From Salinisphaeraceae bacterium (GTDB taxonomy: Bacteria; Pseudomonadota; Gammaproteobacteria; Nevskiales; Salinisphaeraceae): a stretch of DNA of 64,000 bases. Under the pieces are notes generated by a model, which saw only the letters and a program-made list of their open reading frames with translations, made no database searches and was not told the origin of the DNA. The stretch lies in contig NYTH01000028.1 of assembly GCA_002683405.1 (NCBI GenBank), positions 186,001-250,000 on the forward strand. The letters are read 5' to 3'. Every line of letters begins with the position of its first letter. Within the stretch, counting starts at the first letter, position 1. The position numbers were made by a program, and so were the translations under genes. Shown piece after piece: positions 1 to 64,000 of the stretch.

Positions 1-2
1 TT

Positions 3-80
3 CTGAGGGCCGGCCTGCTGACCGCCATCGCCGCTGGCGTGGTCCTGTTGATCTGGACGATCTTCGAGCTTCTGGTCTGA
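3..80 (+). CDS. C-terminal end of a membrane protein (partial)
   Basis: The third forward frame is open from the window edge to a TGA at 78-80. It encodes 25 residues that are almost all hydrophobic (AAGVVLLIWTIFELLV at the end), which looks like a final transmembrane helix. The rest of the gene lies outside the window, so its function cannot be judged. It is convergent with trxA. In many gammaproteobacteria rho follows trxA on the same strand; here this plus-strand gene occupies that place. Confidence 0.5.
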   Translation: MRAGLLTAIAAGVVLLIWTIFELLV

Positions 81-167
81 CACGAGCACTTCCGTAAGGT
101 GCATGCAGCGGGAGACGCTGCGAGGAATGGAATTCGGAATCGGTTATTGGTTTTATCTGGTGATCTG

Positions 168-229
168 GCTGACGCGAGCGTCAGCGCATACGCAAGAAAC
201 GGTGGCGGCACCCCGATGCGCCGCCACCG
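168..229 (-). terminator. Rho-independent terminator of trxA, next to a second hairpin
   Basis: Bases 200-229 form a perfect 10-bp stem (CGGTGGCGGC with its complement) around a 10-base loop. Read on the minus strand it is followed by TTTCTTG, so it is placed to end trxA. A second perfect inverted repeat, GCTGACGC-GA-GCGTCAGC, sits at 168-185 and could serve the plus-strand gene ending at 80, but it lacks a T-tract. Confidence 0.65.
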
Positions 230-264
230 CTGTCAACTTTCGGCTACCACGCGCCGCGTGATGC

Positions 265-591
265 TCACACGTGGCCGTTCAGGAATTCGGTGAGCTGTGA
301 CTTGGACAGCGAGCCCACCTTGGTGCCCGCGACTTCGCCGTTCTTGAACAGCATGAGTGTCGGAATCCCGCGGATGCCGTACTTGGGCGGCGTATCCTGG
401 TTTTCGTCGATGTTCAGCTTCGCCACCTTGATCTTGCCGTCGAACTCATCGGCAATTTCGTCGAGCACCGGCGCGATCATCTTGCACGGACCGCACCACT
501 CTGCCCAGTAGTCAACCAGAACGGGGGTGTCCGAGCCCAGCACGTCGGTATCGAAGCTGTCGTCGGTAACGGTAACGATATTTTCACTCAT
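265..591 (-). CDS. trxA: Thioredoxin
   Basis: This 108-residue protein is a standard single-domain thioredoxin, a cytoplasmic dithiol reductant for enzymes such as ribonucleotide reductase and PAPS reductase. The redox motif WCGPC is at residues 32-36 and the cis-proline at 77 (GIRGIPTL). The ATG at 591 gives the usual family length; a TTG four codons upstream (603) is also in frame but has no better ribosome site. The gene is divergent from the rhlB-type helicase gene, as in many gammaproteobacteria, and ends in the hairpin at 200-229. Confidence 0.95.
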
Positions 592-987
592 TTGTTCACT
601 CAACTTTGGCGAGGTGGTCGGTATCGGATTGCGGTATGACGGGTGTCGGCGCCTGCCGGCCGACGATATATCCGGGGAACCGCAGCACGAGAACCGAGTA
701 TTGGGCCGGCTTGGCCGGCAGACAACCTGTTATGATGTTTCCGCTAAACGGAAAAGGGGCTCGAAAACCGGATTCACGCTTGGGAAGAGCCGGAGCGCTC
801 GCACAGCGCTTCACGAATTCTCTCGAAGCAGTGGCTGTATCAGCCAGGGAATTGGCCGAACTGGCCTTGACGCCTCGTATTTGAGCCCAAAAAAACCGAA
901 CTTTCAACCCCACGGCGCAAATTATGCGTTTTGCAGCACGCAAAACCGCCGGGCGGCTTCATCTCCCCGTCAGAAGAATCAGCGAAC
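592..987. promoter_or_regulatory. Divergent trxA/rhlB intergenic region with an extended -10 candidate
   Basis: This 396-bp gap holds the promoters of both neighbours. On the plus strand TGTTATGAT at 728-736 matches an extended -10 element (TGn + TATGAT). It is followed at 738-754 by a small hairpin (TTTCCG-CTAAA-CGGAAA). If this promoter is used, the helicase mRNA has a leader of about 240 bases. No clear promoter for trxA was recognised. I see no coding sequence in the gap. Confidence 0.4.
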
Positions 988-2274
988 ATGAGCGAGCAGG
1001 AACTACTCACCAACACCCGCATGGACAGTCTCGGTCTGCACCCGGACCTGCAGCGAGGCCTGGACGAACTCGGCTTCAGCCACTGCACGCCCATTCAGGC
1101 TGACTGCATCCCCAAGGCCATGCACGGCGCCGACGTCGCCGGCCAGGCCCAGACCGGTACCGGCAAGACCGCTGCCTTCCTGCTGGCCACGATGCACCGC
1201 TTGCTTTCGAATCCGCCCGAGCCGTCCGAGCGCGCGCCTCAGGAAGCCAGCCAGCCGCGCGCCTTCATGCTCGCGCCCACGCGAGAGCTCGCCATTCAGA
1301 TTCACAAGGATGCCGAGCAACTCGGCCGCTATACCGGCCTGAAACAGGTGGTCTGCTATGGCGGCGCCGGCTACGAAAGCCAGCGTGAAGCCGTGGCCGC
1401 CGGCGTGGACATTCTCATCGGCACGCCCGGCCGCCTGATCGACTACTGGAAGCAGAAGGTCTACACGCTGAAGGCCGTTGAAGTGGCCGTTCTGGACGAA
1501 GCCGACCGCATGTTCGATCTGGGCTTCATCGACGACATCCGGTTTTTGTTCCGGCGCATGCCGCCCCCGCCCAATCGGGTCAACATGCTGTTCTCTGCCA
1601 CGCTGTCACATCGGGTCCTGGAGCTCGCCTACGAGCACATGAACGACCCGGAGCTCATCAAGACCGACAGCGACACGGTGAACGCCGACGCCATCCGCCA
1701 ACAGGTCTACCACGTGGCCAAGGAAGACAAGATTGCCCTGCTGCTGGGCCTGCTTCGAAGCATCGACCCGGCCCGTACGATGGTGTTCATCAACACCAAG
1801 CGCGAAGGCGAGCGGGTGGAGGATTACCTCAATGCCAACGGCCTGAAGGCGGCCGTGCTCTCGGGCGACGTGGCCCAGGGCAAGCGCATGCGCCTGCTGG
1901 AGGAATTTTCCGAGGGTGAGCTGCCCATTCTGGTCGCCACCGACGTCGCGGCGCGCGGGCTGCACATTCCGGACGTCTCGCACGTCATCAACTACGACCT
2001 GCCGCAGGACGCCGAGGATTACGTGCACCGTATCGGCCGAACGGCGCGGGCGGGCAATACCGGCGACGCGATTTCCCTGGCCTGCGAAACCTTTGTGTAT
2101 TCGCTGCCGGACATCGAGTCCTACATTGGACACAAGCTCGACGCGACCATGCCCACCAGCGACATGTACGCCACCGACATCGTCAGGCCGGAGCCGCGCC
2201 CGCGCAAGAAGCGTGGCGGTGGACGACCAGGGGGCCGTCGCCGGCGCAGCGGCTCGGGTGGCGGCCGACGCTAA
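988..2274 (+). CDS. rhlB: DEAD-box ATP-dependent RNA helicase, RhlB type
   Basis: A 428-residue DEAD-box helicase with the Q motif (TPIQ near 34), Walker A AQTGTGK at 54-60, DEAD at 170-173, SAT near 207, and [10 protein letters not shown] in the second RecA domain. The tail is a short basic Arg/Gly-rich extension, typical of RNA-binding ends in this family. RhlB unwinds structured RNA, in enterobacteria within the RNA degradosome. Its position divergent from trxA matches rhlB in other gammaproteobacteria and favours that name over other DEAD-box paralogues. The ATG at 988 begins with MSEQELL; an in-frame ATG at 931 would only add low-complexity residues. Confidence 0.85.
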
Positions 2275-2951
2275 GCGCTGTCCGGGATGATATCCGCCAG
2301 GGTGGCCGCCGTCGGCCAGTGGCTGTGCTCGCGCACGCTGCCCTGGCTGTCGGGCTCGCTGAGCGCCAGCACCTGACCGATGCCGAACGCCGCCGCGGCG
2401 GCGACCACCGACGGACTGTCGTCCACGAACAGCGCCCGGGCCGGATCAAACGGGTAACAATCCTGCAGCCGCGCCCAGAACGCCTGCGATTCCTTGGCGT
2501 GCCCCAGCGCATGCGACGTGACGATATGGTCGAAGCGCTCCGATAGCCCCGTTCTCTGCATTTTCAGGTTCACGGAATCGGGATGGGCATTGGTGACCAG
2601 CCAGGCCGGCAGGCCGCGGCGCTTGACCGCGTCGAGAAACGGCAGCGTCGCCGGCAGAGTGGCGACCAGATGCGCCACCTCCTGTTTCAATGCCACCACG
2701 TCAAGCCCGGTGGTGTCGCTCCAGAAATCCGTGCAGTACCAGCTCAGCGTGCCGGCGTTGCCGGAGAAGACCGGATCAAGCCGCTCCCGCGCCACCGCTT
2801 CGGTCAGCGAGTGATGCTCCGCGTAGCGTGCCGGCAGGTGGTACTGCCAGAAGACGTTGTCGAAATGCAGATCAAGCAGCGTGCCGTCCATGTCCAGCAT
2901 GACGGTATCCACGCGGCTCCAGTCGATCAGCGGGCGTTCGGATACGGCCAT
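2271..2951 (-). CDS. yrfG: HAD-family GMP/IMP nucleotidase
   Basis: A 226-residue haloacid dehalogenase-fold phosphatase. Motif I is DMDGT at 20-24 (nucleophile Asp20, acid/base Asp22), motif II lies in WLVTNAHP, and the acidic motif is FVDDSPS. The pattern DMDGTLLDL, then WYCTDFWS, then TNAHP and VDDS follows E. coli YrfG closely, an enzyme that dephosphorylates purine 5'-monophosphates. It is immediately preceded on the same strand by the Yip1-like gene with no spacing, so the two are probably cotranscribed. Its end overlaps the rhlB end by four bases (convergent). Confidence 0.85.
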
Positions 2952-3446
2952 TCAGACAACCAGGCCAAGCAGAATCGCGTAGGGAATCCATCCCAGAACG
3001 ACCACGCCGATGGCCCGGCCCGTGCTCTCATAGTCCAGCGCCTGGCGCGCCGCTACCACGTTCGCGCAGAGCATCCAGATATTGGCCGCCAGCAGGGCCA
3101 GCCCGCCCAGCAGCGGCACGACGCCGGCGATGCCGACAATGCCCGGCGCACTGGCAAAGCCGAGAGTACGCAGCAGCTGACCGATATCGGCCTCGGTTCT
3201 GGGTGCGGGCAGCAGCTTGGTGCCGACCAGCCACACCGTGCTGGCCCAGATCAGCCAGCCCAGCAGGGCCACCACGGCGCCGATCAGTGCGCCCTCGCCT
3301 GCTCCGCGGCCCAGACCCATGCAGACCGCGCTCATCACCACCACGGCGCCGGCCTGCAGCGTGGCGGATTCGTCGTGCTCAACGGCCTCGTAAGTCTTGG
3401 CGTCCAGCGCCGCCGCGCCGCGCATTCGATCAATGAGACGGTTCAT
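2952..3446 (-). CDS. Yip1-family integral membrane protein
   Basis: A 164-residue protein with a hydrophilic N-terminus (MNRLIDRMRGAAALDAKTYE) followed by about four to five hydrophobic segments. The motif TYEAVEHDESATLQAGAVV leading into membrane helices is typical of bacterial Yip1-domain proteins, whose function is not established. It sits directly upstream of yrfG with abutting ends. Family assignment rests on the overall pattern, not on a catalytic motif. Confidence 0.65.
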   Translation of the reverse strand: MNRLIDRMRGAAALDAKTYEAVEHDESATLQAGAVVVMSAVCMGLGRGAGEGALIGAVVALLGWLIWASTVWLVGTKLLPAPRTEADIGQLLRTLGFASAPGIVGIAGVVPLLGGLALLAANIWMLCANVVAARQALDYESTGRAIGVVVLGWIPYAILLGLVV

Positions 3447-3600
3447 GTCTGTCGATTCCCGCGTGAAGTTTCAGCCTGCGCATCATAGCGAAAGGGCGGG
3501 GTCGGTCGCAGCGTGACTGTCCCCAAGGTAAGATGCGCCGCCTTGCAGTGCCCCGGCATAGTCCGGCCCTGATCCAGCCACGCGCATACGGCAGCCCGAC

Positions 3601-4398
3601 ATGAAATCACTTTCCAACCTGTTGCCCGGCGTTCGCGCCATTGCCGAAGACGCCGGCGAAGCCATCATGCAGGTGTACAGCCGTGAATTCGAGGTCGAGG
3701 ACAAGGCCGATGACAGCCCGCTGACCGAAGCAGACCTGGCGGCGCACCGCATCATCGTGGCCGGGCTGGAAGCACTGACGCCGGCCACGCCCTGTCTGTC
3801 CGAGGAGGGTGAAGCCGTCGAATTCGAAACCCGCCGCGGCTGGTCACGCTACTGGCTGATCGACCCGCTCGACGGAACGCGGGAATTCGTCAAGAAGAAC
3901 GGCGAGTTCACCGTCAATATTGCGCTGATCGAAGACGGCGAGCCGGTGCTTGGCGTGGTGCATGCCCCGGTGCAGAAATGCAGCTGGATCGGCGCGCGTG
4001 GGGTCGGTGCGGAAAAGATAACGGAGCACGACAGCGCCCCGCTGCGCACCGCCGTGGCCGACCCCTCGCGTCCGCGTCTGCTGGTAAGCAAGTCGCACAA
4101 TAATGACGAAACCCGCGCGCTGCTCGAACGCTTCGACGACTACGAGGCGCTCTCCGTGGGGTCATCGCTCAAGTTCTGCGTGGTGGCGGAAGGCGCGGCC
4201 GATTTCTATCCGCGCCTGGGGCCCACCTCGGAATGGGACACGGCCGCGGCCCATGCGGTGCTGCTTGAAGCCGGTGGCCATGTGGTAGACACCGCCGGCA
4301 AGCCGTTACGCTACAACCAGAAGGAATCCATCCTGAACCCGCATTTTCTCGCCTTCGGCGACGTACAGATTGATTGGCCTGCCTATCTGGAAGATTGA
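3601..4398 (+). CDS. cysQ: 3'(2'),5'-bisphosphate nucleotidase
   Basis: A 265-residue member of the inositol-monophosphatase superfamily. It hydrolyses 3'-phosphoadenosine 5'-phosphate to AMP, clearing a by-product of sulfate assimilation. The metal-binding signature is visible: SEEGE at 67-71, and DPLDGTREF at 88-96 with the two Asp residues that bind Mg2+. The C-terminal SEWDTAAAHAVLLEAGG matches the second family motif. The arrangement LSEEGE...WLIDPLDGTREFVKKNGEFTVNIALIE is CysQ-like rather than SuhB-like. It is transcribed alone. Confidence 0.9.
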   Translation: MKSLSNLLPGVRAIAEDAGEAIMQVYSREFEVEDKADDSPLTEADLAAHRIIVAGLEALTPATPCLSEEGEAVEFETRRGWSRYWLIDPLDGTREFVKKNGEFTVNIALIEDGEPVLGVVHAPVQKCSWIGARGVGAEKITEHDSAPLRTAVADPSRPRLLVSKSHNNDETRALLERFDDYEALSVGSSLKFCVVAEGAADFYPRLGPTSEWDTAAAHAVLLEAGGHVVDTAGKPLRYNQKESILNPHFLAFGDVQIDWPAYLED

Positions 4399-4426
4399 GA
4401 CGGCAGCCTCAACCGGGACGCCGCAG

Positions 4427-5038
4427 TCACACGTTGCGCGCGTGCAGCAGCTTCCAGTATCCGAAAAGATTGACCGGCTCGATATCGACACTGTCCAGTT
4501 CGGCCGTGCTGAGGAATTCACCCAGCGGGAAGGAAGTCCGGAATCCCACGAGCTTGGAGATGGGCGAAATCATCCGTTCGCAGGCGGCAATGGGGCCGTC
4601 ATCGCGACTGAAATGATTGATCACGAACAGGTCGCCGCCGGGGCGGCACACGCGCTTCATTTCACGCATCATCGCGGCCGGGTCGGGCACGACGGACGCG
4701 ACATACATAGCCACGACCTTGTCGAAGCTGTTGTCCGCATACTCCAGAGCCTGTGCATCCATCAGCTCCAGCGAGATGCGGTGAGCGTCGCCATTCAGGC
4801 GCGCTCGCGCCTGTTCCAGCATGTGCGGAGATACGTCTATTCCGGTGACTTTCACGTCTTCCGGGTAGTGCACAAGCGACAGTCCGGTACCCACGCCCAC
4901 TTCCAGAATCCGATCGCCCGGCTTGCAGCCCATCTTGCTGACGGCAAGTTGTCGGCCGGGCTCGAAAACGGCGCCAAACACACGGTCATAACTCTTGGCC
5001 ATGCGTTTGTACGCTGTGACTACCGATTGTTCATCCAT
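4427..5038 (-). CDS. pmtA: SAM-dependent phospholipid (PE) N-methyltransferase
   Basis: A 203-residue class I methyltransferase with the SAM-binding motif LEVGVGTGLS at 45-54, an acidic residue after strand 2 (TGIDVSPHMLEQAR), and the post-motif VDPAAMMREMKRVCRPGGDLFVINHF. This layout, including the closing SxxGFRTSFPL and NLFGYWKLL, resembles the Rhodobacter-type PmtA that converts phosphatidylethanolamine stepwise to phosphatidylcholine. Substrate assignment is by resemblance. I use the ATG at 5038, which has GGAGG ten bases upstream; a TTG at 5044 is also possible. Confidence 0.7.
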   Translation of the reverse strand: MDEQSVVTAYKRMAKSYDRVFGAVFEPGRQLAVSKMGCKPGDRILEVGVGTGLSLVHYPEDVKVTGIDVSPHMLEQARARLNGDAHRISLELMDAQALEYADNSFDKVVAMYVASVVPDPAAMMREMKRVCRPGGDLFVINHFSRDDGPIAACERMISPISKLVGFRTSFPLGEFLSTAELDSVDIEPVNLFGYWKLLHARNV

Positions 5039-5140
5039 GCGCAAGCATCCTCCGTCAGGCAGCGTCCCGGCCGGCGGACTGCCGCGCCGGCTGGAGCGTG
5101 GCGGGTATCATACGCGTCGGCGCACAACGGGCCAATTCGG

Positions 5141-5767
5141 CTACGTCGGCGCGGCCGGCATCCGGCCCCCCGCGCGACCGCGAGTCAACCCCGACATTGG
5201 CATGGCAGCCTGGCCGCGGGCATCGTCCAGACCCGGCGGCCGCTTCGATTCGGGTCCGTCCTCGTCCACCGGTCGGTACTGACTGCCCTCACCAAAGAAG
5301 CGGACCGCACACAGACGCGGCGCCCGGCCCGGATCAAACCAATGCGGGACATTGGCCGGCAGGAGGATGAAATCGCCGGGCGAACAGAACAGGGCGTAAA
5401 CGCTTCCGGCATGGCCGCGCAGACAGAACAGCGCCTGCCCGGCCAGTATCAGACGGCCCTCGTCCGCGCTGTGGCAATGCTCACGCAAGCAATTCCGGCG
5501 AATGCGATCCAGATCGGGGGTATCGGCGTGCAGCGTCAGCGCATCAATGCCCGAGAAGGCATGATCCTGCATCAGGCCATTCACCTGCTGCCGGCAGGAT
5601 TCGATGATCTCGTCCTGGGCCGCGTCGAGGTCGGGAACCACGCCGGGCAGATAGACCTGCTCGAGCCGCACGCCCAGTTCGTCGAGCTGCGCCGCAATCC
5701 GGGCGCGGTCGGCCGTCGTGCTGACGGGCTCGATCTCGCCCGCTTCGTATGTTTTCAAAAGCGCCAT
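5141..5767 (-). CDS. mtnD: Acireductone dioxygenase (methionine salvage)
   Basis: A 208-residue cupin. The metal ligands of acireductone dioxygenase are all present: His97, His99 and Glu103 in HCHSADEG, and His142 in VPHWFDPG. The surrounding RLILAGQALFCLRG and GDFILLPANVPHWF are typical of the family. The enzyme cleaves the acireductone of the methylthioadenosine salvage pathway to the keto acid precursor of methionine. The protein is about 25 residues longer than usual, with a polar Gly/Arg-rich tail. No other mtn gene is in the window. Confidence 0.85.
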   Translation of the reverse strand: MALLKTYEAGEIEPVSTTADRARIAAQLDELGVRLEQVYLPGVVPDLDAAQDEIIESCRQQVNGLMQDHAFSGIDALTLHADTPDLDRIRRNCLREHCHSADEGRLILAGQALFCLRGHAGSVYALFCSPGDFILLPANVPHWFDPGRAPRLCAVRFFGEGSQYRPVDEDGPESKRPPGLDDARGQAAMPMSGLTRGRAGGRMPAAPT

Positions 5768-5967
5768 TCAAATGTCCAGGCGCCATGGCAAGGCGCGGTT
5801 CGTGGTGCCGAAGCGCGCGCACTTTACCCGGTGTTGCCGGGTGAAACAACGAAACCGCGCGGCGGGTTTCCCCGGCCTGAAACACGCGCGCAAGCCGAAC
5901 CGAGCGGCGCCAGCCGCACTATCACCGCCGGCCACGCAAAGCCGGTCCGCCGCCCACCAGCTGCGTC

Positions 5968-7341
5968 ATGAATCGCCCAGACCGCGATTCGGTCCGAAAC
6001 GCAACCGGCTACCTGAGTCTTTTGCAGCTGGCCTGGCCGATCATTCTGGCCAACTCGAGCGCCCCCCTGCTCGGCCTGGTGGATACGGCGGTCATCGGCC
6101 ACACGGGCAACAGTGCGCAGGTGGGCGCGCTGGCGCTGGGGGGCCTGATCTTCGGCTTCATGTACTGGAGCATGGGGTTCCTGCGGATGGGCACGACCGG
6201 CTTCACCGCCCGTGCGGACGGCGCCGGAGACGAATCGGAGATACGCGCTGCGGCCGGTCGGGCGCTGCTGCTGGGCCTGGGGATTGGCGCGGTCTTTCTG
6301 GCGCTGCAGTGGCCCCTGCTTCGAGGCGCGCTGCTGCTGCTTGGCGGCAGCGAGGCGGTGGAAGGCGCGACCGCGGAATATTTTGCCTACCGAATCTGGG
6401 GCGCACCGGCGGCGCTGGGCAGCTTCGCGCTAATGGGCCTTTTCATTGGTCTGGGAAAAAGCGGCTACCTGCTTGCCGCCCAGCTGTTCCTCAACGGCCT
6501 GAACGTCACCCTGGACCTGTGGTTCGCCGGCTGGCTGGGCTGGGGTGTCGCGGGCGTGGGGCTGGGTACCGCCCTGGCGGAATGGGCGGCATTCGGCTTG
6601 TCCCTGTGGCTGGCGTGGCGCCTGCTTGGCGGGCGTCACAACGACGTCCTGCCATTCCTGCCGCTGGACAAGCTGCGGGACAGCGCAGGCTGGCGCGCCA
6701 CGCTGCGGGCCAACAGCGACATCATGCTGCGCACGCTGCTGATGCTGGCCGCCTTCTCGTTCTTCATCAACAGCGGCGCCGGGTTCGGCGACGCAGTTCT
6801 GGCCGCCAACCATATTCTGCTTCAGCTGATCAGCCTGAGCGCATTCTTTCTGGATGGTTTTGCCAACGCGGTAGAGCCTATGGTCGGGCGCGCGGCTGGT
6901 CAGGGCAATCTGCGGCAGTTCGACCGGGCGGCCCGCCGCTCGCTGCATCTTGCCGCGGTTACGGCCATGCTGCTGGCAACTCTGATCGCCGCGTTCGGCC
7001 CGCTGGCGGTGGGCTGGATGACCGACCTGACGCCGCTACGCGTGCTGGCGGGCCAGTACATGCCGTTCTGCGCGATCTACGTGCTGCTCTCCTTCGGCGC
7101 TTTCCAGCTTGACGGCATCTTCATCGGCACCAGTCGAACAGCGGCCATGCGCAACATGTCCCTGTTGTCGGTCGCCGTCTTCCTGGCAGCCGGTGTGCCG
7201 GCGGCAGCCCTGGCCGGAAACACGGGGCTGTGGATTTGCTTCATCCTGTATGTCGCGGCGCGCGCCGTGACGCTGGCGTTCTGCATGCCAGCGCTGCGAC
7301 GCAATATCCGACAATCACAGACAGCTTCCGATCCTGAATGA
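5968..7341 (+). CDS. dinF: MATE-family efflux transporter, DinF subgroup
   Basis: A 457-residue membrane protein with about twelve hydrophobic segments. The opening [27 protein letters not shown] and the later [18 protein letters not shown] are the paired MATE signatures, and [17 protein letters not shown] is typical of the DinF branch. These proteins expel organic cations or oxidised compounds using Na+ or H+ gradients. The gene leads an operon: its stop overlaps the next start (ATGA at 7338-7341), followed by the cation exchanger and the DksA-like gene. Confidence 0.85.
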
Positions 7342-8390
7342 GTCTGATCAACCTGGGCAATCTGCCGCTCGCGGCGGTCATTGCGGTGTTTCTGGCATCG
7401 GCCGGCGTCATCGCGCTGGCCGGCACTCGCATGACGCGACTGGCCGATCGGCTGGCCGACCTGACCGGTATGGGTGAAGCGCTGTTCGGCGCGGTCCTGC
7501 TGGGCGGCGTGACATCGCTGCCGGGCATCCTGGCGTCGGTGGTGGCGGCGCTCGAGGGCTACCCGCAGCTGGCCGTCAGCAACGCCGTGGGCGGGATTGC
7601 GGCGCAGATCACCTTTTTGGCCGTGGCGGATATCTTCTACCGCAAGGCCAATCTTGAGCACGCGGCCGCCTCGGTTGAAAATCTGGTCCAGGCCGCCCTG
7701 CTGGGTGCCCTGCTGTCGATTCCGCTGCTCGCCATGTCGGCCCCGGACTTCCACGTCTGGGGCGTCAATCCGGCGTCGGTGCTGCTGATTGGCGCCTATG
7801 TGTTCGGCATCCGCCTCGTGGCACAGGCACGCAGCGGCGCCTACTGGCAGCCGCGCCACACCGCCGAAACCACGCTCGACGAACCGGATGAGCCGGCGCC
7901 TGGCGCAACGCGCAGTGCGCTATGGCGGGTGTGGGGCGCGTTCGCGCTGTACGGCGGCATCGTTGCCGTCGCCGGCTACACCGTCGCCGAAAGCGGTATC
8001 GCCCTGAGTCAGCGCACGGGGCTGTCGGAAACGGTGGTGGGCGGTCTGTTCACGGCCATCGCCACGTCACTGCCCGAGCTGGTGACCTCCATCGCCGCCG
8101 TGCGGCGCGGCGCCCTGACGCTGGCAGTGGGCGGCATTATCGGCGGCAACAGCTTTGATGTGCTTTTCGTGGCCTTCTCGGATGTGGCCTACCGCCCCGG
8201 CTCGATCTACCACGCCATCAACGAGCAGCAGATTTTCGTCATTGCGCTCAGCCTGCTGCTCAACGGCATCCTGCTGCTGGGCCTGCTGCGCCGCGAGCGG
8301 CGCGGAATTGCCAACATCGGTTTCGAAAGCTTTCTGGTGCTCCTGCTCTACGCCGGCGGTTTTGCCCTGATCAGCCTGAGCCAGGCATGA
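7338..8390 (+). CDS. Sodium/calcium exchanger (CaCA) family protein
   Basis: A 350-residue membrane protein with two internally related halves of about five helices each. Both halves contain the alpha-repeat that forms the ion site: [16 protein letters not shown] and, with near-perfect family agreement, [17 protein letters not shown] followed by [10 protein letters not shown]. Family members exchange Ca2+ for Na+ or H+ across the inner membrane. The first repeat has Pro-Gly where the second has Pro-Glu, so one canonical acidic ligand is missing, which may alter ion choice. It overlaps both neighbours by ATGA. Confidence 0.8.
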
Positions 8391-8725
8391 CGGACAGCAT
8401 CAGGCAGCAGCTGCTTGACGCCCTTGCCCGGCTTGAATCCGGCGAGCAGGCCCGGCGGGGCATGGGGCAAACAGTCGAACTGGACCAGACGCGTACCGGC
8501 CGGCTGTCACGCATGGACGCCCTGGCGGCCCAGCAGATGGCAGCCGCCGGGGAACGTCGTGCCCGCGCGCAGATACAGCGGCTCAAGGCCGCTCTGCGTC
8601 GTGTCGAAGACGGCAGTTACGGCGACTGCCTGGACTGCGGCGAGGCCATTGCGCCCGGCCGGCTGCAGGCGGATCCCGCCGCTACATGCTGTATCGCCTG
8701 TGCCAGCCGCCGCGAGACCGGGTGA
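8387..8725 (+). CDS. DksA/TraR-type C4 zinc-finger protein
   Basis: A 112-residue protein with a helical N-terminal half and a C-terminal C4 zinc finger: CLDC at 81-84 and CIAC at 102-105. The finger motif [11 protein letters not shown] and the closing CASRRE are typical of short DksA-like proteins. These can bind the secondary channel of RNA polymerase, though the DxxDxA tip motif of true DksA is not clear here. It is the last gene of the MATE / exchanger operon, starting inside the exchanger's stop codon. Confidence 0.8.
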
Positions 8726-8734
8726 CCGAGGCCG

Positions 8735-9403
8735 CTATTCCGGCGCTATCAGCAGCTCGCGTAGCTGATCTGCCACGCCGCCACAGGCGGCCGATCGGGT
8801 ACGCGCCACCATGGGAATGGGAATCAGCACCGCCGGCATGTAAGACGTGCCGGTGGCGTCCACGCTGACGCGGCCCACCGCGGTGCGCTTTTCAAGATCC
8901 CAGACCGATGCTTCGTATTCCGCCTGATTCTCCCACCAGACAAAGCCGAGGCACCCGCCGCCACCGGGCCCCGCCGCGCAGGACATGCCGCCCCCGCGGT
9001 CCTTGTCGCTGGTGTAGCCGTCCAGCCAGACCAGATACCGCACCCCCAGCTCGGCGACCCGCGCTTCGACCGCGCTGTCGGCCAGCAGCCGGGCCAGACC
9101 GGCCGGATCCTGCGGCGCCGTGCGCGGCTCGAACCAGGGAAACATGCCGTTGCGGAAATCGGCCTCCGAGAGCACGGTGACCGGGCCACCCTCCAGCCGG
9201 TCCGCCACGCAGGCGACCACGCCCGCCTCGGCCTGATTACCGACGTTCTGCTTGCGGCCCAGCACGACCACACCGTGGCCGGAGCCCGGCGCCGCGGCGG
9301 TCACCGGCGATTCGCGCAACTGCTCCACCTTGCTGCTCACACAGCCACCCAGCGCCAGGCCGAGGGCCAGAGTGACGATCGCGCGCCGGCTAGCGCTCGA
9401 CAT
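8735..9403 (-). CDS. Lipoprotein of unknown function, last gene of the vWA/TolQ operon
   Basis: A 222-residue protein with a lipoprotein signal: basic start, hydrophobic stretch and lipobox LGGC with Cys21. The mature part has a Gly-rich cysteine segment (GGGMSCAAGPGGGGC) and motifs such as VRYLVWLDG and YEASVWDLEKR that recall CsgG/TolB-like accessory lipoproteins; this is resemblance only. The ATG at 9403 lies 14 bases inside the preceding gene, so translation is probably coupled. It is the most distal gene of the twelve-gene operon. Confidence 0.65.
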   Translation of the reverse strand: MSSASRRAIVTLALGLALGGCVSSKVEQLRESPVTAAAPGSGHGVVVLGRKQNVGNQAEAGVVACVADRLEGGPVTVLSEADFRNGMFPWFEPRTAPQDPAGLARLLADSAVEARVAELGVRYLVWLDGYTSDKDRGGGMSCAAGPGGGGCLGFVWWENQAEYEASVWDLEKRTAVGRVSVDATGTSYMPAVLIPIPMVARTRSAACGGVADQLRELLIAPE

Positions 9404-9989
9404 GACTCTGCAGCGCTGCATCCCGCGCAAACCGGACCGCGAAGCCGGCAGCCGCATCGCGCAGCGCCATTTCCGTGGCGTCGCGCAACGCATCGCTGCC
9501 GCCCAGGAAACGGGCCTCACTGCGGCCATAGGCAGTCAGCGGCCACTCGCTCAGCAGCGTCCCCTGTCCATCGTGAAAACGAAGCTGGTACTTGAACCAG
9601 GCTTCGTAGAATTCCGTGAAGCTCAGCTCGGGCGTGCTGAACTGGAAATCCACCAGCTCGGGCGTCACCACGAGATCGACTTCCGGCGCCGGCTGCTCGC
9701 CTTCGAGGCGCTCGGACTGCGTGAACATGCCGTCCAGAAGCTGACTGAACATGGCGGTGTTGGCCTGGCCAATGGCAATATCCCAGCGACCGGCGCCTTC
9801 CAGTTCCTCGCTGTGCCGATAGTTGGCGAACGCGGCGCTGACTCGCAGCGCCACCCGCGCGTCCTTCTTCTGCATGACGGGCACGGGGAATTCCTGCCCC
9901 ACCTGAACCGACTTCGGCCCGCAGCCCACCATCAGCAGCATCGTCACCAGCCCCAGAACAGGGAAAGATCGCCCGGCAGCGCGTGTCAT
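9390..9989 (-). CDS. Lipoprotein of unknown function
   Basis: A 199-residue predicted outer-membrane lipoprotein: MTRAAGRSF start, hydrophobic core, lipobox MVGC with Cys23. The mature part alternates short strands and helices (VALRVSAAFANYR, IAIGQANTAMFSQLLDGMF, PELVDFQFSTPELSFTEFYEAWFKYQLRF), like small auxiliary lipoproteins of envelope machines. I do not recognise the family. The ATG at 9989 overlaps the stop of the upstream vWA gene (ATGA), so it belongs to the same operon. Confidence 0.65.
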   Translation of the reverse strand: MTRAAGRSFPVLGLVTMLLMVGCGPKSVQVGQEFPVPVMQKKDARVALRVSAAFANYRHSEELEGAGRWDIAIGQANTAMFSQLLDGMFTQSERLEGEQPAPEVDLVVTPELVDFQFSTPELSFTEFYEAWFKYQLRFHDGQGTLLSEWPLTAYGRSEARFLGGSDALRDATEMALRDAAAGFAVRFARDAALQSHVER

Positions 9990-10993
9990 TTGAGATCCTG
10001 CAAGCCCACGAAGGTGCCCCCGTTTTCGTAGCACAAGGTACGCATGAGCGTGGCAAAGCGGATGCCCGTGGGCCGCGCCCCGCCGCCGGCAAACTGCACC
10101 GGAAAGCCCACGGCATGAATGCGCACCCGGTGGCGGCCCCGCGCGTCGCGCGGATTCAGCCGCGCAACCGTATCCAGCACCTGCTGCACCGACGGCCCCG
10201 TGAATTCGTCGCCGAAGACGTAAAGACTGACGCGGTCATTGTTGCGGCCGTAGGTCTGGATGGCCCGGGCAATACCCTCCACCGGGCTGCTGTTTGAGAA
10301 CGGCTGCCAGCTGCGCAACTGCTCCAGAATGACTTTCCGGCGACCGGGCGTATCGGGAATCCATTTGCCGGCATAGCTGCCGAACAGATAGTCGCCCATG
10401 TCGTTCATCACCTGGATGCCTTTCACCCGCGGGTAGATATCCAGCGTCTGTTCCAGCTTGCGCAGCATGTATGGCCAGGCGTAGCTCTGCATGCTGCCGG
10501 AGGTGTCAATGATGAAGATGATGTATTCGCTGTCCACCGGAATGCCGCCCACGGGGGCATCCGGCCGGCGCGCCGGGCTGTTGGCCAGCAGCCTTCGCAT
10601 CTCTTCGGTGAGTTCCTGACGCGCAATGGCCAGTCTGTCCTCGATGGTGGCCGCGGCTCGAGACTCCAGTCGGTTGTCCTTCTCCGCCGCCTGCCTGCTG
10701 GCGGCTGCCGGCGCGAGTCTGGCCACGCGCTGTCGCGCCTGCGCCAGCCGGTCCTGCTCATCCGCCAGTTTTTCCTGCAGGCTGGTGACCGTCTGTTCCA
10801 GCTGCGGTAGCCGCGAGGCCAGCTCCTCCGCCATGTTTTCCATACCGGTGCCGCGATCCTCCACGATGGTCGGCTCGGCAGTCTTGGTGAGCACCAGCAA
10901 CAGCACGATGGCGCCAAAGCCGCAGCAGATGGCGTCCAGAAAGGACAGGCCAATACCGTCCGAGTCGTCCCGCCGGCGTCGTTTGAGCCGCAT
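9986..10993 (-). CDS. vWA-domain membrane protein with ExbD/TolR-like membrane helix (second paralogue)
   Basis: A 335-residue protein with a basic N-terminus (MRLKRRRRDD) and one membrane helix beginning LSFLDAICCGFGAIVLLLVL, with Asp20 at its start. A coiled-coil of about 85 residues (45-140) follows, then a vWA domain with MIDAS motif DTSGS at 163-167. The basic end predicts a cytoplasmic N-terminus and periplasmic vWA domain. An Asp at the mouth of a single N-terminal helix is the hallmark of ExbD, TolR and MotB, the partners of TolQ-type channels, and such a channel is in this operon. I chose the ATG at 10993, which overlaps the upstream stop (TGATG). Confidence 0.75.
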   Translation of the reverse strand: MRLKRRRRDDSDGIGLSFLDAICCGFGAIVLLLVLTKTAEPTIVEDRGTGMENMAEELASRLPQLEQTVTSLQEKLADEQDRLAQARQRVARLAPAAASRQAAEKDNRLESRAAATIEDRLAIARQELTEEMRRLLANSPARRPDAPVGGIPVDSEYIIFIIDTSGSMQSYAWPYMLRKLEQTLDIYPRVKGIQVMNDMGDYLFGSYAGKWIPDTPGRRKVILEQLRSWQPFSNSSPVEGIARAIQTYGRNNDRVSLYVFGDEFTGPSVQQVLDTVARLNPRDARGRHRVRIHAVGFPVQFAGGGARPTGIRFATLMRTLCYENGGTFVGLQDLK

Positions 10994-12066
10994 CAGGGCC
11001 AATCTCTCGACGGGCTCAGAAAGGCGCCACCGGTCTGCTGCGCCAGCGCCCAGTAGCTCGCAGAGGCCAGCGGATCACCCTCGATGGGCAGCAGGATCAC
11101 GTTGACGGGTACGCCGCCGGGCAACAGGCCGCGGGCGTTGTTGAACAGCTTGAGACGATCGTTGCCCGACACGGCGCCGGTGTTACGCGCCGCCGCATCC
11201 TGCGTGGGCAGGCCGTCGGTCACCAGATAGATCTGATCCGGACGAGGGGAGAGTTTCGCGGCCGCCGCGAAGGCGTTGTGCAGGCTGGTGCCGTTCTCGG
11301 GACGCGTCGCCCGCAGTCCGCGTACGGCCTCCGACAGGCGGGCACCGCCCGCCGCGGACAGCCATTGGCCGTCTGTGCCGGCTATCGTGGCGCGGGGCTT
11401 GGTGTTGAAGGCGTACAGCTGGAACTGGGCGCTCGCGGGCATCTGGGCCGTTAACCAGTCCACGGTGCGCAGCGCACGCTGCCACTTCTCGGCACCTTGT
11501 CGCCGGCTGTCCGACATGTTCCGCAACCGAATTACATCGACGATGCTGTCGGCGAGCATGCTGGCCGACACGTCAGCCAGAATGAGAATACGGCGGCCCT
11601 CCACGACCAGGCCAGTCAGATACTGGCGCTGACCTTCGCCCTGGAAGTCGCGGGTGGCGTCACCCTGCGCCTGCTGGCGCTCGCGAAGCGATTTGACCTC
11701 CGCCTCCAGGCTGCGCACCTCCTCCTGCAGGCTGGCGATACGCTCACCGCTGTCATCCGGCGGACGGGGGTCGGGCTGTGTGTCCAGCGCCTGCTGCAGG
11801 CTGGCCGCCTGGGCCTGCGCCGCCTTGCGCTGCTTCTCGGTTTCCTCCAGCGCCGCGGCCAGCTCCCGCTGCGCCTGCCGTTTTTCGAGCACCTCGTCTT
11901 CCACCAGACTCAGCCGTGCGGCGACATCGCGATGGGTGTCCACGGCGCGCACTTCGGTGGAATGGTTGATGATCATGAACAGCAGAATGACGGCGCCCAG
12001 ACCACAGGACATGCAGTCGATGAACGACAGGCTGAAGGTGCTGAAAGCACGCTTGCGCCGTGCCAC
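10993..12066 (-). CDS. vWA-domain membrane protein with ExbD/TolR-like membrane helix (first paralogue)
   Basis: A 357-residue paralogue of the next gene with the same plan: basic N-terminus (MARRKRAF), one membrane helix starting LSFIDCMSCGLGAVILLFMI with Asp17, a coiled-coil at about 45-135, and a vWA domain with MIDAS motif DVSAS at 165-169. Shared helix pattern: LSF(I/L)D...CG.GA..LL. A GTG at 12066 is the likely start, one base after the upstream stop; a start at 12126 would add a non-hydrophobic, unrelated stretch inside the upstream gene. vWA domains bind divalent metal and partner proteins. Confidence 0.75.
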   Translation of the reverse strand: MARRKRAFSTFSLSFIDCMSCGLGAVILLFMIINHSTEVRAVDTHRDVAARLSLVEDEVLEKRQAQRELAAALEETEKQRKAAQAQAASLQQALDTQPDPRPPDDSGERIASLQEEVRSLEAEVKSLRERQQAQGDATRDFQGEGQRQYLTGLVVEGRRILILADVSASMLADSIVDVIRLRNMSDSRRQGAEKWQRALRTVDWLTAQMPASAQFQLYAFNTKPRATIAGTDGQWLSAAGGARLSEAVRGLRATRPENGTSLHNAFAAAAKLSPRPDQIYLVTDGLPTQDAAARNTGAVSGNDRLKLFNNARGLLPGGVPVNVILLPIEGDPLASASYWALAQQTGGAFLSPSRDWP

Positions 12067-12067
12067 T

Positions 12068-13342
12068 TCAGGCCTCCACGTGCACCAGCGTCCAGCGCCG
12101 GCCGTCGCAGTCCAGTACATCGCCACAGCTCAGTTCAGCGGGCTCGCTCAGCACCCCGCCGTTCAGGGACACCGGGGCCTTGGCGGGCTGCAGCGCCCAG
12201 ACGCCGTCCCGCGTCAGCATCGGACCACCCGGACCCGAGCCCTGCAGCAGGCCTTCCGAAAGGCGCCGGGCCACGCCCGATTCGTCAAGCAGATGCGTGG
12301 GGGCGGGGTCTTGCGGCGCCGAGGCGGTCGCCGCTGGCGCAGGACACGCCGAGGCAGTTTGCCGCGGCAGACGCGTCACGAATGCCGGCGCCGCCGCATC
12401 GCTGCGGATGTCCGCCGCCGCCGCGCAGGCCGCGCGAACCAGGTCGGTCTCGCTGAAAGACCGGATATCGGCGTCCAGCCCATCCATCAGACCCGGCAGA
12501 CGGGCCAGCACGTGATCGACGAACACCGGCCCCTCGGCAGCCGCGATCCGCTGCCGTAGCGGCTCGTAGACCGATTCCGCTGCAGCGACGAGATCCCGCC
12601 GCTGCAGTTCCACGCCGTGCGTGCGTCCGCCCGCCTGCAGCTCCATGCGGCCGGCCGGCGCATCGTCCAGGCGCGCCAGGCCGTCGGGCAGGGCGTCGTA
12701 GAGCTGCTGCTCCACCGCGGCCTCGTGCAGCGGGTCGAACCGGGCCTGCCGCACAAAACACTGGGCGATATGCCGGACCCAAAGATCATCCAGACCGGCA
12801 AGCCCCTGCCGCAGCAGCAATTCGCGATCCGTCAGGCTGACCGAGTCTCCCACCGTCACGCTTGTTTCCCAGACCGAATGCAAGCCGGCCTCAAGCACCG
12901 TGACGGGCCCCGGCGCCGCCGCGGCAAGTCCGGGCAACAGACCGCTGGCCACCAGCCCGGTCACGTTCACGTTCATCGACTGGGTCACGCCCAGCAGCAG
13001 CGCCAGGGCGGCAGCATCCAGCCAGGGCGGCACGGCCAGCAGGTATTCGCCTGCCTCATCGTCCGCTTCGGCCAGTAGCGACTGCAAATGGAAATACGCC
13101 AGGTCCGCGTGATGCCGCGCTCGCCCCGCCGGCCGCCGCAGCGGCTGCTGATTCAGCTCGCTCCAGAAGCGATTGAAGCTGTGACGCGGGTTGATCCGCG
13201 CGCGCTGCCGGGCGGGCTGCCCCAGCAGCAGCCGGCTGCCCTCCGCCACGGCAAAGCCGGGGCTGCAGGCCAGCAGGCCGTCCTGACCACCCAGCGCCAG
13301 CCGGGCGTCGTTGACGTAAAGCGCGGCGAGGTCAGTGCTCAT
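12068..13342 (-). CDS. Divergent Hsp70/actin-like ATPase fold with an FHA-like C-terminus
   Basis: A 424-residue cytoplasmic-looking protein with no signal or membrane helix. The N-terminal 180 residues resemble an Hsp70 nucleotide-binding domain: LLLGQPARQRARINPRHSFN corresponds to the 'vGxxAkrqaxxNPxnT' region, and LLAVPPWLDAAALALLLGV to the 'AVPAyFndaQR' region. The DnaK-type phosphate-1 loop is not recognisable, so ATP use is uncertain. The last 60 residues (PVSLNGGVL, then LSCGDVLDCDGRRWTLV) look like the second half of an FHA domain. It overlaps the TolQ-like gene by 11 bases. Fold assignment is by eye. Confidence 0.5.
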   Translation of the reverse strand: MSTDLAALYVNDARLALGGQDGLLACSPGFAVAEGSRLLLGQPARQRARINPRHSFNRFWSELNQQPLRRPAGRARHHADLAYFHLQSLLAEADDEAGEYLLAVPPWLDAAALALLLGVTQSMNVNVTGLVASGLLPGLAAAAPGPVTVLEAGLHSVWETSVTVGDSVSLTDRELLLRQGLAGLDDLWVRHIAQCFVRQARFDPLHEAAVEQQLYDALPDGLARLDDAPAGRMELQAGGRTHGVELQRRDLVAAAESVYEPLRQRIAAAEGPVFVDHVLARLPGLMDGLDADIRSFSETDLVRAACAAAADIRSDAAAPAFVTRLPRQTASACPAPAATASAPQDPAPTHLLDESGVARRLSEGLLQGSGPGGPMLTRDGVWALQPAKAPVSLNGGVLSEPAELSCGDVLDCDGRRWTLVHVEA

Positions 13343-14138
13343 GCGGAGCCTGCAGGTTCTGCAGCAGCCGGCGGTCGCAGGCGTCGTGCGTGTCCAGCAC
13401 CAGACGTTCCTGCATGAGCTGCAGCTGATGCAGCAGGAACATCAGGATGATGGACAGCACCAGCGCCACGAAGGTGGAATTGAAGGCCAGCCCCAGCGCC
13501 GCGGTGACGCCACTGATGTCCCCGTCCACGGCCTGCTGCGCCAGCCCAAGCGCCTCGCCGATGCCGCGGACCGTGCCGATGAAGCCGATGGAGGGAATGG
13601 CCCAGGCGATATAGCGCACCATCGACATTTCCGAATCCAGCCGGTCATTCTCGGCTTCGCAGACGCTGCCCACCGCGTCGGAGACGTCCTGGATATTGCC
13701 GGTGGAGCGAAACCGGTGCAGCGCCGCCAGCAGCGCGCGGGGGTAAAGGTAGGTGCGCTGCGGCTGCTCGAGCGCCTCGAGCGAGCGGGCGTACTCCCGC
13801 GTGTCCTGCGGCAGAATGCTCTCGCCGGCGCCCAGCGGCAGCAGATCGGTTTCCAGTAGCCGCCGCTCGCGATTCACACCGGCGGCCTTGAGCGCCAGCA
13901 GCGCCATTGCCCAGAGCATGAGAATAAAGCAGACCTCCTGCTCGTAATCGCGGATGATCACCCACACCGATCGTTCGGGAATGTGGTCGGGATTCTCCGC
14001 CAGTTGGGCCTGCTGAACCGCGTCGTGCGCGCGGGCCTGCGGCCGGATTACCCCCACGTAGGCCGCGTGTACAAAGATGATGGCAATCAGCAGCGCAAAC
14101 AGCTGATAGACGAATTCGACCGATAATCTGCCGCGCAT
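13332..14138 (-). CDS. MotA/TolQ/ExbB-type proton channel protein
   Basis: A 268-residue inner-membrane protein with three hydrophobic segments: near the N-terminus (FVYQLFALLIAIIFVHAAYV), around residues 70-87 (CFILMLWAMALLAL), and the C-terminal pair around IAWAIPSIGFIGTVRGIGEA and FNSTFVALVLSIILMFLL. The P.IGFIGTV.GI..A motif followed by an ALGLAF.ST..AL.L helix is the signature of TolQ/ExbB/MotA channels, which pass protons to drive work in the periplasm. No separate ExbD/TolR gene is present; the two vWA proteins downstream are the natural partners. Confidence 0.85.
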   Translation of the reverse strand: MRGRLSVEFVYQLFALLIAIIFVHAAYVGVIRPQARAHDAVQQAQLAENPDHIPERSVWVIIRDYEQEVCFILMLWAMALLALKAAGVNRERRLLETDLLPLGAGESILPQDTREYARSLEALEQPQRTYLYPRALLAALHRFRSTGNIQDVSDAVGSVCEAENDRLDSEMSMVRYIAWAIPSIGFIGTVRGIGEALGLAQQAVDGDISGVTAALGLAFNSTFVALVLSIILMFLLHQLQLMQERLVLDTHDACDRRLLQNLQAPHEH

Positions 14139-14148
14139 GAGTTGTGTC

Positions 14149-14376
14149 CTATATATCGGCCGGAAAGGCCACGACCGTGTCGGCCCGGATACGTTCGGAC
14201 GGCTTGAAGTCGCGGCGCGGCGGCGGGGGCGCTTCCCGCTCGGCCGGCGTGGATGCCGCGGACTCGCCGGCCGGCGGCTTCTCCGTCGCTTCCTGCCGGG
14301 TCGGCTGCGCCGCCAGCAGCGTAGCCGTGGCCAGTCCGACCAGCGCGAGGGTCAGGGTGAGTAATCGACGCGTCAT
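14149..14376 (-). CDS. Small secreted Pro/Glu-rich protein
   Basis: A 75-residue protein with a signal peptide (MTRRLLTLTLALVGLATATLL, cleavage near AA-QP) followed by a disordered stretch rich in Glu, Pro, Ala and Arg (EREAPPPPRRDFKPSERIRA). It matches no family I know. It starts inside the stop codon of the PEGA/SUMF1 gene (ATGA at 14373-14376) and lies 10 bases before the TolQ-like gene, so it is a genuine member of the operon. It could be a periplasmic linker or assembly factor. Confidence 0.6.
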   Translation of the reverse strand: MTRRLLTLTLALVGLATATLLAAQPTRQEATEKPPAGESAASTPAEREAPPPPRRDFKPSERIRADTVVAFPADI

Positions 14377-16433
14377 TCCTCAGCCTCCGCATAACGGGCA
14401 ATCCTGAAACCCAGATCATCGCGGCCGCTGCCGGCGCTGTCACGCCAGGCCAGTCGCAGCTCGGTGATCCGGCCGTGGCGCCAGCTCGCGCCGCGCACCC
14501 GGTGCTCGCCGCCGGCATCGCTGCCAAGCGGATCGGTGAGTTCCGCACGCGGCACCAGGCTGACCCCGCCGCTGCTGTCGTTGACCCACTCCGAGACGTT
14601 GCCGCCCAGGTCGTGAATCCCCAGCGCATTGGCCGCGAAACGGCCGACCGGAGCCGCCGCGCGAAAGCCGTCGTCGTAGCTGTCGAGATGCTCGCTGAGC
14701 AGCGCCGCCGAGGCGCGATCGGCGTAGTTGCCGGCACGACCGGTGGGCGGCATGGTCTGGCCCCAGGCATATTTCAGGTCGCGCCCGCCGGCGAAGCGCG
14801 CGGCATAGGCCCATTCGGCCTCGGTCGGCAGCCGGTAGCCGGTATTCACAGGCGTCACGAGCTGGCCGCCGGCGTAGGCGGCAGGCAGGCCGTCGCGCTC
14901 GCTCAGCCAGTTGCAGAAGGCCGTGGCCTCGGCCCAGGACACGCGCACCACCGGGTAGTTGTCGTTGTCCAGCGTGGTGCGCTCGACGATGCCCGAAGAA
15001 TGACCGGACTTGAACTGCCGGAAGGCCGCATTGGTGACTTCGTGCACGGCCAGATAGAACGGCCGCGTCAGCCGGACAGGCTGCTGGACCTCGTTGTTCT
15101 GCCGGCCCTGTTCGCGCCGCGGCGAGCCCATGGTGAACCGGCCGGGCTGAATCAGGACCAGCGACTGACCGGTCGCCGCAGTCACGCGCGCCGGCACGGC
15201 CTCCGCCTTTGCCTGCGCCTGACTTTTCAGCCGGATATTCAGCGACTGGGCCGTGTCCGGCCGCGGCGTGACGCTCACCTCGTGGCTCACGTAACCGGGC
15301 TTGCGGATACTCAGCTTGTGCGGCACCGCGGTAAGCCGGAGCGTCTGGCTGGCGGCGCCGCGATCGGTACCGTCGACAAACAGGCGCGCATCGGCCGGCG
15401 TGGCGGTGACCCGGATCTCACCGAGCACGGGCTCCAGCTCGAAACTGGCGCTATCCTGCTCATCCGCGTTCAGCGTGAAGCGACGGCTCGCCGCACTGTA
15501 GCCGGCCTTCGTCAGCTTGATCAGGCTGTCCTGACCGGGCTTGAGGCTGACGGTGAGCGGCGTGCTGCCCTGGAACTGCCCGTCCACGGTCACGCTGGCC
15601 CCGGCCGGACGGCTGGTCAGTTTCAATCGGCCCAGGGCCGGCTGCAGCGTCACGGTGTCCAGCTCGCGCGGCTGGTCGGCCTTGACGGTCAGGGGCTGGG
15701 TACGCGTTTGATAACCGGCCAGCCGATAGGTGATTTCGTGATCGCCGGCGCCCACGTCCGTAGTCAGCGGGGTCTGCCCGCGCGGCTTGCCGTCGATCAG
15801 CACGGTGGCGCCGGCCGGCTGGCTGGAGAAACCGATGGCCGCCCAGGCCGGCACGAGTTCGGCGTCCACCTGTAGCGCCTTGTCCAGCCCCTCGATGGTG
15901 ATTTTCTCTCGCCAGACTTCATAGCGCTCTGCGCGCAGCGTCAGGTCATATTCGCCGGGTGGCAGCTTGTGATCCCGCAGCGGCGTTTCGCCCACGGGCT
16001 GTTCGTTCACGCTTCCCCGGGCGCCCGCCGGCGTGCTGCTGACGCCAAGGCGCCCGGGCAGCTTCTGCAGCTTGAAATCGAAGACGGCATCCTCGCCCGG
16101 CTTGACCGTTATGGTTTGCGAAAACGGCTCGTAACCGGCGCGCGAGGCCTGCACCTGGTAGTTACCCGGTCGCATCAGGCGACGCTCGCCTACGGGCAGG
16201 CTCCAGCCGCCCGACACCGACACCGACTCGGCGGCCGGTTCGAAACGCAGTTGCACCGATAACGCGGTCAGCAGATACCAGGCCGCCACAGCAAAAATCA
16301 GCAGCCCCGCGCCCACCACGAGGGCCAGCGGTCGTACCGGCAGTCCGGACGCAGACGCTGACGCCTGACCGGGCGGCTCGAATCGCGCGGGTTGTACCCG
16401 GTCGTGATCCTGATCGCCGCCCGGCCCGGTCAA
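14373..16433 (-). CDS. PEGA-repeat membrane protein with a SUMF1/FGE-like C-terminal domain
   Basis: A 686-residue protein: cytoplasmic N-terminus, one membrane helix at about 33-57, five PEGA-type beta repeats from about 60 to 400 (for example STPAGARGSVNEQPVGETPL, SQPAGATVLIDGKPRGQTPL), then a formylglycine-generating-enzyme fold from about 430 (LIQPGRFTMGSP, HEVTNAAFRQF, YRLPTEAEWAYAAR, GIHDLGGNVSEWV, LGFRIAR). The paired cysteines that make true FGE catalytic are absent from the RVRGASWRHGR...RLAWRDSAG region, so it is probably a binding or structural domain. The start is a TTG overlapping the upstream stop (TTGA). Confidence 0.8.
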   Translation of the reverse strand: MTGPGGDQDHDRVQPARFEPPGQASASASGLPVRPLALVVGAGLLIFAVAAWYLLTALSVQLRFEPAAESVSVSGGWSLPVGERRLMRPGNYQVQASRAGYEPFSQTITVKPGEDAVFDFKLQKLPGRLGVSSTPAGARGSVNEQPVGETPLRDHKLPPGEYDLTLRAERYEVWREKITIEGLDKALQVDAELVPAWAAIGFSSQPAGATVLIDGKPRGQTPLTTDVGAGDHEITYRLAGYQTRTQPLTVKADQPRELDTVTLQPALGRLKLTSRPAGASVTVDGQFQGSTPLTVSLKPGQDSLIKLTKAGYSAASRRFTLNADEQDSASFELEPVLGEIRVTATPADARLFVDGTDRGAASQTLRLTAVPHKLSIRKPGYVSHEVSVTPRPDTAQSLNIRLKSQAQAKAEAVPARVTAATGQSLVLIQPGRFTMGSPRREQGRQNNEVQQPVRLTRPFYLAVHEVTNAAFRQFKSGHSSGIVERTTLDNDNYPVVRVSWAEATAFCNWLSERDGLPAAYAGGQLVTPVNTGYRLPTEAEWAYAARFAGGRDLKYAWGQTMPPTGRAGNYADRASAALLSEHLDSYDDGFRAAAPVGRFAANALGIHDLGGNVSEWVNDSSGGVSLVPRAELTDPLGSDAGGEHRVRGASWRHGRITELRLAWRDSAGSGRDDLGFRIARYAEAEE

Positions 16434-18052
16434 ATTCTCTCCTGACAGACGATGCGGATCGGACCTACCGTCTCGGCGTCCGGCGCCACGGTGAACTCGC
16501 GCCGCACGTCACGATAGCCTTCGCGCCGCCCGACGGCCGTGTAGTCACCCGGCCTGAGTTCCAGGCTGTGATCGGCAAATGTCCCCAGCTCGCCCACATG
16601 GTGAATGGCCACCACGGTCTGGTTATCGGACGTCAACACCACCGGAACCGGCGTCTGCGCCTGCTCAAGCGCCTGCGCCAGCTGGCGTGTCTGCGCATCC
16701 AGCTTTTCCCGCGGCGCGGGCAGCTGTTTGGCCTCGGCCAGCAGCCTCGCCACGTCCTGCCGCACGGCCGGCTCGCTCAACCGGCCGGTGTTCTGCAGGT
16801 GATAGGCGAGTTTGCTGTCCAGCGCCGCGCGTTCGGCGGCCCGCGCCTGTCCTTCCTGGGCGAACTTCAGGCTCGGATCAGCCTGCAGCGCTGCCTGATA
16901 GGCGGCTTCGGCATCCTCCCAGCGTTCGGCCTGCTCGGCCTGGCGGCCCGCCTGGCGCTGGCCGTCGACCTGACGCGCCTGCAGCGTCGTGTTGATGCGG
17001 GACAGCGCATCCTCCACCTCGACCGAATCCGGCCGCAGGCGGCCGGCGCTTTCCAGCGTGTCACGCGCCTGCGTCAGATTGCCCTGTTCGAGTTCCTGCA
17101 GGCCCTCGGACAGCCGCGCACGGTAGACGCGATCATTTATCAGACCCTGAACGCGGGCGCGCGCCTGCCGGGCGTCGTTGTACTCGGCGTCCAGCTCGAC
17201 CGCCTTGTCATAGGCATCCCGGGCGCCGACCATGTCTTCCGCGGTTTCCAGATTGCGGCCCTGCCGCATGAACTCGAGCACTTCTCCCCGCTTGCCGGCC
17301 CGTTCCAGCAGACGAGCAGCCTCGGCGTTGTCCGGGCGCACGGCAGCGGCCATTTCGAAGGACTTCACGGCCGACTCGTAGTCGCCCTGATCCAGCTGTT
17401 CCCGGCCTCGCGTCATGGCCTGTTCGAATACGGTCTCGCGGCTGTCCGTTATCTTCACGGCCGAAGCCCGGGCTTCCTCGAAGGCGACGGAAGCCAGCTC
17501 GTAGTTCCGGGCGGACATCTCGCGGTCGCCCTTGTCGACGAGATGATTCAGCCCCTGCCAGGCCTGCGCTGCCCAGCGCGGCGCCCCCTGCTGCTCCAGC
17601 GCATCGCGCATTTCCACGACTTCGGCGCGCACCGCCTCCGCGGCTTCCCGCTGTTCCAGCAGGGCGTCGGCATCGGCCGCAGTCGACGCGGTCGGCGCGT
17701 CCGCGTCCACATCGGGCTCGTCGGCAGACTGCGCATCCGGCGCCGGGGTGGCATTGCTCTCAGCCTGGCTCGGAGCTGCCGCGGGGGCGGGAGACGACGC
17801 CGCGGCCGGCGCCTGTGGTGGCGGCGCTGCAGACTGTTCGCGCTCGGCCACCTGGCCCGGCAGCCAGAGGAACACCGCACCGCCCAGACACAGCAACCCG
17901 AGCAGCCCCCAGAGCAGGATGCCGGTGGACATCGCGCTCTCCGGCTCGCGGTATCCGGGCTGCGCCTCGGGTTCGTCCAGCTTCACGTAGGCGGGGTTGA
18001 TCCGCTGGAAGCTGTCGGCGTTGCCGCCTTGTTGTTGCTTGTCATCTGTCAT
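16430..18052 (-). CDS. TPR-rich single-pass membrane protein with PEGA-like C-terminus
   Basis: A 540-residue protein starting at ATG 18052 (MTDDKQQQGG). A short cytoplasmic part is followed by a membrane helix at about 47-66 (LLWGLLGLLCLGGAVFLWLP), a Pro/Ala-rich linker, and about 400 residues of helical TPR-like repeats (QLDQGDYESAVKSFEMAAAV, AERWEDAEAAYQAALQADPS). The last 70 residues (SLELRPGDYTAVGRREGYRD) match a PEGA repeat. It is the likely partner of the PEGA/SUMF1 protein, whose start lies inside its stop codon, and probably a periplasmic scaffold. Confidence 0.75.
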   Translation of the reverse strand: MTDDKQQQGGNADSFQRINPAYVKLDEPEAQPGYREPESAMSTGILLWGLLGLLCLGGAVFLWLPGQVAEREQSAAPPPQAPAAASSPAPAAAPSQAESNATPAPDAQSADEPDVDADAPTASTAADADALLEQREAAEAVRAEVVEMRDALEQQGAPRWAAQAWQGLNHLVDKGDREMSARNYELASVAFEEARASAVKITDSRETVFEQAMTRGREQLDQGDYESAVKSFEMAAAVRPDNAEAARLLERAGKRGEVLEFMRQGRNLETAEDMVGARDAYDKAVELDAEYNDARQARARVQGLINDRVYRARLSEGLQELEQGNLTQARDTLESAGRLRPDSVEVEDALSRINTTLQARQVDGQRQAGRQAEQAERWEDAEAAYQAALQADPSLKFAQEGQARAAERAALDSKLAYHLQNTGRLSEPAVRQDVARLLAEAKQLPAPREKLDAQTRQLAQALEQAQTPVPVVLTSDNQTVVAIHHVGELGTFADHSLELRPGDYTAVGRREGYRDVRREFTVAPDAETVGPIRIVCQERI

Positions 18053-18142
18053 GTTCACGACCGGGGCTTGAGGCGGCCACTGGCGGACCACCGGGGAGAT
18101 GAGACGTCGAATGAAGCCGGAGGGCAGCGGCCCCCGCCGACG

Positions 18143-19429
18143 CTAGCGCGCCTGATTCTCCGCATCCTCACCGTTGCTGACAAGGCCGGTTTCTTCCGCA
18201 TAGATCCGGTGCAGCAGCTTGCGCCAGTCCTCGTACTGCTGTTCGGCCGAGCCGGACAGCGTGACGGTCTGGTTCTCCAGTTCCACCACGGTGGGCTTGA
18301 CGTCGCTCTCGAGCGAGCGCCCCAGCTCTTCGAGGGACGCGGCGTGAAGCTCGGATTCGCGCCCCTTGTCGAGCCCGCTCTTGAACATGTAAACGCCGGC
18401 CGCAATGGCGCCTACCGAAGCAGCGGACTGGGCCGAGCCCCGCCGGATATCGCCCGAACTGGGATTCGAGCCGCCGCTGCCGCCGGCGGTAATCAGGCCG
18501 GCCACGCCCGCCACCACGGCCGCGGCGCCCGCAAGCTTGCGCGTCAGCGATTGCCGGCTGAGGGTGTTGTAGGCCTCGACCTCGGTGTAGGCGGCCGAGC
18601 GCCATTCGTCGTAGTTGGGGTCGATCTGGGTCCGAAAGAGCTGGTAGTGCTGATCCAGCGAATCGATCAGCGCGTAGTCGCGCGCTCTGATCTGCTCGAT
18701 ACGCTGCCGGAACGGATCGTCGGCGGCCGGCAACCCTTTCACCGAGTATCGACCGCCCTTGGCCGCCAGATAGCGCGAGTAGGCAGCCGGCGCGATGTCC
18801 GCACCGAAACGCAGTTCGGACACCCGGCGCAACGCCACCAGCTCGCTGCTCTCCAGCTGCCGCCGGGCTTCGAGCAGATCATCGGCAATCCGGTTGTAGA
18901 CGGCCTGGAACGGGTCGGTGCGCGCCAGCACCTCGGGCCGATAGTTCAGCTTGGCGGCTTCGTGACTGTAGGTCCGGTCGAGCCATTCGCGGCCGCTGGC
19001 GTCCTCAGCGGTAATCTGCAGCTTCAGTTCCAGGCCGTCCGACTGCAGGATGCGGCCGCTGACCAGCAGTTCCGACCAGGGGATCGGCTCGGGCACCACG
19101 CGCACCGCGCCCCACTGCCCCGTACTCTGCAGCGTGTCGCGCAGCATGACCGGCATGTAGCGGCTTTCGGCCTTGCGCACTTCCGGAAAGATGTATTCCG
19201 CCTCCTGCTCTTCCACGGACTCGGGAATATTCGGGTCGAACATCGCAATGTTGATGTTGACCAGCTTTTCTTCCGGCAACTCGGTTTCGGCATGTTCCGG
19301 CGGGGTGGCGTCGACGCGCTTGACCGACTGCGTTGCACAACCCGCCTGCAGGAGCATTGCGGTGAACAGGGCCGCCAGGCCCGCCTGCCCGGCGCGGGCA
19401 CGGCCGGGCGCCATCGAAAGGCTGAACAT
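18143..19429 (-). CDS. Large lipoprotein of unknown family with a Gly-rich hydrophobic segment
   Basis: A 428-residue protein with lipoprotein signal and lipobox LQAGC (Cys31). The mature N-terminal half contains VNINIAMFDPNIPE and ELLVSGRILQSDGLELKLQITAED, like CsgG/TolB-type accessory folds that compute an outer-membrane scaffold. Residues about 285-360 are Gly/Ala-rich and hydrophobic (AAAVVAGVAGLITAGGSGGS, GAIAAGVYMFKSGLDKG), resembling glycine-zipper segments that could enter a membrane. It starts in the stop codon of the upstream lipoprotein gene (TGATG at 19427-19431). I do not recognise a named family. Confidence 0.65.
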   Translation of the reverse strand: MFSLSMAPGRARAGQAGLAALFTAMLLQAGCATQSVKRVDATPPEHAETELPEEKLVNINIAMFDPNIPESVEEQEAEYIFPEVRKAESRYMPVMLRDTLQSTGQWGAVRVVPEPIPWSELLVSGRILQSDGLELKLQITAEDASGREWLDRTYSHEAAKLNYRPEVLARTDPFQAVYNRIADDLLEARRQLESSELVALRRVSELRFGADIAPAAYSRYLAAKGGRYSVKGLPAADDPFRQRIEQIRARDYALIDSLDQHYQLFRTQIDPNYDEWRSAAYTEVEAYNTLSRQSLTRKLAGAAAVVAGVAGLITAGGSGGSNPSSGDIRRGSAQSAASVGAIAAGVYMFKSGLDKGRESELHAASLEELGRSLESDVKPTVVELENQTVTLSGSAEQQYEDWRKLLHRIYAEETGLVSNGEDAENQAR

Positions 19430-20181
19430 CAGCGATTACTCCGTTTGTAGGCCCGGTACTCTTCCCAGAGTTTTTCCCTGAGTTCCGGATCGGTCTCGTT
19501 TTCGGCCGCCTCCCGCAGCTGGCGGGCGACCACGTCATCGTCCTGCCCGCTGGGTATGTCCGCCGGCGGGGGCGGCAGATTGTTGCGAGTGGCGCTGGCC
19601 ACGCTGCCGGTATCGCGCACCGGATTGTCCTCGTCCGCGCCGCGCTCGCCCGGCGGCAGCGGCACGCCGGCCGCGTCGTAGCCGCCCTGCCCGGCAGGAT
19701 CATCGCCACCGGCGCCGGAACCGCCTCTCTGGGCGTCACGGTCGGCCTGGGCCTGGCCCTTTTCGTCCAGCTCGTACTGCTCGCGCATCAGCCGCTCGTC
19801 GAACACCGCCAGGCTGCGGTCGAACTCCTCGTCCAGCGCCTCCTGGCGCTCACCACGCGTCTGCGCGCCGCTGGCGGGCTCGCCAGACGAGGGGCTGCCG
19901 CCGGCCGGGCGCGAGACGGCATCCCCGCCGCTCGGCGCGGCCTTCGCCTGCTGCGATTGGCCTTGCGCGTCCGGGGCTTGTCGCGTGTCGGCAGGGGCTG
20001 GCGCGGGGGCGCGGCTGGCGGATGACGAAGCCGGCGGCGATGGCGGCGAGGCCGGGTTGCTGGCACAGCCGGCCGTCAGACCGGCCATGACCAGCCCCAG
20101 CAGACCGATGCCCGCCCGATTTGCAGCAATTCGCCCTCGCCTCATGCCCTGTTGGACAGTGAATGCATGTACAGGTTTCAT
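19429..20181 (-). CDS. Low-complexity lipoprotein
   Basis: A 250-residue protein with lipobox LTAGC (Cys39) followed by a long disordered region of Ser, Pro, Ala, Gly and Gln (SPPSPPASSSASRAPAPAPA), then a charged helical end (QLREAAENETDPELREKLWE). Such tails often span the periplasm or tether partners. The start at 20181 overlaps the upstream stop (ATGA); an ATG at 20145 would shorten the signal to MRRGRIAAN... and is also plausible. No family recognised. Confidence 0.6.
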   Translation of the reverse strand: MKPVHAFTVQQGMRRGRIAANRAGIGLLGLVMAGLTAGCASNPASPPSPPASSSASRAPAPAPADTRQAPDAQGQSQQAKAAPSGGDAVSRPAGGSPSSGEPASGAQTRGERQEALDEEFDRSLAVFDERLMREQYELDEKGQAQADRDAQRGGSGAGGDDPAGQGGYDAAGVPLPPGERGADEDNPVRDTGSVASATRNNLPPPPADIPSGQDDDVVARQLREAAENETDPELREKLWEEYRAYKRSNR

Positions 20182-21572
20182 GAGTCCGACTCCCCGCCCG
20201 CGTCTCCGGGCGTTTCGGGCAGATAGCGAAAGCGCATGCGATACAGCACGTCGCGCGTGAATTCGGCGCCGCTGGCCGTCACCCGCGGGCGAAACCGGGC
20301 TTCCCGCAGCGCGCGCTCGGAGCGCAGCCGCATGTCGGCGGCCTCGGCCGGCACAATGTCTTCCGCTTCGGGCACGCTCACGCGACCCTGCGGCGTCACG
20401 TTGAAGCGAAAACTCACGTAGCCCTCGGGCAGGCCCGCGGCCGGCAGCTCGCCCACCCCGTCACGCGGCGCGGGTCGGGGGACGAACAGCGGCTGCGCGG
20501 ACCCGAACCAGCTCGTTTGCAGCTCGGGCCTGCCCGCCTCTTCCAGCAGCGCCCAGGCGTGCCCGTAAAGCTGGTTGGCCCGCTTCGGGCTTCTGAAGGT
20601 CATGTAATAGTCGCCGAGCTCGCGCTTGAGCCGCGCCAGATCGACCGCCGAGAAGCGCTCGGGGTGCTTGCGCGCAATTTCGTCGGCCAGCTCGAGATCG
20701 GCCAGACCGTAGGTTTCCGGCTCGTAGGCCGCGCGATAGCTGCGCGCCAGCGCCTGCAGCGTTTCCACCTGGCGCCAGTCGTCAGCACCGTAGCGCGCCC
20801 GGATGAGTTTGAGCTTGTCCCGCAGCACCAGCCGCTGCTGCCAGTACTGGCCGGTACGGCCCAGAAAATCGCCGACCTGCTCGGCCGTTTCCAGGGCGTC
20901 GTCGCTGGCCGGGCCCTGACTCTGCTGCACGATCGACAGCTGCGCGCGGGCGTGGGCCTGCGCCTGTTCGTACTGCCCAAGCGCCAGGCTGGTTTCTGCC
21001 AGCCCCCGCAGGGCGGGCAGCTGGGTTTCGCTCTTGAGGCCGTAGCTGGAGCGCGCCGTGAAAAAGGCCTGCCCCAGCGCCTCCTGCGCCGGCTGGTAGC
21101 GGCCGCGACCGTATTCGACCACGCCAATGCCGTAGTAAACGGGCAGCTGACGAGGGTCACGGGCACCGTTACCGCCGGCCGCAATCAGATCGAGTGCCTG
21201 CTGATAATGCCCGATCGCGGTCTGCGGCTCGCCCAGACGCTGGTACAGATGCCCCAGGTTGGTCTGCACCGCGATGCGGCTATCCGTATCGTCCGGCTCG
21301 GCGGCCAGGTCCAGCAGCAGGCCCAGCGCGTCGGGCAGTCGGTCCTGCCGAACGGCCGCGTCGATGCGATCCTGCTGCGCAGGGGCCGCCGGCATGGGCA
21401 GCAGTGCAGGCAGGGCCAGCGAGTTCAGTTCGATATAGGGCGGCCCGGGCTCCGGCAGACCGACCTGGGCCTCGGCCGGCAGAACGCCGGCGAAGCAGAT
21501 CATCCCCAGCATGGCCCAGCGCCGGACGCCTGCGGCCGGATCGGTTGATCTAGCTTGAATCTGACTGCGCAT
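20178..21572 (-). CDS. TPR protein with a TonB-like C-terminal domain
   Basis: A 464-residue exported protein: signal peptide ending near LPAEAQ, then TPR repeats (QTNLGHLYQRLGEPQTAIGH, AEEALGQ-type helices), and a C-terminal 80 residues (GYVSFRFNVTPQGRVSVPEA, ALREARFRPRV) that match the TonB C-terminal fold. Unlike TonB it has a cleavable signal instead of a membrane anchor, so it would be free in the periplasm or outer-membrane bound. It is the first envelope gene of the operon. I use the ATG at 21572; its start lies 23 bases inside the FAD oxidase gene. Confidence 0.75.
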   Translation of the reverse strand: MRSQIQARSTDPAAGVRRWAMLGMICFAGVLPAEAQVGLPEPGPPYIELNSLALPALLPMPAAPAQQDRIDAAVRQDRLPDALGLLLDLAAEPDDTDSRIAVQTNLGHLYQRLGEPQTAIGHYQQALDLIAAGGNGARDPRQLPVYYGIGVVEYGRGRYQPAQEALGQAFFTARSSYGLKSETQLPALRGLAETSLALGQYEQAQAHARAQLSIVQQSQGPASDDALETAEQVGDFLGRTGQYWQQRLVLRDKLKLIRARYGADDWRQVETLQALARSYRAAYEPETYGLADLELADEIARKHPERFSAVDLARLKRELGDYYMTFRSPKRANQLYGHAWALLEEAGRPELQTSWFGSAQPLFVPRPAPRDGVGELPAAGLPEGYVSFRFNVTPQGRVSVPEAEDIVPAEAADMRLRSERALREARFRPRVTASGAEFTRDVLYRMRFRYLPETPGDAGGESDS

Positions 21573-22989
21573 CGGCAATCACGGCCCCCGGGTTGAACAG
21601 CCCCTGTGGATCAAGCGCCTGCTTGATGACACGCATCATGCCGGTTTCCTGGCTTGACGCACGCTGAACAAGCTCGTCGCGCTTGAGTCGGCCAATACCG
21701 TGCTCGGCGGCGAAGGAGCCGTCCATGTCATCGACGATATCGTGAATCATGCGGTTGAACTCGGCCTGTCGGGTCATGAAGTGCGCGCCGTCGGCGCCGG
21801 TCGGCTGCGACAGGTTGAAGTGCAGGTTACCGTCGCCGATATGCCCGAATGCACAGATACGCAGCGCCGGCTCGGCCCGATGCACCGCGCGGCTGGCACG
21901 CGCCAGCAGTTCCGGGATGCGGGAGACCGCAACCGAGATGTCGTGCTTGATCGACGCGCCTTCGCGTGTCTGCGCTTCGGGGATATTTTCCCGTATGCGC
22001 CAGAAGTCGCCCGCCTCACGCAGACTGGACGCCACGACTGCGTCGCGGATTTCGCCGGCGTCCAGCGCCTGGGCCAACGCCGACTGCAGCGCCGATTCAA
22101 GCCAGTCACCACCCGCCGGCGACGACAGCTCGACCAGCAGGTACCAGGGCTGCGGCGACTCGAAGGGGTCGCGGCAACCGTCGATGTGCCGCACGGCGAT
22201 ATCCATGGCGAACCGGGGAAACAGTTCGCAGGCAGTCAGGTTGTCCCCACTGTCCGCACGCAGCCGGCGCGCTAGGGCCAGCCCTGACGCGGGGTCATCC
22301 AGCGCAAGCAGGGCCGTGTAACGCTGGCGCAGCGGCGGGAACAACTTGAGCACGGCGGCGGTGATAATGCCCAGCGTGCCTTCGCTGCCGACGAAAAGCT
22401 GCTTCAGGTCGTAGCCGCGATTGTCCTTGCGCAGCCCGCGCAGCGCCGACCAGACGCTGCCATCCGCCAGCACCACCTCCAGCCCCAGCACCAGATCGCG
22501 AGTGTTGCCGTAGCGCAGCACGTTCAATCCGCCGGCATTGGTCGCGAGATTGCCGCCGATCTGGCAGCTGCCCTCGGCGCCCAGGGAAAGCGGGAAAAAC
22601 CGGCCGGCATCCGCCGCCGCCTGCTGTAGATCGGCCAGCACACACCCCGCTTCCACGGTCATGCTGTCGTTGGCCGCATCAAGCGCCCGAATGCGGTTCA
22701 GGCGAGACAGCGAAAGCAGCACCTGCTGCCGATCGGATTGCGGCACCGCCCCGCCCACCAGGCCGGTGTTGCCGGACTGGGGCACGATTTTAAGACCCTG
22801 ATCGGCGCAGATAGCCACCACTTCTGCCACTTCCCGCGTGCTACCGGGCCGCAGCACGGCCCGAGCGCGGCCGGCGAACTGGCCACGCCATTCGCGCAGG
22901 TAGGCGGCCGTCTCCGACGTCCGGGTCAGCACGTGCTGCTTGCCAATCACCGCGGCGAAGCGGGCGAGCGTCGAGTCGGTTTCGGTCAT
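21550..22989 (-). CDS. FAD-binding oxidoreductase (D-2-hydroxyacid dehydrogenase type)
   Basis: A 479-residue protein of the VAO/PCMH flavoprotein family: FAD_binding_4 domain with PQSGNTGLVGG at 70-80 and GSCQIGGNLATNAGGLNVLR, and a C-terminal FAD-oxidase domain with FGHIGDGNLHFN and EHGIGRLKR. This set occurs in D-lactate, glycolate and D-2-hydroxyglutarate dehydrogenases; the substrate cannot be told from sequence. Start at ATG 22989 (MTETDSTLAR); an earlier start would add residues with no similarity. It overlaps the TPR/TonB gene by 23 bases and may be read through into the envelope operon. Confidence 0.85.
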   Translation of the reverse strand: MTETDSTLARFAAVIGKQHVLTRTSETAAYLREWRGQFAGRARAVLRPGSTREVAEVVAICADQGLKIVPQSGNTGLVGGAVPQSDRQQVLLSLSRLNRIRALDAANDSMTVEAGCVLADLQQAAADAGRFFPLSLGAEGSCQIGGNLATNAGGLNVLRYGNTRDLVLGLEVVLADGSVWSALRGLRKDNRGYDLKQLFVGSEGTLGIITAAVLKLFPPLRQRYTALLALDDPASGLALARRLRADSGDNLTACELFPRFAMDIAVRHIDGCRDPFESPQPWYLLVELSSPAGGDWLESALQSALAQALDAGEIRDAVVASSLREAGDFWRIRENIPEAQTREGASIKHDISVAVSRIPELLARASRAVHRAEPALRICAFGHIGDGNLHFNLSQPTGADGAHFMTRQAEFNRMIHDIVDDMDGSFAAEHGIGRLKRDELVQRASSQETGMMRVIKQALDPQGLFNPGAVIADAQSDSS

Positions 22990-23095
22990 CAATCCGGACA
23001 GATTGCGCAAAACATGCCGCAAACTTAGCAGTATTGCGGCGTATCCCCCATCCACGGCATTGACCCCGCCGGTCGGCTGGCATACAACGCCCGGC

Positions 23096-23974
23096 ATGAA
23101 ACTGGCTTGCATCGGAGATATTCACGGCTTCTGGGACGCCGCCGACACCGCCTACTTCAACGCCTCGCGGTATGACGGGCTGTTGCTCGTGGGGGATCTG
23201 CCCCGGATGACCGGCGGACTGCGCGAGGCGCGTGCGCTCTCGGCGCTGACCAAGCCCGCCTGGATGATTCCGGGCAATCACGATGGCTGCTCGGTGGTTC
23301 AACTGATGGCCGAAATCAGGAACTGGCGTGTTCCCGCGGCGCTGACGTCACGACGCATGGCGCGTCGCGTCGGCGCGCTGGCCCGGGCGATGGCGCCGGT
23401 CGATCTGGCCGGCTATGCGCTGGACCGGCTGAATGAAAACACCGCACTGATCCGCGCCCGGCCCCATGCCATGGGGCCGAACCGGTTCTACTACGCGGCC
23501 TATATGCGGCGCGCTCACGCGGTCCGTGATTTCCGGCAGAGTGCCCAGCGCCTCAAGAAACTCGTCGACGCCGCGCCCGAGCGTATCGTGTTCATGGGGC
23601 ACAACGGCCCGGCCGGTCTGGGCAGCGAGCCAACCGACCCCTGGGGCTGCGATTTTTCACCCGCCTTCGGCGACTTCGGCGATCCGGATCTCGCCGAAGC
23701 CATCGATCATGCGACGCGGCAGGGCAAGCAGGTGCTGGCGGTGATCGCCGGGCACATGCACCACCGGCACAAGCGCGGCGGCGCCGAGCGCGTCCACGCC
23801 GTCCGGCAGCAGGGCATGCTGTTCGTCAACGCCGCCAGCGTGCCGCGTATCCGCCAGGACGGCGCGCGTCGTCACCACGTGGCGCTGACGCTGGGCGATC
23901 ACGAAGCGCATGCGGCCGACACCTGGGTGAACGCCGAGGGCCGGATTGTCGAAACGCAGACCTTGGGCAACTAG
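23096..23974 (+). CDS. Metallophosphoesterase
   Basis: A 292-residue calcineurin-like phosphoesterase. Metal-binding motifs are in order: GDIHG at 7-11, VGDLPR, PGNHDG, GHNGPAG, and GHMHHRHK near the C-terminus. The ATG at 23096 places the first beta strand (MKLACIGDIHG) right at the N-terminus, as usual for the family. The long middle part (residues about 70-150) is basic and not conserved in nucleotidases I know, so the substrate is unknown. The gene is divergent from the FAD oxidase. Confidence 0.8.
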   Translation: MKLACIGDIHGFWDAADTAYFNASRYDGLLLVGDLPRMTGGLREARALSALTKPAWMIPGNHDGCSVVQLMAEIRNWRVPAALTSRRMARRVGALARAMAPVDLAGYALDRLNENTALIRARPHAMGPNRFYYAAYMRRAHAVRDFRQSAQRLKKLVDAAPERIVFMGHNGPAGLGSEPTDPWGCDFSPAFGDFGDPDLAEAIDHATRQGKQVLAVIAGHMHHRHKRGGAERVHAVRQQGMLFVNAASVPRIRQDGARRHHVALTLGDHEAHAADTWVNAEGRIVETQTLGN

Positions 23975-24004
23975 GCCGCCGCGCCGACTCGCCTTCCGGC
24001 GTAC

Positions 24005-24412
24005 TCAGTCCTGGTCTGGCGTAAAGGCTTCCACGGCCGCCGCGCTGTCCTGGAAATCCCGGAAACGCGACCACTTACCGTCGCGCACCGTGATCACGTG
24101 GGCGAAATGCGTCTTGATCGGCTTGCCGGTGGCCTTGACCGTGAGGTCCAGCCAGCCGGTCACGGTAACGGTATCGCCATCACAGAGATGCTGTTCGGTT
24201 TCGAAGGCGTTGATGTCCACCGATTCGGCCACGGCATTGAAAAAACGGGCGGCGCCGGCGCGGCCTGTGAAGGTACCGGCATAGGCAATGGGGGGCGGGC
24301 CGTGGAATTCCACCACCATGTCGTCGTGCATCAGCGCGGTTGCGCCGTCCACATCGCCGCCGAAGAAGCGTTCGAAAGCCGTCTTGACCACATCAACAGG
24401 GGATTGATTCAT
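24005..24412 (-). CDS. SnoaL-like/NTF2-fold protein
   Basis: A 135-residue single-domain protein with the NTF2 cone-fold pattern: PVDVVKTAFERFFGGDVDGATALMHDDMVVEFHG, then GRAGAARFFNAVAE, and FAHVITVRDGKWSRFRDFQD. Members include isomerases, dehydratases and non-catalytic ligand binders. A strong ribosome site (GAGGAG) precedes ATG 24412. It lies 42 bases downstream of a P450 gene on the same strand, so a role on the P450 product is plausible but unproven. Confidence 0.75.
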   Translation of the reverse strand: MNQSPVDVVKTAFERFFGGDVDGATALMHDDMVVEFHGPPPIAYAGTFTGRAGAARFFNAVAESVDINAFETEQHLCDGDTVTVTGWLDLTVKATGKPIKTHFAHVITVRDGKWSRFRDFQDSAAAVEAFTPDQD

Positions 24413-24454
24413 TACAGGTCTCCTCGAGATCTTGTTGTTTGACGAACGGCCGCT

Positions 24455-25702
24455 TCAGGACACCAGCACGATGGGGCAGATTTCCAGGCCGTAGTTCAGC
24501 AGCCCGCCGCGCTGGCGGGTCATGGGCGCATCGCCGGGCCGGATGGCCGAGCATTTGTCGAGAATTCCGTTGAGCAGCATGGTCGCTTCCATGCGCGCCA
24601 CGCCAGCGCCCATGCAGCGGTGAATGCCGTGGCTGAACGTGAGCTGCATGCCCACATTCTTGCGGCCCAGGATGAAGCGGTCGGGGTCTTCGAATACGGC
24701 GGGATCGCGATTACCCGAGGCAAAGAACAGCGCCACCCAGTCACCTGCCCTGATCCGCGCGCCGCCGAGTTCCAGGTCCTGTGTAGCTACCCGGAACAGG
24801 CGCTGGATGGGCCCGTCGCGACGGATGCTTTCTTCGATGAACGGCTTGATCAGCGACCGGTCGTTCTTGAGCATGTCGAAATACCGCGGCTCCTCGACCA
24901 GCGTGCCGATGAGATTGCCGAGCAGGTAGGCCGTGGTTTCCGCCCCCGCCACCACCAGCGTGACGCAGAAGCGGATGACTTCGTCTCGCGTGAGCGTCTG
25001 CCCCTCGTGCTCGGCCTGGATGAAGGCCGTCATCATGTCGTCCGGCGGCGGCATGCCGCTGGCCAGGTCCTCGTAGCGCTCGTTCACCTTGTCCGCGTAG
25101 TACTGCCCCAGTTCCTGGTTGCACTGATTGCGCTCCTCGACCGTGAAGTCGGAGGTGACCATGAAGGCGTTGGCCCAGCGGCGCAGCTTTTTCCAGTCGG
25201 CCTCTGGCGTGCCGATCAGGTGGGTCATGACGCGGGAGGGGATAACCGGCGCAACGGCGTCCATGAAGTCGATGGGGCCATCCTTGAGTTCGTCCACCAT
25301 GGCTGCGACCACGCGCGTCATGTAGGGCCGCAGGCGCTCCTCGACCCGTCGGGTCGTAAACGCCTGCTGCGCCAGCGCGCGCAGTTCCGTGTGCCGCGGC
25401 CGGTCATGATTGACCAGCATGAGCGTGGGCGCCGCGGACGCCTCCTGCATGGGGTCGCGCGAGGACAGCGCCTCGTGATTGCGCGAGCCGGCGATCAGGT
25501 CCCGGTATTTCAGAATCACCCAGGCCGGATGCGGCTCGTCCTGACCGGGGATGGTGCCGGGCGGGTAATCCAGCAATCCGAACTGCGGCGGCTGGTCCCG
25601 CAGCCGGGCGTAATACGGGTAGGGGTTGGCGATGACGTCGGGCGAGTAGAGGTCCTTGGCCTCGAACGCGCCGGATACCGTATGCGCAGGGTTTGCTGTC
25701 AC
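24455..25702 (-). CDS. Cytochrome P450
   Basis: A 415-residue soluble bacterial P450. The I-helix oxygen-activating motif is AGAETT, the K-helix ExxR is ESIR, and the haem loop is FSHGIHRCMG with the Cys ligand at 363. The N-terminal YSPDVIANPYPYYARLRDQPP is typical of class I P450s acting on terpenoid, steroid or acyl substrates. It needs ferredoxin and reductase partners, not seen nearby. The start is GTG at 25702 with GGAG eight bases upstream. The divergent tandem winged-helix gene probably controls it. Confidence 0.9.
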   Translation of the reverse strand: MTANPAHTVSGAFEAKDLYSPDVIANPYPYYARLRDQPPQFGLLDYPPGTIPGQDEPHPAWVILKYRDLIAGSRNHEALSSRDPMQEASAAPTLMLVNHDRPRHTELRALAQQAFTTRRVEERLRPYMTRVVAAMVDELKDGPIDFMDAVAPVIPSRVMTHLIGTPEADWKKLRRWANAFMVTSDFTVEERNQCNQELGQYYADKVNERYEDLASGMPPPDDMMTAFIQAEHEGQTLTRDEVIRFCVTLVVAGAETTAYLLGNLIGTLVEEPRYFDMLKNDRSLIKPFIEESIRRDGPIQRLFRVATQDLELGGARIRAGDWVALFFASGNRDPAVFEDPDRFILGRKNVGMQLTFSHGIHRCMGAGVARMEATMLLNGILDKCSAIRPGDAPMTRQRGGLLNYGLEICPIVLVS

Positions 25703-25735
25703 TGGATGTACTCCGCAATCGAATGATTCGCGCTA

Positions 25736-25764
25736 TTTATGTATTTTGGACACTATTTTGTCAA
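25736..25764 (-). promoter_or_regulatory. P450 promoter with an embedded direct repeat
   Basis: On the minus strand TTGACA (25759-25764) and CATAAA (25736-25741) are separated by 17 bases, giving a good sigma-70 promoter about 30 bases before the P450 start. Between the boxes, on the plus strand, TATTTTG occurs twice with a 12-bp period (25742-25748 and 25754-25760). This placement suits a repressor site for the divergent tandem winged-helix regulator. Confidence 0.5.
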
Positions 25765-25916
25765 GACATCATTCCGCCCGCGCGGACGCAGGGCAAGCCA
25801 CCGCCATTTACTCGTATACTTGCGCTGCGGGATGCCGCCCTGGCCGGCGCACCCTTTCCTGACCATTCGGAACCAACACCGGCCTCGCAGTCGGATCAGC
25901 CCTGCGGGCCGGGCTC

Positions 25917-26954
25917 ATGAGCATGCAATCCATACCCAGAGACCGGGCGCCCGCGGTGCTGCTCGAGCAGTTCTACCCCATCCACTACAAGGCCGGCATG
26001 CGGGTCGAGGACACGCTGCGCAGCAGCCAGCGCATCAGCCGGCAACAGGCGATCATCCTCTGGCTGGTGCACTCCGCGGGTGACGACAACGGCAATCGCA
26101 TGTCCCGCAAGGCCGTGGAAGCCGCGCTGACGGACTGGTACGCCATCACCAGCAGCGCAGTATCGAAAGCCGTCCGCGGCCTGGCCCGGCCGCCCCTGTC
26201 TTTGGTCCGGCTGCGCGAGCACCCGTCTTCGGGTCGTGAAAAGGAACTGGTCCTCACGGCCGACGGCCAGGCCTTCGTCCGGGACATGGTCGCCAACGGC
26301 ACCGCCCTGACCCGGTGGTTCCTGAGCCGGCTCGACAGCCTCGATGTGGATCGCTGCATCTACATCTACTACCGCTGTTGCGAGGTGTTCGAGGAACTGG
26401 AGGCGGCCGGCGATCAGCCGCTGCCGCCTATCGACCGGTCGCGGCCTCTGACGCTGCCAAAGGTGGACCCGGCCGACGGCCCACGCCTGCAGCTGGAGGT
26501 GTTTTTCCCCATTCACTACAAGGCGGGCATGGTCGTCGAGACCAGTCTGCTTGCCGGCGGCGCGCTGGATCGTCAGCAGGCCATCATCCTCTGGCTGATC
26601 CGCTCGATTGGTGAAGACGGCCGCGTCCTGCGGCGCAAGGACATCGAAACCACGATGACCGACTGGTACGAGATCACCAGCAGCGCGCTGTCGCAGGCGC
26701 TCAGGGCAATGGCCCGCGAACCGCTCAGGCTGCTGACCATTGAGGAGAGTCCGGAGTCCGGCCGCGAGAAGCGCGTCCGGCTGACGCGGCGCGGCGAACG
26801 CTTTGTCGAGGCGATGTTCGCCTCGGGTGAAGCCCTGTGCGCCCGCATCATCGAGCGGCTTACCGACGAGGAAGTGGACATGATCATCCACATTTTCCGG
26901 CGCACGTCAGAGATTTTCGACGCGTTTCCCGGACCGTTTCGCACCGCCGACTGA
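25917..26954 (+). CDS. Tandem-duplicated MarR-like winged-helix regulator
   Basis: A 345-residue protein made of two copies of a MarR-type winged-helix unit. Repeat 1 has FYPIHYKAGM at 19-28, RQQAIILWLV at 42-51, TDWYAITSSA at 72-81 and SGREK at 105-109. Repeat 2 has FFPIHYKAGM at 196-205, RQQAIILWLI, TDWYEITSSA at 248-257 and SGREK. The offset is 176-177 residues throughout. MarR proteins are normally single-domain homodimers; here one chain could supply both DNA-binding units. It is divergent from the P450 gene. The ATG at 25917 is used; 25923 is an alternative. Confidence 0.8.
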   Translation: MSMQSIPRDRAPAVLLEQFYPIHYKAGMRVEDTLRSSQRISRQQAIILWLVHSAGDDNGNRMSRKAVEAALTDWYAITSSAVSKAVRGLARPPLSLVRLREHPSSGREKELVLTADGQAFVRDMVANGTALTRWFLSRLDSLDVDRCIYIYYRCCEVFEELEAAGDQPLPPIDRSRPLTLPKVDPADGPRLQLEVFFPIHYKAGMVVETSLLAGGALDRQQAIILWLIRSIGEDGRVLRRKDIETTMTDWYEITSSALSQALRAMAREPLRLLTIEESPESGREKRVRLTRRGERFVEAMFASGEALCARIIERLTDEEVDMIIHIFRRTSEIFDAFPGPFRTAD

Positions 26955-26979
26955 CGGCGCCCTGCGGCACGGCACTCGC

Positions 26980-27012
26980 AAAAAAAGGGCGGCCGGGATC
27001 ACCCGGCCACCC
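26980..27012 (-). terminator. Strong minus-strand intrinsic terminator with no minus-strand gene upstream
   Basis: Read on the minus strand, bases 27012-26987 form an 11-bp stem (one G-U pair) with a TGAT loop, followed directly by seven T residues (26986-26980). On the plus strand the stem has a mismatch and no T-tract, so it suits minus-strand transcription. No minus-strand gene lies upstream. It may end a small RNA or block antisense reading into the regulator gene. Confidence 0.6.
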
Positions 27013-27192
27013 ATGGCCCCCTCGCCGTCTTATCCGTAAAACTACGTAGAGGACAATACGCCGAATTCGAGCGCCGGTAAACAGGGGCGAAAAAAGACGG
27101 TTTCATCCGCCCGGGATTACGCGCGCAAAGCGGAGTGTTCCCGGGCTTCATCCATGACAACTTGACCGCTCTTTTCGAACCGGAGCGCCATC

Positions 27193-27882
27193 GTGACTTC
27201 AGCCCACCCCCGAAGCGTCAGCATTACGCCATCCATTCTCTATTTCGGTACGCCGGTCGTGCTGATCAGCTCGACCAATACCGACGGCAGCGCCAACCTG
27301 GCGCCCATGTCATCGGTGTTCTGGCTCGGCTGGCGCTGCATGCTGGGCCTGGACGGCAGCTCGAAAACCACGGAGAACCTGCTGCGTACCGGTGAGGGCG
27401 TACTCAACCTGCCCAGCGCCGGGCAGGTGGACGCTGTGGATCGCATTGCGCGGCTGACCGGCAGTGACCCCGTGCCCGAAGCCAAGGTCATGCGCCAGTA
27501 CACCCACGAAAAGGACAAGTTCGGCACCGCCGGTCTCACGCCGATAGCCAGCGAAACCGTATCCGCTCCCAGGGCCGCCGAGTGCCCGGTACAAATGGAG
27601 GTTCGGGTGGCCGCCTGTCACGACCTGATGGCCGACAACCACAGCCTGCGGGGCGCGATCAAGGTGGTGGAGGTTCGCATCGAGCGCGTCCACGCGCACC
27701 CGGACATTCTCGCCGAGGCCGACAGCAACCGGATTGACCCGGATAAGTGGAAGCCGCTGATCATGAGCTTCCAGAACTTCTACGGGCTGGCCGACGGCAA
27801 GCTCCAGCCCTCCCGGTTGGCCGACATTCCGGAGGCCGATTACCGGCCGCTGGCGGAAATACCGGAGCAAGCGCAATCGTAG
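27193..27882 (+). CDS. Flavin reductase-like (FMN-binding split-barrel) protein
   Basis: A 229-residue protein of the flavin reductase / DIM6-NTAB family. SILYFGTPVVLISSTNTDGSANLAPMSSVFWLGWRC is the typical FMN-binding first half, followed by LLRTGEGVLNLPS and CPVQMEVRV. Such proteins bind FMN and reduce it or act on small ring substrates, often for two-component monooxygenases. The start is GTG 27193 after a GGAG-like site. It is transcribed alone. Its partner cannot be named from context. Confidence 0.75.
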   Translation: MTSAHPRSVSITPSILYFGTPVVLISSTNTDGSANLAPMSSVFWLGWRCMLGLDGSSKTTENLLRTGEGVLNLPSAGQVDAVDRIARLTGSDPVPEAKVMRQYTHEKDKFGTAGLTPIASETVSAPRAAECPVQMEVRVAACHDLMADNHSLRGAIKVVEVRIERVHAHPDILAEADSNRIDPDKWKPLIMSFQNFYGLADGKLQPSRLADIPEADYRPLAEIPEQAQS

Positions 27883-27955
27883 GGCGGAATAAGCGCGGCG
27901 TATGCGGCGCTTGTCGGCTTTTACTCGCTGAAGCATTTCACCGCTGCTTCGCAGC
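27883..27955. other. Spacer with an imperfect REP-like inverted repeat
   Basis: Directly after the flavin reductase stop, GGCGGAATAAGCGC and GCGCTTGTCGGC form an imperfect inverted repeat around 27884-27919. It resembles the short palindromic repeats found between genes in many proteobacteria. I see no coding sequence in this spacer. Confidence 0.35.
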
Positions 27956-28380
27956 TGATGTCGCTCCGTGAGGCGGAGCGGGACCCCGCCGCAGGTGGGG
28001 TGCGATCCTCCGGGCAGCGAACGAGTCCGAGGGCAATTCAGGAAACGACCACTTCAGCCTCCTGCTCTTGAGCCGCCGTCTGAAGCTGCCGGCGGGTCGG
28101 AGGGACGCAGGGTCAAAAGTACGAGGATGTACTTTTGAGTGCTGCCGAGCAGGATGCTCGTCAGCGCGACCCGGCCGCGGCCCGCCGACCCGACGGGGAC
28201 CCGTTAATCCGCACAGCGGATTAAGGGGCAGCAAAGCCGGAACCGCGTTTTTTGGTTCCTTTTTGGCGGAACAAAAAAGTCAGTCGTATCAGCTGCGCAG
28301 CAGCGGCGAAATGCTTCGCGAGCGGAGGCAATAAGACCGAATATGCCGGATTCCGCTGCGCTCCATCCGGCCTACGGGAC
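27956..28380. repeat. Tandem 425-bp intergenic repeat, copy A
   Basis: This segment and the next (28381-28806) are two head-to-tail copies, with a period of 425 bases and high identity. Copy A holds a 10-bp perfect stem, TCAAAAGTAC/GTACTTTTGA at 28113-28138, and ends with a REP-like palindrome (TGCCGGATTCCGCTG ... CATCCGGCCTACGGG). No credible gene is present; frames crossing it are Arg/Pro-rich artefacts of high GC. The second hairpin seen in copy B is degraded here. Confidence 0.75.
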
Positions 28381-28806
28381 TGATGTCGCCCCGAGAGGCG
28401 GAGCGGGGCCCCGCTGCAGGTGGGATGCGACCCTCGGAGGAGCGTACGAGTTCGAGGGCAATTAAGGAGACGACCAATTCAGCTTTCTGCTCTTGAGTCG
28501 CCGTCTGAAGCTGCCGGCGGGTCGGAGGGGCGCAGGGTCAAAAGTACAAGGATGTACTTTTGAGTGCTGCCGAGCAGGATGCTCGTCAGCGCGACCCGGC
28601 CGCGGCCCGCCGACCCGACGGGGACCCGTTAATCCGCGCAGCGGATAAACGGGCAGCAAAGCCGGAACCGCCTTTTTTGCTGACTTTTTTGGCGGAGCAA
28701 AAAAGTCAGTCGCATCAGCTGCGCAGCAGCGGCGAAACTCTTCGGTAACGGGAGGCAAAAAAACCCAACATGCCGGATTCCGCTGCGCTTCATCCGGCCT
28801 ACGGGA
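28381..28806. repeat. Tandem 425-bp intergenic repeat, copy B
   Basis: Second copy of the unit. Its hairpins are better preserved: TCAAAAGTACA-AGGA-TGTACTTTTGA (28538-28563, 11-bp stem) and TGACTTTTTT with AAAAAAGTCA (28681-28708, at least 10-bp stem, 8-base loop). The latter has A- and T-runs on both sides and could end transcription in either direction. It ends with the same REP-like palindrome as copy A. Confidence 0.75.
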
Positions 28807-28817
28807 ATGTGAAAAAC

Positions 28818-28932
28818 TGGAGCGGCGAACGAGGTTCGACAAATTTGTCGGGAACAAATTTGGACCGCCGCAGGCGGGCCCGGAGGGCGAATCCCAGGGA
28901 TGGGATTCGCAGCTCGCGACCTCAACCTTGGG
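28818..28932 (-). pseudogene. Broken tRNA-Gly copy split by a 73-bp hairpin insert
   Basis: Bases 28818-28839 repeat the 3' end of the intact tRNA-Gly gene (acceptor and T-arm, including CCA), and 28913-28932 repeat the adjoining variable/anticodon-stem part. Between them lie 73 unrelated bases containing a 12-bp perfect palindrome at the junction (GACAAATTTGTC, 28838-28849) and a perfect 10-bp hairpin (28887-28910). The 5' half of the tRNA is missing, so this copy cannot work. Confidence 0.7.
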
Positions 28933-28956
28933 CCCGAACCAGGCAGGGAGTGAAAA

Positions 28957-29032
28957 TGGAGCGGCGAACGAGGTTCGAACTCGCGACCTCAACCTTGGGA
29001 GGGTTGCGCTCTACCAACTGAGCTACCGCCGC
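28957..29032 (-). tRNA. tRNA-Gly (anticodon CCC)
   Basis: The minus strand folds as a complete 76-nt tRNA: acceptor GCGGCGG paired with TCGCCGC (one G-U), D-arm AGCTCAGTTGGTAGAGC, anticodon stem CAACC/GGTTG with loop CTCCCAA giving anticodon CCC, T-arm with TTCGAAC, discriminator T and an encoded CCA. It reads GGG glycine codons. Partial copies flank it on both sides. Confidence 0.93.
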
Positions 29033-29106
29033 TTGGGTCAACAATCTACTACAGACACGCTTGGGCTCCCTGCCCTCGCTTAAAATTCCGGCGCGATCCG
29101 GCCGGC
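29014..29106. repeat. Direct repeat covering the tRNA-Gly 5' end and upstream region, copy 1
   Basis: This 93-bp stretch includes the first 19 bases of the intact tRNA gene (minus strand) and about 74 bases of its upstream, promoter-side DNA. It recurs at 29163-29255 with three mismatches, 149 bases away. Confidence 0.8.
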
Positions 29107-29162
29107 CTTCCCTAGCCGGCGCTCGCCGGGCGCGAGCCGTGCTCGCGCTTGATCCGGCTCGC

Positions 29163-29255
29163 CCAACTGAGCTACCGCCGCTTGGGTCAACAATCTACTA
29201 CAGGCACGCTCGGGCTCCCTGCCCTCGCTTGAAATTCCGGCGCGATCCGGCCGGC
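29163..29255. repeat. Direct repeat with a tRNA-Gly 5' fragment, copy 2
   Basis: Second copy of the 93-bp repeat. The tRNA part is limited to the first 19 bases (29163-29181); beyond it the sequence (29107-29162) is GC-rich and unrelated. Together with the broken 3' copy at 28818-28932 this suggests the remains of a former tandem tRNA-Gly array. Confidence 0.75.
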
Positions 29256-29555
29256 AGCCGACCACCGACGCCAGTCCGTCGATTATCGCTGCACACAGCA
29301 AATTATTAAACAGTTCATTCAATACGCGAAGTCCTTTCGCGCCTTATTCGACGTTTCAGGGGTGCAGCATTGGCCGGCGCAGGTCCGGCCAATGCTCCCG
29401 CGCCCTTACGGTCGCGGGCAAGCCATCCGCTACGCGAGCTCGCGTTGCTCGGGCCTGCATTATTGATCCGAAAAATTTTGTCTATTTAATGCACGGCTTA
29501 ATAAATACCCGATTCAGCCGCCCAGCAACAGACGGCTCACGGTTTTTCGCACCGG
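29256..29555. other. Intergenic region with a strong hairpin, downstream of the RND operon
   Basis: No gene is seen here. Bases 29366-29396 form a perfect 12-bp stem (AGCATTGGCCGG and its complement) with a 7-base loop. It lies about 160 bases after the TolC stop on the minus strand. A weaker 6-bp hairpin with CCCGCG arms follows. The part from about 29465 to 29510 is AT-rich compared with the rest of the window. Confidence 0.5.
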
Positions 29556-31115
29556 CTATTGCCAGTCGAGCTTTGGCGGCAGTTCCCCGGGCGCATCGAT
29601 CAGCCGACGCGTGAGCAGGCTGCCATCGAGTCGGTAGAGGTCGATGAGACTCTGCCGGTAGTCGATGATGGCGGCGGCGCGGCTGAGCTGGGCCTCCAGC
29701 AGATCGCGCTGGGCCTGGGCGACCAGCAGCGCCGTGGAGCGGCCTACCTCAAAGCGCAGCTGTTCGGCATTGAGCACCTCCTCCTGCAGCGACACGGTGG
29801 CGGCTGTGGCCTCAATTTGCGACGCGGCGCGCCGCACTTCCACCACCGCGTTCTGCACTTCCGCCACGATGAGCCGGCTTAAATTGTCGATGCTGGCCTC
29901 GGCCTGTTGGACCTCGAACCGGGCGCGATCGTCGTCGGCCCGCGCGGCGCGATTGCCCAGCGGATATTCGAACTCCACGGCGCCCTGCAGGTCATAGCTT
30001 TCCGTGTCGTCCAGACGGCCCCGCGCATCGCCGAAACTCTGGGCGAAGCCGGTCTGGCCCAGGGTAAGAAACAGGTCCAGCCGAGGGAGCAGGCCATTGC
30101 GTGTGGCCACCACCTCGAGTTCGTTGCGGGCGAGCTGCAGCCGGGCCTCGTTAAGCTCGGCGCGGCGCGCCTGCGCCAGCGCCGCGTGTTCGGCCGCTTC
30201 CGGCGTGTCGCTGGCGTCTACCGAGTCGATCTCGATCTGGCTGGTTGCCTGCAGGGTGCGGCCGAAGGGCTCGCCCGGGAAAATGCGGGCCAGCAGGTTG
30301 TTGCGAATACGCTCGGCCGCGGCGCTGCCGTCGATGAGCGCCTGCTGCCGGCGAGCCGCCTCGGCGCGGGCGGCGGCGATTTCCGTGCGCGCCACGCTGC
30401 CCGCCTCGATCTGTCTTTGCGTCTGCTCGACCTGGCGCTCGGCGAGCTCGAGCGACGACTCGAGAATACGCTCCTGCTCGCGGGCGCCACGGTATTCCCA
30501 GTACAGATTCTCGACGTCCGCAACCAGCTGGCTGACGTAGCCGCGCAGCTGGTAGGCCGAAGCGGCCACATCGACGTTGGCCTGGCGCAGGCTGACCAGA
30601 TTCGTCCCGATGCCCGCACCGCGCAGCAGCGCCTGGGTCAGAGTCAGGCCCACGCGGGCATCCGCCTGGGTAGGCGCGCGATTGGATTCGGACAACAGCT
30701 GCGAGAAGGTCAGCTCGACAGTCGTGCCGGTGGGCAGATACTGATTGGCCCCTACCGTGTAGCTTTCGCTGTCCGACACGATATCCAGCTGATTGCCGGT
30801 ATTGGCGAACTGCTGCTGGGTGCGCTCTCCCAGACGGTCGTAGCGGGCAAAGAGCAGGGGGTCGAAGCGGGCCCGCTCGACGCGCGCAAAGGCCCCGGCC
30901 ACCAGAGGATTCTGCTGCTCGGCCAGCAAACCGGGATTATTCTGCAGCGCCAGCGCCACGGCCTCCTCGACCGACAGGACCAGCGGGCCTTCTTCCGGCA
31001 CACCGGCGGGGCGCGGCGGACCGACCTCGTTGTCCGGCCGCAACTGGGCGCTGGCGCAGGCCGAAACGCCGATCAGAATCACCATCAGCCATGCAAGCCG
31101 GCGCCAATGCCTCAT
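29556..31115 (-). CDS. TolC-family outer-membrane efflux protein
   Basis: A 519-residue lipoprotein-type outer-membrane factor: signal ending ILIGVSAC (lipobox-like VSAC), then two OEP repeats rich in coiled-coil helices (LSVEEAVALALQNNPGLLAE is the typical opening; a second at about 300-500 ends LRFEVGRSTALLVAQAQRDL). It would form the trimeric outer-membrane duct of the tripartite pump encoded upstream; its ATG overlaps the RND pump stop (ATGA). The order adaptor, pump, duct on one strand makes a complete efflux operon. Confidence 0.85.
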   Translation of the reverse strand: MRHWRRLAWLMVILIGVSACASAQLRPDNEVGPPRPAGVPEEGPLVLSVEEAVALALQNNPGLLAEQQNPLVAGAFARVERARFDPLLFARYDRLGERTQQQFANTGNQLDIVSDSESYTVGANQYLPTGTTVELTFSQLLSESNRAPTQADARVGLTLTQALLRGAGIGTNLVSLRQANVDVAASAYQLRGYVSQLVADVENLYWEYRGAREQERILESSLELAERQVEQTQRQIEAGSVARTEIAAARAEAARRQQALIDGSAAAERIRNNLLARIFPGEPFGRTLQATSQIEIDSVDASDTPEAAEHAALAQARRAELNEARLQLARNELEVVATRNGLLPRLDLFLTLGQTGFAQSFGDARGRLDDTESYDLQGAVEFEYPLGNRAARADDDRARFEVQQAEASIDNLSRLIVAEVQNAVVEVRRAASQIEATAATVSLQEEVLNAEQLRFEVGRSTALLVAQAQRDLLEAQLSRAAAIIDYRQSLIDLYRLDGSLLTRRLIDAPGELPPKLDWQ

Positions 31116-34100
31116 GCCGTGGCCCTGCCCCGCTTCGGCCAGGCGCCGTGAAAGCCGGCATAGACCACGGGTATGACGACCAGCGTGATCAGGGTAGCCG
31201 ACAGCAGACCGCCAATCACCGCGCGCGCCAGCGGCGCCTGAGAGTCGGTTCCCTCGCCCACGCCGAGCGCCAGCGGCAGCAGCGCCAGAATGGTGGTGGC
31301 CGCGGTCATCAGAATGGGGCGCAGGCGGCGACGCCCGGCCTCGCGCACGGCGTCCATGACGCTGCGACCCTCCCGCTGCAGCAGGTTGGCCTGATCGACA
31401 ATGAGAATCGCGTTGTTCACCACGATCCCGATGAGCATCAGACAGCCCACCAGCGACTGCGCGTTCAGGGTGGTGCCCGTGGCCAGCAGCATGGCAATCA
31501 CGCCGATCAGCGCCAGCGGCACCGTGACCATGACGATCAGCGGATCGCGCAGCGACTCGTACAGACAGGCCATGACCATGTAGACGAGCAGCAGCGCGAG
31601 CAGCACGTTGATACCCATCTCGCGGAACGTATCGACCTGCTCTTCGTACTCGCCCGCCAGCACGATGTCGTAGTTGGCCGGCAGCGCAATGCCCCCGATC
31701 GCCGTCTGCACATCGCCCACGACCGAGCCCAGATCCCGCCCGGCCACGTTCGCGTAGACCGTCGTCAGGCGACGCTGATCCTTGCGCCGGATTTCCACCG
31801 GGCCGCGGCTGTCGGCCAGATCCGCCACGGCGCCCAGACGCACGGTGCTGCCGTCCCGCGTGGGGACAGGCAACTCGAGAATGCGTTCGGGCGCGATCGT
31901 CCGGTTGTTGCGCAGCTTGAGCAGAATGCGAATTTCGTCGCCGTCGTCCAGGTAGTATCCGGCCGTGCTGCCGGCGATGGCCGTTTCCACCGTGCGCGCG
32001 ACGGTCTCGACCGACACACCCAGATCGGCGGCGCGGCCGCGGTCGATATCGATCAGCTGCTGGGGCTCGCCGCCGGTGCGCGGCAGACGCACGTCCGAGA
32101 TGCCGGCAATACCCTGCAGGGCGTTACGCACCTTCTGCGTGAGCTGGTCGATCACCTCGTAGTCGTGGCCCCGGATCTCCAGCTCCAGGCTCTCCGATTC
32201 ATCGTCGCCGCCGCCCGACAGATGGCGGATGAAGAACGGCTCGCGGACCCGCACCCGCACGGTCGTATCCGGCAGGCCGACGATGCGCTCGCGCAGCGCG
32301 TCGGCAATCTCGGCGCTGGAGCGGTCACGCTCGCCCACCGGCGGCAGACCCACGCGGATATCGGCCTCCACGCCACCGTCGGATTCCACGCTGGTGACCA
32401 TGCTGGTGAGTTCCGGCACCGCCTCGCGAATCATCTGTTCGGCGCGCAGCGTCTGCCGGTCCATGATGTCCAGCCGTGTACCCAGCGGCATCTCCAGATC
32501 GACGCGGACTTCGCCCTCGTCGCTGGCCGGCATGAACTCCGTGCCGATCAGCGGCACGGCGGCCACGGCGCCGGCCAGCACCAGACCGGTGATCAGCACC
32601 ACGCTGCGGGGCCGGCGCAGCGCGCCGTCCAGCCCGTCCCGATAGCCGTTCTGCAGGCGGGCGTATTTAGGTCCGGTCCATCGGGCCGCGCGCGCCAGCC
32701 AGCTGTCCGGTCGCGGTCCGCTGCGCCTGACTGCGCGAGCCGACATCATGGGCACAAGCGTCAGCGCCGCCAGCAGCGCGCAGACCAGCGAAAAGGCCAC
32801 CACGATGGCGAGCTGCCGGAAGAGTTGTCCGGCCAGCTCCCGCGCGAAGAGCATGGGAATGAAAATGGCCAGCGTCGTGAGCGTGCTGGCCACGATGGCC
32901 GCCGCTACCTCGCGGCCGCCGTTCACCGCCGACTCGCTGCGATCCTCTCCTATTTCCTCGCGGCGCCGGAGGATGTTTTCCAGCACCACGATGGACGAAT
33001 CGACCATCAGCCCGACACCCAGCGCGAGCCCGCCGAGCGTCATCAGGTTCAGGGTGTAGCCGTTGAAGAAGATGAGCGCGAAGGTGGCTACCAGCGAAAC
33101 CGGTATGGCGGTGGCCACCACCAGCGTGGCCCGTGGATTGCCGAGAAACATCAGCAGCACCAGCACGGCCAGCGCGCTGCCGTAGAGCAGCGCGCGCGAT
33201 ACATTGGCAATGGCCCGCTCGATGTAGCTGGCCGTATCGAAAAACTGGCCGATGTGCAGCTGCGGATACTCGCGGTTGAGTTCGTCCACCTCCTGCATCA
33301 CCCGGCGCGAGACCTCCACCGTGTTCGCGCCGGACTGCTTGCGCACGGCCATGCGCACGCCGGCATCGCCGTTGATGCGTATGTGGCGCGGATCATAGCG
33401 CTGCGCATCGGCAATGGTGGCAATGTCCGCCACGGTGATGGTGGCGCCGTTGGGCGTGGCCACCACGGTTTCCCGCAGCGTGTCCAGGTTTTCCAGACGG
33501 CCCGGCGTGCGCAGCGTAATTTCCCGATCGCCGATCTCGATGGTGCCGGCCGGCAGATTGCGGTTGGCCTGCTGCAGGGCGTCCCGAATGTCGATGAGCG
33601 ACAGCCCCAGCGCCTGCACCTGATCCAGATCGAGGTTCACCTGGATTTCCCGCTCGGGACCGCCCCACACTTCCGTGGACGCCACCCCAGGGACCTGCTG
33701 GATGCGGTAGAGCAGCCGGTTGTCGATGATCTGCCGCAGCTCGACCGGATCGATACTGCTGGAAATACCCAGCGCCATGATGGGCAGATCGGCGCTGTCG
33801 AACTTCCTCAGCCGCGGATTTTCGGCGGCCTCGGGCAGGTCATCGACCTCGCTGTACAGCCGGTCGCGCACGTCATTGGCGGCCTCGTCGATATCCGTTC
33901 CCCAGGCGAAGCGCAGGGTGATGTCGGACTCGCCTTCCTTCGAGTCGGAGTGAAGTTCCTCCAGGCCGGGGGTCGCGGCCACGGCCTGCTCGATCACCCG
34001 GGTGATCAACTCCTCGACTGTCTGGGGCGCCGCATTGGCGTAGTTGGTGCGGATATTGAGCGTGGGCGATTCGATATCGGGCAGCAGGTCCACCGGAATC

Positions 34101-34192
34101 CGCATCAGCGACACCGTGCCCAGCAGCACGGCGATCAGCGCCAGCATGGTGGCGGTGACCGGCCGCGCCACGGCAAAGCCGGGGAGATTCAC
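31112..34192 (-). CDS. RND efflux transporter, inner-membrane pump
   Basis: A 1026-residue AcrB/MexB-superfamily protein. The start [21 protein letters not shown] is the first membrane helix; the proton-relay helix reads [21 protein letters not shown], with one Asp where AcrB has two, as in the SwrC-like subgroup. The second half repeats the plan, ending [11 protein letters not shown]. It exports drugs, solvents or metabolites using the proton gradient. The start is GTG 34192 overlapping the adaptor stop (GTGA). Substrates cannot be told from sequence. Confidence 0.9.
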
Positions 34193-35346
34193 GCGTCACC
34201 CACGTTTTCCGGGCGCACCACGCTGGCCCCGTCCGTCAACTGATCCTGCCCCAGCACCACCACTTCATCGACGCGGTTATCCAGCCCGGTCACGGCGGCC
34301 TGCTCGTTGGCGCGCAGCAAGACCTCGGCCGGCACGAACAGGGCGGTTTCACCAGCCTCGTTCAGCGTAAACACGCCGAGCCGGCCGCTGCGTTCCACCA
34401 GGGATTTCGCCGGCACGATCATCGCGTCATCCACCCGCCGGCTTTCGATGGCAACCCGCACGAACATGCCGGGCACCAGCTGCTGACGGTCGTTGCTCAC
34501 GGTCAACTCCACGCGCGCCTGCCGCGATTCCGGATCCAGACGCGGCGCAATGCGGCTGACTTCGCCAGTAAACGTCTCGCCGGGCAGCGCCGGCGTGGTG
34601 ATATCGGCCTGGCGGCCGGTCACCAGCGTGGTATAGACCGTCTGCGGCACCTGGATGATCGCGCGCAGTTCCTGCACGGCCACGATCGACAGCAGCGGCG
34701 TGTTGGCGGCTACGGTGTCGCCGGCATCCACCATGCGTTCGCCCACCAGCCGCACCGGATCGCTGGCCGGCCAGTGCGCCTCGATCTGCGTGTAGCCCAG
34801 CCGGGTTCTCGCGGTCTCCAGCGCGGAGCGCGCCCGGGCCACCTCCGCCCGCGCAACCGACACTGCCGCTTGGCGGCTGGCCACGTCGGTGCTGGCGGCA
34901 TCCAGTTCGGAGGCCGGCACGATGCCCTGTTCTTCCAGGCGGGTGATGCGATCCAGGCTTTTCCGGGCCAGCTGACCGGCGCTTTCCGCTTCGTTCAGCC
35001 GGGCGCGGGCCACCTGCAGTTCTGCCTGCGACTGCGCAACGGCCTGCTGATACTCATCGTCATCGAGGGACAGCACGACCTGGCCCTGCTGAACCTCGTC
35101 GCCGATGTCGACCAGCACCTGCGTCACCTGGCCGGCCACCTTCGGCGCCACCATGAACTCGGCGTCGGCTTCCAGGCTGCCGGGAAACGAGCGTCGCGCA
35201 ATCAGGCTGCCCCGCTCGACGGGCGCGGTCTCCACCGCCACGCGCCCGGAGGGGCGACCCTCGCTTGCTTCGCCCGGCGCGTCACCGGAGCAGGCAGTCA
35301 ACAAGGCCAGGCACAGGACTGCGCCCGGCAGAATGATCAGCTTCAC
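34189..35346 (-). CDS. RND efflux periplasmic adaptor (MFP) lipoprotein
   Basis: A 385-residue membrane fusion protein: lipobox LLTAC (Cys19), a lipoyl half-motif APKVAGQVTQVLVDIGDEVQQGQVVLSLDD, a helical hairpin at about 100-175, the second lipoyl half, and a beta-barrel with PGMFVRVAIESR. It links the pump to the outer-membrane duct. The start is GTG 35346. It is the first gene of the three-gene pump operon. Confidence 0.9.
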   Translation of the reverse strand: MKLIILPGAVLCLALLTACSGDAPGEASEGRPSGRVAVETAPVERGSLIARRSFPGSLEADAEFMVAPKVAGQVTQVLVDIGDEVQQGQVVLSLDDDEYQQAVAQSQAELQVARARLNEAESAGQLARKSLDRITRLEEQGIVPASELDAASTDVASRQAAVSVARAEVARARSALETARTRLGYTQIEAHWPASDPVRLVGERMVDAGDTVAANTPLLSIVAVQELRAIIQVPQTVYTTLVTGRQADITTPALPGETFTGEVSRIAPRLDPESRQARVELTVSNDRQQLVPGMFVRVAIESRRVDDAMIVPAKSLVERSGRLGVFTLNEAGETALFVPAEVLLRANEQAAVTGLDNRVDEVVVLGQDQLTDGASVVRPENVGDA

Positions 35347-35716
35347 GATGTAACGGTTTCCGTGGTGGCCAGCCCGTCAGCGACCATACCCGGCGCGAAA
35401 GGACTCGCTATGCCTCGGGCCGCTCAGACGGGCCCTTCGCAACTCCGATTTCAGACACCCGCAGCGCACCGAGGTTCCGAATTCAAACGGGTTGATGTGA
35501 CTTGATTGCGTCAGAACACCGGAGGGCGCGTCAAGTGGCGTTTTTGTTGAATTTTTGTGGCAGATGCCAAAGACGTGCCGGGCGTGGCAGGGCGGTAGGG
35601 TCCGTCCTAACGATCCTCGCCACGACCTTGCGGGAGTGGGCCGAGTGCACCGCGCTGGATGCCGCTGTGTTATTGCAAAGCCGATGGCCATGCAAGACCC
35701 GGCAGGTCCTCATGCG
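35347..35716. other. Intergenic region without recognised features
   Basis: These 370 bases separate the minus-strand RND operon from the minus-strand salicylate operon end. They must hold the promoter of the efflux operon, but I could not identify convincing -35/-10 boxes. Short frames on both strands lack ribosome sites or recognisable proteins, and I consider the stretch non-coding. Confidence 0.4.
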
Positions 35717-36364
35717 CTAGATCGCGTCCGGCTGATTTTCGGGCAGCGATTCCGCGAATGCCGGCAGCGCCATGAGCGCATCGTAAATACGCGCGATAGT
35801 GGGGTAATCATCGAGCGGAATATCGAAACGCCGGTTGTTCATCACCTGCGCCGCCAGGCACAGGTCGGCCAGCCCCGGCGTGTCGCCGTGACAATAGCGG
35901 CCCGTGTCCGGCTCGCCCGCCAGCCGCGCTTCCAGCGCCGGGAACGTCTGGGCCACCCAGTGGCGAAACCACTTCGCCATACCTGCCTCGCCCTGACCCA
36001 GCTCGCCGGCCACATGCTGCAGCACCCGCAGGTTGTTCAGCGGGTGAATTTCCATGGCGACCATGTAGGCCAGCCCGCGCACCCGCGCGCGCCCCCGGGG
36101 ATCCGGCGGCAGCAGCGGCGGCGCGGGATGGGTCTCTTCCAGCCACTCGATGATGGCCAGCGACTGGCCGATCGGGCCGTCCGGGGTTTGAAGCGTGGGC
36201 ACCAGCGCCTGCGGATTCAGCGCGCGGAATGCGTCGGTCTGCTGCTCCTTTGCCCTGAGCTTGTAGCTGCGGTGAGCGTAATCGATGCCCTTGAGCTTGA
36301 GCGCCGCCCGAACGCGAAACGACGCGGAGGACCGGAAGAATTCGTGGAGGATGTAGTCGCTCAA
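35717..36364 (-). CDS. Glutathione-dependent maleylpyruvate (maleylacetoacetate) isomerase
   Basis: A 215-residue zeta-class glutathione transferase. The N-terminal active-site motif is SSASFRVRAALKLKG; QALVPTLQTPDGPIGQSLAIIEWLEE binds glutathione; the helical domain has NNLRVLQHV and GDTPGLADLCLAAQV. Zeta enzymes isomerise maleylacetoacetate or maleylpyruvate; with gentisate dioxygenase in the same operon, maleylpyruvate is the more likely substrate. The start is TTG 36364 overlapping the upstream hydrolase stop (TTGA). It is the last gene of the operon. Confidence 0.85.
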   Translation of the reverse strand: MSDYILHEFFRSSASFRVRAALKLKGIDYAHRSYKLRAKEQQTDAFRALNPQALVPTLQTPDGPIGQSLAIIEWLEETHPAPPLLPPDPRGRARVRGLAYMVAMEIHPLNNLRVLQHVAGELGQGEAGMAKWFRHWVAQTFPALEARLAGEPDTGRYCHGDTPGLADLCLAAQVMNNRRFDIPLDDYPTIARIYDALMALPAFAESLPENQPDAI

Positions 36365-37056
36365 AGCGGATCCCCAATCGTGATGTGAATATCCTCGAGC
36401 CCCTCGACGCCGCCCTTCACCTGATCACCGATCTGCAGCGGCCCCACGCCGGCCGGAGTGCCGGTCATGATCAGATCGCCCGGCGCCAGCGCAATCGATT
36501 CGGACAGGATCGATACATGTTCCTTCACTGACCAGATGAGTTGTTCCAGATCGGCCTCCTGCCTGGTTTCGCCGTTCACGGTCAGCCAGATACGGCCGGC
36601 TTTGAGCTCCCCGGCCTGCTCGATGGGGGTGAGGGGTGAACAGGGCGCGGAGAAATCAAAGGCCTTGCCGAAGTCCCAGGGCCGGCCCTTTTCGCGGGCG
36701 GCCAATTGCAGGTCACGGCGGGTGAGATCCACGCCGGCGCAGGCGCCCCAGAGATGGTCCATGACCTGATCCTGCGGAATATTGGCGCCCGCCTTGCCCA
36801 CTGCCACCACCAGCTCGATCTCGTGGTGGAAATTTTCCGACTGGCGCGGATAGGGCACGGTGCTGCCGCTATCCACCACGGCGTCGGCGGGCTTGGTGAA
36901 GAAAAACGGCAGATCGCGTTCGGAGCCGCCCATCTCTGCGGCATGGGCCGCGTAGTTTCTGCCCACGCAGAAAATGCGGCGCACGGGAAAGCGCTGCGCG
37001 CTGCCCGACACCGCGATGGACGCCTGCTTCGGCGGTTCAATTACAAAGTCGGTCAT
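36361..37056 (-). CDS. Fumarylpyruvate hydrolase (FAH family)
   Basis: A 231-residue fumarylacetoacetate-hydrolase-family enzyme: VGRNYAAHAAEMG, FFFTKPADAVV, then the metal-binding HHEIELVVAVGK (Glu residues) and GVDLTRRDLQ, and LIMTGTPAGVG. The short, single-domain form next to gentisate dioxygenase is typical of fumarylpyruvate hydrolase, which splits the last intermediate of the gentisate pathway into fumarate and pyruvate. It is separated from the dioxygenase gene by a 198-base gap holding a palindromic repeat. Confidence 0.85.
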   Translation of the reverse strand: MTDFVIEPPKQASIAVSGSAQRFPVRRIFCVGRNYAAHAAEMGGSERDLPFFFTKPADAVVDSGSTVPYPRQSENFHHEIELVVAVGKAGANIPQDQVMDHLWGACAGVDLTRRDLQLAAREKGRPWDFGKAFDFSAPCSPLTPIEQAGELKAGRIWLTVNGETRQEADLEQLIWSVKEHVSILSESIALAPGDLIMTGTPAGVGPLQIGDQVKGGVEGLEDIHITIGDPL

Positions 37057-37084
37057 TTATAGCCTCGTTGTCTTTAGGTTTGGA

Positions 37085-37246
37085 GATTAAAGAGAAGCCA
37101 CAGAGGCACAGAGAACACAGAGGAAGGCAAGGAAGTTTCAGAACCACAAAGGGTTTGAAATTCGAGCTTAGTGTCCTTCGTGCTCTTTGTGGTTGGTCCC
37201 TGTCTTTTGCTTTTCTCTGTGTTCTCTGCGCCTCAGTGGTTAATCT
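37085..37246. repeat. Long palindromic intergenic element inside the salicylate operon
   Basis: The sequence is AT-richer than its surroundings and largely self-complementary. Bases 37101-37122 pair with 37215-37236 (22 bp, two mismatches; core CAGAGAACACAGAG), and ACCACAAAG at 37143-37151 pairs with 37185-37193. It resembles the 'ACCACAGAG...CTCTGTGGT' intergenic repeats seen in diverse bacteria. In the mRNA it would form a long stem-loop between the dioxygenase and hydrolase cistrons. Confidence 0.75.
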
Positions 37247-37254
37247 CTTGAAAA

Positions 37255-38325
37255 TTAACCCCGATCAGGCACCCCGCGCGACTCCCGCCACAGACTCAGC
37301 GCTTCCTGTACCGGCCGGTCGGAGTAGGCGAACAGCACCGCGTCCTCGGCCGGCTCGTGCACGATGGGCGCCCAGCTCGGGCAGACGAACAGGTCACGCG
37401 GGCCCCATTCGAACCACTGCTCGCCGATACGGCTGCGGCCCCGCCCCTCCACGGGCACGAATACTGTAGCGTCGGTACTGCGATAGGTTTCGGTGACGAA
37501 GCCGGCCGGCAGCAGCTGCAGGGTGGTGCCGATCGTCGGTATGGCCCAGCCGCCGTCCGCCGGGTTGACGTAGCGCATCTTCAGGCCGTGGCAGGGGTCC
37601 CACTCATCGCGCCGACGCATGATCTCGAGCGCCTCGCGGGAGCGCGCATACGGATAATTGAAAATGGGCGATGCGCCAGAGCCAGGCCGGTAGTCGACCG
37701 GCAGCATGTTGGCACCATACCGCGCCAGGCTGTCGCCGGCGGGTCGGGCATCGCGCTGTTGTGTTTCGCTGCCCTTCTCGGCAAAGGAAGCATCCAGAAA
37801 CTGCACCAGCGGAATATCCAGACCATCCAGCCAGTAGACCGGCTGGTCGCCGTCGTTGCCGTGATCGTGAAAATGCCAGTTCGGCGTGATGACGAAATCG
37901 CCCGTATGCATCTCGGTCTTCTCGCCGTCCACCCGCGTGAAGGCGCCGGGGGCGGCGTCGAGCACGAAGCGCAGCGCCGATTGCGTATGCCGGTGAGACG
38001 GCGCCACCTCGCCGGGCAGCACCGACTGGATGCCGGCGTACAGCGACGTGGTGATGCTGGCCCGGCCCCGCAGGCCGGGGTTTTCCAGAATCAGCACCCG
38101 GCGCACCGCCTCCTCCGCACTGATCAGCTTGCCGGCCTGCTCGAGGCGGGTGCGTACGGCGTCGAAACGCCACAGCCAGGGCTGGCAGCGGCTGGCGGGC
38201 TGCGGGGTGACCAGGTCATCCAGCACCGACCACAGGGCGCGCATGTGTTCGGGATCGATGGCGTCGTAGAAGGCCTCGCGTTCGGCCGCGTTGTCTGTTG
38301 ACGGAGTGGGGTTCGTGCTTGCCAT
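37255..38325 (-). CDS. Gentisate 1,2-dioxygenase
   Basis: A 356-residue two-cupin enzyme that opens the ring of gentisate to maleylpyruvate using Fe(II). The first cupin holds the metal ligands HRH at 111-113 (PSHRHTQSALRFVL) and TPNWHFHDHGND at 148-159; the second cupin (FVTETYRSTDATVFVPVEGR) is typical of the family. The next gene upstream (ligase) ends one base away, so the pair is cotranscribed. Confidence 0.9.
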   Translation of the reverse strand: MASTNPTPSTDNAAEREAFYDAIDPEHMRALWSVLDDLVTPQPASRCQPWLWRFDAVRTRLEQAGKLISAEEAVRRVLILENPGLRGRASITTSLYAGIQSVLPGEVAPSHRHTQSALRFVLDAAPGAFTRVDGEKTEMHTGDFVITPNWHFHDHGNDGDQPVYWLDGLDIPLVQFLDASFAEKGSETQQRDARPAGDSLARYGANMLPVDYRPGSGASPIFNYPYARSREALEIMRRRDEWDPCHGLKMRYVNPADGGWAIPTIGTTLQLLPAGFVTETYRSTDATVFVPVEGRGRSRIGEQWFEWGPRDLFVCPSWAPIVHEPAEDAVLFAYSDRPVQEALSLWRESRGVPDRG

Positions 38326-38326
38326 G

Positions 38327-39931
38327 TCAGTGCGCCTGCGCTTCGGGATTGCCTGCCAGTGTGCGTTTCAGGGCCTGCCGGTCCAGCTTGCCGGTGCCCG
38401 TCTTGGGCAGTTCGTCCAGATAGGTGACCTGCCGCGGATACTTGTGCGGCAGCAGCCGGTCCTTGACGAACTGCTGCAGTGTCTTCGTCAGCCCGGCGTC
38501 CCCGCTCTTGTCCGGCATGGGCACCACCCAGGCCTGTAGCGTCATGCGCTGGTCCGCCAGGGGCAGCGCCATGACGCAGCATTCGTTCACGGCGGGATGC
38601 TCGGCCAGCGCCAGCTCGATTTCCAGCGGATAGACCCACTGGCCCGACACCTTCACCAGATCGTCCGCGCGGCCCTTGAAGAAGTAGTAGCCATCCTCGT
38701 CACAGATGAAACGGTCGCCGGTGTATACCCACTCGCCGCGAACCGTCTCGGCGGTCTTGTCGGGGCGCTGCCAGTACTCCCGCAGCGCCGACAGCCCGCA
38801 GACGGACATGACGCCCTCTTCGCCTGCCGGCAGTTCGCGGCCGTCGCCGTCGGTCAGCTTGACGGCGTAGCCCGGCACCACCCGTCCGGCCGAGCCGCGC
38901 TTCTGCAGCGCCGGCCGATTGGCGAGGTAGATGTGCGTCATTTCGGTCGAGCCCAGACCCTCGATCAGATCGTGCCCGAACCGGCGCTTCCAGCCGCCGG
39001 CAATCTCTTCCGAGAGAATTTCGGCAGCCGACAGGCAGCGGCGCACCGAGGATAGGTCGGCATCGTCCGCCGCCGCGTCACGCAGCAGGGCGTTGTAAAG
39101 CGTGGGCAGACCGAAAAACAGCGTCGGCCGATGCCGCGCCACCTGCTCGAAGATGCGGTCGGGTGCGGGCCGGCCGCGCATCAGCACGGCGGCCGCGCCG
39201 ACGGACATGGGGAAGCTCACGGAGTTGCCGAAACCATAGGCGAAGAAGATTTTCGGCACGGAGAAACAGATGTCGTCCGGCCGGATATCGAGGATGTGGC
39301 GGGCGTAGGTTGCTGCCGAGTACGCGGCATCGGCGTGCTGATGCACCACGCCCTTGGGCCGACCGGTCGAGCCGGACGAATACATCCAGAACGCCATGTC
39401 ATCGGGCCGGGTGGCCGCTTCGGGCAATTCGGCCGAGGCGCTTTCAACGCGGTCCCAGCCCAGCAGCCCGTCGCCGGCCGTAGCCGTGACCATGACGGCA
39501 CGGCAGGCGGTACCGTCCAGCAGTTCAGGCGTGAACAGGCCGCGATGTTCGGCCGAGATGATGGCCGCGGTGGCGCCGCTGTCCTCGAGGAAGAAGCGCA
39601 GCAGATCGTCCGTGGACAGCGTGTTGATGAGCATGGGCACCAGCCCGGCCCGCATCGCGCCCATGATGGCGGCCGGATAGGCCGGCTCATCCTCCATGAA
39701 CAGCAGCACCCGCTCGCCCGACCGACAGCCCAGCGTCAGCAGCGCGTTGCCCACCCGGCAGGCCTGCTCGGCCAGTTCGGCGTAGGTCACCGTGCCGCTA
39801 TCGCAGTGGATGGCGGGCCGATCGGCACGGGCCGCGAGGTTGTCGAACAGCAGGCGCGAGGCGTTGTAGTCATCCGGCAATTCGAAGCCGATCTCGCGGG
39901 CCAGACGCTGCGTGGTGGCCGTTTCGTTCAT
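38327..39931 (-). CDS. Aryl-CoA ligase, benzoate-CoA ligase family (probably salicylate)
   Basis: A 534-residue AMP-forming ligase with the P-loop-like YSSGSTGRPKGVVH, the acyl-binding FGLPTLYNALL, and the C-terminal GRADDLVKVSGQWV and lysine motif ELPKTGTGKLDRQ. The sequence pattern fits the benzoate-CoA ligase family. Its position between a salicylyl-CoA 5-hydroxylase-like gene and gentisate dioxygenase points to salicylate as substrate; benzoate or hydroxybenzoates remain possible. It overlaps the hydroxylase gene (ATGA). Confidence 0.8.
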   Translation of the reverse strand: MNETATTQRLAREIGFELPDDYNASRLLFDNLAARADRPAIHCDSGTVTYAELAEQACRVGNALLTLGCRSGERVLLFMEDEPAYPAAIMGAMRAGLVPMLINTLSTDDLLRFFLEDSGATAAIISAEHRGLFTPELLDGTACRAVMVTATAGDGLLGWDRVESASAELPEAATRPDDMAFWMYSSGSTGRPKGVVHQHADAAYSAATYARHILDIRPDDICFSVPKIFFAYGFGNSVSFPMSVGAAAVLMRGRPAPDRIFEQVARHRPTLFFGLPTLYNALLRDAAADDADLSSVRRCLSAAEILSEEIAGGWKRRFGHDLIEGLGSTEMTHIYLANRPALQKRGSAGRVVPGYAVKLTDGDGRELPAGEEGVMSVCGLSALREYWQRPDKTAETVRGEWVYTGDRFICDEDGYYFFKGRADDLVKVSGQWVYPLEIELALAEHPAVNECCVMALPLADQRMTLQAWVVPMPDKSGDAGLTKTLQQFVKDRLLPHKYPRQVTYLDELPKTGTGKLDRQALKRTLAGNPEAQAH

Positions 39932-41073
39932 GCCGCCAGCTCCAGCGAAATGCCGCGGCTCTCGAGTTCGCGAGTGAAGCCCGGGGCGAGCCTGCGCAGC
40001 CGATCGGCGTCCAGCCGCCCGGCGCGGCGGATGTAGCTGAGCGCAAACTCCCAGGGCGGCAGTTCCATATTCTCGTCGAACTGCTCGTACCAGGTCGCCG
40101 ATGCGTTGGCCGCGGCCGTGAGCTTGTTGACCACCGGCTGCCGCGCCGCCTGATAGGCCGGCAGCGCTGCGTCGACCTGCCAGTCATGCGCCCGCAGCGC
40201 TTTGACCAGCGCGATGACGTCCTCCAGCGCCAGGCGGGTGCCCGAGCCGATGGAGAAGTGCGCGCTGTGCAGCGCATCGCCGACCAGCACATGATGCCCC
40301 CGGTACCAGTGCGCGACCTTCAGAATCGGAAACTGGCGCCACACCGAGTTATTGGCCACCAGCGGCGCGCCCTGCAGCGCGCTGTCGAAATACTCGGCGC
40401 AGCGAGCGCGGTACGCCGGCTCGGACATATCGGCAAAACCGCTGCGCTCGAAAGTCTCCGGCCGCATTTCGATGATGAAGGTGCTGCGCCCCTCCGCGTA
40501 GCGGTAGTGGTGCGCGTTCATGCGCCCGACCGGGGTGTCGACAAAGGTCTGGGTCAGCGCGGGGAATTCGCGCTCGGCGCCGTACCACACGAAGCGATTG
40601 TTCAGATATTCGAGCGACTCGCCGTAGTGCGACGGGGCCTGCGCGCGCAGCAGCGAGTTGATGCCGTCGGCACCAATCACGAGGTCGGCGGGTTCCAGCT
40701 CGTCCACGCTCGTCACGCGATGGTCGAAGGTGGGCCGAATGCCCAGGGCAGACGCGCGCTGCTGCAACAGCTGCAGCAACTCCAGCCGGCCGATGCCGGA
40801 AAAGGCGATGCCGTCGATCGCAATGCGCTCGCCGGCGTGATTCACCACGATGTCGGACCAGCGCTGCATGCGCGGCTCGATCAGCGCCGCCGTGTCGGGA
40901 TCGTCCTCACGCAAAAAACCCAGCGCCTGGTCGGAAAACACCACGCCAAAGCCGAAAGTGGCGCCCGCCGGGTTCTGCTCGATGACGCGCACATCCATGT
41001 CGGGGCGCGCCCGCTTGAGCAGGATGGCCGCGTAAAGGCCGGCCGGACCGGCGCCCAGAATGGTTGTCTTCAT
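39928..41073 (-). CDS. FAD monooxygenase, salicylyl-CoA 5-hydroxylase-like
   Basis: A 381-residue flavoprotein hydroxylase. FAD motifs: GAGPAG at 7-12, DLVIGADGINS, and GDALHSAHFSIGSGTRLALED. The long motif around GD, with HSAHFSIGSGT, and FGFGVVFSDQALGFL near residue 35 are characteristic of the FAD part of salicylyl-CoA 5-hydroxylases rather than of free-salicylate hydroxylases. It would convert salicylyl-CoA to gentisyl-CoA. It is the first gene of the minus-strand operon, reading away from the thioesterase and iclR. Confidence 0.75.
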   Translation of the reverse strand: MKTTILGAGPAGLYAAILLKRARPDMDVRVIEQNPAGATFGFGVVFSDQALGFLREDDPDTAALIEPRMQRWSDIVVNHAGERIAIDGIAFSGIGRLELLQLLQQRASALGIRPTFDHRVTSVDELEPADLVIGADGINSLLRAQAPSHYGESLEYLNNRFVWYGAEREFPALTQTFVDTPVGRMNAHHYRYAEGRSTFIIEMRPETFERSGFADMSEPAYRARCAEYFDSALQGAPLVANNSVWRQFPILKVAHWYRGHHVLVGDALHSAHFSIGSGTRLALEDVIALVKALRAHDWQVDAALPAYQAARQPVVNKLTAAANASATWYEQFDENMELPPWEFALSYIRRAGRLDADRLRRLAPGFTRELESRGISLELAA

Positions 41074-41112
41074 TGCTCTTGTACTCGCACCGTCTTGCGG
41101 ATTCTAATTTTC

Positions 41113-41140
41113 GTAATACATTACTCATAACGTAATTCAA
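41113..41140. promoter_or_regulatory. Promoter of the salicylate operon with clustered GTAAT/ATTAC half-sites
   Basis: On the minus strand TTGAAT (41135-41140) and TATTAC (41113-41118) lie 16 bases apart, a plausible promoter for the hydroxylase operon. The same stretch holds three half-sites GTAAT (41113-41117), ATTAC (41120-41124) and GTAAT (41132-41136) in alternating orientation. This is a likely binding site for the IclR regulator encoded next to it. Confidence 0.4.
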
Positions 41141-41155
41141 TCAAGCGGTGCAAGC

Positions 41156-41584
41156 ATGGCCTTCAGCTGCCAACAACGAATCGACTGGGGCGACTGCGAT
41201 GAAGCGGGCGTGGTGTTCTACCCGAACTACTTTGCGTGGATGGACGCCGCCTTCCATCGGCTTTGCCTGGCGGCGGGGCACAGCCAGCGCAGTCTGCGGG
41301 AGGATTTCGGGGTATTCGGCACGCCCCTGGTCAGCGCCGACTGCAATTTTCGCGGGCCGGCCACCTACAACGAAACGCTGGACGTGCTGGTGAGCGTGAG
41401 CCACTGGGGCGCGTCCAGCCTGGGGCTGGGCTACCGTTTCGAGCGTGACGGCCGGCTCATCTGCGAAGGCAGCGAGGGGCGCGTGTTCGTGAAGAAGGAT
41501 GCCGAGGGCCGCATGAGCAAGACCGCCATTCCCGACGCGGTGCGCACGACGCTGGAAACCGTGCTGGCCGCGAGCCCGGCATGA
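41156..41584 (+). CDS. 4HBT-type aryl-CoA thioesterase (probably gentisyl-CoA)
   Basis: A 142-residue hotdog-fold thioesterase. The opening IDWGDCDEAGVVFYPNYFAW carries the catalytic Asp and matches the 4-hydroxybenzoyl-CoA thioesterase motif. Given its divergent position beside the ligase and hydroxylase genes, release of gentisate from gentisyl-CoA is the likely role. The stop overlaps the iclR start (ATGA), so enzyme and regulator are made together. Confidence 0.8.
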   Translation: MAFSCQQRIDWGDCDEAGVVFYPNYFAWMDAAFHRLCLAAGHSQRSLREDFGVFGTPLVSADCNFRGPATYNETLDVLVSVSHWGASSLGLGYRFERDGRLICEGSEGRVFVKKDAEGRMSKTAIPDAVRTTLETVLAASPA

Positions 41585-42324
41585 GCCAGACGCGCCCCCG
41601 CGGCGTGCGCTCCGTCGCCACGGCCATGGCCATTCTGGACAGCCTGGCTCGCCACGACGGCCCGGTCACGCTCAACGCGCTGGCGCAGGATACGGGCATC
41701 GCGGCGGCCAAGCTGCACCGCTATCTCGTAAGTCTGGCCGACACCGGCATGGTCCATCACCGGCACTCGGGCAGCTACGACCTTGGGCCCCTGGCCACGC
41801 GCGTCGGCATGGCCGCGCTGAACCGGGCCGACCTGGTCAATCAGACGGCCGACGGGCTGGAAGCCCTGGTGGAGCGCTCCGGACACACCGCGCAGCTGTC
41901 GGTGCTTGGCGATCGCGGCCCGACCATCGTGCGCTGGGAACAGGCCGAACGCATGGTGATCACCTCGCTCGGTCTCGGCTCCACGCTGCCCCTGCTGGGT
42001 TCAGCGACCGGGCGCATTTTTCTCGCCTTCAATCCGCGGCGACGCACGCAGTCGCTGCTCGCGCGTGAGCGGGCAAAGCTTGATGACCCGATGGATGAAC
42101 GGGCGATTGATGCCCTGCTGCGCGAGACGGTACAGGCCGGCTACGCCGTCGCCGACCAGCAGTTCATACCCGGACTGCATGCGGTGGCGGCGCCCGTGCT
42201 CAACGCCCAGAATCAGACCGAAGCCGTGGTCACGCTGGTGGCCACCGAAGCCATCGACAGCGAAGCCGTGAACCAGCTGCTCGATTTCACCCGACGCTGT
42301 AGCGGCAAGCCGGACCGGCCTTGA
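41581..42324 (+). CDS. IclR-family transcriptional regulator
   Basis: A 247-residue IclR protein: N-terminal winged helix (ATAMAILDSLARHDGPVTLNA, IAAAKLHRYLVSLADTGMV) and a C-terminal effector domain (ERSGHTAQLSVLGDRGPTIV, GSATGRIFLAF, GYAVADQQFIPGLHAVAAPV). IclR proteins often control aromatic catabolism with the pathway substrate or a CoA thioester as effector. Its gene is cotranscribed with the thioesterase and faces the hydroxylase operon. Confidence 0.88.
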   Translation: MSQTRPRGVRSVATAMAILDSLARHDGPVTLNALAQDTGIAAAKLHRYLVSLADTGMVHHRHSGSYDLGPLATRVGMAALNRADLVNQTADGLEALVERSGHTAQLSVLGDRGPTIVRWEQAERMVITSLGLGSTLPLLGSATGRIFLAFNPRRRTQSLLARERAKLDDPMDERAIDALLRETVQAGYAVADQQFIPGLHAVAAPVLNAQNQTEAVVTLVATEAIDSEAVNQLLDFTRRCSGKPDRP

Positions 42325-42325
42325 T

Positions 42326-42359
42326 AAAAAGGCCCGGCGGCGCAGCGCCGCAAGGCCTT
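42326..42359 (-). terminator. Terminator between iclR and the HSL-type hydrolase
   Basis: AAGGCC and GGCCTT (42329-42334 / 42354-42359) enclose an inner GCGGC/GCCGC stem. On the minus strand the hairpin is followed by TTTTT (42330-42326), so it ends the hydrolase transcript. It begins two bases after the iclR stop and may also weakly stop plus-strand transcription. Confidence 0.7.
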
Positions 42360-42385
42360 CAATAACGTCCGACAATCAGGAACGT

Positions 42386-43318
42386 CTAGCCGTGCATGGC
42401 TCGCTTGAGCGCACCGCTGATGTGATCCAGCGCCTGCTGACCGGCCTCCAGCGCACCCGCCAGACTGATGAAGCCGTGAATGGTGCCGCGATAGTTGACC
42501 AGCACGGCCTGGCTGCCGTCCTTGATCATCTTTTCGGCGTAGGCAATCCCCTGATCGCGCAGCGGATCAAAGCCCGCCACCAGCACCAGCGCCGGCGGCA
42601 GATCGTTCAGCCGCGCCGTGAGCGGCGCCAGGCGCTGATCGTCCGGGTCGCCCTGGCCGCCCGTGTAGTGCTTCATGAAATAGGCCATGGTGTCGGCCGT
42701 GAGGAAGTAGCCGTCCGCAAACTGGCGGAAGGATTCGGTTGATTCGCCGCGGCTGGACGTGACCGGGTAGAGCAGCAGCTGATACCGGATCGCCGGCCCC
42801 TTGCTGTCGCGTGCCTGCAGCGCGCAGACGGCGGCCAGATTGCCGCCCGCACTGTCGCCGCCCACCGCCAGCTGGCTGCCGTCGACACCCACCTCGCTGC
42901 CGTTCCCGGCCAGCCATTCAACGACTGCATAGCAATCCTCGGGCGCCGCCGGGAACGGATGCTCCGGCGACAGCCGGTAGTCCACCGATACAACGACGCA
43001 CTCGGAATCCTGCGCGATGCGACTGCAGACGCCGTCGTAATCGTCGAGCGATCCGATGACAAACCCGCCGCCGTGAAAATACGCCAGACAGGGCAGCTCG
43101 CCCGATTTGAGCTTGGGTCGATAGACCCGGATCGGTACCTCGCCTGCCGGGCCGGGCACCGTGCGATTGCTGATTTCCACGTCGGCCGTGGGGTTGGTGA
43201 CGGTCTTCACGAATTCGGAGAAAAAGACGCGGGATTCCGGCGGTGGCAGATCGGCAAAATCCGGCGCGCCCTGATCCTCGGCCTGCTTGAGCAGGGCTTT
43301 GGCCTGTAGGTCCAGCAT
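42386..43318 (-). CDS. Alpha/beta hydrolase, hormone-sensitive-lipase family
   Basis: A 310-residue esterase with the HSL oxyanion motif YFHGGGFVIGS, the nucleophile elbow GDSAGGN, and a C-terminal Asp/His part (GFDPLRDQGIAYAE, GTIHGFISL). It hydrolyses short acyl esters; the substrate is unknown. A strong ribosome site (AGGAGGAG) precedes ATG 43318. An in-frame start at 43408 would add a basic, unrelated stretch. Confidence 0.88.
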   Translation of the reverse strand: MLDLQAKALLKQAEDQGAPDFADLPPPESRVFFSEFVKTVTNPTADVEISNRTVPGPAGEVPIRVYRPKLKSGELPCLAYFHGGGFVIGSLDDYDGVCSRIAQDSECVVVSVDYRLSPEHPFPAAPEDCYAVVEWLAGNGSEVGVDGSQLAVGGDSAGGNLAAVCALQARDSKGPAIRYQLLLYPVTSSRGESTESFRQFADGYFLTADTMAYFMKHYTGGQGDPDDQRLAPLTARLNDLPPALVLVAGFDPLRDQGIAYAEKMIKDGSQAVLVNYRGTIHGFISLAGALEAGQQALDHISGALKRAMHG

Positions 43319-43448
43319 GGTCTCCTCCTGTGTGCAGTGACCGTCGCGACGGCCATTTCCTTTATTTTTTCGGCCCGGCATTGAACCAGTTTTTTGACAA
43401 AGCGCCAATAACGGCGTTCACGCCGCCGCCTCCGGGGCGGGCCACAGC

Positions 43449-44792
43449 CTACTGCAGCGGCGGCGCGCCCCGCTCGGCGTCGCCGGCACCGGCGGGCCCG
43501 TCGTCTTCAAAATCCGGCGCATCAAGATCGGCTTCCTGGCCAGACCGGGTATCGGCCTCCAGCGTCTTCGCGGCGGAGGCGCCCAGCTTGCGGAGCTTCT
43601 CCGCGCGACCCAGCAGATGGCCACGACCGGAACCCAGCTTCTTGTGGGCGTTGTCGTAGGCGTCGCCCGCCTGCCGGATGCGGTCTCCGATCTCCTCGAT
43701 GTCTTTCACGAACAGCACGAACTTGTCGTACATCTTGCCGGCCTCATCGGCAATCTTCCGGGCGTTCCGGTTCTGCCGGTCCACCCGCCACATGTTCTCC
43801 ACCACCCGCAGCGTGGGCAGCAGATTGGACGGCGCCAGCAGCACCACGTTCTTCTTCAGCGCGTATTCGTGCAGTGACGGATCAGCCCGCATGGCCTCGA
43901 TGTACGCGCCTTCCACCGGAATGAACAGCAGCACGAAATCCGGCGTCACCAGTCCGGACAGCGTCTCGTAGGACTTGCCGGATAGATTGTCGACCTGCCC
44001 CTTCACCGACTTCACGTGATCGGCGAGGGCCGCGGCGCGGGCGGTATCGTTCTCTTCGCCGTGGTAGCGCTCGTAGGCGGTGAGCGAAACCTTCGCGTCC
44101 ACGATCATCGCGCGGCCTTCGGGCAGGTGGATGACCGCGTCGGGCCGCAGGTTACCGCCCGACTCGCTCTTCAGGTTGACCTGCAGTTCGTACTCGCGAC
44201 CCTCGGCCAGACCGGAGGCCTCGAACACGCGCTGCAGGATCACTTCACCCCAGCCGCCCTGCGCCTTGTTGTCGCCCTTGAGCGCCCGGGTCAGCCGCTG
44301 GGCGTCTTCGGACATCTGCTGGTGCATGCTGCGCAGGTGGGTAATCTCGGCCTTCAGCGCGGCGCGATCACGCGTTTCCTGGTTGTAGACGTCACTCACC
44401 TGCTTCTGGAACTCGCCGATGCGGTCGCGCACGGGATTGAGCAGCAGCTCCATGCTTTGCCGGTTGGATTCGGTGAACTTCTTCGTCTTCTCGTCGAGAA
44501 TCTTCTGCGACAGCGACTCGAACTGGTGGGTCAGCTCGGTTTTCGCCTGGGTGAGCAGCGCAAGCTTCTCCGCCGAATGCATCTGCTCCGCATCGAAACG
44601 GGCCGACACGGATGCCAGTTCGCTGCGCGCGTCGTCCCGCTCGTGGGCCACAATCTCGAGCTGGTCCGCCGCCGCCAGCCGCGGCCGCAGCCACAGATAC
44701 AGCAGCCCGGCACCCACCAGCCCACCAACCAGCCCGCACACGCCCGGCACGAACCAGGGCTGCACCAGCAGGGATGCCCACGTGGCGCTCAT
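43449..44792 (-). CDS. rmuC: DNA recombination protein RmuC
   Basis: A 447-residue protein with an N-terminal membrane helix (VCGLVGGLVGAGLLYLWL), a long coiled-coil at about 40-170, and the RmuC nuclease-like core (KAQGGWGEVILQRVFEASGL, LRPDAVIHLPEGRAMIVDAK). RmuC limits inversion at short repeats and handles DNA ends. Its ATG overlaps the sprT stop (ATGA at 44789-44792). Confidence 0.9.
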   Translation of the reverse strand: MSATWASLLVQPWFVPGVCGLVGGLVGAGLLYLWLRPRLAAADQLEIVAHERDDARSELASVSARFDAEQMHSAEKLALLTQAKTELTHQFESLSQKILDEKTKKFTESNRQSMELLLNPVRDRIGEFQKQVSDVYNQETRDRAALKAEITHLRSMHQQMSEDAQRLTRALKGDNKAQGGWGEVILQRVFEASGLAEGREYELQVNLKSESGGNLRPDAVIHLPEGRAMIVDAKVSLTAYERYHGEENDTARAAALADHVKSVKGQVDNLSGKSYETLSGLVTPDFVLLFIPVEGAYIEAMRADPSLHEYALKKNVVLLAPSNLLPTLRVVENMWRVDRQNRNARKIADEAGKMYDKFVLFVKDIEEIGDRIRQAGDAYDNAHKKLGSGRGHLLGRAEKLRKLGASAAKTLEADTRSGQEADLDAPDFEDDGPAGAGDAERGAPPLQ

Positions 44793-45328
44793 GCCGACTC
44801 GCCCGAGAAGATCAGCCGCTCGCCGCAGCGGCGGCACCGATAGACCGCGCCCTGCTGCACGCGCCGGTGCCGAATGCTGGTGAGCTCCACCGGCGACTCA
44901 CAGCCGCAGCGATAGGCAAAGCGACGCAGCCGGCGGGTGGGCTCGGCCGGCATGCAGTGGCTCACGCTCGGATCCTTGCCGAAGGCCCGCATCACGTCTT
45001 GCCATTCGCGCCCGTGCGGCTTGATTCGCCGACCGAACAGCCGGTAGGCGACCACGTGCGCTACTTCGTGCGGCACGGTTTCCTCGATCATTTCCCTCGG
45101 GTGCTCGCGCAGCAGCGTGGCGTTGAGGCGAATCAGATCGGGCTGGCGCTTGCGCGGCGATATAACGGCCAGACCGGCGCCCCGGCCGCGCAGGTCCAGC
45201 CGGACTTCGGGCACGGGCAGCGGGCGCCGCCCGAAGCCGAGATGAGCGTGCGCGTAGGCCACCCAGTCACGCACCGCATCCTTGATGCGCGCCTGCAGGC
45301 CGGCTTCCGACGGTGGGTTTTCGGTCAT
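44789..45328 (-). CDS. sprT: SprT-family zinc metallopeptidase-like protein
   Basis: A 179-residue protein with the zinc-binding HEVAHVVAYRLFG motif (HExxH) followed by KPHGREWQDVMRAFG, the SprT signature, and a C-terminal zinc ribbon (CGCESPVELTSIRHRRV, YRCRRCGERL). SprT-like proteins relate to eukaryotic Spartan proteases, but bacterial substrates are unclear. I use ATG 45328 (MTENPPSEAG). It is translationally coupled to rmuC. Confidence 0.85.
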   Translation of the reverse strand: MTENPPSEAGLQARIKDAVRDWVAYAHAHLGFGRRPLPVPEVRLDLRGRGAGLAVISPRKRQPDLIRLNATLLREHPREMIEETVPHEVAHVVAYRLFGRRIKPHGREWQDVMRAFGKDPSVSHCMPAEPTRRLRRFAYRCGCESPVELTSIRHRRVQQGAVYRCRRCGERLIFSGESA

Positions 45329-45389
45329 ACACCCCATTCTGCCAGACGGGCCGGGTCAACGACCGACCCTGCGACCGCTCGCCGCCGGC

Positions 45390-47297
45390 TCAGCCGAAAC
45401 GGTGCTCCCGCGGATCGAAATGGCGGGTCATGCGCCAGAATTCCACCAGTCGCCAGGGCGAAATGGCAAATACCCGCCCCTGCGGATTGCGGTACCAGTT
45501 GGACATGCCGCGGTGGGTCCAGACCATGTTGTCGTGGCGAGCATCAACGGTCTGGTTGAAACGCTCGTAGACCGGCTCGCGCACCTCCACAAAATCGGCG
45601 CCACGCGTCAGCAGGTCCCGCAGCGCGAGCATGAGATAGCGCACCTGGCATTCAGTCATGAATATCTGGTTGCCGCCGTGGGCAAGGCCCGTGTTGGGGC
45701 CGGTGAGAATGAAGAAGTTGGGGAAGCCGGGCACCGTCGTGCCCTTGTGGGCCCTGGCATCATCGGCGCCCCAGTAGTCGGCCAGTTGCCGGCCATCGCG
45801 GCCCACCACGCGCATGGGCCAGAGCATGCGGCTGGCGTGGAAGCCGGTGGCGAACACAAGGGCGTCGAGTTCATGAAAGCTGCCGTCACGCATGCGGATG
45901 CCGTTGGACTCGATGCGCTCGATGTTGCCGGTTTCCAGCTCGACATTGTCGCGCTTGAGCATGCGGAACCAGTGGTTGTCGATGAGAATGCGCTTGCCGT
46001 AGGGCGGGTAGTCGGGCGTGACCTTGGCCAGCAGCTCCGGGTCGTCGCCGATCTCCTTGCGCAGATAGCGCAGCATGAAATTGCGATGGCGGTCGTTGAC
46101 CGCATTCACCGAGCGCTCCGGATGCGCCCAGTCGGGGTCTTTCTGCAGCGCCGGATAGATACCGTCGGCAAAGGCCCAGAACAGCTGAAAGCGATACCAG
46201 CGCCCGTACCAGGGCAGGTGCGCGAGCAGCCATTTCTTGCCCTGGCTGACTTGCGCGAAGTAATTGGGGTTGGGTACGACCCAGTGCGGCGAGCGCTGGA
46301 ACACGGTGAGACGGCCGGCGTCCGGCGCCAGCCGCGGGCCCACCTGCTGGCCCGACGCGCCGGTGCCGATCAGGCCGATACGCTGGCCGCGCCAGTTGAA
46401 ATCTTCCTGCCAGGCCGCGGTGTGCATGGCCGGGCCGGTGAACGCCTCGCGGCCGGGAATATCCGGCCACTTGGGCCGGTTGAGCACGCCGACGGCCGAC
46501 ACCACCACGTTGGCGCTCAGGCACTCGCCGTTGTCGAGCGTCAGCTGCCAGCAGTTGTGGATTTCGTCAAAGCGGGCCGCCTCCACCTCCACGCCAAAAC
46601 GCGTGTTGGCGGCCAGCCGGTGCTTGGCTGCGACGTCGGACAGGTACTGCGAAATCTCGCCCTGCCTGGCGAAGAACCAGGACCAGTCGGGATTGGGCTC
46701 GAAGGAAAAACTGTAGAAATGATTGGGCGTATCCACGCCACAACCGGGGTAGCGGTTTTCCAGCCAGGTGCCCCCGAAATCGGCATTTTTCTCGATTATC
46801 GTGTAATCGATGCCGGCCAGCTGCAGCTGGATGGCCGCACAGATGCCGGACACGCCCCCGCCGATAATGGCCACGCGAAAGCCCGCCGGCGGACGGGGCG
46901 ACTCTGGGGCGCGCCAGACGGCGATATCGCCTGCCGCACGGGTATCCAGCTCCTCGCGCATGAGCGCCAGATACTGATCGCCCACCGTCTCGCCAGCCGC
47001 GGTGCTCAGCATGGCCTGCAGTAATTCGTCTTCCGGCAAAGGCGGCAACGGCCTGCCGGACTCGCGGTAGTCAAGCAGCGCCTTGCAGAGGTGGTCACGA
47101 ATCTGTGCGGCCAGCTCGGGCGGCAAGGTCGCCTGATAATCCATGGGGCCCCTGATGTAGGGCCGCGCGGCATCCAGCCAGTGGCGGTCGCCGGTGAGCT
47201 GCACCAGAACCAGCATCAGCGTGGCGGGGTCGCCGGCCTCAAGCGCGGCGCGCAGTTCGCCGGGCCTGCCGGCAAGTTGGTCGAGGGTGGGCTCCAT
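45390..47297 (-). CDS. Baeyer-Villiger-type flavin monooxygenase
   Basis: A 635-residue protein with an N-terminal extension of about 135 residues, then FAD-binding IIGGGVSGICAAIQ (146-151 glycines), the BVMO fingerprint FTGPAMHTAAW, a second Rossmann motif (RIGLIGTGASGQQVGPRL) and FATGFHASRMLWP. The long N-terminal extension is seen in 4-hydroxyacetophenone- and large-ring-ketone-type BVMOs. It would insert oxygen next to a ketone using NADPH. Its ATG overlaps the tetR-like stop (TGATG), so the two genes form one unit. Confidence 0.85.
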   Translation of the reverse strand: MEPTLDQLAGRPGELRAALEAGDPATLMLVLVQLTGDRHWLDAARPYIRGPMDYQATLPPELAAQIRDHLCKALLDYRESGRPLPPLPEDELLQAMLSTAAGETVGDQYLALMREELDTRAAGDIAVWRAPESPRPPAGFRVAIIGGGVSGICAAIQLQLAGIDYTIIEKNADFGGTWLENRYPGCGVDTPNHFYSFSFEPNPDWSWFFARQGEISQYLSDVAAKHRLAANTRFGVEVEAARFDEIHNCWQLTLDNGECLSANVVVSAVGVLNRPKWPDIPGREAFTGPAMHTAAWQEDFNWRGQRIGLIGTGASGQQVGPRLAPDAGRLTVFQRSPHWVVPNPNYFAQVSQGKKWLLAHLPWYGRWYRFQLFWAFADGIYPALQKDPDWAHPERSVNAVNDRHRNFMLRYLRKEIGDDPELLAKVTPDYPPYGKRILIDNHWFRMLKRDNVELETGNIERIESNGIRMRDGSFHELDALVFATGFHASRMLWPMRVVGRDGRQLADYWGADDARAHKGTTVPGFPNFFILTGPNTGLAHGGNQIFMTECQVRYLMLALRDLLTRGADFVEVREPVYERFNQTVDARHDNMVWTHRGMSNWYRNPQGRVFAISPWRLVEFWRMTRHFDPREHRFG

Positions 47298-47980
47298 CAG
47301 GCGGCGTCTGTCGGCGCCGGGGCGGTCAGCAGGGCCTGCGCGGTATGCAGCAGGTCGCGAACCATCTCGGGGCTGTTCCAACGGTTGTTTTTCGGGTGGC
47401 GGGCAATTTCGGCCTCGCGTGTGGCGAATGCGCCGCGCAGATAGATATCCACGAGGATGAAGCGCTCATCCATCAACGCCCTGGGCAGATCAATACGCTC
47501 GCGCAGCAGCGACAGACAGCGCTGATAGGCGCGGTTGTACTCGGGCCCCACGGTGGCCAGAAACAGGGGGCGGTTGACGCTGATTACATGGTTCAGAAAG
47601 CGCATGTGCGTGTCGCTGGCCACTTCGACCGGATCGGCCGAGAGCAGCGGCCAGGCCAGGATGCGAATCAGCTCATCGACGCTGGCGTCCCGCGGGGGCT
47701 TCAGCCGATCAAGCTGTGTCTGGCGCCAGCGCTCGGCCTCCCTGGCGCCATCGAGCACCAGCTCCTGCACCAGCGACTGCTTTCCGCCGAAGTGATAGTT
47801 CAGCGACGCCACGTTGCGAAAGCCGGCTTCCTCGACGATGTCGCGCACGCTGACCGCAGCGACGCCGCGTTCTGCAAACAAACGCTGCGCGACCGACTTG
47901 AGAGTCTCCCGGGTGGCCCGGCCTCGCGGGTGATCGCTGGCAAGCGCAGAGCTGCGCTCGTGAGTCGGTTGCTGGGTCAT
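47297..47980 (-). CDS. TetR/AcrR-family regulator
   Basis: A 227-residue protein with a TetR helix-turn-helix: ATRETLKSVAQRLFAERGVAAVSVRDIVEEAGFRNVASLNYHFGGK at about 23-68. The C-terminal ligand domain is typical in length. It is directly upstream of, and coupled to, the BVMO gene and divergent from the Fe-ADH / P450 / ligase / lactonase genes, so it probably controls both directions. Confidence 0.88.
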   Translation of the reverse strand: MTQQPTHERSSALASDHPRGRATRETLKSVAQRLFAERGVAAVSVRDIVEEAGFRNVASLNYHFGGKQSLVQELVLDGAREAERWRQTQLDRLKPPRDASVDELIRILAWPLLSADPVEVASDTHMRFLNHVISVNRPLFLATVGPEYNRAYQRCLSLLRERIDLPRALMDERFILVDIYLRGAFATREAEIARHPKNNRWNSPEMVRDLLHTAQALLTAPAPTDAA

Positions 47981-48046
47981 CGGCTGCTGCTGTTTTCCCG
48001 TGGTGTGACAAGGCGTGCGCGGGGTGTGATCAGGCGCTGTTCTGCC

Positions 48047-48075
48047 TTGACGCTGCGAGCTTATTCAATTAAAAC
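48047..48075 (+). promoter_or_regulatory. Candidate promoter of the Fe-ADH/P450 operon
   Basis: TTGACG (48047-48052) and TAAAAC (48070-48075) are 17 bases apart in the gap between the divergent tetR-like and Fe-ADH genes. Transcription would start about 80 bases before the Fe-ADH ATG. I found no clear palindromic operator. Confidence 0.35.
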
Positions 48076-48162
48076 GAGCGTAGCAATTAGCAGAGCTCCA
48101 CGCATAGAGTTGCTTGCCAAGGCAACCGAAAAACCAGGGCTCGCGCGGGAACGGAGGAGACA

Positions 48163-49335
48163 ATGCCCACAGCTGCAACGTACGCACAAACGGCCACCCA
48201 GCGGGTGCACATGGGCCGGCCGGCGGCCGAGGCGGTGGCTGAAGAGGCCGGCCAGACGGGCGCGCAGCGCGTGTTTCTCATGGCCAGCCGCAGCCTGCGG
48301 GAAAACACCGACGAGATTGAGCGTATTCAGCAAGCGCTGGGCGAACGCTTTGCAGGGCTTTACGACGGCATGCCGCCCCATGGCCCGCGCGGCGCGGTGC
48401 TCGAGGCCGCAGCGTTGGCCCGTGAAGCCGGCGCCGACCTGCTGGTATCGGTGGGCGGCGGCTCGATTACCGACGCCACCAAGGTGCTCGCGGTATGTCT
48501 GACGCACGGTATTCGCGAGCACGCGGATTTCGACGCCTACCGCATGCAGGTGGATGCGTCCGGCCAGATCAGCATGCCCGAATTTTCGCCCCCCGAGGTC
48601 CCCGTGGTCTGCGTGCCCACCACGCTGTCGGGCGGCGAGTTCAATCCTCTGTCGGGCGTGACCGACGAGCGCGAAAAGCTCAAGCAGGGGTATACCCAGC
48701 GCGACATGGTGCCGGTGGCCGTGGTGCTGGACCCGGCCATTACCGTGCACACCCCGCAGTGGCTATGGCTGTCCACCGGCGTGCGCGCGGTCGACCACGC
48801 CATGGAAACCCTGGGGTCCTTTCTGTCCAATCCGTTCTGCGACGACATGGCCAGTTGCGCCCTGCGCAATCTGCAGGAGGGCCTGCAACGGGTACATGCC
48901 AGGCCGGATGATCTGGACGCCCGCCTGTCCTGCCAGATCGGCGCATGGCAATCGATGCTGCCCATCGTGGCCGGTATTCCGATGGGGATCAGCCATGCCA
49001 CCGGGCATGCGCTGGGCGGCACGTTCGATGTGCCGCACGGCCACACTTCCTGCGTCATGGCGCCTTTTGCGCTGGCCTTCAACCAGTCCGTCAACGGCGA
49101 GCGCCAGCAGCGCATCAGCGCGGCGCTGGGCAAACCGGATGAACCGGCCTCGAAACTGGCCGACGAGCTGATCCGCAATCTCGGCATGCCCCGCAGCCTG
49201 ACCGAGGTGGGGATCACCGAGGCCGATCTCCCCAAACTGGCCGACGCCGTCATGCACGACATCTGGGCCCGCACCAACCCGCGCGACATCGAACACGCGG
49301 ACCAGGCCCGGGAATTTCTTCGGACCGCGCTCTAG
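48163..49335 (+). CDS. Iron-containing alcohol dehydrogenase family protein
   Basis: A 390-residue Fe-ADH-superfamily enzyme. NAD-binding SVGGGSITDATKV and the metal region GISHATGHALGGTFDVPHGHTSCV (His residues) are clear. The C-terminal half resembles maleylacetate reductases as well as alcohol dehydrogenases. In context, oxidation of an alcohol made by the neighbouring P450 is likely. A strong ribosome site (GGAGGAG) precedes ATG 48163. It is first in a four-gene plus-strand run. Confidence 0.85.
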   Translation: MPTAATYAQTATQRVHMGRPAAEAVAEEAGQTGAQRVFLMASRSLRENTDEIERIQQALGERFAGLYDGMPPHGPRGAVLEAAALAREAGADLLVSVGGGSITDATKVLAVCLTHGIREHADFDAYRMQVDASGQISMPEFSPPEVPVVCVPTTLSGGEFNPLSGVTDEREKLKQGYTQRDMVPVAVVLDPAITVHTPQWLWLSTGVRAVDHAMETLGSFLSNPFCDDMASCALRNLQEGLQRVHARPDDLDARLSCQIGAWQSMLPIVAGIPMGISHATGHALGGTFDVPHGHTSCVMAPFALAFNQSVNGERQQRISAALGKPDEPASKLADELIRNLGMPRSLTEVGITEADLPKLADAVMHDIWARTNPRDIEHADQAREFLRTAL

Positions 49336-49345
49336 CGCTACCGCG

Positions 49346-50560
49346 ATGAACCAGGTTCCGAATTTCGACCCGGCCGATCCGAAGTTTCTGGCTGACCCGC
49401 TGGCCACCTACGCCGAGCTGCGCAGCCACAGGCCGGTGCAGCATCTACCCATCAGCGGCGGATTGTGGCTGCTGACCCGCTACCAGGACATTCAGCCGCT
49501 GGTGACTCGCCAGGACGGCCGCATGCAGCCCGAGGGGGTGGACCGCAGCCGCATCTTTGGAGACCAGCAAGCCGCCGCCGGACGCATTTATCGCAATCTT
49601 ATGGTGCTCAACGACCCGCCTCGGCACCTGCGGTTGCGCAGCCTGGCGCAGCAGGCGCTGACGCCCAGAGCCGTGGAGAATCTGCGCGGGCGAGTCGAAC
49701 AGGTGGTGGACGAAGCGCTTGACTCGGTGGCCGATCGGGGCGAAATGGACGCCGTGGATGACCTGGCGTTCGTCGTGCCCTACCGGGTGATCTGCGGCAT
49801 GCTGGGTATTCCGCCAGACCAGCGCGAGGCGCTGCTGGCGAATACGCCGGACTTCTTTCGCATCTTCATACCCGAGGCCAACGACCAGGCCGGCATCGAC
49901 GCCTGCAACCAGGCCTGCGCGTTTTTCATCGAGTATTTGTCGAAAAAGATCGAGCAGCGCCAGGACGAGCCCGGCGACGATATTCTGGGCGGCCTGATCC
50001 GGGCCGAGGCCGAGGGCAAGGCCTACGAGCGCGACGAAATCGTGGCCACGGCGCTTTCGATTCTCGCCGGCGGGTTTGATACCACCATGGACATGATCGG
50101 CGCCGGCATCTACCTGTTCGCCAACCAGCCGGAAGAGTTCGAAAAGCTGCGCGGCGATCCCGAAGCGGCCGCACGCTCTGCGGTAGAGGAGATCATTCGC
50201 TGGGAATCGCCGGTCGGCGTCAACTACCGGATTTTTCCCGAGGACCTGGAAGTCGGCGGCCAGCGCATCCCCGCGGGCGAACCCGTGTGGATGGCCCTGC
50301 TGTCGGCCAATCACGACGAGGCGCGCTTTGCCGAACCGGACAGGCTGAGCATTGCCAGGCCGGACAACCAGCACCTGGCCTTCGGCGGCAGCCGCCATTT
50401 CTGCATTGGCCAGCATCTGGCCAGGCTGGAGGGCGAAATCGTGTTCCGCCGGCTGGCCGAGCGCTTCACCGGCTTCGAGCTGGTCGGGCCCACCCCGCGC
50501 CGTCAGAACTTCCAGTTCCGCTCGTTTGAATCCCTGCCCGTCCGTTTTGAAACCGCGTGA
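49346..50560 (+). CDS. Cytochrome P450
   Basis: A 404-residue class I bacterial P450: I-helix AGGFDTTMDMIG, the K-helix ExxR is EIIR, haem loop FGGSRHFCIGQ with Cys353. It starts 10 bases after the Fe-ADH stop. It differs from the P450 at 24.5-25.7 kb. Redox partners are not in the window. Hydroxylation of an alicyclic or terpenoid-like substrate is a reasonable guess from its neighbours. Confidence 0.9.
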   Translation: MNQVPNFDPADPKFLADPLATYAELRSHRPVQHLPISGGLWLLTRYQDIQPLVTRQDGRMQPEGVDRSRIFGDQQAAAGRIYRNLMVLNDPPRHLRLRSLAQQALTPRAVENLRGRVEQVVDEALDSVADRGEMDAVDDLAFVVPYRVICGMLGIPPDQREALLANTPDFFRIFIPEANDQAGIDACNQACAFFIEYLSKKIEQRQDEPGDDILGGLIRAEAEGKAYERDEIVATALSILAGGFDTTMDMIGAGIYLFANQPEEFEKLRGDPEAAARSAVEEIIRWESPVGVNYRIFPEDLEVGGQRIPAGEPVWMALLSANHDEARFAEPDRLSIARPDNQHLAFGGSRHFCIGQHLARLEGEIVFRRLAERFTGFELVGPTPRRQNFQFRSFESLPVRFETA

Positions 50561-50570
50561 CTTCGAATTC

Positions 50571-52193
50571 ATGAACCGCCATCAGGCCAGCGCCGACCCC
50601 CGCATTCCGCCCCGCGACGCCTGCGTGCTGCGCTATACGCTGGAACGCATCGCCGAGGAACAGCCGGATCGGATCTATTGCGTGCTCGAGGGCGGCGAAA
50701 CCTGGACCTACCGGCAGACCCTCGAAAAGACCCGGGCGCGGGCCGCCCAACTCGCGGCAGTCGGCGTCAGCCAAGGTGACCACGTGCTGCTGTGGCTGCC
50801 CAACGGCGCCGAGGCCCTGCTGGGGCTGCTGGCCGTGAATTATCTGGGCGCGGTGCTGGTGCCGATCAACACCGAATACCGCGGCCCCCTGCTCGAACAC
50901 GTCATCGACAATTCGGACGCGCGAGTTCTGCTGGCGCACGGCTCGCTGCTGGAACGCCTGCAGGACGTGAACACCGCCACGCTCGACACCCTGCTGTGCT
51001 GTCAGGGCGAAGCGCCGGCAGACGTCGCGGGCCTGCCGATCACCCGCCTGGAGGATGTCACCGGGGCCGCCACCGCCACGGAGCCGGCCCGGCCGATTCA
51101 GCCCTGGGACACGATGTGCGTGCTGTACACCTCGGGCACTACGGGTCCCTCCAAGGGCGTGCTGATGTCCTACCTGCATCTGTACACCAACGCCGGTCCG
51201 GAAACCTGGCACTTTGTCACCGGCGAAGATCGCTTTCTGATCAACATGCCCATATTCCACATCGGCGGCCTGGGGCTGATGTTCAACATGCTGGTGCGTG
51301 GCGGCTCGATTGCCCTGTGGAATGCCTTTCGTACCGACACCTTCTGGACATTCGTGCGCGAAACCGAATGCACGGCTGCCTTTCTGCTGGGCGTGATGGC
51401 CACGTTCCTGCTGAAGGCCCCGGCCGCGAAGGACGACAGAAACCACCCGCTGCGACTGATCTTTGCCGTGCCGCTGACCGATGGCGCCATCCAGTTTCAC
51501 GATCGCTTCGACGTGGATGTCTACACCATCTTCAACATGACCGAGATCTCCACGCCCATCCTGTCGCCACCCAACCCGACCAAACAGGGCACCTGCGGCA
51601 AGGCACGCGAGGGCGTCGAGCTGCGGCTGGTCGACGAACACGACTGCGAGGTGCCCGCCGGGGAAACCGGTGAGCTGATCATTCGCGCCGATCGCCCCTG
51701 GGCCATGAATCACGGCTACTACAAGAACCCGCAGGCCACGGCCCGGGCCTGGCGCAACGGCTGGTTTCATACCGGTGACGCCTTCCGTCAGGACGCCGAA
51801 GGCAACTACTTTTTCGTCGACCGGATCAAGGACGCCATCCGCCGGCGCGGCGAGAACATTTCCTCGTTCGAGGTCGAAGCCGGCCTGGTCGCCCACGAGG
51901 ACGTGCGCGAAGCCGCGGCCATCGCCGTACCCAGCGAGCTCGGGGAGGATGAGGTCATGGCGGTCATCGCCCCGGTCGAGGGCCGCGAACCGGACCTGCC
52001 GTTACTGGTGGACTTCCTGGCCGAACGCATGCCGCACTACATGGTGCCCCGGTATTTCCGGGTGGTGGACGAGCTGCCGAAGACGCCGACCGCCAAGGTG
52101 CAGAAAGTTCGCCTGCGGGAAGACGGGGTCACCGCGCAGACCTGGGACCGCGAAGCCGAGGGCATCCGCCTGAAGCGCTCGGATCTGAACTAA
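50571..52193 (+). CDS. AMP-dependent acyl-CoA synthetase/ligase
   Basis: A 540-residue adenylate-forming ligase. ATP motif YTSGTTGPSKGVL, adenine-binding TIFNMTEIS, hinge-containing GRIKD-like DRIKDAIRRRGENIS, and C-terminal LPKTPTAKVQKV with the catalytic Lys. RGENIS is typical of fatty- or organic-acid CoA ligases (CaiC/FadD branch). It starts 10 bases after the P450 stop at ATG 50571. It would activate the acid formed after ring opening. Confidence 0.85.
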   Translation: MNRHQASADPRIPPRDACVLRYTLERIAEEQPDRIYCVLEGGETWTYRQTLEKTRARAAQLAAVGVSQGDHVLLWLPNGAEALLGLLAVNYLGAVLVPINTEYRGPLLEHVIDNSDARVLLAHGSLLERLQDVNTATLDTLLCCQGEAPADVAGLPITRLEDVTGAATATEPARPIQPWDTMCVLYTSGTTGPSKGVLMSYLHLYTNAGPETWHFVTGEDRFLINMPIFHIGGLGLMFNMLVRGGSIALWNAFRTDTFWTFVRETECTAAFLLGVMATFLLKAPAAKDDRNHPLRLIFAVPLTDGAIQFHDRFDVDVYTIFNMTEISTPILSPPNPTKQGTCGKAREGVELRLVDEHDCEVPAGETGELIIRADRPWAMNHGYYKNPQATARAWRNGWFHTGDAFRQDAEGNYFFVDRIKDAIRRRGENISSFEVEAGLVAHEDVREAAAIAVPSELGEDEVMAVIAPVEGREPDLPLLVDFLAERMPHYMVPRYFRVVDELPKTPTAKVQKVRLREDGVTAQTWDREAEGIRLKRSDLN

Positions 52194-52204
52194 GGAGCCA
52201 ATCG

Positions 52205-53107
52205 ATGAAAAACCAGTGGCAGATCGGTGAGGTGACCATCACCCGCATCATGGAGCTGGGTGACGTGCCCTTCCCCGCCGAGGTCCTGTTCATGAACTAC
52301 GACCCCGACGACCTCGCCGCCCAGGAGTGGATGCGTCCGCACCACCTGGACGACGACAACAATCCCGTCCTGTCGGTGCATACCTTCGTGGTGAAGACGC
52401 CGGACAAAACGATTCTGGTGGATACCTGCACCGGCAACGACAAGCCCCGCATGGGCGAGCTGTTCAACCAGCTGCAGACGAATTACCTCGAGGCCATCGC
52501 GCAGGCGGGCGCAGCCCGGGAAAACGTTGATCTGGTCCTGTGCACGCATCTGCACCTGGACCACGTTGGCTGGAACACGCATCTGGTCGATGGCGAGTGG
52601 GTGCCCACCTTCCCCAACGCCACCTATCTGTTCGGGCGCAAGGAATGGGCTCATTGGGAGGCGAACAAGGATATCGAAGTCGAGGAAGGCGCCACCGGCG
52701 AGGCGAGCCCCATCGTCAACGCCAGCGCAGTCATTCACGACTCGGTCATCCCGGTGGTCGAGGCCGGTCTGCATCAGCTGGTGGAGACCGATCATCAGGT
52801 CTGCCCGGAGGTGCGGCTTGAAGCGACGCCGGGCCACACGCCAGGACACGTGAGCGTGCACATCGAGTCGGACGGCGAACACGCCATCATCTCCGGCGAC
52901 ATGCTGCACAGCCCCTACCAGATGGCGCGGCCGGACGTGGGCGTGTCGTTCGATTCCGATGGCCCCGAAGCCGCCCGCACGCGGCGCTGGTTCTTCGACA
53001 AGTACGCCGACCAGCCCATCCTGTTCCTGGGTACGCATTTCGCTACCCCGACGGGCGGTCGGCTGGTCAGTCACGAGGGAAGCTGGCGATTCGAGCCGCA
53101 ATCCTGA
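52205..53107 (+). CDS. Metallo-beta-lactamase-fold hydrolase (lactonase-like)
   Basis: A 300-residue MBL-fold protein: THLHLDHVGWNT carries the HxHxDH zinc motif, TPGHTPGHVSVHI the third His, SGDMLHSP the bridging Asp. The region resembles AHL lactonases (AiiA-like branch), so opening of a lactone is the natural guess; this would suit a BVMO-derived product. A strong AAGGAG precedes ATG 52205, 11 bases after the ligase stop. Confidence 0.8.
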   Translation: MKNQWQIGEVTITRIMELGDVPFPAEVLFMNYDPDDLAAQEWMRPHHLDDDNNPVLSVHTFVVKTPDKTILVDTCTGNDKPRMGELFNQLQTNYLEAIAQAGAARENVDLVLCTHLHLDHVGWNTHLVDGEWVPTFPNATYLFGRKEWAHWEANKDIEVEEGATGEASPIVNASAVIHDSVIPVVEAGLHQLVETDHQVCPEVRLEATPGHTPGHVSVHIESDGEHAIISGDMLHSPYQMARPDVGVSFDSDGPEAARTRRWFFDKYADQPILFLGTHFATPTGGRLVSHEGSWRFEPQS

Positions 53108-53217
53108 TACGCCCTCGTCCGGCGGGTGAGCGTCGTTATTGATCAGGCCTTTAAACGGTACGATTTTCGGATCAATAAGCGGCCCATGGATGTGCCGCTG
53201 GCAAGCGCAGCGCAACG

Positions 53218-53285
53218 CCGCTTATTCGCGGACATGCGCCGCGAATAAGCGGGTAAACAGTAGTACAGGAAAGACTACTGTTTAC
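53218..53285. terminator. Two consecutive perfect hairpins between convergent genes
   Basis: CCGCTTATTCGCGG pairs perfectly with 53239-53252 (14 bp, 7-base loop), and GTAAACAGTAGT (53253-53264) pairs perfectly with 53274-53285 (12 bp, 9-base loop). They abut directly. They lie between the converging lactonase and WYL genes and could stop transcription from both sides. Confidence 0.6.
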
Positions 53286-53293
53286 GTTCCGAA

Positions 53294-54262
53294 TCAATGG
53301 TCGTACTGGCCGGCCGCCCGGGCAAGACGTTCGGCGACCGCCTCTCGCAGCGCGTCGGGCCCGGCGACTTCCACGTTGGGGCCGTGGGCGAGGATATCGC
53401 GCAGCAGTTCTTCGGCCCGGGCGTAGGGCACGCACAGTTCGTAGCGGCCGTCCGCCAGCCAGGCCGACGTCTGGTCCGGGTGCCAGGTTTCATCGGCCAC
53501 CCAGCGGGCCGCCTCCGGCGTAAAGCGCAACACCGCGGTGGCGGCCGGCTTGCCGGCGAAGATGCCGTAGCTGGAGCCGAGCTCGTCGTCCAGCGAGGCT
53601 TCGGGCAGCTCATGCGCCGCGCCGTCCAGGCTCCGGGCGGCCTGAATGCGGTCCAGCGCAAAGGTGCGCAGACCCTTGGCGCGATGACACCAGGCGTCCA
53701 GATACCAGTTGTCGCGGTAATAGGTCAGTCGCTGGGGCGAGATCTCGCGCGTATCCAGCGCATCGCGAATGCGGCCGTGGTAGCCGATTTCCAGCCGTCG
53801 CCGCGCCGCCAGGGCGCCGGCCACGGTGCGGAAATGCTCACCGGCCGGGCGGGCGGACGCACGGATCACCTTCACCCGCCGCGCCAGCTCGCCGGTACCC
53901 AGCTGCTGGCCCTGCAGAATATCCTCCAGCCGCTTGCGGATGGGCGCCAATTCGCGTTCCAGCAGACCCGGCTGGGTGGACTCGAGCAGCTGCTCCATGA
54001 CCAGCAGCGAGACGATTTCCGACTCGTTGAACCACAGCCCCGGCAGCTCGAAGCGCGCCTCGGGGGCATCGGCATAGACGTAGCCGTTGTACTCCCGGTC
54101 GTACTCGATGGGCGCGTCCAGATACAGCCGCATGTCGCGGATGATCCGCTTGATGGTCGCCGGCGAGCACTCCAGCCGCTCCTCCAATGACTTCTTGGAC
54201 ACCGGCCTGCGGGCGGACGAAAGCTCCTTGTGCAGGGCGTAGATGCGATCGAAGAGATTCAT
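53294..54262 (-). CDS. WYL-domain transcriptional regulator (YafY family)
   Basis: A 322-residue protein: N-terminal HTH (RPVSKKSLEERLECSPATIK) followed by a linker, a WYL-like domain (TYYRDNWYLDAWCHRAKGLR, typical of the WYL core) and a C-terminal WCX extension. WYL proteins sense nucleic-acid or small ligands and often regulate stress, defence or metabolism. The gene is followed, on the same strand, six bases upstream of its start, by the serine hydrolase gene end, so the two may be one transcript. Confidence 0.85.
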   Translation of the reverse strand: MNLFDRIYALHKELSSARRPVSKKSLEERLECSPATIKRIIRDMRLYLDAPIEYDREYNGYVYADAPEARFELPGLWFNESEIVSLLVMEQLLESTQPGLLERELAPIRKRLEDILQGQQLGTGELARRVKVIRASARPAGEHFRTVAGALAARRRLEIGYHGRIRDALDTREISPQRLTYYRDNWYLDAWCHRAKGLRTFALDRIQAARSLDGAAHELPEASLDDELGSSYGIFAGKPAATAVLRFTPEAARWVADETWHPDQTSAWLADGRYELCVPYARAEELLRDILAHGPNVEVAGPDALREAVAERLARAAGQYDH

Positions 54263-54268
54263 GATCGG

Positions 54269-55504
54269 CTAGTCGACAATCGCCTGATAGGCCGTCATCC
54301 GGAAGCTGTGCTGCACCATGTGGTAGCCGCTGGGCTGGAAGGCGGCAAGCTGAATGCCGATCATGTCTTCGGCCGGGTCGATCCAGAAATAGGTGCTGGC
54401 CGCGCCGGACCAGCCGTATTCGCCCACGCTGCCCAGGCTCATGCAGGAGCCCAGGTCCATGAGCACGCGAAAACCCAGGCCGTAGCCATAACCCGGCGCG
54501 GCGATACCGCCAATCTCGTAGGGCAGCAGCGCGATCGGCAGGTGGTTGGTGGTCATGGCTTCCAGGGTCTTGCGGCCGAGCAGGCGCGTGCCTTCCAGCT
54601 CGCCGTTACCCAGCATCATGCGGCAGAAGCGCAGATAATCGGCGGCGGTCGACACCAGGCCGTGGCCGCCGCGGTAGACGCCGTGATTCCGGGCTTCGAG
54701 CGCGTCCGTGGGGCCATCAATGCGCTCGTTACGGCCCTTCATGGCCTCGCCGAACCACTTCTCCATCGTCATGTCCGGCTCGAGCAGGGTGTGCGAGCCG
54801 TACTGGGCGCCGAAGCGATTCAGCTTGTCGGCGGGCACATGGAAGCCGGTATCCACCATGCCCAGCGGGCCCAGGATGTTGTCCTGCAGGAACTCGCCGA
54901 AAGGCTGGCCGGCAATCACCTCGACCAGACGCGCGACCACATCATGCGAAAAGCTGTAGCGCCACGCGGTGCCGGGCTGGAAGGCCAGCGGCATACTGGC
55001 CAGATGATCGACGAATTCGGCAAGCGGCGCGTTGGTGGACACGGCTGCGTTGCGGTAGCGCGCCTCGACTTCGCCGTAGGGCAGGAAGTGATAGCTCATG
55101 CCGGAGGTGTGGGTCAGCAGATCACGGATGTTCACCGGCCGCATGGGCTTGACCAGCGTATCGCGGCCGTTGTGCTCCATCAGTACCTTTGTGTCGGCAA
55201 AGGCCGGAATGTAGCGGGCCACCGGATCGAACAGCTGCGCGCGACCCTGTTCGATAAGCATCATCATGGCCACGCAGGTGATCGGCTTGGTCATGGAGAA
55301 GATGCGGAAGATGGAATCCGCGGCGAGCGGATTGTCGGTCTCCCGCTCCAGGAACCCGGCCACGTGCTGGTGGGCGATGGCGCCCCGGCGCCAGAGCAGG
55401 GTCTGCACGCCCGCCAGCCCATCGGGCCCCACGTGCTGCTCCACGGCGGGCCCGATTCTCTCCAGACGCGCCGGACACAGCCCCTGCGCCACATTCGTGG
55501 TCAT
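54269..55504 (-). CDS. Serine hydrolase, class C beta-lactamase fold (EstB-like)
   Basis: A 411-residue protein with the SxxK motif SMTK at 70-73, a YSxS motif (RYSFSHD) in place of the YxN tyrosine, and a C-terminal GYGYGLGF region. The fold is that of beta-lactamases and D,D-peptidases, but such proteins in degrader genomes are often esterases or lactonases. AGGAG precedes ATG 55504. It is the likely upstream partner of the WYL gene. Confidence 0.82.
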   Translation of the reverse strand: MTTNVAQGLCPARLERIGPAVEQHVGPDGLAGVQTLLWRRGAIAHQHVAGFLERETDNPLAADSIFRIFSMTKPITCVAMMMLIEQGRAQLFDPVARYIPAFADTKVLMEHNGRDTLVKPMRPVNIRDLLTHTSGMSYHFLPYGEVEARYRNAAVSTNAPLAEFVDHLASMPLAFQPGTAWRYSFSHDVVARLVEVIAGQPFGEFLQDNILGPLGMVDTGFHVPADKLNRFGAQYGSHTLLEPDMTMEKWFGEAMKGRNERIDGPTDALEARNHGVYRGGHGLVSTAADYLRFCRMMLGNGELEGTRLLGRKTLEAMTTNHLPIALLPYEIGGIAAPGYGYGLGFRVLMDLGSCMSLGSVGEYGWSGAASTYFWIDPAEDMIGIQLAAFQPSGYHMVQHSFRMTAYQAIVD

Positions 55505-55566
55505 GTTGCTCTCCTGCAAGATCCTGGCGCGAGCGTAGCAAACCGGGCCGGACACCCGGGGCCGGA

Positions 55567-57006
55567 CTACCGCGCCGCCTGACGCGGCAGCGCGTCCTCC
55601 CAGCCGCCCCCCAGGGCCTTGTAGACCGCCACCAGGGCAAGCACGCTCTCGGTCCGGCTGCTGGCCAGCGCATCCTGCGCTTCGAGCTTGCGGCGTTCGG
55701 CATCCAGCACCGCCAGGAAGCTGTCCACGCCGCTCTTGAACCGCAGCTGTGCCAGCTCGGCGGCCTTTTCGCTGGCCTGCGCCGCGATCTCCAGCTCGTC
55801 CTCGCGCTGGCGCGCCTGCTCGTAGCGCGTCATGGCGTTGCCGGCCTCTTCCAGAGCGCGCAGTACAGCCTGCTCGTAGGCGGCGAGATCGCCTTCCGCA
55901 TAGGCCTCGGCCGCCCGGATGCGGGCGCGGACCCGGCCCAGATCGAAGGCCGCCCAGGACAGCACCGGCCCGATGCTCCAGCGCTCGGAATCGGGCGTGC
56001 CGAAATCATCCGCGCTGGTGCTGAAGTAGCCCGCCGAGCCGAACAGCTCCACGCGCGGGAAGAGATCGGCCTTCTGCACGCCGATCTGCGCCGTGGAGGC
56101 GGCCAGCTGCTGCTCGACCGCGGCCACGTCGGGCCGCCTGCGAATCAGTTCGCCCGGCTCACCGATACGAATGGTCTCGGGCAGTTCCGGCAGATCCTTA
56201 GGCTGCGCCAGCCGGGCGCGAAGCTGCTCCGGCGCACGCCCTGTCAGCACGCCGATCCGGCGCGCCGCTCGCGCGACCTCGGTCCGCAGCCCGGGAATGA
56301 TGGCGCGGGTGCTGCGCAACTGGGCCGTCGCCTGCGAGACATCCAGGTCGTTGCCCCGGCCGCCGTCGCGTAGTGCCTGCGTCAGTTCGAGGCTGCGCGC
56401 CTGATTCGAGGCGTTCTCTTCGGCCACGGCCAGCCGCATCTGCGCGCCGCGCAGCTCGGCATAGCTGCGAGCCACCTCGGCAGTCACCGTCACCAGGGTG
56501 CTGCGCGCCTGTTCCAGCGAGCCGGTGTATTGCGCTTCCAGAATATCCACGGAGCGCCGCACCCGGCCGAAAAAGTCCAGTTCCCAGAAAGCGTCCAGGC
56601 CGGCATCGTAAAGCGTGCTGCGACGGTCGAAATTCAGACCCGCGGTGCTGGCCTGCTTCTGCCGCGTGACTTCGCCACTCGCCGACACGCTGGGGTACTG
56701 GTCAAACCGGCCCTCGCCCAGCAGGGCCCTTGCGGCGCGCACGTTGGACATGGCGATGCGCAGGTCGTGGTTGTGCGCGATGGCGTCACCCACCAGTTCA
56801 TCCAGCAGCGGGTCCCCCATGGACGCCCACCAGCGGACTTCCGTTTCACCGGCGTCGAGGAATACGACCGATTCCTCCGGCCATTGAGGCTCGGCTACCA
56901 CCTCGGGTCGCTGATGATCAGGCCCCAGGGCGCAGCCAGTCAGGATGAGCAGCGCGGCAGAAAAAAGGCTCCTGTTCAGCCACATCAGGGGAAAGCGTGA
57001 AAGCAT
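55567..57006 (-). CDS. NodT/OprM-type outer-membrane efflux lipoprotein
   Basis: A 479-residue RND outer-membrane factor: lipobox LTGCALGPDH (Cys near 25), two OEP repeats with long helices (ELVGDAIAHNHDLRIAMSNV, RIGEPGELIRRRPDVAAVEQ). The ALGPDHQRPEV start and RRPDV motif are typical of the NodT family. No RND pump or adaptor gene lies beside it, so it is an orphan duct. Confidence 0.88.
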   Translation of the reverse strand: MLSRFPLMWLNRSLFSAALLILTGCALGPDHQRPEVVAEPQWPEESVVFLDAGETEVRWWASMGDPLLDELVGDAIAHNHDLRIAMSNVRAARALLGEGRFDQYPSVSASGEVTRQKQASTAGLNFDRRSTLYDAGLDAFWELDFFGRVRRSVDILEAQYTGSLEQARSTLVTVTAEVARSYAELRGAQMRLAVAEENASNQARSLELTQALRDGGRGNDLDVSQATAQLRSTRAIIPGLRTEVARAARRIGVLTGRAPEQLRARLAQPKDLPELPETIRIGEPGELIRRRPDVAAVEQQLAASTAQIGVQKADLFPRVELFGSAGYFSTSADDFGTPDSERWSIGPVLSWAAFDLGRVRARIRAAEAYAEGDLAAYEQAVLRALEEAGNAMTRYEQARQREDELEIAAQASEKAAELAQLRFKSGVDSFLAVLDAERRKLEAQDALASSRTESVLALVAVYKALGGGWEDALPRQAAR

Positions 57007-57033
57007 GCCGGGTCCCGGTGCTTGAAACGTGAC

Positions 57034-57061
57034 AGGCCGGCGGACGCGAGTCCGCCGGCCT
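57034..57061 (-). terminator. Hairpin downstream of the EF-hand gene
   Basis: AGGCCGGCGGAC (57034-57045) pairs perfectly with 57050-57061 around a four-base loop. It lies about 45 bases after the EF-hand stop on the minus strand. The T-tract is weak, so termination may be incomplete and could feed the NodT gene. Confidence 0.5.
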
Positions 57062-57106
57062 TTGCGAGAAATGACGGGGCGATATTACGCGCCCCGAGAC
57101 GGGAAA

Positions 57107-57574
57107 TTAACCGTCCTTGCGATCCTTGCCGTGATGCTTGCCGTCCTTGTGGTGCTTGCGCATCTTCTTGTGGGCGGCCTTCAGCTCGTCGCGTGACAGT
57201 TCGCCATTGCCGTCGGCGTCGATCTTGTCGAAATGCTGGCCCATCCGGTCACCGGTTTCATCCACGGTCACCAGGCCGTCACCGTTAGCGTCCATATGCG
57301 AAAACATGCGCTCGGCGCGCTTGTTGGCCCGCTCGGAGGATCTGGCCTGCAGTTCTTCCAGGGTCACATGACCGTTGCCGTCCGCATCCATCTTCGCAAA
57401 GCGGGCTTCCCGCGCCTGGCTGATTTCTGCCTGACTCAGGCTGCCGTTGCCGTCACTGTCCATCATCTCGAAGTACTTGCCGCGCTCGTGGCCATCCTTG
57501 CCGGCGTGAGCGATTCCGGCGAAGCCGCCAAAAGTCATGGCCGCGGCGGTGGCGATTACGATCTGCTTTTTCAT
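57107..57574 (-). CDS. Periplasmic EF-hand calcium-binding protein
   Basis: A 155-residue protein with signal peptide MKKQIVIATAAAMTFGGFAG-IAHA and four EF-hand loops: DSDGNGSLSQAE, DADGNGHVTLEE, DANGDGLVTVDE, DADGNGELSRDE. Each has Asp at positions 1, 3 (or Asn/Asp at 5) and Glu at 12, so all should bind Ca2+. A basic His/Lys-rich tail (HHKDGKHHGKDRK) may bind other metals. AGGAG precedes ATG 57574. It is divergent from a two-component system. Confidence 0.88.
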   Translation of the reverse strand: MKKQIVIATAAAMTFGGFAGIAHAGKDGHERGKYFEMMDSDGNGSLSQAEISQAREARFAKMDADGNGHVTLEELQARSSERANKRAERMFSHMDANGDGLVTVDETGDRMGQHFDKIDADGNGELSRDELKAAHKKMRKHHKDGKHHGKDRKDG

Positions 57575-57653
57575 CTTCAAACTCCTGTGTGCTTGGGGTG
57601 CGCCCAGCATAGGCGCCGGCCGCGGCGAATCTGTGTCAGTCCACCGGGCTTTT

Positions 57654-57669
57654 TGTCGCACTCTGTCGC
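57654..57669. promoter_or_regulatory. Direct repeat TGTCGC-N4-TGTCGC in the EF-hand/response-regulator gap
   Basis: TGTCGC occurs at 57654-57659 and 57664-57669, a 10-bp period, in the 190-bp divergent region. OmpR-family regulators bind such direct repeats, so this could be the site of the adjacent response regulator. Nearby TTGTTACACATTGG is another candidate. Confidence 0.35.
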
Positions 57670-57764
57670 CGTCTGCCTGTTCGACACACTTTGTTACACA
57701 TTGGTTCGCCCGACCGGCGACCGGCGTCCTAACATAGCCGTCACCGCCCGGCCGCAGCACCCGC

Positions 57765-58487
57765 ATGAGCGAACAACCCCACCTGATCGTTGTCGATGAT
57801 CATCGCGATATCCGCGAAACGCTGGCGCGCTATCTGGGCCAGCACGGCTATCGGGTGCAGACGGCCGCCGACGGCCCGGCGCTGCGCCAGCTCATGCGTG
57901 CCGCCGCGGTCGATCTGGTGGTGCTGGATATCATGATGCCCGGCGAAGACGGCCTGAGCCTGTGCCGCTGGCTGCGCGAAAGCCACGCCGTACCGGTCAT
58001 TCTGCTGACCGCTGTCGCCGAGGACACCGACCGCATCGTGGGCCTGGAAATGGGCGCGGACGACTATGTGACCAAGCCGTTCAATCCGCGCGAGCTGCTG
58101 GCCCGCATCAAGGCGGTCCTGCGCCGGGCACAGAGCCTGCCGCCCCAGCGCAACACGGCCGCGTCACGAACGCTGCGCTTTGCCGGCTGGACGCTCGACA
58201 CCGCCGCCCAGACGCTCACCGACCGGGCGGGCGCCACCACCGACCTGAGCACCGGCGAGTTCCGCCTGCTCAACGCGTTTCTGGCTCATCCGGGCATGAC
58301 GCTGTCGCGCGATCAGCTGCTTGACCTCACGCGCGGCCGCGATGCCGAGGTGTACGACCGCAGCATCGACAATCAGGTCAGCCGGCTACGGCGCAAGATC
58401 GAGCCCGACCCCTCGCAGCCCACGCTCATCAAGACCGTCTGGGGCGGCGGCTATGCCTTCACCGCGCAACCCGAGCCGCTGGACTGA
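57765..58487 (+). CDS. OmpR-family response regulator
   Basis: A 240-residue protein: receiver domain with phosphoacceptor Asp55 (VVLDIMMPGEDG), Lys in YVTKPFNPRE, and a C-terminal winged-helix DNA-binding domain (TTDLSTGEFRLLNAFLAHPG, VYDRSIDNQVSRLRRKIEPD). It is followed by its sensor kinase; stop and start overlap (TGATG). Confidence 0.92.
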   Translation: MSEQPHLIVVDDHRDIRETLARYLGQHGYRVQTAADGPALRQLMRAAAVDLVVLDIMMPGEDGLSLCRWLRESHAVPVILLTAVAEDTDRIVGLEMGADDYVTKPFNPRELLARIKAVLRRAQSLPPQRNTAASRTLRFAGWTLDTAAQTLTDRAGATTDLSTGEFRLLNAFLAHPGMTLSRDQLLDLTRGRDAEVYDRSIDNQVSRLRRKIEPDPSQPTLIKTVWGGGYAFTAQPEPLD

Positions 58488-59815
58488 TGCGCCTGTGGCC
58501 CGACAGCCTCGCCAGCCGGCTGATTGCGCTGCTGCTGCTGGCCCTTGCGCTGGCCCAGGTGGTCAGCCTGCTGGTGTTCAGCCACGAGCGCGGCCGCGCC
58601 GCCGAACTGTCGGCCCGGCAATACGTTCAGAACCGCGTGGTAAGCACGGTCAACCTCCTGGCCGATACGCCCGCCGAGCAGCGACGGGCCGTGCTGCGGC
58701 GCGCGAACACGGCCGGCCTGCGGGTGCATCTGGCGCGCCAGCCGCGCCGCATCGGACCGCCGGAAACTGCCGAGGAGCGCGCGCTGGCCGGGCATCTGCG
58801 CGAGGCGCTGGGCGCGTCGGCCGGCGCCATCCACGTGCGGCTGCGTGGCGGCCGGGATGTCGACCGGCCGCTGATCGCCATCGCCGTCCAGCTGACCGAC
58901 GGCCCCTGGCTGCTGGCCGTCAAGATTCTGCGGGAGCCGCCGCCACAGTGGTCGGCAGCCAGCCTGCTCGCCCTGCTGCTGTCGGCCCTGTTCATCGTGG
59001 TGGCCGTGATTCTGGGCGTGCGCGGCATCACGGCGTCGCTGCGCCGGTTGAGCGACGCGGCCGACCAGCTGGGTCGAGGCGAACGCCTGCCGGCGCTGCC
59101 GGAAACCGGGCCGGCCGACCTGCGCCGCACCGCCGCCGCGTTCAATCGCATGCAGGCGCGGCTGGAACGGTTTCTGTCCGACCGCACTCGCATGCTGGCC
59201 GCGGTTTCGCACGACCTGCGCACCCCCATCACCGCGCTGCGGCTACGCGCCGAGTTCATCGAGGACGACGACAACCGCGCCCATATCCAGCAAACGCTGG
59301 ACGACATGCAGCGCATCACCGAAGCCACGCTTGATTTCGCGCGCAGCGAAACCGGCAGCGAAGCCAGCCAGAGCGTGAACCTGAGCGTGCTGATCGAGCG
59401 CCTTGCGAGCGACTATCACGCGATGGGGCACGACGTGTCCGTCAGCGCCCCCGGCGACGTGACGCTGACCTGCCGACGCAGCCTGATCACGCGGGCCCTG
59501 CGTAACCTGATCGACAACGCGCTAACCTATGGCGGGCGCGCGAAGCTGACGCTGAACGCCGGCGACAATGGGCTGGCCATTCACGTGGCGGACGCCGGGC
59601 CGGGCATCCCGGCTGCGGATCGCGAGCGGGTGTTCGATCCGTTCGTGCGGCTCGAGGGTTCGCGCAATGCCGAGACCGGCGGCGTGGGCCTGGGCCTGTC
59701 GATCGCGCGCGGCGCCGCGCGAGCGCACGGCGGCGATATCCGCTTTGTAGACGACCCCCACGACGGCTTTACGGTCGTGCTGAGCCTGCCGCGCGAGCAG
59801 ACGGGGTCAGGCTAG
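58487..59815 (+). CDS. Sensor histidine kinase
   Basis: A 442-residue membrane kinase: helices at about 11-31 and 158-178 flank a periplasmic sensor of about 125 residues, followed by HAMP, the phosphoacceptor His242 in MLAAVSHDLRTP, and the ATPase motifs NLIDNALTYGG, DAGPGIPAADRERVFDPF and GGVGLGLSI. It phosphorylates the adjacent OmpR-type regulator. Its neighbour is an EF-hand protein, so a metal-related signal is possible. The 3' end overlaps the convergent GNAT gene by nine bases. Confidence 0.9.
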   Translation: MRLWPDSLASRLIALLLLALALAQVVSLLVFSHERGRAAELSARQYVQNRVVSTVNLLADTPAEQRRAVLRRANTAGLRVHLARQPRRIGPPETAEERALAGHLREALGASAGAIHVRLRGGRDVDRPLIAIAVQLTDGPWLLAVKILREPPPQWSAASLLALLLSALFIVVAVILGVRGITASLRRLSDAADQLGRGERLPALPETGPADLRRTAAAFNRMQARLERFLSDRTRMLAAVSHDLRTPITALRLRAEFIEDDDNRAHIQQTLDDMQRITEATLDFARSETGSEASQSVNLSVLIERLASDYHAMGHDVSVSAPGDVTLTCRRSLITRALRNLIDNALTYGGRAKLTLNAGDNGLAIHVADAGPGIPAADRERVFDPFVRLEGSRNAETGGVGLGLSIARGAARAHGGDIRFVDDPHDGFTVVLSLPREQTGSG

Positions 59816-60412
59816 TGGCCGAACCCAAAAGGTCAGCGTTTTCTCTGTCTCCTGCGCCTGACCAATGTCCTGCCAGCGATAGCGGGCCCGCAGCGCCGGC
59901 TGCGGGCGGTAGCCGCGGCCCTGCCAGAAGCTGTCCAGCGGCCGGTAGTCGGCCGGACGCAGTGGATGATCCGGCGGCCGATCGACCGCGCAGAACAGGC
60001 AGTAGTCAAACCGGCCCAGCGAGCGCGCCCAGGCCTCGCGTTCGTCAAAGAAGCGATGCCCCAGACCACCGCCGCGATAGTCACCGAGCAGCAGCGATTC
60101 GCCGAAATAGAAGACCCTGTTCACGTCGAAGCCGGCGTCGGCCACTGGCTGTCTGAACGCCGGCTCCTCATCGGCCAGCGGCAGCGCCGTGGTGGCGCCA
60201 ACAACCTCGCCCGCATCACGCACCATGAAGGCGAGCGAATCGGGGGCCTCCACATAGGTCTGCAGGTAGGCCCGCTCGTAGCTCAGGTCGCCGTCGTACA
60301 GATAGGGGAAATCCTGGAAGACGTCGATTCGCAGCCGCGCCAGAGCGTCCACCACCGGCCGGATCGCCGCCCCGTGGCGACGCTCGAACTGCAGCTCATC
60401 CTTCGCCGTCAC
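59807..60412 (-). CDS. GNAT-family N-acetyltransferase
   Basis: A 201-residue protein with the acetyl-CoA motif LLLGDYRGGGLGHRFFDEREAWA (R-G-x-G-x-G/A type) and the preceding strand VFYFGESLLL. The start is taken as GTG 60412 (MTAKDELQFER); earlier starts would run into unrelated sequence upstream. The acetylated target is unknown. It is convergent with the kinase gene and downstream of the TonB receptor on the same strand. Confidence 0.75.
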   Translation of the reverse strand: MTAKDELQFERRHGAAIRPVVDALARLRIDVFQDFPYLYDGDLSYERAYLQTYVEAPDSLAFMVRDAGEVVGATTALPLADEEPAFRQPVADAGFDVNRVFYFGESLLLGDYRGGGLGHRFFDEREAWARSLGRFDYCLFCAVDRPPDHPLRPADYRPLDSFWQGRGYRPQPALRARYRWQDIGQAQETEKTLTFWVRPLA

Positions 60413-60423
60413 ACCCTGGCCGC

Positions 60424-62454
60424 TCAGTAGAAGGTCGCCTTCAAACCGGCATAGACGTTGCGCCCCGGCGCAGGCTCGAAATAGCGGCCGCCGAAGGCGT
60501 TGATGCGGATGTTGTCGTTGTAGTCCTTGTCCAGCAGGTTGTTGATGCCGGCGTAGGGTTCCCACCGGGCGCCGGCCGCGCGGAACAGCCAGCCGGCCCG
60601 CAGATTCGCGACAGCGTAGCCCGCCACCCGCGCGGTGTTGCCGTCATCGGCAAAGAAATCATCGTAGGCCTTCAGATTCAGGCGGACATAGTGATCCGGT
60701 TGCTCGTAGGCCACCTCGGCGAACAGCCGTTGTCCGGGCAGGCCGGGCAACTCGTTGCCGGAAAAGTCGGTACCGCCGCTGACGTAATCCTCGTATTCGT
60801 AGTCGGCCCAGGTGTAGGCGCCCGTGAAGCGCCAGACGTCCCGCCAGACCCAGTCGGCGCTGGCCTCCAGGCCACGCCGCTCGGATTCGCCCGCATTCCG
60901 AAAAAAACTGCGCCCGGGCTGACCCGCCAGCTCGAAGGAGACGAGTTCATCCTCGACCTGAATCCGGAAGGCGGCGAGTTCGTAGCGCAAGGCACCGGTT
61001 TCGCCCTTTAGCCCCAGCTCGTAGTTGGTGGCGTCGGCCGAGCCCAGCGCGGGGTTGAAGCCGCCGCCGGCAGGATTCGCCAACTCGGCCACGGTGGGCG
61101 TTTCGAAGGAGGTGGAAGCGCGCGCGTAAAGCTGGTGTCCGGGAGAATAAAACCACGCCAGGGCGCCGCTGTAGCTGAAATCGCGCAGCTTGCGCACCCC
61201 CGAATCGTTGCCGTCGCTGCCAAAGCCGTCATCCACCGCCAGCCGCACGCGGTCATAGCGCAGGCCCAGGGTCAGCAGCCATTCGGACGCCAGGCGGATG
61301 TCATCCTGAACGTAGAGCGCCCAACTCGAGGCTTTTTCTTCCTGATCCAGCGTCATTGCGCCCCGCTGGCCCTGATTGTTGTCAAAGCGGCGACGATCAT
61401 CCTGCTGGGCTTCGGTTTCCGCGCCCACGGTAATCTGCTGCGCCAGTCCGGCCCATTTCACCCGCCGCGTCAGCGCCGCCGCCAGACCGCCGAACTCGCG
61501 TTCGAAATCCACCTGCCCGCCGTCGACAAAAGGCAGCCGGTTGTCGAAATCACGCAGGCCGGCCCAGCCGCGCAGGCTGTATTCCATCACGGGTGACAGC
61601 TCGGCGCGCCAGGTCACGCCCATGCGCTGCTGACTAATGCTTTCACCGCCGTCGAACAGCAAGTTCTGATCACGCGCCTGGCGGCGATCGGCCCGCACGT
61701 CGGCGCGGCTGATGCCGCCGGGATCCTGGCTGTCGATTTCCACCGCGTTCAAAGTGATATCCAGATCACCGGCCGAAAACTGCCGCGCTAGCTTGGCGGT
61801 GTAGATGTCGCTGCGCACATCCGAATGGTCGCGAAAGCCGTCCTGTCGCGTCACGCTCACGGCGCCCAGGGCGCGCCAGCCCGCGCCGAGTTCGCCGCCG
61901 GCCTCCGCCCGGCCCTGACGATAACCATACTCGCCGGCCGCCGCCGCAAACGTGGAATAGGGCTCGCGCGGCGGCTCGGGCGTGGAAAAGGTCACCACGC
62001 CCCCGGCGCCGTTGCCGTACAGCGTGGAGGCAGAGCCGCGGATGACTTCGGTGGTTTCCAGCAGGCCCAGGTCCAGCGCGTCGAGCTCGGTCTGGCCATC
62101 CGGCAGGGTCAGCGGGATACCGTCCAGCAGCACCCGTACGCCGCGCACGCCGAAGTTTGCGCGTGAACCGAAGCCGCGTATCGACAGGCGAACCCCCTGC
62201 GAGAAATTCTGGGCGTTCAGCGCAAATACGCCGGGGATGCGATTGAACAGCTCATCCGTCGCCAGATTCTGGGCCCCCTGACGCGCCTGCTCGTCCACGA
62301 CCGTGACCGACGCCGGCGTCTCGCGCCACGGTTGCTGAGTCACCGGCGCGGTGATCGTGACCTCCAGCGGCCCCTCGTCACGCTCGGCGGGCGCCGCCAC
62401 GGCGCAGGTGCTGCACAGGGCAGCGGCCATCAGACTCAACCGGCGTATACGCAT
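60424..62454 (-). CDS. TonB-dependent outer-membrane receptor
   Basis: A 676-residue protein: signal peptide ending CAVAAP, a plug domain (ETPASVTVVDEQARQG, FNRIPGVFALNAQNFSQGVRLSIRGFGSRAN, VRVLLDGIPLTLPDGQTELD, STLYGNGAGGVVTFSTP) and a 22-strand-type barrel ending in aromatic Tyr-Phe. The plug resembles siderophore/PQQ-type receptors that need TonB. Substrate is unknown; no transport genes adjoin it. The GNAT gene starts 11 bases after its stop. Confidence 0.9.
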   Translation of the reverse strand: MRIRRLSLMAAALCSTCAVAAPAERDEGPLEVTITAPVTQQPWRETPASVTVVDEQARQGAQNLATDELFNRIPGVFALNAQNFSQGVRLSIRGFGSRANFGVRGVRVLLDGIPLTLPDGQTELDALDLGLLETTEVIRGSASTLYGNGAGGVVTFSTPEPPREPYSTFAAAAGEYGYRQGRAEAGGELGAGWRALGAVSVTRQDGFRDHSDVRSDIYTAKLARQFSAGDLDITLNAVEIDSQDPGGISRADVRADRRQARDQNLLFDGGESISQQRMGVTWRAELSPVMEYSLRGWAGLRDFDNRLPFVDGGQVDFEREFGGLAAALTRRVKWAGLAQQITVGAETEAQQDDRRRFDNNQGQRGAMTLDQEEKASSWALYVQDDIRLASEWLLTLGLRYDRVRLAVDDGFGSDGNDSGVRKLRDFSYSGALAWFYSPGHQLYARASTSFETPTVAELANPAGGGFNPALGSADATNYELGLKGETGALRYELAAFRIQVEDELVSFELAGQPGRSFFRNAGESERRGLEASADWVWRDVWRFTGAYTWADYEYEDYVSGGTDFSGNELPGLPGQRLFAEVAYEQPDHYVRLNLKAYDDFFADDGNTARVAGYAVANLRAGWLFRAAGARWEPYAGINNLLDKDYNDNIRINAFGGRYFEPAPGRNVYAGLKATFY

Positions 62455-62605
62455 ATGTTCCTCTCCCCTGGCCTGCTATGTTCCGGCTTGAAGAGACGTC
62501 CGGCAGGCTCGACATCGCGGCGCGAGTGTACTGCCCGCCCGCCGGCGCTGCATCCATTCGAAACACGGGAGTGTTGTCATCAGTCAATGCAGAACCCTGG
62601 CGCTC

Positions 62606-64000
62606 GTGCTGGGCGACCAGCTCGACCGCAACGCCGACATCCTGCAGGCGCTGGAGCCCGATCAGGACATCGTCTGGATGGCGGAGAACGAGACCGAAGC
62701 CACCCACGTGTGGTGCCACAAGCAGCGCCTGGTGCAGTTCTTCTCCGCCATGCGGCATTTTCGCGACGCGGTGGAAACCGACGGTTTCAGGGTGGAATAC
62801 CATCAGCTCGAGGCGGATCGGCGGCGCGACAGCGGCCGCGATTTCGGCGAAATCCTGGCCGCCTCGATCCGCCGGCTCAAGCCGGCGCGGCTGGTCGTCA
62901 CCTGGCCCGGCGACTGGCGGGTGCAGCAGATGCTGCAGGCCACCGCCAACGATTTCGAATTGCCGCTCGACATCGCCACCGACGCGCACTTCTACGACAC
63001 GCCCGAGCAGTTTGCCGAATGGGCCGAAGATCGCAAGACGCTGATTCTCGAGGATTACTACCGCGAGATGCGCAAGCAGCACGGCGTGCTCCTGGACGAC
63101 AGCGGGCCCGCCGGCGGCCAGTGGAATTTCGACAGGGACAACCGCGACAGCTTCGGCAAGAACGGGCCGGAGAAGATGCCCAACATCAAGCGTATCGAGC
63201 CCGACGCGGTCACGCGCGAGGTCATGGACCTGGTTGAAGCACGCTATCCCGATCACCCCGGCCACATCGACGGCTTCGACCAGCCCGTCACGGCGGCCCA
63301 GGCCAGCGCCGCGCTGACCCACTTCATCCGCTACCGGCTGCCCGATTTCGGCCGCTGGCAGGACGCGCTGTGGACCGGCGAGCACTTTCTCAACCACTCG
63401 CGGCTGTCGCCGGCGCTCAACCTGCATCTGCTCAATCCGCGTGACTGCGTGGCCGCGGCCGAGCGGGCCTGGCAGCAGGGCGACGCGCCGCTCAACAGCG
63501 TGGAGGGCTTCATCCGCCAGATTCTCGGCTGGCGCGAATTCGTGCGCGGCGTGTACTGGCTGAAGATGCCGGACTACATCGACGCCAATGAACTCAACGC
63601 CAGGCTGCCGGTACCGCAGGCCTACTGGGACGGCGACACCGACATGCGCTGCATCGCCGAAGCCATGACCAACGTCATCGAGCACGGCTATGCCCATCAT
63701 ATTCAGCGACTCATGATTCTCGGCCTGTTCGCCCAGGTGGCGGGCGTGAACCCGAAGGCCTTCCACGAATGGCATATGGCCATGTATCTGGACGCCGTGG
63801 ACTGGGCCAGCCTGCCCAACGCCCTGGGCATGAGCCAATACGGCGACGGCGGCGTGGTGGGCACCAAGCCCTACTGCGCTTCGGGCAACTACATCAACAA
63901 GATGAGCAACTACTGCAAGCACTGCCGCTTCAACTACAAGCAGCCCGCTGGCGATGATGCCTGCCCCGTCACTACCCTGTACTGGGACTTTCTGGACCGG
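62606..64000 (+). CDS. FeS-type photolyase/cryptochrome (PhrB-like), start uncertain, runs off the window
   Basis: A partial open frame of 465 codons continuing past 64000. It matches the FeS bacterial cryptochrome/photolyase family: N-terminal VLGDQLDRNADILQAL, and four Cys residues with the spacing of PhrB: C in TDMRCIAE, then 88 residues to CKHC, then 13 to C in DDACPV. These bind a 4Fe-4S cluster; the FAD domain HHIQRLMILGLFAQ is present. Family members repair (6-4) photoproducts using light. The first canonical in-frame start is GTG 62606, but see the finding on the start. Confidence 0.85.
   Translation, partial: MLGDQLDRNADILQALEPDQDIVWMAENETEATHVWCHKQRLVQFFSAMRHFRDAVETDGFRVEYHQLEADRRRDSGRDFGEILAASIRRLKPARLVVTWPGDWRVQQMLQATANDFELPLDIATDAHFYDTPEQFAEWAEDRKTLILEDYYREMRKQHGVLLDDSGPAGGQWNFDRDNRDSFGKNGPEKMPNIKRIEPDAVTREVMDLVEARYPDHPGHIDGFDQPVTAAQASAALTHFIRYRLPDFGRWQDALWTGEHFLNHSRLSPALNLHLLNPRDCVAAAERAWQQGDAPLNSVEGFIRQILGWREFVRGVYWLKMPDYIDANELNARLPVPQAYWDGDTDMRCIAEAMTNVIEHGYAHHIQRLMILGLFAQVAGVNPKAFHEWHMAMYLDAVDWASLPNALGMSQYGDGGVVGTKPYCASGNYINKMSNYCKHCRFNYKQPAGDDACPVTTLYWDFLDR

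Follow-up and report, generated by a model that had tools for sequence, protein, structure and literature searches.

Gene content and organization of the operon

The window, i.e. the whole 64,000-nucleotide stretch of DNA that was analysed, contains between position 8735 and about position 21578 twelve minus-strand genes (A to L), all of them present where a sequence-only reading of this DNA had placed them. The same reading had stated that nearly every junction overlaps, and this holds for 8 of the 11 junctions, where the overlaps are 1-14 nt long (A-B 4, B-C 1, D-E 4, E-F 4, G-H 11, I-J 1, J-K 4 and K-L 14 nt), but not for C-D, F-G and H-I, which are separated by gaps of 90, 10 and 1 nt, respectively. 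The coordinates given below include corrected starts for D (18052), I (GTG, 12066), J (ATG, 10993), K (ATG, 9989) and L (ATG, 9403). The start of A is uncertain: TTG at 21578 and ATG at 21572 or 21512 are possible, the first two of which overlap the upstream FAD-oxidase gene, whereas the third does not. A promoter scan gave three weak matches, all within the operon, and nothing directly upstream of A.

Gene A (20178..21578) encodes an accessory protein with a signal peptide, TPR repeats and a TonB-C-like end; its identity to its orthologues is 24-30%, and 3 of 7 of these give a TonB_C match. A lipobox is present in B, C, K and L. The core lipoproteins B (19429..20181) and C (18143..19429) would, judging from these lipoboxes, be destined for the outer membrane. 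In B, a low-complexity linker is followed by a conserved C-terminal motif (DDD[IV]VARQLREAAExExDPxLRxxLWxEYxxYK), and the tail closes with DDDIVARQLREAA...EYxxYK. In C, a folded domain (residues 41-199) precedes a long Gly-rich helical hairpin, and the fold of this domain resembles FlgT, CsgG, PelC, TolB-N, PqiC and LptE (best Z for FlgT 8.5, PelC 7.7, CsgG 7.5 and TolB 7.0; Foldseek E of at least 4e-3), although at Z of 6-8.5 this may reflect only a common arrangement. No Pfam family was above chance in 54 orthologues of C, and the profiles of C and L found no match in the PDB. Lipoprotein L (8735..9403), which has a conserved Cys and Trp, is accessory and gammaproteobacterial, and lipoprotein K (9390..9989) is accessory and mostly gammaproteobacterial.

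The core proteins D (16430..18052) and E (14373..16433) are single-pass inner-membrane proteins. D carries periplasmic TPRs, TPR domains being found by Pfam in both A and D, and E consists of five PEGA repeats and a SUMF1 domain, whose profile is nearest to the formylglycine-generating enzyme (FGE) and PorK. However, in contrast to FGE, the stretch of E from the RGxSW to the LGFR motif is free of Cys in 69 of 69 sequences, so that the catalytic copper-binding cysteines are absent; by sequence, the FGE active site is lost and the SUMF1 domain is non-catalytic. The core gene F (14149..14376) specifies a 75-aa micropeptide, exported or signal-anchored, which ends in FPADI. Elsewhere F is as short as about 35 aa, and a C-terminal FPxDI is found in 77 of 83 loci against a background of 88 of 33,075 ORFs; this terminus, which can be mutated, provides a marker of the system and a simple handle on it.

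Conservation and spread of the gene set

The sequence-only reading had proposed a search for conserved synteny as a check, and the core is found to be conserved, in the same order, across several phyla. Eight other genomes from the taxonomic order of the host retain the whole arrangement A-L, and the core genes B, C, D, E, F, G, I and J are likewise collinear in Gammaproteobacteria, Desulfobacterota, Phycisphaerales and Vicinamibacteria, the arrangement shared across phyla being C-D-E-F-G-(H)-I-J. One further genome has C-D-E-F-G-I-J on a contig of 2,839,318 bp, and in Myxococcales the core is split. The system thus ranges from Gammaproteobacteria to Desulfobacterota and Planctomycetes, with A, H, K and L as options that vary by lineage. 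When loci were retrieved with J alone and only those with enough DNA to judge were counted, I was present in 71 of 71, G and I in 60 of 60, and E, G and I in 53 of 53. Based on the order A-L in eight other genomes and on this co-occurrence, the twelve genes are one conserved machine and not chance neighbours. Protein distances also correlate across the genes, the top pair being I-J (r 0.91), shared ancestry forming part of this signal. It is clear from the sequences compared that the gene set, its order and its co-inheritance are real properties of these loci, and they support the earlier suggestion of one trans-envelope system in which PEGA, TPR and lipoprotein components scaffold a TolQ/MotA-like channel.

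The operon is patchy in its distribution: of 299 genomes sampled from the phylum, 10 carry it, and this argues against an essential housekeeping role. No conserved cargo genes were found in the neighbourhood of the core across the loci. SUF genes in Pseudomonadales and ATP sulfurylase in Desulfobacterales were considered as conserved neighbours of the core, and they look lineage-specific and unrelated.

The predicted motor core and the Hsp70-like protein

Gene G (13332..14138) encodes a core channel protein of the MotA/TolQ/ExbB family (MotA_ExbB, Pfam E 4.6e-13). Over the full profile its match to TolQ is weak (PDB E 0.12; NCBIfam TolQ 21.6 bits, against an equivalog cut-off of 221). However, its residues T189, T222 and P182, invariant in 75 of 75 orthologues, align with T145, T178 and P138 of TolQ, the polar ring that is contacted by D23 of TolR (PMC12583513). 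ZorA of the Zorya anti-phage defence also matches G weakly (4.9e-5), and since ZorB, ZorC and ZorD do not accompany it, this identity was rejected.

The core genes I (10993..12066) and J (9986..10993) encode paralogous proteins (hhalign 99.7%), each with a TolR-like pore helix, a coiled coil and a vWA domain (Pfam). The best vWA score in J lies under the Pfam cut-off, yet its MIDAS is invariant, and the MIDAS residues are invariant among the orthologues of both proteins. The N-terminal helix of both reads SFLDxxxCGFGA, and its Asp (Asp37 in I and Asp23 in J, in the numbering of the listed ORFs P0008 and P0009) is invariant in 82 of 82 sequences of I and 86 of 86 of J. The profiles of I and J gave mostly coiled-coil matches in the PDB (e.g. 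ATP synthase b), which were read as coiled-coil chance. In the host genome each of the seven other MotA/ExbB loci lies beside ExbD or MotB, whereas a profile search found no ExbD, TolR or MotB at this locus, where the vWA pair stands instead. As far as can be read from these alignments, the locus has the Asp/Thr motor signature and no other rotor gene, and I and J appear to replace the usual ExbD/TolR/MotB partner of a TolQ-type motor. It will be incorrect to interpret the vWA proteins as mere periplasmic arms, as was first suggested, because both carry an Asp helix of the ExbD/TolR/MotB type; they are probably the rotor itself.

The idea of such a motor is not new, since a TolQ-like and vWA-pair core lacking tolR/exbD was predicted in 2025 in Idiomarina loihiensis (PMC12204202, msaf138, Mol Biol Evol, Fig. 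4c,d). In that work, the TPH-vWA family adjoins tolQ-like genes, and the AF3 model is a 5:2 complex in which the pentamer encloses the vWA helices. The section on TPH-vWA proteins deals with the motor genes only: A, B, C, D, E, F, H, K and L do not appear in it, nor is a function given. The term "undescribed", applied earlier to the whole operon, is therefore only partly true, as it does not hold for the motor core. The literature search, whose coverage excluded preprints and most subscription papers, so that a description may exist, found none of the operon or machine in its entirety, of the degenerate Hsp70-FHA protein that is optional in it, its PorK-like non-catalytic SUMF1 protein, its CsgG/PelC/TolB-N-like lipoprotein or its FPxDI protein F.

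The optional gene H (12068..13342) encodes a cytoplasmic protein, described at first as Hsp70-like with an FHA-like tail. This description is upheld by the fold, in which the nucleotide-binding domain of Hsp70 is complete (Z 28, rmsd 3.1 over 312 residues), and by FHA (Pfam) in 9 of 38 orthologues (best 4.5e-13), the H of the window itself being under the threshold. The Hsp70 assignment rests on the fold, as the match by sequence profile is weak (E 0.04-9e-4). However, the C-terminal part is FHA-like and no Hsp70 substrate-binding domain is present, and the positions aligned to the phosphate-2 GGGT and adenosine GG motifs of Hsp70 read LDxxLHR and RAAxxPG. Due to the loss of these glycine-rich motifs, the further suggestion that H is a chaperone-like ATPase is unlikely. 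H is cleanly absent from 27 of 66 informative loci (about 40%) and is therefore accessory.

Proposed machine, alternatives and known systems

The operon likely encodes one proton-driven rotary trans-envelope machine, in which the I-J vWA pair turns as a rotor within G and is coupled to E, D, C, B and F. The coupling ion is assumed to be the proton, sodium being possible. G would form an inner-membrane channel of the TolQ/MotA type, presumably pentameric, whose pore receives the N-terminal Asp helices of one I and one J (a putative 5:1:1 stoichiometry). Proton flow would turn this pair and set its coiled coils and vWA heads in motion in the periplasm. There the heads may contact a scaffold, probably by way of their MIDAS metal sites together with the tails at the C-termini of F and B. 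By engaging this scaffold, made up of E (PEGA and the non-catalytic SUMF1 head) and D (TPR) in the inner membrane and the lipoproteins C and B in the outer membrane, the heads would transmit force to the outer membrane. In many lineages H may act as a regulator or platform on the cytoplasmic side of the channel, and A, K and L may extend the outer-membrane side. The force may serve to remodel the surface or envelope, to handle polymers or lipoproteins, or to drive motility. Systems that convey proton energy to the outer membrane are few, and two unlike vWA domains as a rotor with a fixed partner set give testable parts, viz. a G-I-J motor and an E-D-C-B-F coupling, by which the operon ties the 2025 structural prediction (PMC12204202) to an entire machine.

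The profile cut-offs bear out the earlier statement that the set does not match Tol-Pal, Ton, Mot or type IX systems, and they also bear on the alternatives. In Myxococcus, AglR belongs to the MotA/TolQ/ExbB family and AglQ and AglS to the ExbD/TolR family (PMC3169522). A machine of this AglRQS-Glt/Nfs type, serving gliding, surface adhesion or coat assembly and with the vWA domains as adhesion heads, would share the layout of one channel, two unlike rotor subunits, TPR proteins and outer-membrane components, and D has a weak match to GltJ. However, this match (NCBIfam 21.9) is far below the equivalog cut-off of 450, the scaffold has no family-level match, the rotor subunits AglQ and AglS have the ExbD fold, a family not matched in the operon, whereas I and J are vWA proteins, and no GltA/B/H-like porin was found in the operon by profile search. 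Many of the hosts are, moreover, free-living marine or sediment bacteria in which gliding is not known, and this alternative is doubtful. A Tol-Pal- or Ton-like motor for envelope maintenance or uptake, with vWA rotors, can be entertained only tentatively. The possibly TolB-N-like domain of C, the TonB_C of A, the pore threonines shared with TolQ and the rotor Asp shared with TolR all speak for it; on the other hand, profile searches of the operon found no TolR/ExbD, TolA, TolB propeller, Pal or TonB-dependent receptor, G misses the ExbB2 equivalog cut-off (16.6 against 135) as well as that of TolQ, the spread is patchy, and the host has separate ExbB/ExbD-type loci.

It is unlikely that the operon serves assembly or secretion in the manner of GldLM-KN, the motor of type IX secretion, in which case E would take the place of the PorK/GldK ring subunit and C would form a ring in the outer membrane. 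A proton motor with a periplasmic SUMF1-domain protein is common to both, E matches GldK/PorK (NCBIfam 107.2 bits; PDB PorK 1e-27), and C may resemble PelC, CsgG and FlgT, lipoproteins of rings or pores. However, E is an inner-membrane PEGA protein whose score is under the GldK cut-off of 350 and to which human FGE is no worse a match than PorK, and a profile search of the operon revealed no GldL, GldM or SprA relatives, nor do conserved cargo genes lie beside the core. That G-I-J is an ion channel or sensor, in which the vWA pair, dependent on metal, serves chaperoning or signalling and is not a rotor, is improbable, for although vWA proteins are often chaperone partners and the FHA and Hsp70 folds of H are suggestive of signalling, the motor signature is invariant in I, J and G, H is frequently missing, and a multi-part envelope scaffold travels with them.

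The proposed rotary machine agrees most closely with the TPH-vWA/TolQ motor (PMC12204202), with which it shares a TolQ-like gene without tolR, exbD or motB in the locus, a heterologous membrane-tethered vWA pair whose N-terminal helices have a conserved Asp, and a conserved Thr ring in the TolQ-like subunit. On balance we favour, with some reserve, the view that the operon represents a trans-envelope machine of an undescribed class, complete in itself and comparable in rank to Tol-Pal, Ton, T9SS and Agl-Glt, characterized by a vWA-heterodimer rotor with working metal sites, a PEGA/SUMF1-TPR-lipoprotein scaffold, C-terminal docking tails (F and B) and an optional Hsp70-FHA regulator. The best reading is that it works like TolQRA, GldLM and AglRQS-Glt, yet is a member of none of them.

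Layout of the operon and its flanking genes

The twelve genes A to L are located between positions 8735 and about 21578 on the minus strand, and they encode, in the order directly observed, a protein with TPR repeats and a TonB-C-like end (A), two lipoproteins (B and C), a TPR protein (D), a PEGA/SUMF1 protein (E), a micropeptide (F), a TolQ/MotA-like channel (G), an Hsp70-fold/FHA protein (H), two vWA proteins (I and J) and two further lipoproteins (K and L). Overlaps of 1-14 nt are seen at 8 of the 11 gene boundaries, the other junctions being gaps of 90 nt (C-D), 10 nt (F-G) and 1 nt (H-I). The start codon of E (GTG or TTG) lies within the stop codon of D in the window as well as in eight relatives where both genes were read. 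On the downstream side, a TraR/DksA-type gene (8387-8725) is convergent to the operon, and upstream of it a gene for an FAD-linked oxidase ends at 21550 on the same strand. In the region 21512-23112, this gene may overlap the start of A, so that the transcription unit might reach further upstream. The sole tRNA of the window, viz. tRNA-Gly (ccc), is found at 28957-29032 on the minus strand.

Distribution and co-inheritance of the gene set

A search with J matched 10 of 81 genomes, namely the host and nine others of the same taxonomic order; the 16 remaining genomes of the host's own family gave no match. Based on tblastn and profile scans, the order A-L is present in eight of these nine relatives, and in the ninth it is kept as far as the contig extends; the match to A is weak in two. 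A J-profile scan of named genomes identified at least 201 relatives, and the best 80 of these belong to Gammaproteobacteria, Betaproteobacteria, Desulfobacterales, Desulfobulbaceae, Desulfuromonadales, Myxococcales, Phycisphaerales and Vicinamibacteria (taxon names follow the titles of the sequence records, which are mostly metagenome bins). In a phylum sample the distribution is patchy (10/299 genomes).

Co-inheritance of the genes was observed directly in loci which were picked by J alone and counted only when they had enough upstream DNA: I was present in all 71 such loci, both G and I in 60/60, E together with G and I in 53/53, and D along with E, G and I in 42/47. A Myxococcales locus (L076) has the genes in two oppositely oriented blocks, viz. 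G-H-I-J and B-C-D-E, but even with this split the parts stay together. Protein distances are correlated between the genes (r 0.65-0.91, highest for I-J), a correlation due in part to shared ancestry. Almost all loci in which A, K and L are seen are gammaproteobacterial. In 39 loci H is placed between G and I; in 27 it is cleanly missing, and G and I lie directly or almost directly next to each other.

In the Bowmanella family, I is present in 40/247 genomes, and C-D-E-F-G-I-J is also retained in a more divergent branch (E about 1e-75), in which B is partly recognisable and H is lacking. Two genomes carry the whole machine in two diverged copies, one from the closer and one from the divergent H-less branch (L169, at G379:C1:1-16000, with L152 in G379; L176 with L140 in G510). 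A diverged H-less version is also seen at L131-L134 (G105, G120, G192 and G128), in one genus of the same phylum outside the host's class (seven sampled species).

Probable motor and scaffold proteins

G belongs to the MotA_ExbB family (E 4.6e-13), and in a profile alignment its T189, T222 and P182, invariant in 75/75 sequences, match T145, T178 and P138 of TolQ. The polar ring that binds TolR D23 in TolQRA structures is made up of T145 and T178 (PMC12583513). According to hhalign (probability 99.7%), I and J are paralogues of each other, and both combine an N-terminal helix (SFLDxxxCGFGA) with a coiled coil and a vWA domain; the helix Asp is invariant (82/82 for I, 86/86 for J), and the residues of the MIDAS (the vWA metal site) are invariant or nearly so. 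The remaining MotA/ExbB matches of the host are at seven loci, each with an adjoining ExbD or MotB gene, whereas this locus is the only one that has none. With this motor signature and the absence of another rotor gene both directly observed, I and J are most simply read as the rotor.

E spans the membrane once and carries five PEGA repeats along with a SUMF1 domain, for which matches were obtained to both FGE and the T9SS protein PorK. As a cysteine is absent from its catalytic segment in 69/69 sequences, a sulfatase-activating role is very unlikely. D is a single-pass TPR protein. No Pfam family was found for the lipoprotein C; its structure model (pLDDT 86) has a long Gly-rich helical hairpin and an N-terminal domain with modest resemblance (Z 6-8.5) to FlgT, PelC, CsgG, TolB-N and PqiC. 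In the lipoprotein B, a low-complexity linker is present and the C-terminal motif is strongly conserved. The very small protein F (about 35 residues in an Idiomarina-like locus) is either exported or anchored, and an ORF ending in [FYL]Px[DN][IL] lies between E and G in 77/83 loci, compared with 88/33,075 ORFs overall. These conserved tails on flexible linkers suggest that B and F provide docking peptides.

In the model of H (pLDDT 90), the Hsp70 nucleotide-binding domain is complete (Z 28, 312 residues) and is followed by an FHA-type domain. H has LDxxLHR and RAAxxPG in place of the Hsp70 phosphate-2 and adenosine motifs, due to which ATPase activity is unlikely. The loss of enzymatic residues is directly observed in both E and H. 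As H is optional, it is probably a regulator or platform.

The proposed machine and known systems

The motor idea is already published. In its section on membrane-tethered vWA proteins, PMC12204202 (Mol Biol Evol, 2025) describes their genes as closely linked to tolQ-like genes, with tolR/exbD absent, and as usually occurring in unlike pairs, with Idiomarina loihiensis named, and AF3 models there show a pore helix with Asp and a Thr ring; that section names motor genes only. In these features the motor core of the operon fits this family, and the putatively Idiomarina-like locus carries C-D-E-F-G-I-J. The complete machine appears to be undescribed within searchable open-access papers.

In the mechanism we propose, the motor would rotate in a complex of putative 5:1:1 stoichiometry (G, I and J), with protons as the presumed coupling ion; C and B would reside in the outer membrane, and contacts may be made via the MIDAS sites and C-terminal tails. 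The A-L system is a real, widespread and largely uncharacterised envelope machine. No family-level match to Agl-Glt/Nfs, T9SS or Tol-Pal was found, and these systems may be taken as working analogies for it.

Follow-up and report, generated by a model that had tools for sequence, protein, structure and literature searches.

Why should a regulator of the MarR type carry two DNA-binding units in one chain, and what would such a protein read on the DNA? The question is raised by a 64,000-nucleotide stretch of a Salinisphaeraceae genome (hereafter the window), in which a tandem regulator faces a cytochrome P450 gene across an intergenic stretch of 214 bp. MarR proteins are described in two earlier reports as dimers on inverted repeats, with one helix per half (PMC4737184, PMC5487221). 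A sequence-only reading of the locus had suggested that joining the two units may suit an operator that is asymmetric or a direct repeat, or that they form an intrachain pseudo-dimer. The genes and protein units concerned are the following.

24005–24412, minus strand: SnoaL-like protein, encoded second in the presumed operon with the P450 (Pfam SnoaL_2, 65 bits)
24455–25702, minus strand: cytochrome P450, predicted main target (Pfam p450, 101 bits)
25917–26954, plus strand: fused (tandem) MarR-type regulator, an ATG open reading frame of 345 aa
25950–26393, plus strand: N-terminal winged-helix unit, residues 12–159 (internal alignment; model helices H8-34 to H141-164)
26151–26186, plus strand: putative recognition helix of the N unit, residues 79–90 (SSAVSK...; AlphaFold2 helix with specificity-class residues, role taken from the MarR family)
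26409–26477, plus strand: linker, residues 165–187, between model helices H141-164 and H188-212
26481–26921, plus strand: C-terminal winged-helix unit, residues 189–335 (internal alignment; AlphaFold2 model; MarR-family structural matches)
26679–26714, plus strand: putative recognition helix of the C unit, residues 255–266 (SSALSQ...; AlphaFold2 helix with specificity-class residues)

Two MarR-type units in one chain

The alignment of residues 12–159 with residues 189–335 gives a BLOSUM62 local score of 362, while 500 shuffled versions of the C half reach no more than 52, and the Pfam model HTH_27 matches the 345-aa regulator twice (55.5 bits, cut-off 22.2). These results bear out the initial description of two winged-helix modules in one chain, 176 residues apart; the motifs quoted at the time lie at residues 19/196, 72/248 and 105/281, which corresponds to a spacing of 176–177 residues. 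MarR-family structures rank first in the profile search with the unit (6pcp, 6.8e-6), and MarR chains form the bulk of the VIA list for the regulator model. Both units have the winged helix-turn-helix and flanking helices of the MarR fold, according to the HTH_27 matches, the AlphaFold2 elements and the structure matches. The regulator scores far under every cut-off of the NCBIfam MarR equivalogs (e.g. 21.1 of 200 bits) and, judged by these profiles, is a MarR-type protein outside all named equivalogs. Each unit shares its fold with homodimeric MarR regulators (MarR, MepR, OhrR, CouR, BpsR; Z up to 13.8), from which the protein differs in having two units per chain and, by prediction, an operator that is a pair of boxes 16 bp apart.

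Distribution and origin of the fused form

Relatives were sought by scanning named genomes with the unit alignment, and the best 80 of 83 loci were retained; a single-sequence contig scan with the whole fused protein gave no match, whereas the unit alignment did find relatives. The search for other tandem forms, which the sequence-only reading had proposed, brought five further fused loci among these best 80 of 83, the other 75 being single-unit. Fused forms are thus present in six organisms, namely the one studied here, Panacagrimonas perspica (L030), three SAR92/Porticoccaceae members (SAR92 H921, L031; HTCC2207, L032; a Porticoccaceae MAG, L033) and one bacterium of the PS1 clade (L036), which we take to be alphaproteobacterial. 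The organism's own genome holds a single strong copy, with three more matches at E 0.09–0.19 that are at noise level. Within the same order the unit occurs in 22 of 85 genomes and the fused form in 2 of 85; evenly drawn samples contain the unit in 3 of 369 genomes of the class and 3 of 398 of the phylum, the fused form being that of the own genome only. The family of HTCC2207 has the fused form in 3 of 112 genomes, and plasmids carry unfused relatives only, on two Sphingopyxis records.

The regulator family is usually single-unit, usually divergent from an orthologous P450 and often accompanied by a SnoaL-like gene. Its unfused members, annotated 'winged helix DNA-binding protein' (Solimonas, Nevskia, Parvibaculum, Sphingomonadales, Hyphomonas), have the same unit at 38–54% identity, as well as the divergent P450 layout and the operator model found in the window; unlike the window regulator, they have one unit per chain and are presumably homodimers. 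In a tree of 94 distinct units, from which near-identical ones had been removed, the six N units form one group (100/99), the six C units form another (100/99), and the two groups are sisters (100/93). The arrangement of both sets as single, mutually sister groups points to one old duplication, with both halves long retained, and on this tree the fused form is the product of a single ancient tandem duplication. The joined fused groups have as their nearest neighbours unfused units from L034 and L039, two alphaproteobacterial MAGs. The branch of the window N unit is long (0.94; the C unit has 0.28), and the exact position of this N unit in the tree is less sure.

Linkage to P450 genes

Neighbourhoods were counted in the stretch fetched for each of 81 loci, that is, the window and the 80 relatives. 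A relative of the window P450 is found at 65 of the 81 regulator loci and a SnoaL relative at 37, and a divergent P450 lies within 500 bp of the regulator in 46; the layout of the window is that typical of the unfused relatives. The five other fused loci have a different setting, with ferredoxin in all five and ferredoxin reductase, a Baeyer-Villiger-type flavin monooxygenase and P450 in four each (L033, a short contig, bearing on its P450 count), against 4, 2, 1 and 60, respectively, of the 75 unfused loci. In the SAR92 and PS1 fused loci the P450 comes after a short-chain dehydrogenase, an order assigned by reading. In a FastTree phylogeny the window P450 groups (0.933) with the P450s of four other fused loci, and the group also holds Hyphomonas P450s adjoining unfused regulators. 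The structure nearest to the window P450 is 9lw0. A literature search on its substrate returned no paper, and one on a P450–SnoaL regulator found nothing, most subscription journals being outside its scope and absence being unproven.

A second P450, 63% identical, was observed at L145 (G000:C18:24062-27289, from 1501–2400 onward), where it runs in frame into SnoaL-like sequence and is without P450 residues beyond position 310 or so, the usual heme-binding region among them. It is an in-frame deletion fusion and probably a dead or decayed copy; no strong operator site was found at this second copy.

Predicted operator

From 44 P450/regulator regions, with the window left out and near-identical starts removed, a palindromic model of 19 bp was derived. 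It contains 16.1 bits of information, whereas none of 15 runs on shuffled regions exceeded 7.6. A hand-made seed was used for the training; of 40 random starts, 5 converged on this model, which is also the best-scoring one found, and the next-best motif from random starts is the inner dyad between the palindromes, GAAATnATTTC. Applied to the held-out window, the model places two sites between the divergent genes, as listed below with the adjoining promoter elements.

25736–25741, minus strand: −10-like CATAAA, at the edge of palindrome 1 (read by eye)
25737–25755, no strand: predicted operator palindrome 1, TTATGTATTTTGGACACTA, core TGTA-N5-GACA (20.7 bits, best in the 64-kb window)
25742–25760, plus strand: two TATTTTG units (25742–25748 and 25754–25760), present, not conserved, a by-product of the palindromes
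25753–25771, no strand: predicted operator palindrome 2, CTATTTTGTCAAGACATCA, core TTTT-N5-GACA (9.1 bits, third best in the window)
25759–25764, minus strand: −35-like TTGACA of the P450 promoter, inside palindrome 2 (read by eye)

Palindrome 2 lies exactly 16 bp on from palindrome 1, and the double site of the window (29.8 bits) is equalled in none of 400 dinucleotide shuffles. This spacing is a common property: 39 of 45 loci have their best neighbouring site at precisely ±16 bp, and 28 score above 5 there, the loci being related and their counts not independent (45 of 46 regions were used, L067 being dropped for a score below 12). The window, although held out, thus has both features of the P450-linked winged-helix family, a divergent P450 relative and the 16-bp double palindrome. 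Among loci with fused regulators, the double site is equalled in 0 of 400 dinucleotide shuffles at L030, L031 and L144 (PS1), in 5 of 400 at L032, in 3 of 400 at L033 and in 20 of 400 at L143, which is weak; at L032 and L033 a 32-bp pair outscores the 16-bp pair, and at L143 a 14-bp pair does so. As far as the motif model can tell, the operator is two palindromes, common to fused and unfused relatives. Since the double palindrome is also found at unfused relatives, it is ordinary for the family and does not explain the fusion. A search of the own genome with the operator pattern found 18 places, against 44 for a control pattern, which is no enrichment, and no further targets are claimed. The predicted TGTC-N5-GACA core resembles the CouR box, described as an inverted repeat whose halves are 5 bp apart and which lies at the −35 element between divergent genes (PMC4737184); the core likewise has a 5-bp spacer, and the predicted sites overlap a −35-like hexamer between divergent genes.

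In Nevskia loci such as L069, L084, L087 and L094, the regulator's apparent start codon and the operator core overlap when read by eye (ATGTCYYCARGACACAATAA), and the first residues of these proteins would thus be encoded by the operator.

Recognition helices and operator specificity

The SSAVSK and SSALSQ helices are near-identical and, by their residues, both belong to the TGTC-reading class. This assignment is based on a comparison of helices and operators over 35 rows, from which near-identical units were removed and the window row was left out. With an AAITK recognition helix, the operator halves are without G/C at the class positions in 17 of 17 loci; with other helices, at least one operator half has G/C at these positions in 17 of 18, the loci being related and the counts therefore reflecting a handful of evolutionary events at most. 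The operator of the window (TGTA...GACA) and both of its helices fall in the same, non-AAITK class. Together, the operator model and this covariation provide a first specificity rule for a widespread family of P450 regulators, which could be useful in finding inducers of these P450s.

Predicted structure and comparison with SarS

The AlphaFold model of the 345-aa regulator has a pLDDT of 91.9 and a pTM of 0.86 (28 alignment rows), and that of the fused protein of HTCC2207, from another species and with six rows, a pLDDT of 84.5 and a pTM of 0.83. As two loosely arranged equal domains would be expected to give a pTM of roughly 0.5–0.6, these values indicate that the halves are packed against each other. 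Going by the packing confidence of the models, the halves of the fused chain are predicted to be rigidly packed. The intrachain pseudo-dimer of the sequence-only reading is therefore supported, both by the packing in the two models and by their structural match to SarS (S. aureus, PDB 1P4X; SarA/MarR-like).

SarS is the sole Foldseek match with E below 0.001 for both fused models, over the whole length (E 1.8e-4 and 2.2e-4). It aligns to the window model with Z 12.7 and an rmsd of 6.1 (239 aligned; Foldseek TM 0.53 by target), a loose superposition, and to the HTCC2207 model with Z 13.3 and an rmsd of 5.1 (235 aligned); at 5–6 Å here and 8.8–10.5 Å in Foldseek, neither superposition implies the same domain arrangement. 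SarS is described as non-dimeric, with two homologous winged-helix halves in one chain that replace the homodimer (PMC10715151), and the window regulator likewise has two homologous winged-helix halves per chain. It is unlike SarS in its sequence, with 11–12% identity in the alignment, in its phylum, in its full MarR-length units, in its P450 target and in its defined double-palindrome operator, the latter being predicted. Sequence searches with the regulator at E up to 1 had no SarA-family chain among the matches, and the two fusions probably arose independently of each other. Fused MarR dimers look rare, SarS being the one precedent found in a literature search on fused MarR proteins, which left most subscription journals outside its scope and in which absence is unproven.

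Proposed mechanism and alternative explanations

Building on the computed single-origin duplication, shared double-palindrome operator, P450 linkage, helix class and confident packing of the halves, we propose, as the probable explanation, that the regulator is a covalent pseudo-dimer repressor, bound as one chain per palindrome and two chains per operator, that blocks the P450 and is released by a ligand. An ancient tandem duplication would have made a single polypeptide of the two halves of a MarR dimer. Each such chain would fold as a pseudo-dimer, whose two near-identical helices would read the halves of one TGTC-N5-GACA-type palindrome, and two chains would occupy the two palindromes, which are 16 bp, or about one and a half turns, apart. 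The bound chains would lie over the −35 and −10 elements of the P450–SnoaL promoter and thereby block it, until the protein is released by a small molecule, presumably the substrate of the P450 or a metabolite related to it. Two alike helices packed in one chain are best taken as a built-in dimer for one palindrome, so that two palindromes would take two chains; and since the sites cover the −35-like and −10-like hexamers, the simplest expectation is repression that a ligand relieves. We infer one chain per palindrome, repression rather than activation, autoregulation and the ligand. The use of the same double operator by fused and unfused proteins means that the operator is no proof of one chain per palindrome, and binding of this kind does not predict the poorly scoring inner half-sites in SAR92-type fused loci. 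The higher-scoring 32-bp pairs at L032 and L033, the 14-bp pair at L143 and the lack of genome-wide enrichment of the operator pattern also count against the proposal.

The other suggestion of the sequence-only reading, that the fusion evolved for the TATTTTG direct repeat or for an asymmetric operator, is in our judgement very improbable. The repeat is present in the window, and the two units are 12 bp apart as had been stated; their placement between −35 and −10 holds only in part, as the second overlaps the −35-like hexamer. This hexamer and the −10-like one, separated by a 17-bp spacer, are putative, a consensus promoter scan of 25600–27200 having given nothing above threshold. Two copies of TATTTTG occur in one of the 46 divergent P450/regulator regions, that of the window, and one copy in four, while the six promoters of other fused loci have none; a direct-repeat operator was rejected on this count, and the absence of the repeat upstream of homologues is the very finding that the earlier reading had named as speaking against itself. 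The first copy is part of the left half of palindrome 1 plus the spacer and the second is the left half of palindrome 2, so the repeat is incidental. The weakness of palindrome 2 relative to palindrome 1 (9.1 vs 20.7 bits) would suit an asymmetric site. In a comparison of half-sites over 5 fused and 27 unfused loci, inner halves are weak in three SAR92-type loci only, which is too few, and an asymmetric operator was likewise rejected. The same double palindrome at unfused relatives and two near-identical helices of one class leave this explanation of the fusion unsupported.

It can also be hypothesised that two chains pair N to N and C to C, forming a clamp with four heads that spans both palindromes and in which the covalent link fixes the cooperativity between the two sites. 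Such a bridge would accord with the candidate double site of four half-sites at all fused loci examined, with the overall dyad between the palindromes, which random-start searches also yield as the inner dyad, and with the better conservation of outer than of inner half-sites in SAR92-type fused loci. However, the single-chain models pack the halves confidently, the same operator is served by unfused relatives without a bridge, and the half-site asymmetry concerns three near relatives; we consider the clamp unlikely. A division of labour, in which one unit binds DNA and the other is a second sensor, for two ligands or a half-site response, would be in line with the wing motif SAREK in five of six N units as opposed to SGREK in all six C units, with the PGPFR tail after the C units only of the six fused proteins, and with the long branch of the window N unit. 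Against it, none of the six fused proteins departs from R107/E108/K109 in the wing of the N unit or from R283/E284/K285 in that of the C unit, and both recognition helices are preserved, so that neither unit seems to have given up DNA binding; the window N unit itself carries SGREK. We consider such a division of labour quite unlikely. A more speculative proposition, to which we give a small chance, is that the ancient fusion led to an obligate hetero-pseudo-dimer with specialised halves (e.g. a substrate and a product pocket), and that this protein travelled through the Alpha- and Gammaproteobacteria together with operons for P450 electron transfer; if true, the unfused relatives on the same operator would offer a natural before-and-after comparison. 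The existence in this clade of fused and unfused regulators with the same operator design, facing related P450s, makes the benefit of the fusion directly testable, with cooperativity, assembly at low concentration and division of labour as candidates.

Features downstream of the regulator

At 26987–27012, 33 bp behind the regulator and before the next gene, a strong hairpin with 11 pairs resembles a terminator that reads on the minus strand. The next gene (27193–27882) encodes a flavin-reductase-domain protein; among the 81 loci compared, only the window has it, and no homologue lies near the regulators of the 80 relatives. Further on, a 300-nt direct repeat (27955–28254 and 28380–28679, 92% identical) has more repeated blocks behind it, and the short reading frames inside it are probably not genes. 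The sole tRNA called there is a tRNA-Gly (CCC) on the minus strand at 28957–29032; a partial 99-nt copy (95%) of its end and flank is present 149 bp away, at 29157–29255.
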